From the IMG/VR virus record IMGVR_UViG_3300044961_001108, positions 1 to 33,446 of that record: a stretch of DNA of 33,446 nucleotides; one strand, written 5' to 3'. Made by a program: the position numbers and the translations under genes. Positions 1 to 33,446 of the stretch are shown one piece after another. The number at the start of each line of letters is the position of its first letter. Position 1 is the first letter of the stretch. The notes under the pieces are model-generated. The model worked only from the letters and a program-made list of their open reading frames with translations. It was not told where the DNA came from and did no database searches. This stretch comes from a virus.

Positions 1-1272
1 GTGTCGATCGTGAAGCGTGGGAGCACGTTCCAGCTGCGCCGGCGGGTGCCACAAAGGTATCGCGGGGTCGAGCCGAGAGGCGTGGTCTGGATCAGCCTTC
101 ACACCGATTCCGAGACTGTGGCCCGGAGCAAAGCAGACCGCGCCTGGGGCAATCTCATCGAGGCCTGGGAGGCGCGGCTGGCAGGCGACTCCGAGGACGC
201 CGAAGCCCGCCACGCCGCCGCCCATGAACTCGCCCGCATCCGGGGCTTTCGCTACCTTGATGTCGGCCTCGTCGCCCGCCTTCCCGTAGATGAGCTTGTG
301 GCGCGCGTGGAGGCCATCGGCGCGCGCCGGGCGGCGCCTGACACCGTAGAGGCGTCTGCGCTGCTCGGGACGGTCCCAGCGCCGTCCCTGACGCTGGATA
401 AGGCCCTGGAGCTCTACTGGGGCCTTGCCCGGGAGAAGACGCTCGGCAAGAGCGAGGACCAGCTGAGGCGCTGGAAGAACCCGCGCGTCAAAGCCGTGCG
501 CAACTTCGTGGAGATTGTCGGCAACAAGCCGGTCGAAGCGATCACGCGCGATGACATGCTGGACTTCCGCCAGCACTGGCTGGAGCGGATCGAGGCAGGC
601 GAAGTGACGCCCAATTCGGCCAACAAGGACCTGATCCATCTCGGTGATGTTCTCAAGACCGTGAACACGATGAAGCGGCTCGGGCTCACCCTGCCGCTCG
701 GCGAGCTGTCGTTCCGGGAAGGCGAGACGCGCACCCGCCCGCCGTTCAGCCCGGAGTGGATCCGGAACAAGTTGCTCGCGCCTGGCGCGCTCTCGGGCCT
801 CAACGATGAGGCGCGCGGGCTCCTGCTCGGCATGGTCAACACCGGTTACCGCCCGTCCGAAGGCGCAGGCCTCACCGCGAAGACGATCCGGCTCGATGCT
901 GCAGTGCCTCACATCGCCATCGAGCCTGAGGGGCGCCAGCTGAAGAGCGCCTATGCCCGGCGCGTGATCCCGCTGACAGGTGTCTCTCTGGAAGCGTTCA
1001 AGGCGTTCCCGGACGGGTTTGCGCGGTACCGGGAGAGTAGCGCGGGGCTTAGCGCGACGGTCAACAAATACCTCAAGTCCAATGGTCTGCTGGAGACACC
1101 GGCGCACTCATTCTACTCGCTGCGTCATGCATTCGAGGACCGGATGTTGGCCGCTGGGATCGATGACCGGATCCGGCGCGACCTGTTTGGCCACCGGCTC
1201 GACCGCGAACGCTATGGCAAGGGCGCCTCGCTCGATCATGTCGCGCGGCTCGTGAGGGAGATTGCGCTTTGA
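1..1272 (+). CDS. Tyrosine site-specific integrase (DUF6538-type N-terminus)
   Basis: A 423-aa tyrosine recombinase that would integrate and excise a genomic island by strand exchange at att sites. The N-terminus (about 1-70) has the basic, Arg-rich look of DUF6538, then a SAM-like core-binding domain (about 125-230) and the catalytic domain (about 250-420). Visible catalytic residues are Arg284 (TGYRPSEG), Arg375 in YSLRH, His398 in LFGHRLD and the nucleophile Tyr405 in ERYGKG. The first His of the usual HxxR box is Tyr372 here, as I recall for this subfamily. The reading starts with GTG at the first base of the window, so an upstream start cannot be excluded. It lies at the left edge, as expected for an island-end integrase, but no att repeat or tRNA is visible inside the window. 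Confidence 0.9.
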   Translation: MSIVKRGSTFQLRRRVPQRYRGVEPRGVVWISLHTDSETVARSKADRAWGNLIEAWEARLAGDSEDAEARHAAAHELARIRGFRYLDVGLVARLPVDELVARVEAIGARRAAPDTVEASALLGTVPAPSLTLDKALELYWGLAREKTLGKSEDQLRRWKNPRVKAVRNFVEIVGNKPVEAITRDDMLDFRQHWLERIEAGEVTPNSANKDLIHLGDVLKTVNTMKRLGLTLPLGELSFREGETRTRPPFSPEWIRNKLLAPGALSGLNDEARGLLLGMVNTGYRPSEGAGLTAKTIRLDAAVPHIAIEPEGRQLKSAYARRVIPLTGVSLEAFKAFPDGFARYRESSAGLSATVNKYLKSNGLLETPAHSFYSLRHAFEDRMLAAGIDDRIRRDLFGHRLDRERYGKGASLDHVARLVREIAL

Positions 1273-1286
1273 GACAGCTGGCACCG

Positions 1287-1529
1287 TCATACGTGCGGCG
1301 CGCGATCCTCGCGCGGCATTGAGCGCGTCGGCTTAGGCAGCAAGCGCCGCGCGGCTTGAGGCCGACCTCCCGCAAGATAGCGGGCAAGGCGTTCCTCCCG
1401 GCTGGCGAGGGCGGCGTGCTCGGCTTCGAGCCGTTCGAGGATCGGCCAGTAGGCATCGCCCGAAATATCGATCAACCGGGCGACGATCCGGATGGCGTTC
1501 TCGATACGCTGGGCACTGACGGGTTGCAT
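1287..1529 (-). CDS. Small conserved-looking hypothetical protein (80 aa)
   Basis: A short protein of unknown function, convergent with the integrase and ending 15 bases after its stop. From the ATG at 1529 it reads MQPVSAQRIENAIRIVARL and has a helical core (ENAIRIVARLIDISG, then a Glu/Arg-rich stretch up to ARYLAGG) with a basic C-terminus. The open frame extends upstream to 1637, but those residues look non-coding, so the internal ATG was preferred; no clear ribosome binding site supports either start. A helix rich in E, R and A could dimerise, but no DNA-binding motif was identified. Its upstream region contains two TGCAA words 10 bp apart, also present upstream of the neighbouring RHH gene. 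Whether it is expressed is uncertain. Confidence 0.5.
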   Translation of the reverse strand: MQPVSAQRIENAIRIVARLIDISGDAYWPILERLEAEHAALASREERLARYLAGGRPQAARRLLPKPTRSMPREDRAPHV

Positions 1530-1596
1530 GGGCGCCAAGATCGCGCCGCAGGCCGCCGACTGACTATCGGACCGCAGGCCATTTGTGACAGGCACT

Positions 1597-1611
1597 TGCA
1601 ACGCCTTGCAA
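1597..1611. promoter_or_regulatory. Paired TGCAA motif, 10-bp spacing (candidate RHH operator)
   Basis: TGCAA occurs at 1597-1601 and 1607-1611, one helical turn apart, about 70 bp upstream of the 80-aa gene that reads leftward from 1529. The same word with the same spacing lies upstream of the RHH regulator gene. RHH proteins such as CopG and MetJ bind short words in tandem. Assignment to this RHH protein is inference. Confidence 0.3.
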
Positions 1612-1627
1612 AACTTGCTGGCGGATG

Positions 1628-1752
1628 ACGCCTGCACGGGCCCTCGTCAAGGGCGCGCGGGACGCGCGCCGCGAAGCGGCTCTGCCCTTGACGAGGATCC
1701 GCGCAGGCATCGAGGCTGGTCATGGCCGAATGGCAGGGCCTGCCATTCGGCC
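1628..1752. repeat. Nested inverted repeats between two leftward genes
   Basis: Two large inverted repeats stand side by side. The first has perfect 13-bp arms, CCTCGTCAAGGGC at 1642-1654 and its complement at 1684-1696; the match extends outwards to 1628 and 1710 with about 24 of 27 bases paired. Its loop holds two further hairpins: GGCGCGCG at 1652-1659 with 1663-1670, and GCCGC at 1668-1672 with 1676-1680. The second repeat is a perfect 14-bp pair around a single base: GGCCGAATGGCAGG at 1724-1737 and its complement at 1739-1752. There is no U-tract, so a simple terminator is unlikely. A transfer-origin-like site, a miniature mobile element or a recombinase site are possible. Confidence 0.75.
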
Positions 1753-1810
1753 TGGAAGCAAATCTACGGTCAGATTGCGGTGGGCTCCCGAGCAATTGCG
1801 TGAAGGCGGC

Positions 1811-2239
1811 TTACCGAGGCTTTGCATCCTCCGGGTCCGAATGTTCCCAGCGCAGCGACTCCCGGACGAGCGACCTGCGCCGGTGGAGCTTCTTTGCGAT
1901 CTGGTTGATGAAGTGATCAAACCGGCGCTGACCAAGCGCATGCGCGATGTCGCGCTCGCTTTCCGGGATCGGGTCTGTGCGGGTGAGCCAGTAGAGGACA
2001 AAGTGCCCGGTCGTCTCGACGCCGAGATCAACTGCCCAGAAGAGCTGCCCCAGCCGCTTCTCGAAACTGTCCATGCGCTCCATCAGCCGGTCCTCAAGCG
2101 AGCGATTGCGGTCTGGATCAAGATAGCAGCGCAGCGCCTCTTCCAGGATGTCGGTCTTGGTCGTCTTCTGCGCGTGTGCGGCGGCCTCGAGCCGGGCAAG
2201 CAGCGCAGCATCGAGGCGGAGGTTGACGCGAGGTTTCAT
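1811..2239 (-). CDS. Ribbon-helix-helix (CopG-type) regulator of a conjugative element
   Basis: A 142-aa DNA-binding protein. Residues 1-45 (MKPRVNLRLDAALLARLEAA and the following helices to about EEALRCYLDP) match the RHH/CopG fold: a beta strand with alternating residues followed by two helices. The rest (LEDRLMERMDSFEKRLGQLF, then FVLYWLTRTDP and a helical basic tail) is the long C-terminal part that I associate with CopG proteins encoded next to traG and trbB in Trb-type integrative conjugative elements. The ATG at 2239 was chosen because the RHH strand starts there; the frame is open to 2497 but the extra residues look non-coding. No tra or trb gene is present here, so it may be a remnant of a lost transfer region or a stand-alone regulator. 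Confidence 0.8.
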   Translation of the reverse strand: MKPRVNLRLDAALLARLEAAAHAQKTTKTDILEEALRCYLDPDRNRSLEDRLMERMDSFEKRLGQLFWAVDLGVETTGHFVLYWLTRTDPIPESERDIAHALGQRRFDHFINQIAKKLHRRRSLVRESLRWEHSDPEDAKPR

Positions 2240-2385
2240 CGGGCGGCGCGGGAGTGTGTTGGAAAGGCCGTCATCGGATGGTCTTTGGAAGGGATTTTTT
2301 GGGGTGTCATGAGGCGGGCTCCGGCAGCGGCTTCCAATGTGCCGCCGCGGGCGATGCCTGCCTAGTTGGAGCGTCGGCGATGCGG

Positions 2386-2490
2386 TGCAACTCTTTGCAA
2401 GTGGCCGCATAATGATGCAATTGATGGTGTACGGACGTTCGCGCGGCTGCAGCAGGTCTCGTAAAATCTGTGCACCCCAACGGCGTGCAA
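2386..2490. promoter_or_regulatory. Helically phased TGCAA words upstream of the RHH gene
   Basis: TGCAA begins at 2386, 2396, 2416 and 2486, so all spacings (10, 20 and 70) are multiples of ten. They lie 147-250 bp upstream of the RHH start at 2239. The arrangement suits cooperative binding on one face of the helix, for example autoregulation by the RHH protein. Function is inferred. Confidence 0.35.
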
Positions 2491-2520
2491 CCGGCACCGA
2501 AAAATCGTTGTGCAGACAGG

Positions 2521-3320
2521 GCGCTACCCAAGGGGTGGCGCCAACCCTTTTATCTTGCCCTACCGGGTTCGCTGTCTGGCGCTAGTTTAGCTGTTGATTC
2601 CGGTTGTAATTCCGCGCCAAAAAAAATTCCGTAAGCTGGCTTGTGGAAACCGCCTCGTTTGGCCTTCCCTTCAATTGTGATTTGCCCGGTAATCGGCTAC
2701 TGAAGGGCGCCTCGATAATGAGCCGCTCGATTGTTATCTCAGCATACTTTCCGCAAAAAAAGCACTCCCGGGATGGCCAATACTCGACAAGTTTCGTATC
2801 CGCCTGTCCGACGCTTCAGCTAGGACCGGGGCGATAACCCTGAACAAGTCGTACTCGGATTAAGTTTATCCGGACAGGGAGTTTAACCTGGTGGCGCAGA
2901 GGCCGTTCAATTGCATCTTGTTCGTTGGTAACCCCTGCAATTTCGCGTTGGTTGAGGCTCTTGCAGCCGTAGGTGCGCTTGGATCGCAACACCGCCTCAG
3001 GTCATCAGGAAAGAGACGAAACAGACCAGATGCCGAAGCTGCGTCCGCCCATTCGGCGAAGGCCATTCAAGTGAAAAGCAAACACCGCAAGTTTTGTGTC
3101 CGTACCCGTGTCCGATTGGCGGGCGGTGGCTTCGTCTCGAAGCCCAGGAGCCGGATACTGTCTTTGGGTGAAAACATGCAAGATAAGGTGTTGTAGTGCA
3201 GGCATGGATGCGTCTGCGAATGCGGCAAGCGAGACCTACCTGGACGTGCTGCCCATGCATACCATGCTCGCTGCGTCACGCGTATACAGCATCCAATTTT
3301 ATGGGTTGCTGTGCGCTCAA
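2521..3320. other. Gene-poor stretch with one strong hairpin
   Basis: No convincing gene was found in these 800 bases; the open frames have atypical composition and no recognisable motif. A hairpin sits at 2521-2541 (GCGCTACCC, loop AAG, GGGTGGCGC; nine pairs including one G-T), followed eight bases later by TTTTAT on the plus strand. It could end plus-strand transcription, but no plus-strand gene precedes it. The composition is more AT-rich than the surroundings, as in decayed DNA between two islands. Confidence 0.5.
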
Positions 3321-4727
3321 CTATCCGATCGTACCGGACGTTGTCCCATTGTTGGTGACCGGAACGTTGTGTCCGTTCTTGCGGATACAGTACCCCGCAG
3401 CGCCACCTATACCCCCTGGAGCCGGCGGGCTGAACCATCCTTGGCCATTGGAACCCGCCGTACCGTAGGTGCCTGCGTTGCCGCCGTTGCCGCCCCCATT
3501 GCTTCCCGCGCCTCCCGCGCCACCCGATGAAATGGTTCCGCCTCCGCCGTTGCCAGCGCTGCCGTCGCCCATTCCCCCCGGGCCGTTGGGTGCGCCTCCG
3601 CCGCCTCCGCCGCCGGGCCGGAACTCAGGTTCGGGGTCTCCTTCATAAACACTTGAGGCACCGCCGCCGCCGCCGCCGCCGCCCCGCACCTGCGCCCCGC
3701 TTTGGATCGTAATGGTGATCGGGTGCCTGCAATAAACAGCGTCTCCGCCTGCGCCGCCATCACCGGGTACACCGCCTGCGCCGCCCGCTCCGCCGCCACC
3801 GCGAACGATGCCGCCGGTTTTGATGATGAGTGACAGCGTGATCGTGTAGGGCGAGCCGGGCCACGTGCCGGTATCGATGGCGATGCCACCAGCCGCTCCG
3901 GTGATCGTTACGCCGTTGCCAACCTCAAACACGATGTTTGCGTTCTGCGCGCCATTGTATCCGGCATTGTTGGCCAGTGTTCTCAGGTTGACGGGACCGG
4001 AACCCGTAACCTGTATGGTCTGGTTGAAACTGTTCGGGTTGACCGTGACAGTCGCCTGAGCGGTTCGCTGGCTGCCGAGCGCGCCAGTCACGGTCAGCGT
4101 ATAAGTTGTGGTCACACCAGGTGTCACAACAACGGACCCGCCCGCCACCGGCGAGACGCTGCCGACGCCATTGCTGATGGATGCGCTGGACGCATTGGCA
4201 CTTGTCCAGGTCAGCGTTGCGGATTGGCCAACCAGAATGGATGTGGGGCTTGCCGAGAGGGAGCAGGTCGGCAAAGGATAGACTGTGACCGTCGCTGGAG
4301 CCGTCGCTGGCCCGAACGGGCCTGTAGCTGTCAGGGTATAGGTCGTGGTTGAAGCGGGCGACACGGCAACAGAGCCGCCGGCAGTCGGCGTTACTGTCCC
4401 AACACCCTGATTGATAGAGGCGCCGGTTGCGAAACTGGTCGACCAGTTGAGGTTTGCAGATTGGCCCGCGAGGATGGCCGCCGGGGTGGCCCCAAGCGTC
4501 GCTTGTACGGAGTTCGGCGGTGTCTGAGTAAGCGTGGTCCGATTTCCTGCCGCGTCATAGACATAAGTGATCGACGCGCCATTGCTGTAAGTGACGGTCT
4601 TGACCCTGCCCAGCGCGTCATACGTGTAGCTCACAGTGTCCGCGAGAGCGGTGCTCCGTGAACTGAGGATCGCGGCGCCGCAAGTGCTGGCCAGGAATTG
4701 GACGATAAACCGGCGCCTTGCAATCAT
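3321..4727 (-). CDS. Secreted Ig-like / glycine-rich protein with a YD motif
   Basis: A 468-aa putative exported surface protein. The N-terminus IARRRFIVQFLASTCGAAIL has an RRxF twin-arginine-like motif and a hydrophobic stretch ending at ALA, so Tat or Sec export is likely. Residues about 30-65 hold a YD/RHS-like unit ([26 protein letters not shown]). Two tandem Ig-like repeats of about 80 residues follow, each with GQSA.L.W and TTTYTLT signatures. The C-terminal third is a Gly-rich domain with runs of G, A and N, as in tail-tip or adhesin glycine-rich domains, ending with two Cys-containing segments. The ATG at 4727 was chosen over an in-frame TTG at 4733 because AAAGG lies eight bases upstream of it. 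It is divergent from the large RHS gene and may be a partner adhesin; the substrate or receptor is unknown. Confidence 0.75.
   Translation of the reverse strand: MIARRRFIVQFLASTCGAAILSSRSTALADTVSYTYDALGRVKTVTYSNGASITYVYDAAGNRTTLTQTPPNSVQATLGATPAAILAGQSANLNWSTSFATGASINQGVGTVTPTAGGSVAVSPASTTTYTLTATGPFGPATAPATVTVYPLPTCSLSASPTSILVGQSATLTWTSANASSASISNGVGSVSPVAGGSVVVTPGVTTTYTLTVTGALGSQRTAQATVTVNPNSFNQTIQVTGSGPVNLRTLANNAGYNGAQNANIVFEVGNGVTITGAAGGIAIDTGTWPGSPYTITLSLIIKTGGIVRGGGGAGGAGGVPGDGGAGGDAVYCRHPITITIQSGAQVRGGGGGGGGASSVYEGDPEPEFRPGGGGGGGAPNGPGGMGDGSAGNGGGGTISSGGAGGAGSNGGGNGGNAGTYGTAGSNGQGWFSPPAPGGIGGAAGYCIRKNGHNVPVTNNGTTSGTIG
3661..3683. repeat. CCG trinucleotide tract (poly-Gly)
   Basis: Seven CCG units plus CC within the glycine-rich gene, encoding a run of glycines on the minus strand. 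Slippage would change loop length in frame rather than switch the gene off. Confidence 0.8.
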
Positions 4728-4836
4728 TCCCAATACCTTTCCAGGTGAATTAATTGCAGAGCGCTCGCCCGACGGTTGACTCTATCAAAAATAGATAATT
4801 AGTGATCGTGTCAAGGTTGAACTAAAAGAGTGGTCA
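4728..4836. promoter_or_regulatory. Divergent promoter region of the two surface-protein genes
   Basis: This 109-bp AT-rich gap separates the two divergent genes. It contains TTGACT at 4776-4781 reading right and TTGACA reading left (complement of 4809-4814), with AT-rich sequence between them that could supply both -10 boxes; none matches TATAAT well at ideal spacing. A short inverted repeat, TCTAT with ATAGA (4781-4795), sits between the two -35-like boxes and could be an operator. Co-regulation of the pair is inferred. Confidence 0.4.
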
Positions 4837-7800
4837 ATGGTGTCGTTTCGGACCTGGTCTTCCGGAGTTCTTCTCAGCCTGTTGCTCCCTGTCGCAGCTG
4901 CAACAGCTCAGACATTGCCCTCGATGCGTTTTGAACGCGGAGAGCTCGTCTCGCCCGCAGCGGCTGAGACTTACTACGGAAGTTCGACGACCCGGACGTC
5001 GTCTTTTTCAGGCGTTTCAGGTTTTGAAGGGCGCCCGCCGGAGATTGTCGAGCAGGCCCGTGCGCTCAGCAATGATATCGACCTGATCTACGAATACGCG
5101 CGCAATCAGATAGATGTCGAATTTGCCTATGGCCTGAGAAAAGGCGCGCTGGGCGCGATGATTGATCAGTCTGGCACGCCGTTCGACATCAATGTGCTGT
5201 TCGTGGAGCTGGCGCGGCAGGCGGGGTATACGGCGCGTTATCGCATCGGCTCGGCCACGCTCACGGCGCAGCAGTTCCAGGACTGGACCGGGCTCACACA
5301 TGCCGCCTCTGCCTGCCGGATGCTGGCCTATGGGGCCATCCCTGCGGCCGTGAACGGTGTCTCTCCGGCCGACTGCAACATTGCCGGATCGGTGACCAGC
5401 GTTGTCATCCGGCATGTCTGGTCGGAAGTCCAAATCTCCGGGACCTGGTATGTATTTGACCCCAGCTTCAAGCCGCAGTCCTTCGCAGCCCGGCGCAACC
5501 TCGAGACGGATTCCGGATTTACCTCGGGCGCCCCGGCAACGCAGGCGGGAACCGGGATTTCCAGCGGCACGTCGAGCGGGCTTGCCTATATTTCCAATGT
5601 CAATACCGGCAATCTCGACAGCTATCTTGCGGCGCGTTCCACGGCGCTGCTCGGCACACTGACGGCCAACGCTTATGCAGCAGATATGCGCGATGTAGTC
5701 GGCGGCCCGGAAGTGATTCCAGTCTACGCGCCCGCCGGCGGCTTCCGGTCGACCACAACGCCTTACACCTCCGCCGTGAGCCATACGATCACAGGCGACA
5801 TTCCGGACCAGTACCGGACCGGTATGTTCATAGAGGCCTCGGCGCCGCTGGGTTCAACGGGAGGCTGGGTGTCGTTTAGCCGTCAGCTGTGGATCGATGA
5901 GGTCTATGGCAGGCGGCTTGAGTTCGATTCGAATTTCGATGCCGGCCACATTCTGACACCGCCGGACTATTTCGATCTGTCCTTCCGGTTGGAACTAGAC
6001 GACGTCCCTCTGAATACGCTTACACGTGAATGTCCGGGTTCTGGCGGCCCGCTGAACTGTGGCTCGCCGAGCTTCAACTACCAGACGACTCTCACGATCA
6101 ATCATCCGTATGCGGCCAGTTCCGGCGCCTATGCCGACCAGGTGATTACTGGACAAGGCGGCGGAGCTATTCCGGTAGCCATCGCGCACGGTTGGGGACA
6201 GGTCTCGCCGCGGCTTGCGGCCAAGTGGGGTACTGAGCGGGCCGAAGACAAGTCACTCCCGAACCGGGTGGCCGGATTTTACCAGTGCGATCCGCCGGAA
6301 ACCCTTTGTAACCCGCCTTATCCTTCGCCTGCCGGCGATGTGAGCCGGCAGCGGACGTCAGCTAACTGGCTGGCGCAAATGTCGGCCATGCTGGCGTTGC
6401 AAGGGCAAGTGGGTTCCACCGAGGTCCAGCACCATCACAGCGTAGGTCTCGTGCAGTGGAATTATTCCATGCAGACTTTCGCCATCGGACCAACCGGCCC
6501 GTACGATTTCGGGATCGCTGACCAGCAACTGGTCATTGATATCCGGAGCGCCATTAGCACTTCCCACAAATCAGGTGACACGGCGCGTGAGCGCGCGGTT
6601 TCGCGCGCGATTGCCTTGTCGGCGGCTACTCTAGAGGGCTCTATCGTGGAGCAGTTGCAGGACATGCCGGATGCAGCTTCCACCGCAGCTCGGCTCGGTT
6701 GGGCCAACAGTCCGGATGAAGACAACTGCAATGCCGGACCGCGCCGCTTCTTCGACTTCACGGGCGCATCGAATGCAACCGTTTCTGGCTTGATGGTCTT
6801 CGAAGGGCTGACAAACGGTTGCACGGCCTCACTGCCCATTCAGCCATCAAGTCGAACAGGTGTTAAATCAGCCGCTGCTGGCGCGATATCCCAGTATGCC
6901 AATGCGGGATTTCAAGTAGCCAGTTCTTCGGAATCTTTCCTTGGGCCCGGTACGCGGCTCGGATTGGCAAGTGCGGACACGCTCTGCAACAACAGTGGAT
7001 GCGACATCACACCCTTCTTCGATCCTAACATGCAGAGGGGCGCAGCGATTGTTGCGAACAAGTTTGACGCAAATGGCAACGTGCTGGAGGTCGCCCACGT
7101 AGTTGTCGTGGGCGGCGTCATCGCAAAGGGCGGCGGGGGTGGTCCGCCCGAGCTCACATCCACGACCTTTGACCCACGTCGGGCGGCCGACGTGCTTAAG
7201 GACCGATTTGTAGACCGCACTGCCGCGCTCGGAGTGAATCTCGCGAATGGATCGGTGGGCTATACGACTCCTGTGTTGTTGTCTGCGGGGTCCGGGGACG
7301 GCGCGCCCTACAAGCTCGACTATTCGCTGACGTACCAATCGTCACCACCCTGTTCGGGTATTTTTGGTCCGTGTACGGGACCGAAACAGGGCGGGTGGAC
7401 GCACAATTGGGACATTGGATTCTCTCTGGGCGGATCGGGCTCTGAAGCGATGGGGGCAACCAGCCCGCTGGTCGCGACTGATACGATCCTCGCGTTCATG
7501 GCGATGCAGGACACGTTCATGCAAACGGGCATCGCGAACATGCGGCGCGATATCTACGCAGCGATGATCGCCGACTGGTGGCGCGGGCGCATGGTCGGCA
7601 ATGTCGCGACCGTCACGCGCGGATTCCAAGGCCAGCAATATGTCCGCCGCGCGGACAATACCTGGCAGGCGCCGATCGGCTCGCCGGGCGTGCTGACCCA
7701 GATCGGTGTGCGCGGGAAGGTCCGCGATCTGTGCAGTCCTGCACCCGCAAAAATACCCGCATATCCCACCTCGGCCCGGCGATGGAATTTCAGCAATGTC

Positions 7801-10800
7801 ACGTTCAGCCTGCGCAACGCAAGCGGCGATGTAATGGACTTCGAGCCGTGGAGTTCCGGCTACACCATTGATCCGTGCGCCAAGATATACGGGTTCAACC
7901 TCGCCTCTTGGACATGGCCACAGGGACCATCGCTGACCTACTCTAGCATCCCGTTGAGCGAGACGACGATTGTGACGTCCAGCCTCGGCCGGACACTGAC
8001 CATTGCTGGCACCGACGGCACAATCAGCGGACGCACCGCATCCATCACTCCGCAGCAGACAGAGATCACGGACAGCGCTGGCGCAATCTGGAAGTATGCC
8101 TACACTGCACCCGTCGCGCGTTCGGCAACACAGCGCCCGCGCCCGTTCCAGCAGATCTACCGGATCTTCGAACCCGTGAATGCCAGCCAGCCCGCGCTGG
8201 AATACACCTATGATGCGCTGGGGCGTGTGAAAGAGGCCAAGGATGCGGTGGCGCTTCAGGCGACACGTAATCCCTACCAGTTCTTCATCGGTGACCAGGC
8301 GCGCAGCCGGCGGCTGGATCCGGCGGGTGGCAACTACGTCGTCTACTACGACAACTATGGAAACCCGGTTCGCTACATCGATGAGATCGGACGCGAATTC
8401 ACAGCCGAGTATGACGGCCGCAAACGGGTGACCAAACGCATCTACCCCGAGGGCGACAATGATGTGTTTGCCTATGATACATTCGACAATGTCACGGGCC
8501 TGACGCGCAATCCCAAACCGGGCTCAGGCCTCTCGCCCATATCGATCACCGCAACCTACAATACAACCTGGAACAAGATCGCGAGCCTGACTGACGGCCG
8601 GGGCAACACAACCACGTTCACCTATCATCCGTCCGGAAACGGAGCAGGTCAGCTGGCAACAGCGGTCCGGCCGGCCGTAGGCGGCTCGAGCCCGACTTAT
8701 TCGTTCGGGTACAATGCGATCGGACTTGCGACATCGGAGGTCGATCCGACCGGACGCACAACTTCGCACGGCTATAACGGGTTCGGGGACCGGACCTCAA
8801 CCACGGTGGCGACGGCGGCCATTGGCGGGCCCGCGCTCAATCTCACCTCGACGTTCACGCCGGACAGCTGGGGCGATATCGTGACGGCGGTGGATCCACG
8901 CAGCAATGCCACGACCACAACTTACGATGCCGCGCGCCGGCCAACAGTCGTCAAGAACCATAATGGCGGCAGTGGTGCTGCGCTTCTGGCAGCCAGTCAG
9001 ACGACTTATGACCTGCTCGGACGAGTAACGAAGACCGAAGGGGGTACAGCCTTCTCCGGCACAAACGTCACGGCTTGGCAAACGCTGGAGCAGCGGACGT
9101 ACACGCCGACGAGCCAAGTCGCGACCGTCATCAACGGCGCGGGCAATACGACAACGACCACATACGACGCGCTGGACCGGGCGCTGGAAGTGACCGATCC
9201 TGTCGGGCGCAAGACGCGGAACGAGTACGATGCCGCCAGCCAGCTGACACGGATCATCGGGGCGTACGGCGATCCATTGCAGCAGGATTATGCGCGCTAT
9301 ACCTACACCTTGAACGGCCAGCAGGCGTCGGTGCGAGATGCGAACAATAACCGGTCCGTCTACGTCTATGACGGCTTTGACCGGATGTGCCGGATGTACT
9401 TCCCGGTGGCCGCTCTCGGCGCCAATGCGGCCAATACCGGCGGCATTGCCGAAAATGCGCTGACCTGTTCGAGCGGCGGGACATCGCCGGATTATGAAGG
9501 CTACGGCTATGACGCAAACGGCAACCGGACGAGCCTGAGGCTGCGCTCAGGCGAGACGCTGGCGTTCACGTTCGATGTGCTCAACCGCCAGACCATCAAG
9601 GATATCCCCGGCGGGACGGCGGCAGATGTGTACACGGCCTATGACCTGGCCGGACGCGCCCTGTCGTCGCGTTTTGTCTCCACCAGCGGGCAGGGGTTGA
9701 TCTATACCTATGATGCCGCCGGACGGATGCTGACGGAACAGTCGACGATCGGCACCAGCCGGACGCTCAGCTATCTCTATGACGCCGCCTCAAACCGGGA
9801 GCGGATCACCTGGCCGGATGCGAACTATGTCACCTACACCTACGACGCGCTCAACCGCGTAGACCTCGTGCGCGAGAGTGGTTCGACGACGCTGGCAGAC
9901 TACGCCTATGACAATCTGGGCCGGCGGGCGACGCTGACGCGCGGCAATGGCTCGGTCTCGACGTTCAGCTATGACCTTGCCTCGCGCCTCACCGGTCTCG
10001 GGCTCAACCTGGGTGGAACGGTCAACGACCAGACCTGGGGCTACAGCTACACCACTGCCAGCCAAGTCTCGCAGCGCACGGCGACGAATGATCTCTACAC
10101 TTGGGCTGCGGGCGCCGCGAGCAAGAGCTATATCCGCAACGGGCTCAATCAGTATACGGCGGTTTCGGGCACAGGGTTCAGTTATGACCTGCGGGGCAAT
10201 CTGACCTCGGACGGCTCGCGCACGTTCGGATATGACTATGAAAACCGGCTGATTTCGCTGACTGGACCGGCGTCTATGACGGTTGCCTATGATCCGGGTG
10301 GGCGGCTGCGGCAGGCGGCTGTGTCAGGTGGCAATACGGTTCAGTTCCTCTATGGCGGGAATGCTCTGCTGGCGGAGTATGACGGTGCGGGCACGCTCGT
10401 CCGGCGCTATGTTCACGGCCCGGGAATTGATGAGCCTCTGCTGTGGTATGAAGGCGCGGGACTGGCCGATCGCCGCTATCTGATCGCGGACCGCCAGGGA
10501 AGCATTGTCGCGGTCGAAGGCACATCGACGACGCGATATACTTATGGACCGTATGGAGAGCCGGATACCTGGACCGACGGCAGGTTCATGTACACCGGTC
10601 AGATCCGGCTGCTGGCAGGATCAATCTATCATTACAAGGCACGGGCCTATGACCCGGTGCTGGGGAGGTTCCTGCAGACCGACCCGGTGGGATATGCCGA
10701 TCAGATGAATCTGTATGCGTATGTCGGGAATGATCCGCTGAATGCGGCGGATCCGAGCGGCAACTGCGAAAAGTGTTGGCCATCAAACTCACAGCTGGAA

Positions 10801-11448
10801 CAAGGTCGCCAGTCGCTAGCCAAGTATTCGACAACGTACTCTTCAGCTAGGTCTGTCGATACGTCAGCACGACAGCTTGAAGCAGTTGCTGTTGGGACCG
10901 TTACGGCACCGGCAGCAGCGGCAGCTGCAATTGCTTGCAGCGGGGTATGCGGGGCCGCTGCGATAGGTGGCGCCGTTGGTGCGAACATTGAGGTTGGTAG
11001 ACAGATATCAAGCGGTGATACCAGTGTAGGTCGAATTGCAGTCGCCGGCGCAGTTGGCGCGGCTACTGCAGCCGGCGGTGCGGCCGGTGCGGTTTCCGGA
11101 TTGGGTGTCGGAACGGGCGCAGTGACAGGAGGTGCTGTTGCAGGCGGAGCCGCCGGAGCGGTTGCAAATGGTGCCGGACAGATGGCCAACAACATGATGA
11201 CTGGTCAGCCATTGAGGCAAGGCGTACCAGGCGCAATGGTGATCGGCGCTGTCGGCGGCGCGACAGGAGGAGGAGCAGGTGGGGGCGTTAGTGCAGCCCT
11301 TACGCGCGGCAGTACATTTGGCCCCTCTGGGGCTTTAAGCCCGGCAGGTGTCGGCGTTGCCAACGCAGCTAGTGAGGCAGCTGGCTTCACTACCAGTTCA
11401 GCAGCTGATGCCGCTGGAAGAAATGCTTTGAGGAGAGATCAGCGCTGA
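4837..11448 (+). CDS. Giant RHS/YD-repeat protein with transglutaminase-like N-terminus
   Basis: A 2203-aa exported RHS-family protein, likely a surface-anchored or released polymorphic toxin or adhesin. A Sec signal peptide is clear ([14 protein letters not shown]). Residues about 85-215 resemble a transglutaminase-like fold, with the His (HVWSEV, about 192) and Asp (VFDPSF, about 206) retained but the expected nucleophilic Cys replaced in GTPFDINVL. After a long middle region with paired cysteines, YD repeats run from about residue 1120 to 1900 (many [14 protein letters not shown] and YDLAGR units). The RHS core follows: [42 protein letters not shown] and DPSGN ending near residue 1976. The last 227 residues are the variable tip, mostly Ala/Gly-rich hydrophobic sequence, and stop without a recognisable nuclease or ADP-ribosylase motif. 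The ATG at 4837 has AAGAG six bases upstream. The tip DNA is AT-richer than the core, a usual sign of exchanged RHS tips. Confidence 0.9.
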
Positions 11449-11711
11449 TGAAGATCAAGATGAGAGATTTTTTCGTATTAGCTCTCCCAGTCGTAATCAG
11501 TTTCTTGGTCATGATGACGGTTTTGCTACTAGATAAGGTTAGCTTCGGCTGCGAAAAATCTTGGGTCTGCACAAGGAGCGGCGCAGTGATTTCGGCTGAT
11601 TCGTGGACCGTAATGATTGGAATATCTACAGTAATTGCAATCGTAGTAGGAGTTCCGATTGCCGCAACAATACGCGCGAAACTCGATGAAATGAACTCCA
11701 AAGATGACTAG
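11448..11711 (+). CDS. Small two-helix membrane protein, possible RHS immunity protein
   Basis: An 87-aa membrane protein. Two hydrophobic segments are visible: LALPVVISFLVMMTVLLL (about 9-27) and IGISTVIAIVVGVPIAATI (about 56-75), separated by a loop with two cysteines (FGCEKSWVCTR). The start overlaps the RHS stop (TGATG), and AGGAG lies at 11431-11435, so the two genes are translationally coupled. The DNA is clearly AT-rich: 25 G+C among the 60 bases 11461-11520. Position and composition are those of an immunity gene acquired together with an RHS tip, but no known immunity family was recognised. A simple membrane partner or anchor for the RHS protein is an alternative. Confidence 0.7.
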   Translation: MKIKMRDFFVLALPVVISFLVMMTVLLLDKVSFGCEKSWVCTRSGAVISADSWTVMIGISTVIAIVVGVPIAATIRAKLDEMNSKDD

Positions 11712-11764
11712 CCGCGGGCCGGATGTTGATGGAGCAGTCGACGATCGGTATGAGTCGGGAGCTC
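11711..11764 (+). pseudogene. Orphan YD-repeat fragment of an RHS gene
   Basis: Immediately at the stop of the small membrane-protein gene, 54 bases match the RHS gene at 9715-9768 at 43 positions, in the same codon phase. Fifteen of 18 residues agree: AAGRMLMEQSTIGMSREL here against [18 protein letters not shown] in the intact protein. The frame stays open to 11944, giving a Cys-rich tail with no known similarity. This is best read as a remnant of an earlier or displaced RHS C-terminus; a live short gene starting at 11723 is possible but no ribosome binding site is evident. Confidence 0.75.
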
Positions 11765-12261
11765 GCCAATCACTTCTGCGTCCGCAGCCGACATGACCTG
11801 CCCGAGTATTTTCCAACCATTTCTTGCGTGGGCGGCACCCTTTATTGCATCGGGCCTAAGAGGCCCGACGAGCCTTACCATCCTCTGATTTGCTGCACAA
11901 ACTGCTGCACAGAAAGCTACGCCAAAGTTTTTAAAAGCACATAAAATCAGTAACATACGAGTGTGCCTGTCCTTGGGTGACGCCCTTCCTCTCCGCCATT
12001 TCTACCCTGTCGAACGTTCTCCGCACGCGGACGCGGGGCCAAAATGCCAAGGAACCGCGCGGTTCGGGCGCAGACCTGTGGACTGTGACGTCGGCACACT
12101 CGGCTCCGAGCGTTCTCTCTCCGACCTTTTTCTCTCAACCTCTGGACTGAACCGACGCCAGTACGGAATTCTATGTCATTGAAATAGAATGTGAAAATGC
12201 CTACGTCCCGTCGCGGCGATTGATATCCTCGTCGGCAAGCGATCGGCGCCGAAATCGGACA
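11765..12261. other. Intergenic stretch between the RHS locus and the defence operon
   Basis: Apart from the open frame continuing from the YD fragment to 11944, no gene is supported here. It contains a strong hairpin at 11850-11868 and a perfect 14-bp palindrome at 12052-12065 (GAACCGCGCGGTTC). Composition is mixed and lower in GC than the operon to the right. No clear U-tract terminator for the leftward operon ending at 12262 was found. Confidence 0.5.
11850..11868. repeat. Perfect 8-bp stem-loop
   Basis: TCGGGCCT, loop AAG, AGGCCCGA. The stem is strong and GC-rich but has no T-run on either side; the left flank TTTATTGCA would give only a weak U-tract for leftward transcripts. It may help to end transcription or protect a 3-prime end. 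Confidence 0.6.
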
Positions 12262-13281
12262 TCAAAGGCCGAGCCGTTCGGCGACATCCTCAAACCCCGG
12301 ATCCTCGGCATAAATGCGCTCGAACTCGCGTCGGGCCTGTGCTTGGCGGCGCTGGCCATCGTAGAGCAACGCACGCTCATATCGGACCTGCCGCAGCAGC
12401 TCGTCCGGGCGGTCCTTGCGCCGCCGGAGCGCCAACTTGAGAACGTCGATCGCCGCATCGGGCAAGCCCAAGCTGACCAGCGCGCGGGCCCGATAGAGCA
12501 GCAACGCCGTATGGACCGGAGTCTCGTTTTCGACAGACGCGCTCAGCTCTGCGATGCGTCGCAAGTGCTCGGGGTTCGGATGATCGAGCGCAAGTTCAGC
12601 GAAGGAGAGCAGGACGACGGGATCCGACTTGTCCAGATCGAGCAGCTGATCCAGACGGATCAATGCGTCGCCCGAACGTCCCTGCAACTGGTAGACCTCG
12701 ACCAGGGCCAGAAGTGTCCCCCGTTCGCGAGGCCGCACATGCGCCGATATTTCGGGAGTGATCGGCAGGCTGATGGTCGCGTTGACTCCGTACTTGCTGA
12801 ACAGCGAATCGAGTTCGTGTCTCCGTTCCAAGGCATCGAGCAGGCAACGCTCCGCCTGTTCGAAGTTCTCACTCTTCAGGTGAAGCATCCCGGCAAGCCA
12901 TGCGGCGTCGGCCAAAGAAGCCGAACGGTCGAGCAGGACAAGCGCCTCGCTGTCATCGCCCTCATTCAGCGCCTTTAGCCCATCGACGAAGGCCCGCTCC
13001 GCCGCGGGTGTGATCAGGCGCTGGAAAAATCCGAGCGTCAGACGATCTCTCGCGCGCACCATTGGTGCGGATGCACCGCGCTCTTGCCCGCGTCGGGCCC
13101 CTGGATCGCGCATCGTGTAGAAGAGGCCGGTGCCAGGAATGCCTGCCGTCGCGCGGTTTCCGCGGGGGCTTATCGTGTACTTGGCCCCGCGCGGCCCGAA
13201 GGATAGCGAAGCCGCCGATTTCGAGAGGTTCAGCGTGACCCCGGGCGCAAGTCGGATGCGGCGCCAAAAACGGAATGCCAT
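12262..13281 (-). CDS. DUF4236 protein with TPR-like repeats
   Basis: A 339-aa protein, last gene of the leftward operon. Residues 1-55 match DUF4236: FRFWRRIRLAPGVTLNLSKS, then SLSFGPRGAKYTISPRG and TGLFYT. The rest is helical with paired-helix repeats (LNEGDDSEALVLLDRSASLA, LVEVYQLQGRSGDALIRLD, RALVSLGLPDAAIDVLKLAL) typical of TPR-like scaffolds. The molecular role of DUF4236 is not established; the architecture suggests a protein-interaction or sensor subunit. The ATG at 13281 is preceded by GGAGG at good spacing and follows the helicase stop by 25 bases, so it is probably in the same transcript. It could be an independent tail gene rather than a core component. Confidence 0.8.
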   Translation of the reverse strand: MAFRFWRRIRLAPGVTLNLSKSAASLSFGPRGAKYTISPRGNRATAGIPGTGLFYTMRDPGARRGQERGASAPMVRARDRLTLGFFQRLITPAAERAFVDGLKALNEGDDSEALVLLDRSASLADAAWLAGMLHLKSENFEQAERCLLDALERRHELDSLFSKYGVNATISLPITPEISAHVRPRERGTLLALVEVYQLQGRSGDALIRLDQLLDLDKSDPVVLLSFAELALDHPNPEHLRRIAELSASVENETPVHTALLLYRARALVSLGLPDAAIDVLKLALRRRKDRPDELLRQVRYERALLYDGQRRQAQARREFERIYAEDPGFEDVAERLGL

Positions 13282-13306
13282 AGGCTTGCCTCCCGCGCCC
13301 TCTCGC

Positions 13307-15391
13307 CTATCGCGCCAGATCGTCGAGGAACTCGGAGGCCGGATCGACGCCGGTGATCAGGAGCCGGTCGCGGGCGCGGGTGCAGGCGACATAAAGCAGA
13401 TGGCGTTCGGTGTTGTAGACCTCCTCCAGATCAGACTCATCGGCAACGGTCTCGATCCGCTCCTGCAAGGGCAGCACCTCGTCGTCGCACGCCATCACGG
13501 CGACGGCGCGGAATTCGAGGCCCTTAGCGAGGTGCATGGTGCTGATCGCGACCTTGCCTGCTTCCGCCTCTACCTTGTCGCTCAGCTCGACACCCGACGC
13601 GCCAGCGATCTTGATCGCGGCCCGCGCGCGTTTCAGTTGCTCGCCGGTTCGAACGAACAGGCCGACCTCATGCGGCTGGCAACCCTCTTTCAGGCGATCG
13701 GCGAGCCAGTGCCCGACGGCTTCGCTCTCTTCCGTGGCCGTATCGAAGGTGCAGATCTCGGGCGCCGGCCCGTTGAACACGGAGATGGTGCCACGGCGGC
13801 TCTCGGCATTGCCGTCGACGTCGGAGATGTTCGGCGGCAGCAGCCGATCCGCCTGGGCGCGGATCTGGTGGGAGGTGCGATAGTTGATCCTCAATGTGTG
13901 GGAGCGTCCGCGCACGTCGATGCCGAGCGATTTCCACGAGAAGGGCTGCTGGAAGATGCGCTGTCCGAGATCGCCGGCGAAGAACAGCCCGTCGGGCCTG
14001 TGCGAAACCAGCGCCGCCAGGAAGCGGGCCTCGGCCACGCTGATATCCTGCGCCTCGTCGACGACCGCAAAATCGAACGGCCGTTTCTCCGTCGCGCCGT
14101 AATGCGCCGCGAGGCGGCCGAAAACGCCGGACCATGTCACCGCCTTGCGCTCGGCGAGACCGGCGCGCAACTGCTCGAAGATCGACCAGAGGGACTCCCG
14201 CTGCTTGCCGCCGATCCGCGTCTTGCGGCCAAGGCGCGAGACGTCCCGGTACCCCTCCCAGTTCTCGATCTGCCAGGCGTCGACGACCTCCGACCATTCG
14301 CCGGCGAGAAAGGCCGAGGAGAACTTCGGGCCGTCGACCTGTCCCGCCGCCTTGGTGAGCAGCGTTTGAACGAGCGACGGCGACGCGATGTTCGGCTGTC
14401 CGAAAAGGCTGGAATAGAGATCGTAGGCGACGCCCGTGATGGACTGCACGGTGATCCGCGCCAGTACGGCCGGTTCGTTTCCGGCCAGATGCTGCAGTTT
14501 CACCTTCAGCGCATTGGCGAGCGCCTTGGAGAAGGTCGTCAGCAGAATGCGCGCCTGTGGTTCGGTGCGCGCCAGATGCACTGCGCGATGAAGAGCCACC
14601 ACCGTCTTGCCCGTGCCCGCGGACCCCGAAATCCTCGCCGGCCCCGAGTAGCTGCGCTCCACATATTGCAGCTGGTCGGGATGGAGGAAGACCGCCCATT
14701 TCTCCCAAGGATAGTCGAGCGCGCGCTGCAGTTCCTCGATGTTGGTCAGGACCCGGAAACGTCGCTGCGCATCGGGATGGGCGAAGGGATCGGCCTCCAC
14801 GGGCGCCGTCACGGGCGGCTCCGGCTTCTCGCCGACCGCTAGCTTCAGGAGCGCCTCCTGCGCCTCCTGCGGCAGATGGGAAATGATGTCGAACAGGGTG
14901 TCCTCGGTCGCCCGGCGAACGTCCTCCACCCACTCCTCGGGTACCCCGAAACCCATCAGCTCGAACTTGCGCAGATTATCGAAGAGTTTCGGCTTCGCAG
15001 CCGGCGTGGTGGCAACCGGCTCCGCAACTTCCTTCGGCTTGAAGATCTCCACCTCTTGGACGCGCTCGCGCACTTCGACGAGCTGCATGGCGCCGGTTGT
15101 CGGATGCCGCTCGATCTTGCGCCGTTCGGCCCATTTGTAGGCGTCGTCATGGTGATCGACGTAGACGAGCAGCAGGCTCGATTGCGTCCGGTGGACGATC
15201 AGCCGAATGTCGGCGTTCACCCGCACCGACCAGAAATTCGGGTCCTTGGCGCGGTCCAGCTTGTGGAAGGAAAGGCCCGGCGCGGAGGCGTCGAGCTGCA
15301 GGTCGAAGGCGGTTGTTTTCACCGCCTTCTGTTCCTGTGCGGTCAAGCGAGAGAGGCTCTCGGTGAAGGTGTCGGCGATGCGGAACTCCAC
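13307..15391 (-). CDS. UvrD-family helicase with RelE/ParE-like N-terminus
   Basis: A 694-aa superfamily 1 DNA helicase. Residues about 1-95 look like a RelE/ParE toxin fold (FTESLSRLTAQEQKAVKTTA, WSVRVNADIRLIVHR, LLLVYVDHHDDAYKWAERR), then a linker to about 220. Helicase motifs follow in order: Walker A GSAGTGKT near 255, DEAQD near 444, GDLGQRIFQ, NYRTS, HLAKGLEFRAV and VACTRARDRLL near 670. It should translocate on or unwind DNA using ATP; no separate nuclease domain was seen. It starts with GTG directly after the TGA of the upstream gene, with GGGAGGGAGG just before, so translation is coupled. In this operon it probably processes or remodels invading DNA. Whether the RelE-like part has lost RNase activity cannot be judged by eye. 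Confidence 0.88.
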   Translation of the reverse strand: MEFRIADTFTESLSRLTAQEQKAVKTTAFDLQLDASAPGLSFHKLDRAKDPNFWSVRVNADIRLIVHRTQSSLLLVYVDHHDDAYKWAERRKIERHPTTGAMQLVEVRERVQEVEIFKPKEVAEPVATTPAAKPKLFDNLRKFELMGFGVPEEWVEDVRRATEDTLFDIISHLPQEAQEALLKLAVGEKPEPPVTAPVEADPFAHPDAQRRFRVLTNIEELQRALDYPWEKWAVFLHPDQLQYVERSYSGPARISGSAGTGKTVVALHRAVHLARTEPQARILLTTFSKALANALKVKLQHLAGNEPAVLARITVQSITGVAYDLYSSLFGQPNIASPSLVQTLLTKAAGQVDGPKFSSAFLAGEWSEVVDAWQIENWEGYRDVSRLGRKTRIGGKQRESLWSIFEQLRAGLAERKAVTWSGVFGRLAAHYGATEKRPFDFAVVDEAQDISVAEARFLAALVSHRPDGLFFAGDLGQRIFQQPFSWKSLGIDVRGRSHTLRINYRTSHQIRAQADRLLPPNISDVDGNAESRRGTISVFNGPAPEICTFDTATEESEAVGHWLADRLKEGCQPHEVGLFVRTGEQLKRARAAIKIAGASGVELSDKVEAEAGKVAISTMHLAKGLEFRAVAVMACDDEVLPLQERIETVADESDLEEVYNTERHLLYVACTRARDRLLITGVDPASEFLDDLAR

Positions 15392-16027
15392 TCAGCCTCC
15401 CTCCCGATCACCTGACGCAACATTTGCTGAAATAAGCTTCCGTTCGGCAATTCGGCTTGCCAGGGCATCTTGGTCGCGGACCAACAGCGGCAAGAGAGCG
15501 TCGTGAACTTCAGGATGATCGTCGAGCAGTGCAACCGCCTCCTGAGCGTTTCTTATCTTAAGCGACTGCAATGTTTCGCGCTCTTTCTCGACCTGAAGGC
15601 GCTTCAGTTCGGTGTCGAGGCTAGCTTGCGTATCCCGCTCTCTCCGTAGATGCGCCTCGTCGAAATAGACCTTTATCCGCCCAACTGAATTGGCGATGGT
15701 TTCGAATACCTTGCCGATGCCAAGCAGATCGATGCCGCCAGGCGACGCGTACTGAATACGGTCAACTCTCAATCTTTCATAGGACGGAGTCTCGTACCGA
15801 GCACGCTCCAGCAGGCGTTGATTGATCTGGTCGAGCGCTGCCTCAAAGGGCAGCCCACCGTATCTCGCGCTTCCCCACATGTAGTAGTCATCGTCAAGCC
15901 AGTACGGCAGGCCACGAAGCCGACGCGATCCGACCGGCGCCAACTTGTAGTAAAATGATTCTGTGGACCTCAGTACCTCGACAAAATCCTGCGGCTCCCA
16001 CGCACCGTCGATCTCAAGCATCAGCAT
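15392..16027 (-). CDS. Unknown coiled-coil protein of the defence operon
   Basis: A 211-aa protein that I could not assign to a family. The N-terminal half is globular and aromatic-rich (WEPQDFVEVLRSTESFYYKL, YWLDDDYYMWGSARYGG), followed by the motif YASPGGIDLLGIGKVFETI. A strongly charged helix (about 125-165, LRRERDTQASLDTELKRLQV and onwards) looks like a coiled coil, then a C-terminal helical tail. It starts 7 bases after the methyltransferase stop and abuts the helicase GTG, so it is co-expressed with both. Its DNA is visibly AT-richer than its neighbours, suggesting a different origin. It may be an adaptor or specificity protein linking the helicase to the restriction enzymes, but that is conjecture. 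A second in-frame ATG lies at 16021. Confidence 0.75.
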   Translation of the reverse strand: MLMLEIDGAWEPQDFVEVLRSTESFYYKLAPVGSRRLRGLPYWLDDDYYMWGSARYGGLPFEAALDQINQRLLERARYETPSYERLRVDRIQYASPGGIDLLGIGKVFETIANSVGRIKVYFDEAHLRRERDTQASLDTELKRLQVEKERETLQSLKIRNAQEAVALLDDHPEVHDALLPLLVRDQDALASRIAERKLISANVASGDREGG

Positions 16028-16034
16028 TTTTGGT

Positions 16035-18899
16035 TCACCCCACCGAGAACACCTTCATGACCTCGTCGCCGAGGTGATTGATGACCTTCACCGCGATTCG
16101 GCCCGACGCCGGCTTCGGGAAGGGGCGCGACGTGTCGCTGTGCAGGCTTTCCCAGGCCTCCTGATCGATTTCGGCCTTCAGCGTCATCTTCAATGCCTTG
16201 TAGGGATCGTTCGCGCCGAGGAAATAGGCGTGGCGGACGAAGAAGCTTTCCTCGTTGTAGTCGGTGTCGAGCATCCAAAGCGCGATACCGTCGGTGCCTT
16301 CGGAGACGACTTCGCCAGTCTGCGGCTTGAAGACGTCGACGCCGAACACCTTCACCCGGATCATGCCGTCGCCCGCATCCTCGATCTTGATGTCGGGCTC
16401 GCCGAAGATGACGAAGAGGTTACCGGCGCTGGTCGATTTCAGGTCCCCGCCCATGTGCAGGTCGGGGTTCATGCGGGCCTTGAGCACCGGTACGCGGCCG
16501 AGCTTGTCGAACTCAGCCGAATGAGCGTCATAGTTGAAGGCGCAGGCGATCAGAACATCAAATCCGGCATCGCCCGCCTCGCGGGCCGCAGCTACCAGAT
16601 CGGGGCGGCTGACGGTACCGAATTCGGGACCGATGAAGATGCCGGCGCGCTTCTGGCGATCGCCCTCCATGAAGGCGCCCTCGGCGCAGATGAAGCGGCC
16701 GGGCCAGCCGGTCAGGCTGGTGAAGGTGATCCGATCTTCCTTGTGCGCCTGCTGGACGCCGGCGGTCTTCAGGTTCTCCAGGATCATGTGCGCGAAGTCG
16801 GTCACGCTCTCGTCGCGATCCGCCGCCTTGCGCTTGCCCTCGGCGGCCTCCAGCACATCGATCAGCTCGTCGTTCCAGTCCACCGCCAGCGTCCGGTGGG
16901 GCGAGAGGCTTTCAACCGTAAAGGGCCCGGCAACGCGGACCCTGGAATTGTCCACGTAGGGCTTGTCGTAGAGATATTCGAACTCGGCCTTGGCGGCGAT
17001 GGATGCATCGATCTCCTTCTGCCGCGCGATCCGCGCCTCCCAGAAGCGGGCGAGCGCGGCCTTGGCGGGTTCGGGCCAGCCCTTGGGGGCCTCGCGCGGA
17101 ATCTCCCACTCCATGAAGCCGCCAGCGGGGGCGGGCTCGCCGGAGGGCAGCGTGACCTCGCCTTCCTTCCGGAAGTCGATCGTCTTGCCGGCGCGGCCGC
17201 CGGTCTCGACCTGGAAGGGCTCCGGGTGTCCTTTCAGGGCGGCGTTGAGGGCAGCCCGCGCGTCCTCGACGGCGGGCTGCATCCGCTCCCAGATCACGTC
17301 GATCTCGGCATTATTGGCGATGGACTTCAGCGTGATGTGCGGCACGCGCTCGTAGACGAAACCCATGCGGATATCGCCGCGGGTGGGTGTGGTCTTCGGG
17401 ACGGTGCGCGTGACCTCGCCTTCCTTGGCCTGACCTTCGGGGCTGTCGGCCAACAGAAAATAAGGATAGCGCGCGCCCATCAGGCGCGAGCGAGCCAGCG
17501 CGATGGCGACTCGGCTGGTGTCGATGGTGATCCAGCGCCGCCCCCATTGCTCGGCCACATAGGCCGTGGTGCCAGAGCCGCAGGTCGGATCGAGCACCAG
17601 ATCGCCGGGGTCCGTGGTCATCAGGATGCAGCGTTGGACAACCTTGGGGGATGTCTGGACGACATACATCTTCGGGTCCGAGTAACCCGAAATGATTGTA
17701 TCGTCCCAAGTGTTTGTGAATACGACGATGGGGTAATCGTCTGCAAACCTCTTGTATCGGGCGCGTTTGCCAATCCCAACAAGGCGATTTGCCTTCGCAA
17801 GCCTCGGCATTCCAGCGCGAGAAGCCTTCCAATGCGTGTTGGGTGGCAACTCGTAGAAGCGACCATCCAACCCAAAGGGATATGTACCTGCCTCGCTGGC
17901 ACCTTGAGAACTCATGTCGCCAGGAAGGAACGAAGGATCGCCGAGCGAATCGATCTTTCGAAGTTCATCAACACCAGTATACTGCGAGGCAAGCAATTCA
18001 TCCGATTTAACTTGAAGTGGGCGGCGGAACTTGAGTCTGTCTTTCTTTCGTGCGAACCAAAGAATGATGTCATAGATATTGTCGAGATAGGCACCTCCAG
18101 TTCCACTCGTTTTCTTGAATGAAATCTGGCTGACGAAGTTGTCCTCCCCAAACACCTCATCCAACAGCGCACGCACGCGATGGACGTTCTCGTCGCCGAT
18201 CTGCACAAAGATGCTGCCGCTCTCGTGCAACAGGTCGCGCGCCACGGTCAGCCGGTCGCGTAAGTAGGTCAGGTAGGAATGGATGCCGTCGCGCCAGGTG
18301 TCGCGGAAGGCGCGCACTTGTTCGGGCTCGCGCGTCACATGGTCCTTCGCGCCGTCCTTCACGTCGCGTGAGGTGGTGGACCACTGGAAGTTGGAATTGA
18401 ACTTGATGCCGTAGGGCGGATCGAAATAGATGCACTGCACCTGCCCGCGCAGGCCCTCGCGCTCGGCCAGCGACGCCATGACCGCGAGTGAGTCCCCCGA
18501 GATCATCCGGTTCGACCAGTGCTGGTCGTGGGCGTAAAACTCCGTCTTGGCTTCCAGGTCCAGGCCGTTGAAATCCGCAAAGAGGTCGGCCACCGGCGGT
18601 GCGGACTCTTCAGCGCGCGCCCTCGACACGCGCTTCAGGTCGTCGATGACGACCTTGGGGTGCACCTTCTCCTGGATATAGAGCGGCGGAGCGGAGACGA
18701 TGAGGTCAGACCAGTCCTGCTCGTCCTTGCCGCGCCAGACGAGCTGCGGATCGAGGTCGCGGTTGCGCCGCTCATAGGCGAGCTGGATCGGCGTCTTGTC
18801 GGCCTCGCGCATGACGCTCTCGAACTCGGCCGTCGGGATGTTCTTGCGGGTCGCCGAGTCGTGCTTCAGCGCCTCGACCTCGATCGGTTTCTTCGCCAT
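16035..18899 (-). CDS. Type III-like Mod DNA methyltransferase, extended C-terminus
   Basis: A 954-aa site-specific DNA methyltransferase that uses S-adenosylmethionine. Catalytic motif IV is DPPY at 160-163 (IYFDPPYGIKF) and the SAM-binding motif I is DPTCGSGT from 437, so motif order is IV then I: the beta class of type III Mod proteins, probably N6-adenine. The stretch between them (about 250-420) is the target-recognition region. The family is usually near 600-700 aa, so about 300 C-terminal residues are extra. The DNA of the recognition region drops to 44% GC (53 of 120 bases at 18001-18120), against 68% at 18421-18480, a sign of domain exchange. The ATG overlaps the DUF262 stop (TAATG). 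With the Res-like gene in the same operon it would protect host DNA and direct recognition. Confidence 0.93.
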   Translation of the reverse strand: MAKKPIEVEALKHDSATRKNIPTAEFESVMREADKTPIQLAYERRNRDLDPQLVWRGKDEQDWSDLIVSAPPLYIQEKVHPKVVIDDLKRVSRARAEESAPPVADLFADFNGLDLEAKTEFYAHDQHWSNRMISGDSLAVMASLAEREGLRGQVQCIYFDPPYGIKFNSNFQWSTTSRDVKDGAKDHVTREPEQVRAFRDTWRDGIHSYLTYLRDRLTVARDLLHESGSIFVQIGDENVHRVRALLDEVFGEDNFVSQISFKKTSGTGGAYLDNIYDIILWFARKKDRLKFRRPLQVKSDELLASQYTGVDELRKIDSLGDPSFLPGDMSSQGASEAGTYPFGLDGRFYELPPNTHWKASRAGMPRLAKANRLVGIGKRARYKRFADDYPIVVFTNTWDDTIISGYSDPKMYVVQTSPKVVQRCILMTTDPGDLVLDPTCGSGTTAYVAEQWGRRWITIDTSRVAIALARSRLMGARYPYFLLADSPEGQAKEGEVTRTVPKTTPTRGDIRMGFVYERVPHITLKSIANNAEIDVIWERMQPAVEDARAALNAALKGHPEPFQVETGGRAGKTIDFRKEGEVTLPSGEPAPAGGFMEWEIPREAPKGWPEPAKAALARFWEARIARQKEIDASIAAKAEFEYLYDKPYVDNSRVRVAGPFTVESLSPHRTLAVDWNDELIDVLEAAEGKRKAADRDESVTDFAHMILENLKTAGVQQAHKEDRITFTSLTGWPGRFICAEGAFMEGDRQKRAGIFIGPEFGTVSRPDLVAAAREAGDAGFDVLIACAFNYDAHSAEFDKLGRVPVLKARMNPDLHMGGDLKSTSAGNLFVIFGEPDIKIEDAGDGMIRVKVFGVDVFKPQTGEVVSEGTDGIALWMLDTDYNEESFFVRHAYFLGANDPYKALKMTLKAEIDQEAWESLHSDTSRPFPKPASGRIAVKVINHLGDEVMKVFSVG

Positions 18900-20827
18900 T
18901 ACGCGGCCTCCTCTGCTTGCGCGTCGGGCAGATCGAAGCCCTCGTCATCCTGGGGGATATCCTCGCCTTCCTCGGGCGCCACGCCGGCCTTGATGACCGG
19001 GTGGCCGGTCGCCTTGGCGATCATGGCGAGGAGCCGCGCCTCGCGATCCGCCATGAACCCTTCGAAATCGTCGGCACGCAGAAGCGCCGGGTCCATCGCG
19101 TGACTTGCGAGGTATTCGTCCAGCGCGGCGGGCGCGATGGGCGGCGTATCCTTGCCGCCCATCTCCAGCCGGGAGAGATACTCCGAAGGCGCGACCCCGC
19201 CGAGGATGCGGTTGGTCTTGTAGCTGAGCGGGGTCTTGTTGACGACGGTGTCAAAGACCTTCGGCTCGATCTTCTGCTTCTTGCACCAGTCCTGCGGGAA
19301 AATGTGGTGGATATCGACATACTCGTCGAAGAACACCGTCTGGCCGTAGGGCTGGCCCGAACGGAAATCGATCGCCCCCTCGGCCATCAGCAGGGCGTGG
19401 ATGCCCTTGTAGGCGGCGGAGAGGCGGGTGCGCAGCGTGCGCAGCCGTTCGGGGCGGAAACGCCCTTCGGTGATGGTGCTGGGCTCGGGCCCGCCATCGA
19501 GCCAGGCGGGGACTTCGAGCACGTCCTTGGCGAAGCGGGATTCGATGGCGGAGCCGTATAGCTCGCCGAAGATGCCGCACCAGAACCAGCGCGCCAGCCG
19601 GTCGCGAACCGCGGCATGGTCGAATTTCGGGCCGATGATCGCGAGGATCGCGGCGAACGGGACGAGCTGGCCCTGATAGGGCAAGTCGATGACGCGGTAG
19701 ATGTGGTTCTGGCGGAGGAAGCGGGCAGCCGTCTTGAACCCTTCCTCGACCGCACCACGGTGCTTCAGATAGGCCTCCAGCGGCAGGTCCAGCAGCGACT
19801 GGCGCGTCGCCCGGACGGCGGAGAGCTCGGACTCCTTGCGGCCCGCGGCGATTTCGGCCGCGCGCTTCTCGACGCCGTGCAGGAGCGCAATCGCCTGCAG
19901 GACATCCGTCGCGGCGACCTTCTCCAGAACACCGAACTTCTGCTCGGCCGCGCGGCCGTAGAGCTGCAGGCGCGTCTGCAGCCCGGCCTGGCCATCGGCG
20001 CCGAGCCAGTCGTCGCGGAGGCGATGCCCGCGGGCGGCGTACATAGCGGTGACGAGCTCAAAGGCATCGAGCGGCTTGCCGCCGGTGTTCACCTTTTCGA
20101 AGACGAGGCAGACCGCTTCGTGCGAGGTGTCGGGGCCCAGTGCGATGACCGGCAGCTGGTAAGCCTTGAAGTTCTGGAGGACTTCATCCTTGAACGGCTT
20201 GAAGAGCCTGCGCGTCTCGGGATCCTTCTCCAGCCAGTATTCGTTGAACCCGTCCTGCCATTCGTCCCAGTCGAAAACCTGGTTCAGCGGGAACATGAGA
20301 TTCTGGTATTCGAGCTCGGGCGTGGAGAGATCGAGTTCGATCTTCCGGTCGAAATCCGATTTGACCCGCCGATCCTCCGGCACCGAGACGATGGCGTTCT
20401 CGCGATCCTCGGACGGGTTCATGGCCTTGCGGATATCAATATAGAACCAGCGCTTCACGAGCTTGAGCCGCGGCGTGACCGTCTGCACCACCTCGCGGCG
20501 CAGGCAGGTCTGGTACAGCGACGTCATGCGCTGCTGGCCATCGAGGAGGAGCTGGTCCGGCGCGCCAGCGGCTGCGATCGGATCGGCGCCCTGGATCGGG
20601 CGCCGCGCGAAGGTATCGGCGGCTCCCGGCTTCACTTCCAGCGTCATCAAGGCGCCGACCGGAAAAGCTTGCGAGATCGACGCGATCAGACCCTTGATCC
20701 GCTCCTCATCCCAAACCCAGCTGCGCTGAAAGTCGGGAAGCTGGATCTTCCCGCTTCCGCAATGCCGGAGCAGTTCTTCAAGGCTGACCGGATTGGTCTT
20801 GAATGCTGCCTGCTTCCCCAAGGTCAC
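18899..20827 (-). CDS. DUF262/DUF1524 (GmrSD-like) putative nuclease
   Basis: A 642-aa protein of the DUF262 family. The N-terminal domain has PDFQRSWVWDEERIKGLIAS (about 31-50) and the signature DGQQRMTSLY at 96-105, known in GmrS-like and ParB-like folds that bind or hydrolyse nucleotide. Near residues 500-550 an HNH-type DUF1524 motif is visible: DIHHIFP, then NKTPLSYKTNRILGG and PSEYLSR. Related GmrSD enzymes cut DNA with modified bases, so this protein may restrict modified phage DNA while its neighbours handle unmodified DNA. It starts with GTG overlapping the Res stop (GTGA) and ends overlapping the Mod start, so it is embedded between the two. A role as regulator or nicking subunit of the Res/Mod pair is an alternative. 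Confidence 0.9.
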   Translation of the reverse strand: MTLGKQAAFKTNPVSLEELLRHCGSGKIQLPDFQRSWVWDEERIKGLIASISQAFPVGALMTLEVKPGAADTFARRPIQGADPIAAAGAPDQLLLDGQQRMTSLYQTCLRREVVQTVTPRLKLVKRWFYIDIRKAMNPSEDRENAIVSVPEDRRVKSDFDRKIELDLSTPELEYQNLMFPLNQVFDWDEWQDGFNEYWLEKDPETRRLFKPFKDEVLQNFKAYQLPVIALGPDTSHEAVCLVFEKVNTGGKPLDAFELVTAMYAARGHRLRDDWLGADGQAGLQTRLQLYGRAAEQKFGVLEKVAATDVLQAIALLHGVEKRAAEIAAGRKESELSAVRATRQSLLDLPLEAYLKHRGAVEEGFKTAARFLRQNHIYRVIDLPYQGQLVPFAAILAIIGPKFDHAAVRDRLARWFWCGIFGELYGSAIESRFAKDVLEVPAWLDGGPEPSTITEGRFRPERLRTLRTRLSAAYKGIHALLMAEGAIDFRSGQPYGQTVFFDEYVDIHHIFPQDWCKKQKIEPKVFDTVVNKTPLSYKTNRILGGVAPSEYLSRLEMGGKDTPPIAPAALDEYLASHAMDPALLRADDFEGFMADREARLLAMIAKATGHPVIKAGVAPEEGEDIPQDDEGFDLPDAQAEEAA

Positions 20828-23800
20828 ACCTCGTGATCGACGACGGCTGCGGCAGCGTGTTCACACTGCGCAGCGATCAGTTTGTTGAACTCCGCCTCGA
20901 TCTCGTAGACGGCCGTGAACTCGGCGAAGGCCCAGCGGCCGTAACGTTCGAGGTTGTTGACGCCCGGCACCCAATAGGCGCGCATGGTGTTCGCCTTCTC
21001 CTTGGCGTCCTCGCCGCGGAAGCCCTTGATCTCGACGATGAGGTTCAGCGGTTCTGGATGGCCATCGTCCACCTGGACGATGAAATCCGGGATGTATTTT
21101 CGGGGCGTCGAGCCCATCAGGTAGGGCACGTCGAGGCCAAGATTCTGGTTCTTGACGTAGGCGCGAACCTTGGGGTGCGCCTCTGCCACGCGGCAGAACT
21201 CCGCCTCCCAATCGCTGTCGCAGACGACCCAGTTCACGTGGCACTTGCGCGGGTCGGTCTGCCAGCGCGTTTCCTTCGACGTCGTGAAGTTGACGAAGGC
21301 CGTCGAGCCGGTGGGGTTGTAGGCGTCGAGGATCGCTTTGACCGGCCGGTCGCCGGCGAGCGTTTCGGTGATGGCGGCCTTGATCCGCTCCGCCGCCATG
21401 TCGGCGATCTCCTTGTAGATCAGCTGCGCGGGATAGGTGCCGCCCGAGCACTTGAGATAGCCACCTTCCAGCCATTGGCGCGTGATGCGCTTGAGCTGCC
21501 CGAACAAATGGAGCTTCGGCTCCTCTCCCGGATCGCGGTACTTGTTGTAGAGAAGGTGTCGCGCGAGGTGGAACAGGACGGTCGAGGACCGCATGTCCTC
21601 CAGATGCGCGACAGTCAGATCGACACCCTCGCCGATGATGCCCTGGTTCTTGGTCACAGATGGACCGACAAGTTCCGGCGTCAGATGGAGGACGTGATCC
21701 CGCCCGAAGGCCGCCTCCAGCCGCTCGTCGGGCAGTTCGACGCGATAGCCCTCGACGCGCGGAAAGACGATCTCCAGCGCATCGCGGTCCGGTTTGACGG
21801 CATGGACCCGCACCGTCTCGCGCGGTTTGGCGGGTGGGGAGACGACCGGTTTGGCAGCAAAGTCGAACGGAATGCCGAGCACGTCGGCATACTCCACGTT
21901 GAACAGCCCTTCCTCGTTGAGGTCATAGGACTGACGACGCAGGCCGCGGCCGACCACCTGCTCGCACAGCAGCTGCGTGCCGAAGGCGCGAACGCCGAGG
22001 ATATGGGTGACGGTGTTGGCGTCCCATCCCTCCGTCAGCATCGAGACCGAGACGACACAGCGCACCTGTTCGCCAAGCCGACCCTTCTTGCCAACGGTGT
22101 TCATGACCTCGCGCAAGAGCGTGGCGTCATCGATGCTGTCGGCGGCGTGGACGTCGCCGGTACGCTCGATCATCTCCCGGCGGAAGCGCTCGATCTCGTC
22201 GCCCGCCATCTCGCGGAAGTCCTTGTCGAGGGCTTCGCCGGATTCGAGCTGGGCCGAGTCGATCAGGATCGTGTTCGGACGAGCGATGCGGTTTCCGTAG
22301 TCGTCGTAATTGCGGAACAGCGCCAGGCGGCCGTTCTCCAGCGTCGTGGAGCCGTCGTCGTTCTCGCGATGGAAGCCGGAGACGTACTTGTAGATCAGCT
22401 CCGAGGTCGAGGTGTTGTTGCACACCACAATGAAGACCGGCGGCACGCCGATGCCCTCGTTCTCCCAGAGCTCGAACGTTTTCTGATAGTGGCCATAGAG
22501 CGCTTCGAGCGCGGTCAGCAGCTCCGCCGGCAGGCTCAGCGGATCGAGCGACTTGCCTGCGCTGCGGCCCTTCTTCGGCAGCTTCTTGCCGATGTGCTCC
22601 CATAGATTGCGGAACTTCGGCGTGTCGCCGCCTGGAATATTGTCGGCGACCGGAACGCGCGGCAGCTTCACGATCCCGCATTCGATCGCGTCCATGAGGG
22701 AGAAGTCGCTCATGGTCCACGGGAACAGGGTGCCTTCCGCATAACCCGAGCCGCGCAAAAAGAAGGGCGTGGCCGAGAGGTCGTAGACGAGCGATATCCC
22801 AAGCTTACGCTTGACCGCCTCGAGCCCCGAGATCCACATCCGGGCGGCCTCGTTGTTTGCCTTGGCCTCGTCCTTATCCTCGCCCTTGAGGTCAGCTTCA
22901 GTTTCGCCTTCGGCGTCCTTCACCCGCTCGCGATAGCAATGATGCGCCTCGTCATTCAGAACGACGATGTTCTTTAGCCCCATGAGTTCGGGCATGACTC
23001 GCTGAAGCATCTGGCCTTCGGTCTCCAGCGTCTGCAGCGTCTCGCCGCGCCAGCCTTCCAGGGCGGTGCGGGTGCCTTTGGAGACGGAAATGCGCTCGCG
23101 CAATTTGAAGGCGTGATAGTTGGTGATGACGATCTTGGCCCGGTCGATATCGGCGAGCATGTCGGGCGGCACGATCTCGCGGTGCCGGTAGTAGCTCTCC
23201 GGATCGTTGGGCATGAGGACGCGCAGGCGATCCTTGATGGTGATGCCCGGCGCCACGATCAGAAAGCCGCGCGAGAACTGCTTGCTGTTCGGATGGCGGA
23301 CCGCATTGACCGTCTGCCAGGCGATCAGCATCGCCATCACGGTCGTCTTGCCGGCGCCGGTCGCGAGCTTCAGCGCCAAGCGCATGAGCTCCGGATTGGC
23401 CTGCGCGTTGCCGCCCTCGATATGGGACCAGAATTTCTTCGTCCGTGTACCGAGCTTCGGCGCGACCTCCGTCAGCCAGATCGCGGTTTCGACCGCTTCG
23501 ATCTGGCAGAAGAACGGGCGGATACCCTCGAACGTGTGGTGGCGCCAATGGGTCAGAAGGCGTGCGGTTTCCGGCGTGACCAGCCATTGGTCGGGATTGG
23601 GCAGCTTGCGCCATTCCTCGACGTAGGTGCGAACCTCGTTGATGATCGGAGTGGGGTTGTACTCCTGCTCCTCCGACGACAGGCCGGCTTCGTCGCCAAA
23701 AACCATCTGAGCCTGATTGCCGCGTCCCTGGCGGCGCTTCTTCGGCTTCGGCACCGGGGTGATGAGGTCGGATCGGCGTCGCGTCTCGATGATTCGATTG

Positions 23801-23892
23801 GTCGGCTGCCCGTCCTCGTCCAGCTCCCAATGTCGGCGCGGATACTCGTAAGGCGAGTTCAGGATCGGCCGTTCGAAAAACGTCTCGCTCAT
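20824..23892 (-). CDS. Type III restriction (Res-like) helicase-endonuclease
   Basis: A 1022-aa DEAD/DEAH superfamily 2 translocase with a C-terminal nuclease. Walker A is ATGAGKT at 177-183, the DEAH box is in VVLNDEAHHCY near 311, and motifs V-VI are LTEGWDANTVTHILGVRAFG and QVVGRGLRR. The C-terminus holds a PD-(D/E)XK site: Asp936 (IPDFIVQV) and Glu954-x-Lys956 (IVEIKG). This is the usual Res architecture and length. With the Mod subunit it should translocate on DNA and cleave at sites lacking protective methylation. It overlaps the upstream WYL gene (ATGA) and the downstream DUF262 gene (GTGA). The order Res, DUF262, Mod differs from the plain mod-res pairs I know. Confidence 0.93.
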   Translation of the reverse strand: MSETFFERPILNSPYEYPRRHWELDEDGQPTNRIIETRRRSDLITPVPKPKKRRQGRGNQAQMVFGDEAGLSSEEQEYNPTPIINEVRTYVEEWRKLPNPDQWLVTPETARLLTHWRHHTFEGIRPFFCQIEAVETAIWLTEVAPKLGTRTKKFWSHIEGGNAQANPELMRLALKLATGAGKTTVMAMLIAWQTVNAVRHPNSKQFSRGFLIVAPGITIKDRLRVLMPNDPESYYRHREIVPPDMLADIDRAKIVITNYHAFKLRERISVSKGTRTALEGWRGETLQTLETEGQMLQRVMPELMGLKNIVVLNDEAHHCYRERVKDAEGETEADLKGEDKDEAKANNEAARMWISGLEAVKRKLGISLVYDLSATPFFLRGSGYAEGTLFPWTMSDFSLMDAIECGIVKLPRVPVADNIPGGDTPKFRNLWEHIGKKLPKKGRSAGKSLDPLSLPAELLTALEALYGHYQKTFELWENEGIGVPPVFIVVCNNTSTSELIYKYVSGFHRENDDGSTTLENGRLALFRNYDDYGNRIARPNTILIDSAQLESGEALDKDFREMAGDEIERFRREMIERTGDVHAADSIDDATLLREVMNTVGKKGRLGEQVRCVVSVSMLTEGWDANTVTHILGVRAFGTQLLCEQVVGRGLRRQSYDLNEEGLFNVEYADVLGIPFDFAAKPVVSPPAKPRETVRVHAVKPDRDALEIVFPRVEGYRVELPDERLEAAFGRDHVLHLTPELVGPSVTKNQGIIGEGVDLTVAHLEDMRSSTVLFHLARHLLYNKYRDPGEEPKLHLFGQLKRITRQWLEGGYLKCSGGTYPAQLIYKEIADMAAERIKAAITETLAGDRPVKAILDAYNPTGSTAFVNFTTSKETRWQTDPRKCHVNWVVCDSDWEAEFCRVAEAHPKVRAYVKNQNLGLDVPYLMGSTPRKYIPDFIVQVDDGHPEPLNLIVEIKGFRGEDAKEKANTMRAYWVPGVNNLERYGRWAFAEFTAVYEIEAEFNKLIAAQCEHAAAAVVDHEV

Positions 23893-24776
23893 ACCCGAAC
23901 CTCTCCATTGTCCTGCCGCGCCAAGCTCGGGCCAGCTGCATCCCGATTGAGCAATACGATCTGTTGATCTTGAGGACGGCGCGCGGCCGGATCGGTATCG
24001 AGGCCAAGCCTGCGGAGCGCGTAGTAGAGCAGCGCCTTTCGAACCCGGATTTTCGCTCTTCCTCCACGCATCCCGTAATCCAGGGCGATCACCTTCTTCT
24101 GGGTATCTGAGAGATCGGGATGGGGTCCGATCTCAAGCACCACTTCGTCATTCCAATCTTGATCCGCCTCTGATCCCATCTCGCTTGGCTTGGTGCCGCG
24201 GGTCTCGATGATCCGCGAAAGCAGGAAGTCCTTGAAGCTTCGGTCGCTGAGACAGAACGCCCGGGTATGCCAGCGGAACCCGTCGAAGCCGATTGCGTGT
24301 GGCGCAATCCAACGCCAGCGCGGTTCCGGCCGCGACAGCGACTGATACTTGACCTCGATCGCTTCGGACCGGCGGATCGCAGCGACCACTGCGCGCAGCG
24401 TCTTGGCATTGACGCCCCGCACGGGCGTCGGCGCAGCATCGTAGGGGGGAAACTGTCCGATCCACGCATCGGCGCGATCCAGAATTCCGTCGGCGACAGA
24501 TCTAAGCTGCGCGAGATAGCGGCTCGCGTCGGGCTTCAGGAACTGTGGAGCGAACTCTGCACCGCGGACATAGGCGCGAGCGCTCTTGTCGTAGTGGATG
24601 TTCTGCGGCGCCATTCCGATATAGCGGTTCAGATCGGTGGACGCCTGGTTCACCGACACCCCGAACGCCTCCATCAGATCGCCCCGGTTCACATGCCCCT
24701 CCCAAAACAGCCGGAACTCGATGAATTCGAGTCGTTGCTCGACCCCCCATCGCAGATCGGCCTTCGCTGTCGCCAC
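23889..24776 (-). CDS. WYL-domain, BrxR-like transcriptional regulator
   Basis: A 295-aa regulator, first gene of the leftward operon. Residues about 10-75 form a winged helix-turn-helix (QRLEFIEFRLFWEGHVNRGD, then VSVNQASTDLNRYI), and about 120-205 a WYL-type sensor (AIEVKYQSLSR, RWIAPHAIGFDGFRWHTRAF, FLLSRI), followed by a C-terminal domain. This is the layout of BrxR/CapW repressors of BREX and CBASS loci, which dimerise on inverted repeats and are thought to respond to a ligand or nucleic acid. The GTG at 24776 was chosen because GGGAG lies just upstream and the frame begins well there. A perfect 20-bp palindrome 30 bp before the start is the obvious operator, so it probably represses the whole cluster. 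Confidence 0.88.
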   Translation of the reverse strand: MATAKADLRWGVEQRLEFIEFRLFWEGHVNRGDLMEAFGVSVNQASTDLNRYIGMAPQNIHYDKSARAYVRGAEFAPQFLKPDASRYLAQLRSVADGILDRADAWIGQFPPYDAAPTPVRGVNAKTLRAVVAAIRRSEAIEVKYQSLSRPEPRWRWIAPHAIGFDGFRWHTRAFCLSDRSFKDFLLSRIIETRGTKPSEMGSEADQDWNDEVVLEIGPHPDLSDTQKKVIALDYGMRGGRAKIRVRKALLYYALRRLGLDTDPAARRPQDQQIVLLNRDAAGPSLARQDNGEVRV

Positions 24777-24806
24777 CCTGGACTCCCAATGACATGATCC
24801 GTCCGT

Positions 24807-24826
24807 TAACTAGGCATGCCTAGTTA
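24807..24826. promoter_or_regulatory. Perfect 20-bp palindrome, likely operator of the defence operon
   Basis: TAACTAGGCATGCCTAGTTA is identical to its reverse complement over all 20 bases. It lies 30 bp upstream of the regulator GTG in the 137-bp gap that must hold the operon promoter. BrxR-type WYL repressors bind such sites. No strong -35/-10 pair was found, although TTGCCC with a 17-bp spacer to TAGCGT reads leftward just upstream. Confidence 0.75.
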
Positions 24827-24913
24827 CTGGGCTCTTCGATCACGCTAGTGGAGAGATGATCGCCGGGCAATAGAAACTTGACGGGCGCGCGGTTTCGCGG
24901 CCGGCAATCGGCG

Positions 24914-25318
24914 TCAGAGGCCCAGCGCAGCTCGCTGTGCCGCCCACTCTAGCGGCATGGGCTTCAACAGAGCGTCCATCTGCAAGGCGGCGGGCTGCCT
25001 TCCGTCGAGAATCGCCTCGACGATGTCCGGGGCCAGCAGGGTCAGGCGCAGGACCCGGCACAGGTAGGACTGGTTGATCTTTTCGGCCTCGGCCAGTTCG
25101 GTCACCGAGGCGAATCGGCCGCTCTCCATGAGGCGCTTCCAGCGGTGGGCCCGGGCGATCGCCTTGACCATGGTGTTGTCGACGCGCGGGCGGGGCTGGC
25201 CCCAACAGGCCCCCTCGGGCATCACCACCTGCTTGCGCCCGCCACGCTTCCGGAGGGTCAGAGGCACACGGACCGTCAGCGTGCGCCCGTGATCGGTGGT
25301 GGCGTCACCGGCTCTCAT
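24914..25318 (-). CDS. HTH protein of the recombinase cassette
   Basis: A 134-aa basic protein. The core (about 60-105: VDNTMVKAIARAHRWKRLME, TELAEAEKINQSYLCRVLRL, then APDIVEAILDGRQPAAL) looks like a ParB/KorB-type helix-turn-helix: a LAEAEKINQSYLCRVL recognition region followed by a conserved IVEAILDG helix. The N-terminus is Arg/Lys-rich. It overlaps the recombinase stop by ATGA and is the last gene of a coupled four-gene cassette. In related islands a protein of this kind accompanies the serine recombinase, perhaps as DNA-binding accessory or directionality factor; that role is inferred. Confidence 0.75.
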   Translation of the reverse strand: MRAGDATTDHGRTLTVRVPLTLRKRGGRKQVVMPEGACWGQPRPRVDNTMVKAIARAHRWKRLMESGRFASVTELAEAEKINQSYLCRVLRLTLLAPDIVEAILDGRQPAALQMDALLKPMPLEWAAQRAALGL

Positions 25319-26646
25319 GCTGCCCTCCGCGGATCGTCGGCCATGCCGCCAAGCTCATGAACCAGACGGGCCAGCCCATCGATACGGAGGCGGATGTCCA
25401 CGCCTCCCTGTCCGACATCGACGCGCTCGACAAGGAGCTGGACGATACGCGCCTGCTCCGCCGGGAACAGCTCGTCCCAAAGCGGGTCCAGCCCTTCCAG
25501 GGCTTCCCTGACCTCAGCCTCGGACAGGCCATCGATCTCGGGTCGTGCCGATCGCCATGTGCCAACGATCACCTCCGGGGCCCGGAGGAGGCCGCGCAGC
25601 TGGTCGACCACCGCGCCCTCGATCTCGGCGGCGGGCACGCGCCCCACTGGACAGGCATCGGCGCCGCGTTTCAGAACGGACTGACTGACGTAGTAGCGGT
25701 AGAGCTTGTCGCCGCGCCGCGTGTGCGTCGGCGTCATGGCGCAGCCGGTCGGCCCGAAGATGAGGCCCTTGAGCAATGCGGGTGTCGCGGCCCGTGTCCG
25801 GCCCGCGCGCACCCTCGGGCTCTCGCGCAGGATTCCGTGCACCTTGTCCCACAAGGCGCGCGTGATGATGGCTTCGTGCTCGCCGGGATAGGCCGTCCCC
25901 TTGTGCACGGCGTCGCCGATATAAACCCGGTTGTTGATCAGCTTGTAGAGAAACCCCTTGTCGACGAGCCGACCGCGCCGCGTCCGCACACCCTCGGCGG
26001 CGAGCGTCCGGGCCAACGCCGTCGCCGAACCCACCTTGACGAAGCGCTCGAAGATCATCCGAACCGTCGCAGCCTCAGCCTCATTGATCACCAGCTTGCG
26101 GTCCCTGACCTCGTAGCCGAGCGGCACGAAGCCGCCCATCCACATGCCGCGTTTGCGCGAGGCGGCGATCTTGTCGCGGATGCGCTCGCCGATCACCTCG
26201 CGCTCGAACTGGGCGAAGCTGAGCAGGATGTTGAGCGTCAGCCGCCCCATGGACGTCGTCGTGTTGAACGACTGGGTCACGCTGACGAAGGTGACCCCGC
26301 CGCGATCGAACACCTCGACGAGCTTCGCGAAATCCATCAGCGAGCGGCTGAGCCGGTCGATCTTGTAGACGACGACCACGTCGATCCGGCCGTCCTCGAT
26401 GTCGGCGAGCAGGCGCTTCAGCGCAGGCCGGTCCAGCGTCCCGCCCGAGAAGCCGCCGTCATCATAGGACTCAGGATAGAGCACCCAGCCTTCGGGCTTC
26501 TGGCTGGCGATATACGCTTCGCAGGCCTCGCGCTGGGCATCGAGGCTGTTGAACTCCATCTCCAGCCCTTCTTCCGTCGACTTGCGCGTATAGACCGCGC
26601 AGCGCAGCTTTCGGATGGATTTGGCGGATGCGGGCGATTTCGTCAT
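25315..26646 (-). CDS. Serine recombinase (large resolvase/invertase family)
   Basis: A 443-aa recombinase. The resolvase domain (about 12-160) shows the nucleophile Ser23 in VYTRKSTEEG, the motif DDGGFSGGTLDRPAL, VVYKIDRLSRS and GRLTLNILLSFAQFEREVIGER split across the long helix. The Recombinase domain follows (about 180-280, GYEVRDRKLVINEAEA, ALARTLAAEGVRTRRG), then a zinc-ribbon-like part with few cysteines (GPTGCAM, DACPVG) and a C-terminal helical tail. The ATG at 26646 overlaps the DUF2924 stop by ATGA; the longer open frame to 26754 is antisense to nothing useful and was rejected. It would integrate, excise or invert an island. Its att sites are not recognisable by eye. Confidence 0.92.
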   Translation of the reverse strand: MTKSPASAKSIRKLRCAVYTRKSTEEGLEMEFNSLDAQREACEAYIASQKPEGWVLYPESYDDGGFSGGTLDRPALKRLLADIEDGRIDVVVVYKIDRLSRSLMDFAKLVEVFDRGGVTFVSVTQSFNTTTSMGRLTLNILLSFAQFEREVIGERIRDKIAASRKRGMWMGGFVPLGYEVRDRKLVINEAEAATVRMIFERFVKVGSATALARTLAAEGVRTRRGRLVDKGFLYKLINNRVYIGDAVHKGTAYPGEHEAIITRALWDKVHGILRESPRVRAGRTRAATPALLKGLIFGPTGCAMTPTHTRRGDKLYRYYVSQSVLKRGADACPVGRVPAAEIEGAVVDQLRGLLRAPEVIVGTWRSARPEIDGLSEAEVREALEGLDPLWDELFPAEQARIVQLLVERVDVGQGGVDIRLRIDGLARLVHELGGMADDPRRAA

Positions 26647-27095
26647 GCTTGGCCTCGCCGGTTCTTGAGGCCGAAGAAGACCCAGCCGTTCCACCGCGTC
26701 CCGGTGATGGCGCGCGCGATGGCAGAGAGCGATCGGTACGGACGCCCCTGCCATTCATAGCCGTCGTTCAGCACGGTGACGGTGTGCTCGACGCCCTGCC
26801 ATTCGCGGATCAGCCGCGTGCCGACGATCGGCTTGTCGTCGGCGCGGATCCGGCGCAGCACGATGTTGCCACCGTCGAGTTGCTCGCCCAGAGCTTCGAG
26901 GCGCTCGACGGTCGCGGGCTTCAAACCGCCATAGGCCAATTCCTGGATCCGATAGGCGAGCCGGCTTTCGAGGAAACGCCGATTGTAAGGTGGCGCCTCG
27001 GTGTCGAAGAGTTCGCGCCACTGCTTCTTGAGGTCGGGCGTCGGCGTGGTCTTCAGTGCGGCTAGCCGGGACAGGATGTTTTCTGTCATGGTCAT
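26643..27095 (-). CDS. DUF2924 protein of the recombinase cassette
   Basis: A 150-aa protein with the DUF2924 signature: WRELFDTEAPPYNRRFLESR, AYRIQELAYGGLK, GTRLIREWQG, YEWQGRPYRSLSAIARAITG and WNGWVFFGL. The family is nearly always found next to serine recombinases in alphaproteobacterial islands and phage-like elements; its molecular role is unknown, possibly a DNA-binding partner. The ATG at 27095 overlaps the stop of the preceding small gene by ATGA, so it was preferred to the second ATG at 27089, which has the better spacing to the upstream GGAGA. Confidence 0.9.
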   Translation of the reverse strand: MTMTENILSRLAALKTTPTPDLKKQWRELFDTEAPPYNRRFLESRLAYRIQELAYGGLKPATVERLEALGEQLDGGNIVLRRIRADDKPIVGTRLIREWQGVEHTVTVLNDGYEWQGRPYRSLSAIARAITGTRWNGWVFFGLKNRRGQA

Positions 27096-27295
27096 GCGTC
27101 TCCGTTGCAAATTGGAGTTCCATGACCGCTCCGGTCGGGCGGGAAGTGAAGGCAACTTTCTCCGCGGTCGCCAAATACTTGCCTTGACTGGCGTGCCTTG
27201 AGCCGAACCAGCCCGCGCGCAAGAATCCTGCAGACCTCCCCGATTCGCTCGTCCGGCGTCAGATGCCCGGGGTGGATCGGATTCGGCATGTCCAT
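27092..27295 (-). CDS. Small first gene of the recombinase cassette (67 aa)
   Basis: A 67-aa protein reading MDMPNPIHPGHLTPDERIGE, with the helix EVCRILARGLVRLKARQSRQ and a C-terminal tail containing GESCLHFPPDRSG. I recall similar small proteins directly upstream of DUF2924 genes, with the same LTPDER and ILARGLVRL words. GAGGTG lies nine bases before the ATG at 27295, and its stop overlaps the DUF2924 start (ATGA). Function is unknown. Confidence 0.7.
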   Translation of the reverse strand: MDMPNPIHPGHLTPDERIGEVCRILARGLVRLKARQSRQVFGDRGESCLHFPPDRSGHGTPICNGDA

Positions 27296-27446
27296 CGCAG
27301 CGAGCACCTCAGGGATTGGATTCCCTTGGCCTCTACTCAGGGTGGGGACGAACCGTCCCAAGATGATGGCTTTTGAATCGACTCCGCCGGGCCTTTGCGA
27401 TAAGAACGTAAGATGAACAAATGCGAGGCAATTATGGGCGGCTGAG
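27296..27446. promoter_or_regulatory. Divergent control region with inverted repeats
   Basis: This 151-bp gap separates the leftward recombinase cassette from the rightward unknown genes. It contains GGGACG-AAC-CGTCCC at 27345-27359 and AGGGA-TTGGAT-TCCCT at 27311-27326. TTGAAT at 27373-27378 could be a -35 box for the rightward genes, with only weak -10 candidates (TGCGAT, 17 bp on). Shared control of both units is possible. Confidence 0.4.
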
Positions 27447-28694
27447 ATGGCTAAGAACCTGAAGAAATTCGTCAATCCCAAGTTCACGCGGACCGTTGAT
27501 CTTGGCTTGCTGAGTCGCCTGTTCGAGCGCCACCGCGAGGCGCTGAATGGGCTGGACCTTGGGGTCTTCAGGGATGAGGCGGCGCAGGATGAGGCACGCA
27601 GCGCCGTCCAGGATTTCTTCGCGGGACCGGAAGAAAACTATCCAGAGGGACTCGTCGCCGACCTGCACCGGATCGCCGAGATCGGCAACGCGGCAGGCCT
27701 CGACATCATCCTTCAGCAGGCCGCGCGGCTCGGGGTACGCGTGACACCCGAAGCGAAGGGTGACGAGCCGGAGGTTCACCAGGATCCCAAGCACGTCGCC
27801 CTGCGCGTCTTCCTCGATCATCCCGACGTTTTTGACGCCGCGTCGGACATGATGGCGCTCATGGCGCGCACGTCGCTCGCCGAGTTCGTGGGCCGCGACG
27901 AAGGCGTCGAGGCGATCATGGACGATCGCGCAAAGGCCGAATTCGAAACCGCCGCCGCCGCGATGTTCGAACAGGATCTCCGCAGCAATTATTGCCGCGC
28001 CGGCTGGTATGACGATGCCGACGAACTCGTCCTGGTGATCGAGCATGGCTCTCCGATCACCACGACCGACGTCCTGCAAAAGGACCAGAAGCGCGTGATC
28101 AGCTTCCGCGCCGCCGAACACGCGGTGCTGTCCTACAGTTCCACGTCGGGCCTGTTGAAGATCGGCGGCGTGGCAAAGGTGCGCCGCGCCGATCTCGCGG
28201 AACTCTTCGCCGACAAGATCCTGGGCAAGCCCGAATTCTTCGCCGGCGATGACGCCCAGAACCTCTACACGCTCGACCCGGTGCAGCGCGCAGGCTTCGG
28301 CTTCGCTTTCAACCATGACTTCGATCCGGGCATCCAGCGGGTCCAGATCACCGAGGTCCAGGTCGACCGCGTCGGTGCCGATCCGAAGACCGGCGAGACA
28401 CGAACCTTCTACTCCTATGTTGCGCGCGACGGACGCGACAATTCACTGGCGAGGTTGGGCGAGATGATGCGGGGCGCTCGTCTCGGGTCGGATTGGCGCC
28501 TCAACCACATCGTCATCCGCGTCCATTTCGCGACCGGCGGCAAGTCGGCGAAGAAGGTGACCGTCAAACTGAAGCCGCCGGCACACGCCATGTTCAAGCG
28601 CCAGCAGTTCGAGGGCCGGATCATGACGCTCCTTCGCCGCAACGGACTGCTCAATGACCGAGACGCTGCCCAGGCTGCTGTTGCGGCTGAGTGA
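27447..28694 (+). CDS. Unknown protein A of a three-gene cargo unit
   Basis: A 415-aa protein that I do not recognise. It begins MAKNLKKFVNPKFTRTVDLG, has an acidic helical N-terminal half (about 15-170) and a more mixed C-terminal half with ISFRAAEHAVLSYSSTSGLL, LYTLDPVQRAGFGFAF and a basic end (HFATGGKSAKKVTVKLKPP). No nuclease, ATPase or membrane segment is evident. The C-terminal half may be a beta-rich domain that binds nucleic acid or a ligand. The next gene starts 41 bases before its stop in another frame, so the two are tightly linked. The start is a plain ATG with a poor ribosome binding site. Confidence 0.8.
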   Translation: MAKNLKKFVNPKFTRTVDLGLLSRLFERHREALNGLDLGVFRDEAAQDEARSAVQDFFAGPEENYPEGLVADLHRIAEIGNAAGLDIILQQAARLGVRVTPEAKGDEPEVHQDPKHVALRVFLDHPDVFDAASDMMALMARTSLAEFVGRDEGVEAIMDDRAKAEFETAAAAMFEQDLRSNYCRAGWYDDADELVLVIEHGSPITTTDVLQKDQKRVISFRAAEHAVLSYSSTSGLLKIGGVAKVRRADLAELFADKILGKPEFFAGDDAQNLYTLDPVQRAGFGFAFNHDFDPGIQRVQITEVQVDRVGADPKTGETRTFYSYVARDGRDNSLARLGEMMRGARLGSDWRLNHIVIRVHFATGGKSAKKVTVKLKPPAHAMFKRQQFEGRIMTLLRRNGLLNDRDAAQAAVAAE

Positions 28695-29634
28695 GGCGGG
28701 CGATCCCGCAATCCTTTGGGGCCGAGAGGCTGCGCCTCATGCCGGGCGCGATTTCGAGCGGCTGCTCGATCGTGGCGTCCTGGTCGAGCAGGCGCCAGCG
28801 ACGGAATGGGATGTGTGCCCCGCGTGCGATTGCGGTCTCGACGCGCGGCCCATCCATCAGGTCAACGGGCGACACATCGCGGTTTGTCCGACGGACCGGC
28901 GCAACGACGTCGTTCTCGGCGCTGACGATCTGCGGAGCTTTCGGATTCATCCCTCCGCGCTGGTCCGCGAAATCGCCATGGCGTCCGGGTTCGGAGGCGA
29001 GCCGACGCCGGTCGCGGCGGGTGTCTGGCATCTGGGGGAAACATCGAACCAACGGGCGCTGATCCTCGCACTGTCGCAGGATGCAGTGCTTCAACCAGGA
29101 ATGATCGGCCTGATGCGTTCGGTCGCCCGGTCATCGCCCATCACGGTGATCGCGCCGGCGATGGCGGCAGATGACTGGGCGCGCTTGGTCGACGCAGGGC
29201 TTCATGTTGTCGCTGGATCGCACTGCATTGCTTGCGATGGGACTGCACCTGGATTGTCGATCGATCAGTCCAAACTGGAATCGCAACCGAGCTTGGCGCC
29301 CCGATTGGTGATTCAACGCGCCGCCAAGACGGTATCGCTCGACGGAACGCCCAAAACCCTTTCCGATCAGGAATTCCAGCTTCTGGTCCTTCTGGCGGAA
29401 CATGCGTTGAAGTCGCCCGCCATCGTCGAGAATCGTGCGATCGAGGCGCACATCTGGGGAGCGAGCATCCATAGGATTTCGTCGCAGGTGCGCGAGCCCG
29501 TGCGCGCGCTTCGCGATGCACTGGCCCGCGGAAGCGCGGATGTCACGTCCGTACGCGGATTAATCGAGAATCGGCGAAATCCGAATGGGTACCGGCTGGC
29601 TCTGCCTCCGGAGGAAATCGAATTGCTTTCCTAG
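28654..29634 (+). CDS. Unknown protein B: Cys cluster plus OmpR-like winged helix
   Basis: A 326-aa protein. Near residues 53-78 it has CPACDCG and HIAVCP, which could bind zinc. The middle (about 110-215) is alpha/beta-like (RALILALSQDAVLQPGMIGL, ITVIAPAMAADDWARLVDAG) and contains another Cys pair (HCIACDG). The C-terminal 95 residues resemble an OmpR/PhoB DNA-binding domain: KTLSDQEFQLLVLLAEHALK, AIEAHIWG, a recognition-helix-like ISSQVREPVRALRDAL and the wing ENRRNPNGYRLALP. No phospho-acceptor receiver motif is seen, so it is not a standard response regulator. It could sense a signal or damaged DNA through the N-terminal half and regulate or act with protein A. Confidence 0.8.
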   Translation: MTETLPRLLLRLSEAGDPAILWGREAAPHAGRDFERLLDRGVLVEQAPATEWDVCPACDCGLDARPIHQVNGRHIAVCPTDRRNDVVLGADDLRSFRIHPSALVREIAMASGFGGEPTPVAAGVWHLGETSNQRALILALSQDAVLQPGMIGLMRSVARSSPITVIAPAMAADDWARLVDAGLHVVAGSHCIACDGTAPGLSIDQSKLESQPSLAPRLVIQRAAKTVSLDGTPKTLSDQEFQLLVLLAEHALKSPAIVENRAIEAHIWGASIHRISSQVREPVRALRDALARGSADVTSVRGLIENRRNPNGYRLALPPEEIELLS

Positions 29635-29671
29635 CTCGCTAAGCGGGAAGCCGACTTTGGAGGCAAAAGCC

Positions 29672-30385
29672 ATGGCCGGATATGGCAGCGAGGAAGATGG
29701 CGGGTACAATGAGTCAAGCATGGCGTACAAGAAGGCCCCGTCCATCGAGCACTACGTGAAGCTTCGCCGTGCTGACCCGTCCGCCGAAATTGAGGTCGCC
29801 GTAATCGGTGGTATGGACCAGCTCTTCTTCATGGAGGAAGAGCTGCGGAAGTACGGGTTCGATCCCGAAATGATCGCTTCCGTCCTCGATGCCGATCCCG
29901 AGGCAATCAGCGAGGTCTCTCTCCAGATCATGGAGAAGCTGATCGAGGCCAAGAACCTCGCTATGACAGGGCAAACCCATCTCACGCGACGTGGGCTCGC
30001 CATTCCCGACAAGCTGGTGAACTGGCTCATTGCCTGCATGTTGGACGCCTTGAGCTGGAACGACGACCTCTATATCCCGAGGGATCTTATCGTTCTCATT
30101 CGCGAGCGACTGGGCGGCTCCAACCCCGAGTATGAGCAAGCATCGGATGCCCATCAGAAGCGATGGGCGGCGATCACCATCGGTGGTCAGCTAAAGGCGC
30201 AGGGGATCAAGCCTAGCTTCAGGATGCTCGCCAAGTTCTTGAAGGTTTCTCCCACCACCGTCATGCGCTGGTTCCCAGATGGTGATTTCGAGGAGGAGAT
30301 CGCGCGGGTATCGACCTGGTTCGACGAGAACGGTCAGATGCGGGATCTCAAAGACATCACCCGACGACCGTTGCAAACGAAATAA
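29672..30385 (+). CDS. Unknown protein C with a putative HTH
   Basis: A 237-aa protein, 37 bases after protein B, starting at the ATG at 29672 because GGAGG lies eight bases upstream; the frame is open earlier but without a site. It is acidic and helical (MDQLFFMEEELRKYGFDPEM, AISEVSLQIMEKLIEAKN, IPDKLVNWLIACMLDAL). Near residues 188-206 a helix-turn-helix-like stretch reads PSFRMLAKFLKVSPTTVMRW. No family was recognised. GC content is somewhat lower than that of the genes to the right. It may be the third member of the same unit or an independent gene. Confidence 0.7.
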   Translation: MAGYGSEEDGGYNESSMAYKKAPSIEHYVKLRRADPSAEIEVAVIGGMDQLFFMEEELRKYGFDPEMIASVLDADPEAISEVSLQIMEKLIEAKNLAMTGQTHLTRRGLAIPDKLVNWLIACMLDALSWNDDLYIPRDLIVLIRERLGGSNPEYEQASDAHQKRWAAITIGGQLKAQGIKPSFRMLAKFLKVSPTTVMRWFPDGDFEEEIARVSTWFDENGQMRDLKDITRRPLQTK

Positions 30386-30415
30386 GCTGCGCAACACCTA
30401 ACCGGTCAGTCAAAC

Positions 30416-30447
30416 CTGCGGCGCCGATGGATATCGGCCAATCGCAG
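30416..30447. repeat. Nested stem-loop in the gap before the sigma-like gene
   Basis: CTGCG and CGCAG enclose CCGAT-GGAT-ATCGG, giving two stacked 5-bp stems with a small internal loop. There is no T-run, so it is not a classical terminator. The remaining bases up to 30577 show nothing else except GAGG before the next start. Confidence 0.5.
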
Positions 30448-30577
30448 GAAGTCTCCGGTGATCGCGGGCCAAGCATACCCACAGTTCGCCCACATCATCA
30501 CCACGTCGTGCCCACCTATTCTGGCCGACGCATCGGCAACCTGCGGACATCACGAACGATGACCGAGGCGTTGACCG

Positions 30578-31153
30578 ATGCATTCTTCCATTTCCCGAGA
30601 CGACCTTCAGATCCTGCTTCATGAGGCGGACATTGCGGCGCGCCGTCTGGTCCGCCAGCTGCGGCTTCCCCGCACCGATCTCGACGATGTCCGCCAGGAC
30701 CTGCTCGTCGATCTGATCGCCCGGCTTCCCGCCTATGACGCAGATCGCGGCACGCTCGGCGCATTCGCCGGCGCCATCCTCACCAACAGGGCGACGCGTA
30801 TCGCCAACAAGGTGAAGGGGGAGCGCCGGATGTATGGCGCGACGCCGATCTCGCTCGACGAGACCATTCCCGAGAGCGACGGGCTGACCCGCGGCGACCT
30901 CATCGCCGAAGCCGACGGGCTGTCAGCGCTCTTCGGCCAGACCGTCGACGCATTCGCAGCCGCTGAGGAGCGTCTCGATGTCGAGCGCGGTCTTGGCTCG
31001 CTCGAACCCGCCGACGGCGCTCTCTGCGCGGCCCTTTCCCGCACCACCGTCGAGCGCCTCGCCGCGAGCGGGCACGGCGCCCGCAGCAGCCTCTACCGCC
31101 GCGTCAAGGACATCCGCCTTGCCCTGACGGCGATCGGCGTCCGGGCCGCGTGA
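30578..31153 (+). CDS. Sigma-factor-like protein of the island module
   Basis: A 191-aa protein with a sigma-70 region 2-like N-terminus: ARRLVRQLRLPRTDLDDVRQ, DLLVDLIARLPAYDADRGTL, then FAGAILTNRATRIANKVKGE, which parallels the core-binding and -10 recognition helices. The C-terminal part (LCAALSRTTVERLAASGHGA, SLYRRVKDIRLAL) could stand in for region 4 with a HTH. It probably directs RNA polymerase to island promoters. GAGG lies nine bases before the ATG. It leads a rightward series of closely spaced genes; a diverged DNA-binding role without sigma activity is possible. Confidence 0.75.
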   Translation: MHSSISRDDLQILLHEADIAARRLVRQLRLPRTDLDDVRQDLLVDLIARLPAYDADRGTLGAFAGAILTNRATRIANKVKGERRMYGATPISLDETIPESDGLTRGDLIAEADGLSALFGQTVDAFAAAEERLDVERGLGSLEPADGALCAALSRTTVERLAASGHGARSSLYRRVKDIRLALTAIGVRAA

Positions 31154-31187
31154 GACGGTTCGGCGAGCGCGTGAGTAGGAGCCCATC

Positions 31188-31529
31188 ATGAACGTCATTG
31201 CATCCAGATTCCCCATTGTCCGAAACCAGCTCACCGAGATCGAGCTCTGTGGTTGGGTCGGCCAGGCAGTACCCGGCGACATTCTCGAATATCACCGCGG
31301 TTTCCTCGCGCTCGACACCATGCCGCAGGGCACGCGCCTTGCCGAGCGGGAGCGGGCGGAACTCGCCCGCGTCGCGCGCCGCGCCTGGTGGGCGGCCGAG
31401 CGCGGACTGATCCATCTCGTGCAGCGTCGCCACCGGTCGGACGATTACAGCTATCTCGCCATCGCCCGCCCGAAGCCGAAGCAGGCCTCGGTCTCGCTGT
31501 CCTCGCTTCTGCTGGCGGAGGTGGCGTGA
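31188..31529 (+). CDS. Hypothetical island protein (113 aa)
   Basis: A 113-aa protein of unknown function. It reads VRNQLTEIELCGWVGQAVPG, YHRGFLALDTMPQG, an Arg-rich helix (ERERAELARVARRAWWAAER) and a tail with VQRRHRSDDYSYLAIARPK. The central part may be a small OB- or SH3-like domain with a basic helix. TAGGAG lies six bases before the ATG at 31188, and the stop overlaps the next start (TGATG), so it belongs to the rightward operon. Confidence 0.75.
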   Translation: MNVIASRFPIVRNQLTEIELCGWVGQAVPGDILEYHRGFLALDTMPQGTRLAERERAELARVARRAWWAAERGLIHLVQRRHRSDDYSYLAIARPKPKQASVSLSSLLLAEVA

Positions 31530-32023
31530 TGGCATCTGATCGCAACAACCGCCCCAGCCTCGACGACATCCGCACCATGCCGGTCGGCGAGATCGCAAAG
31601 CTTCCGGCGGAGCATCTGGCGCTGCTCCAGGAAGATGCCGACTCCGCCCTGGATGCCGCCAAGCGGCTCAAGGAGTGGCTCGAAGGTGCGATCGCGCGTC
31701 GCTACGCCGACGCGGCAGCGACGGTGCGCCGGGCCGAGGGCAAGGACACCGGCCTCGTTCGTTTTGAGGACGGCGCCGTCGTCGTCGCGGCCGATCTCCC
31801 GAAGAAGGTCGACTGGGACCAATCGCTGCTCGCCGCACTCGTCGAGCGCATCCGTGCGAGCGGGGAGAACCCGGCCGATTACGTCGACATCGGCTTCAAG
31901 GTCCCCGAGCGCAAGTACACCGCCTGGCCCACCGCCGTCCGCGAGGCCTTCGCCGCCGCCCGCACGGTGCGGACCGCCAAGCCGACCTTCCGTCTCACCA
32001 TCAAGTCCGAGGATGCCCGATGA
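31529..32023 (+). CDS. Hypothetical island protein (164 aa)
   Basis: A 164-aa protein of unknown function. The N-terminal half is helical (MPVGEIAKLPAEHLALLQED, SALDAAKRLKEWLEGAIARR) and the middle has a beta hairpin-like run (GLVRFEDGAVVVAADLPKKV). The C-terminal part is VPERKYTAWPTAVREAFAAA followed by TFRLTIK. It shares the gene context of phage- and island-borne DNA metabolism modules and may be a nuclease-inhibitor or recombination accessory, but there is no motif to prove it. The start overlaps the preceding stop and its own stop overlaps the next ATG (ATGA). Confidence 0.75.
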   Translation: MASDRNNRPSLDDIRTMPVGEIAKLPAEHLALLQEDADSALDAAKRLKEWLEGAIARRYADAAATVRRAEGKDTGLVRFEDGAVVVAADLPKKVDWDQSLLAALVERIRASGENPADYVDIGFKVPERKYTAWPTAVREAFAAARTVRTAKPTFRLTIKSEDAR

Positions 32024-32319
32024 CCAGCTCTGCTGCACTGACCGAGATCCGCAAGCGCCACTACGCGCTCGAAGCGCTACCCGACACCATCGTCATCCCG
32101 GTGCTCGGCGAGATCCGCCGCGAGCAGGTGGTCAAGCCGATCGAGGACGCCACGCTCGACGATATCGCCTTCGCCTTGCTGGGTGTCGAAGCCGAGTTCA
32201 GCGCGGTCGGCGACCGCCTGCACGCTCTGCGCAAACTCTATGGTCTTGCCCGGCAGGCCGGCGCGCGCGGAAGCGAGTGCGCTCTTGATATGGCGTCACG
32301 CGACGCTGGAGGCCGCTGA
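32020..32319 (+). CDS. Hypothetical island protein (99 aa)
   Basis: A 99-aa protein with no recognised family: EIRKRHYALEALPDTIVIPV, VKPIEDATLDDIAFALLGVE, then a helix AVGDRLHALRKLYGLARQAG. It may be a small helical partner of the ATPase encoded next. It is coupled on both sides: ATGA with the previous gene and TGATG with the next. Confidence 0.7.
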   Translation: MTSSAALTEIRKRHYALEALPDTIVIPVLGEIRREQVVKPIEDATLDDIAFALLGVEAEFSAVGDRLHALRKLYGLARQAGARGSECALDMASRDAGGR

Positions 32320-33152
32320 TGGCGCTGCGCATCGTCAGCGCCGACGAACGGCTGTCCGCGGCCGGCGCCAAGACCACCATGGCGATCTTCGGTCCGAGCG
32401 GCGTCGGCAAGACGTCCTTGCTGAAATCGTTGTCGCCTGCCGAGACCCTCTGCATCGACCTCGAGGCCGGCATGAAGTCGGTCCAGGACTGGCCCGGCGA
32501 CAGCATTCCGGTGCGCACCTTCGCCGACGCCCTCGACATCGGCTGTCTCGTCGGCGGGGTCAATCCGTCCGCCGACCCGAGCGGCTTCTTCTCCGAGGCG
32601 CATTACCAGCATCTCAGGGAAAGCTATCCCGATCTCGTCCAAATGATCGCGGGCAAGCGCATCATCTTCGTCGACAGCATTACCGATCTCACGCGCCAGG
32701 CCATGGCCTGGGCGAAGACCCGGCCCGAGGCCTTCTCCGACAAGACCGGCAAACCGGACACCCGCGGCGCCTACGGGCTGCTCGCCCGCGAGGTCATCGG
32801 CCTGCTCAAGCACCTGCAGCACGCGCAGGCGAAGACCGTGATCTTCGTCGGCATCCTCGAACGCGTCACCGACGAGTTCAACCGCACGACCTGGCAGCCG
32901 CAGATGGAAGGCGGCAAGGCCGGCCGCGAGCTGCCCGGCATCGTCGATCAGGTCATCACCATGAGCCTGTTCGCGCGCGACGGGGACGGCTGGCGGCATG
33001 AGCCCGAGCGCGGCGAAGACCGCCGCCTCGTCTGCCGCGCCGGCAATCCGTTCGGCCTGCCGGCGAAGGATCGCAGCGGTCGTCTCGATGTCACCGAGCC
33101 GCCCGATCTCGGCGCGCTGCTCTCCAAGATCAATTCAACCCGGAAAGGATGA
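32319..33152 (+). CDS. AAA_24 / Sak4-like ATPase
   Basis: A 277-aa RecA-fold ATPase. Walker A is GPSGVGKT at 25-32 and Walker B is RIIFVDSITD near 112-121. LCIDLEAGMKSV and the region GLLAREVIGLLKHLQHAQAK with VIFVGILERV fit the AAA_24 family, which includes phage Sak4 single-strand annealing proteins. The likely role is recombination or replication of the island, working with the next gene product. The ATG overlaps the previous stop, and the following gene starts 6 bases after its stop. A generic ATP-binding regulator is an alternative. Confidence 0.85.
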   Translation: MALRIVSADERLSAAGAKTTMAIFGPSGVGKTSLLKSLSPAETLCIDLEAGMKSVQDWPGDSIPVRTFADALDIGCLVGGVNPSADPSGFFSEAHYQHLRESYPDLVQMIAGKRIIFVDSITDLTRQAMAWAKTRPEAFSDKTGKPDTRGAYGLLAREVIGLLKHLQHAQAKTVIFVGILERVTDEFNRTTWQPQMEGGKAGRELPGIVDQVITMSLFARDGDGWRHEPERGEDRRLVCRAGNPFGLPAKDRSGRLDVTEPPDLGALLSKINSTRKG

Positions 33153-33158
33153 CGAGCC

Positions 33159-33446
33159 ATGAGCTTCGACATGAACGACGCCGAGCCGCAGAAGAGCGGC
33201 GAACTGATCCCCGACGGCACCTTCGCCAAGGTCACCATGACCATCCGGCCGGGTGGGACCGACGGCCAGAGCGAGATCGACCGGGGGCTGCTCAAGGCCT
33301 CGAACGCGCCCGGTAGCGACGTGCTGATGGTGGATGCCGAGTTCACCGTCGCCGAGGGGCCGCACGTCCGGCGCAAGTTCTGGCAGATGTTCACCGTCTC
33401 CGGCGGCAAGGTCGACGAGCAGGGTGTCTCTATCGGCTGGAAAATC
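33159..33446 (+). CDS. Partial partner protein of the AAA_24 ATPase
   Basis: The first 96 codons of a gene that runs off the right edge. It reads MSFDMNDAEPQKSGELIPDG, then TIRPGGTDGQ, LLKASNAPGSDVLMVDAEFT and RRKFWQMFTVSGGKVDEQG. Proteins with this beginning are common just downstream of AAA_24 genes in islands and resemble DUF669-like single-strand DNA-binding partners; that assignment is tentative. The start follows ACGAG by two to three bases, a short spacing. Confidence 0.7.
   Translation, partial: MSFDMNDAEPQKSGELIPDGTFAKVTMTIRPGGTDGQSEIDRGLLKASNAPGSDVLMVDAEFTVAEGPHVRRKFWQMFTVSGGKVDEQGVSIGWKI

Follow-up and report, generated by a model that had tools for sequence, protein, structure and literature searches.

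The 33,446-base virus record analysed here (the window) carries three rightward open reading frames (ORFs), which we call A, B and C, between a leftward recombinase cassette and a rightward gene for a sigma-like protein (Table 1). The layout given for these genes in an earlier note on this DNA proved exact: all three ORFs are open as described there, A and B overlap by 41 bases (28654-28694), and a gap of 37 bases (29635-29671) separates B from C. The ORF containing C runs mechanically from 29585, and we adopted the conserved start at 29672. Each of the three is conserved as a protein in other phages, and they are thus not chance ORFs.

Table 1. Genes and candidate control elements at the A-B locus (positions in the window).
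Feature	Position	Strand	Remarks
Small HTH (ParB-like) ORF, phage left end	24914..25318	-	Weak ParB-type HTH match
Large serine recombinase (phage integrase)	25315..26754	-	Resolvase, Recombinase and Zn_ribbon_recom matches
DUF2924 protein, recombinase partner gene	26643..27155	-	DUF2924 E 9e-52; adjoins recombinase in related loci
Candidate A-B promoter	27378..27418	+	TCGACT (27378-27383), 17 bp, TAAGAA (27401-27406); read from sequence
Candidate LexA (SOS) box GAACGTAAGATGAAC, over the -10 of the A promoter	27404..27418	+	GAAC-N7-GAAC
Gene A, 415 aa	27447..28694	+	Helical N-terminal part and RdgC/CENP-N-like predicted fold (~139-409)
Gene B, 326 aa	28654..29634	+	Cys-cluster N-terminal part and PhoB/OmpR-type winged helix; 41-base overlap with A
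Conserved Cys cluster of B, residues 55-85	28816..28908	+	CxxCxC...CPxDxxxD; 23 relatives
B winged-helix domain, residues 216-319	29299..29610	+	PhoB-family match; exchanged between phages with operator and C
Gene C, 237 aa	29672..30385	+	Accessory gene in the variable B-sigma slot; weak HTH near C-terminus
Four CCCAC-type direct repeats, 11-bp spacing, candidate B operator	30478..30516	+	Upstream of sigma-like gene
Possible hairpin over RBS of sigma-like gene	30532..30577	+	Stable in nearly all loci singly
Sigma-like gene, 191 aa	30578..31153	+	First early-operon gene; proposed B target
Sak4-like annealing protein, early operon	32319..33152	+	Orthologue in record G002 matches phrog_124, E 1e-34

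The nature of the surrounding element emerged from its relatives. Gene calling in a related 41.8-kb record (G002), whose A protein is 97% identical, revealed Sak4, a Cas4-type exonuclease, a helicase, TerL, portal, major head, tape measure and tail proteins, such that an integrase and terminase, portal, capsid and tail genes are all present there; the tailed-phage gene set is read from this record, the window record itself stopping within the early region. Relatives of the window's Sak4 occur in Wolbachia phage WO, among others. Wherever a locus extends far enough, the recombinase and DUF2924 genes lie leftward, while A, B and the sigma-like gene lie rightward. Because of the tailed-phage gene set in the related record and this conserved gene order, we conclude that what the earlier note called an island is, judged by gene content, a tailed temperate phage, and that A-B opens its rightward early region. 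The left boundary of the phage was placed at 24914-24933, where homology between independent loci (L025, L026, L038 and L040) ends.

Beyond this boundary, at 15392-24776, the window holds a restriction-type group (methylase, DUF262-like, helicase and WYL regulator genes, identified by reading the sequence), which from 18.1 kb on recurs at ~96% identity next to this phage in L024, L041 and L042 and is missing beside it in the four loci that define the boundary. Two more ORFs lie outside the phage: one resembling a tyrosine recombinase, at the left end of the window (1-1272), and an RHS-like one of 2203 residues (4837-11448). A HigBA-like toxin-antitoxin pair is found at L093:16223-16873 in record G002, and also in G001 and G003.

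Searches with A recovered 22, then 27 and then 50 viral-contig loci (overlapping sets, drawn from fragmentary phage records and including near-identical copies of some loci), as well as 10 loci in bacterial genomes. The bacterial loci named to genus or family belong to Alphaproteobacteria, for example Erythrobacter, Bradyrhizobiaceae, Parvibaculum and Aurantimonas (the prophage is carried by Erythrobacter cryptus DSM 12079, locus L024, and Aurantimonas sp. VKM B-3413, locus L028), and a sample of 385 alphaproteobacterial genomes contained four A matches, one of them very weak. By tblastn, neither A nor B nor the sigma-like protein found a match among 50,697 GenBank phage records, and A found none in plasmids. 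Since the same order recurs in every locus with enough sequence, comparison of the loci supports the conclusion that A and B are core phage genes that sit between integrase and early operon and always co-occur. The earlier proposal of A-B as an undescribed unit that stays together is upheld across loci. Of the three-gene unit as a whole, B follows A wherever there is enough sequence, whereas C is present in only 6 of the first 22 viral loci.

Protein A belongs to no sequence family in the family libraries searched, and a search of PDB sequences gave no more than a chance-level match for A and nothing for C. None of 22 relatives of A has a convincing Pfam match (a single member gave one stray match, E 0.0016), and a housekeeping enzyme was therefore rejected as the identity of A. 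The earlier note had seen no recognisable fold in A, which holds for its sequence but not for its predicted structure (pLDDT 79). Residues ~139-409 of the model match RdgC (Z 10.6, 228 aligned residues, 4.7 A) and, with a score nearly as high, CENP-N (Z 9.5, 186 aligned residues, 4.1 A); phage RdgC models are matched as well. The folds of RdgC and of CENP-N/Chl4 and CENP-L/Iml3 are known to resemble each other (PMC4080450). A is predicted to carry an RdgC/CENP-N-like fold over these residues. Membership in the RdgC family by sequence was rejected, as none of the 22 A members matches PF04381 and hhalign against 11 RdgC proteins gave a probability of 0.1%. Thus, A is like RdgC, CENP-N/Chl4 and CENP-L/Iml3 in the predicted fold of this part, and unlike RdgC and CENP-N in its sequence (about 8-10% identity, no profile match) and in its additional helical N-terminal part. 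Our guess, for which the shared fold is only a lead, is that A might serve as a DNA-binding partner of B.

Protein B had been described as joining a cysteine cluster to an OmpR-like winged helix without a receiver domain, and the matches obtained here agree. The cluster comprises C55, C58, C60 and C78; across 23 relatives C55, C58 and C78 are invariant and C60 is nearly so. Residues 232-302 match Trans_reg_C (E 5.5e-5, below the curated cut-off), a profile search of solved structures reached E 3e-6, and the model matches the PhoB family with Z about 12-13. By these profile and model matches, the winged helix of B is of the OmpR/PhoB type. No match to Response_reg was obtained at E up to 1, and no receiver domain was recognised; the N-terminal part of the model consists of the Cys-cluster region and a partial alpha/beta part. 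B has in common with the response regulators PhoB, PhoP and OmpR the winged-helix fold and, in its candidate operator (see below), direct repeats at an 11-bp period, but carries an N-terminal Cys-cluster part in place of their receiver domain.

Upstream of A, a -35-like TCGACT-type element and its spacing recur in diverse loci; the candidate promoter has weak hexamers and was not found by a sigma-70 consensus scan. The motif GAAC-N7-GAAC that overlaps its -10-like element is the alphaproteobacterial LexA box read from the other strand, the box in Caulobacter being GTTCN7GTTC (PMC12700426, PMC9578287). The exact box stands 35-44 bp before A in 33 of 37 loci, a set that includes near-identical copies, and two more have 7 of its 8 letters; L056 lacks the box. 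On both strands of the whole 33-kb window it has this one copy, with a background of 1.4e-5 per base. With the box pattern already fixed, 18 more loci were inspected; of the 17 that were testable, 16 contained the exact box and the remaining one matched at 7 of 8 letters. In 16 diverse box-bearing loci most positions of the N7 core vary, the eight box letters being invariant by selection of the loci. Moreover, of seven host genomes, six have the exact box in front of lexA and/or recA, and the seventh (G010) has 7-of-8 matches only. We regard this pattern of conservation as a strong sign that A-B is under SOS control via host LexA, which would bind the box.

A second candidate control element precedes the sigma-like gene, where the four CCCAC-type repeats lie at -100, -89, -78 and -67, a fixed distance from the gene; in the five phage records scanned, such an array occurs once per phage genome. 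When 34 dereplicated regions were compared with themselves, the best self-match lag was 11 in 19 and 22 in six, while a lag of 11 was found in 21 of 680 random stretches from the same loci. PhoP of M. tuberculosis, by comparison, binds as a head-to-tail dimer on 7-bp motifs with a strict 4-bp spacer, also with three or four motifs in a row (PMC4832192). Operator similarity follows the winged helix of B: with A, the B N-terminus and sigma controlled for, the partial r came to 0.71 for the initial set of loci, 0.61 for the enlarged set (permutation p 3e-4) and 0.62 when only the held-out loci were used, whereas the partial r with sigma was 0.03, -0.04 and -0.11, respectively. All were computed without a phylogeny model, and linkage between adjacent stretches of DNA could account for some of the signal. 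In C-bearing phages sigma is the gene nearer to the repeats, yet the repeats track the B winged helix. Five loci (L178, L180, L182, L183 and L194) differ in the recognition-helix region (e.g. EQLEKSISRIREAL) and also in the repeat, which is GAGAGG/GGGAGG there, still at 11 bp; a CCCAT-type allele of the repeats occurs as well. Because the repeat sequence covaries with the winged helix of B and not with sigma, there is good evidence that B reads the four-repeat operator, to which it would bind.

The more distant relatives bear on the age of these elements. At L206:5850-8900, a very distant relative has A-like and B-like genes that overlap and, behind them, a sigma-like gene; Sak4, DUF2924 and recombinase genes lie downstream, and neither a LexA box nor 11-bp repeats were seen there. 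As this relative keeps the order without box or repeats, the circuit would be younger than the gene order. A far relative at L208:3100-4500, perhaps a decayed prophage, has its A-like gene split over two ORFs adjoining recombinase and DUF2924 genes. Of the four distant places examined, L207 and L209 were rejected as relatives, being ordinary chromosomal regions.

Gene C, which gave only weak helix-turn-helix matches in the family libraries, is tied to B. The winged helices of B are at least 0.63 identical among C-bearing phages and at most 0.53 identical to those of C-less phages, and the presence of C is not separated by A, by the N-terminal part of B or by sigma. The window and L003, of which only one has C, share 99% identity in A and 100% in sigma, but their B winged helices are 38% identical. 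Conversely, L019 combines an A, a B N-terminus and a sigma like those of L018 with a C-type winged helix and C. In the loci compared, C occurs only with one allele of the winged helix of B. By the same comparisons, phages exchange the winged helix and the operator as one cassette, together with C where it is present, much like the immunity region of lambdoid phages.

Elsewhere the slot between B and sigma is empty or filled differently, and it is a possible place for new accessory genes. Its occupants, read from the sequence and not from library matches, include a second winged-helix protein (L171:4990-5870), a subtilase-like protein (L173:3366-6291), an ImmA/IrrE-type protein with another gene (L190:3618-5970), an HNH nuclease-like protein (L191:8038-9235), a helical-repeat protein (L032) and a YdcH-like protein (L087). 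The idea of variable cargo thus survives for the slot of C, in which some occupants (the HNH nuclease and the ImmA/IrrE-type protein) are defence-like by reading, but C itself is tied to one winged-helix allele of B.

The gene beyond the slot resembles a sigma factor: Sigma70_r2 was matched in all 14 aligned relatives of the ORF (best E 6.4e-7), the match of the window copy lying below the curated cut-off. The possible hairpin over its RBS, stable in nearly all loci singly, suggests translational control of the sigma-like gene, but its arms slip in the alignment, which yields little covariation. A stem-loop between C and sigma was also considered and rejected, as it is no more stable than shuffles.

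From the observed gene order, the LexA-type box, the repeats and their covariation with B, we consider it likely that A-B is an early regulatory module through which a temperate tailed alphaproteobacterial phage responds to SOS, with LexA repressing A-B and B activating sigma and the early operon. A-B(-C) would be kept silent in the lysogen by host LexA bound to the box over the -10 of the A promoter. DNA damage would remove LexA, and A and B would be made, probably translationally coupled via their overlap. B would then bind head to tail, through its PhoB-like winged helix, on the four 11-bp-spaced repeats, and would activate the sigma-like gene together with the replication and recombination genes behind it.

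The search for a phage repressor bears on how such a lysogen might be maintained. No Peptidase_S24 (S24-type repressor) was found in seven records, whose fragmentary state means that a repressor could be missed. A CI/LexA-like phage repressor was rejected, the only HTH_3 match being a HigA-like antitoxin, encoded next to a HigB-like gene, in three of the seven records. Given that no S24-type repressor was found in these records, host LexA may be the main guard of lysogeny, as in the phage GIL01. We put forward more tentatively, and with less than even confidence, the wider proposal of a phage group without a repressor of its own, in which host LexA would control a two-protein activator made of A and B that acts on a phage sigma factor, swaps of winged helix and operator would let phages escape mutual control, and C would be an allele-specific accessory.

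The same evidence can be read differently. B could be the phage repressor, which on the four repeats would keep sigma and the early operon off, with LexA tuning its level and A or C acting as inducer or antirepressor. The exchange of winged-helix/operator cassettes, swapped as immunity regions are, would fit such a role, as would the failure to recognise any other repressor. We prefer activation, however, since LexA would keep B silent in the lysogen if B were the repressor; DNA damage would, moreover, raise it, and the repeats lie upstream of, and not over, the presumed start region of sigma, as they do for PhoB-type activators. We hold a repressor role for B to be improbable on these grounds.

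We give equally little credence to the view that A-B is an SOS-induced module mainly for DNA transactions, in which an RdgC-like A would act in recombination or replication, B would regulate its own neighbourhood and lytic induction would depend on something elsewhere. Although the predicted fold of A and the Sak4, Cas4-type exonuclease and helicase genes that follow in the early region speak for it, A has no sequence link to RdgC, and the operator and sigma gene stand directly after B and are conserved with it. Finally, the suggestion of the earlier note that A, B and C are variable island cargo, a defence or other accessory system, is very hard to sustain beyond the variable and partly defence-like genes in the slot of C in other phages, since A and B are core genes placed between integrase and early operon, a conserved SOS box and an operator accompany them, and neither A, B, C nor the sigma-like protein has a PADLOC match.

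If the SOS-responsive module is as we propose, it would provide a function and a circuit for proteins absent from all family libraries searched, whose genes have no relatives in the 50,697 GenBank phage records. It would also constitute a lytic switch in which a PhoB-type activator and a phage sigma factor are coupled to the host SOS response and no CI-type repressor is recognised. Since winged helix and operator are swapped in nature, the specificity of this switch can be tested directly, and the RdgC/CENP-N-like fold predicted for A raises the question of what role such a fold has in transcription control.

A phage switch under SOS control is of a known kind, and the protein families of A and B appear undescribed in the libraries searched. 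Tum of coliphage 186 and the N15 antirepressor are LexA-controlled and inactivate a phage repressor. The module proposed here would share with them an SOS-derepressed phage gene that starts induction, and would differ in having no recognised CI-type repressor and, for B, a candidate operator of its own. GafA and GafYZ are activators of alphaproteobacterial gene transfer agents, GafY being DnaA-like and RogA a repressor (PMC9638019, PMC9632790). In these systems, as in the one proposed here, dedicated activators turn on alphaproteobacterial phage-type clusters, and a sigma-like element is present; by a test that was not specific, no sequence relation of GafA or GafYZ to A or B was seen. In GIL01, a temperate phage of Bacillus thuringiensis, host LexA is the lysogeny repressor and the phage activator gp6 serves the late genes (PMC4551915, PMC6182141). 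Both systems have a LexA box in the phage switch promoter, no dedicated phage repressor found and a phage-encoded DNA-binding activator (here a candidate) of the next gene set. Unlike GIL01, which uses gp7 with LexA and an activator that is a LexA homologue, the phage described here has a PhoB-like candidate activator with a Cys cluster, whose gene overlaps one for a protein of RdgC-like predicted fold and which would target a sigma-like gene via four 11-bp repeats.
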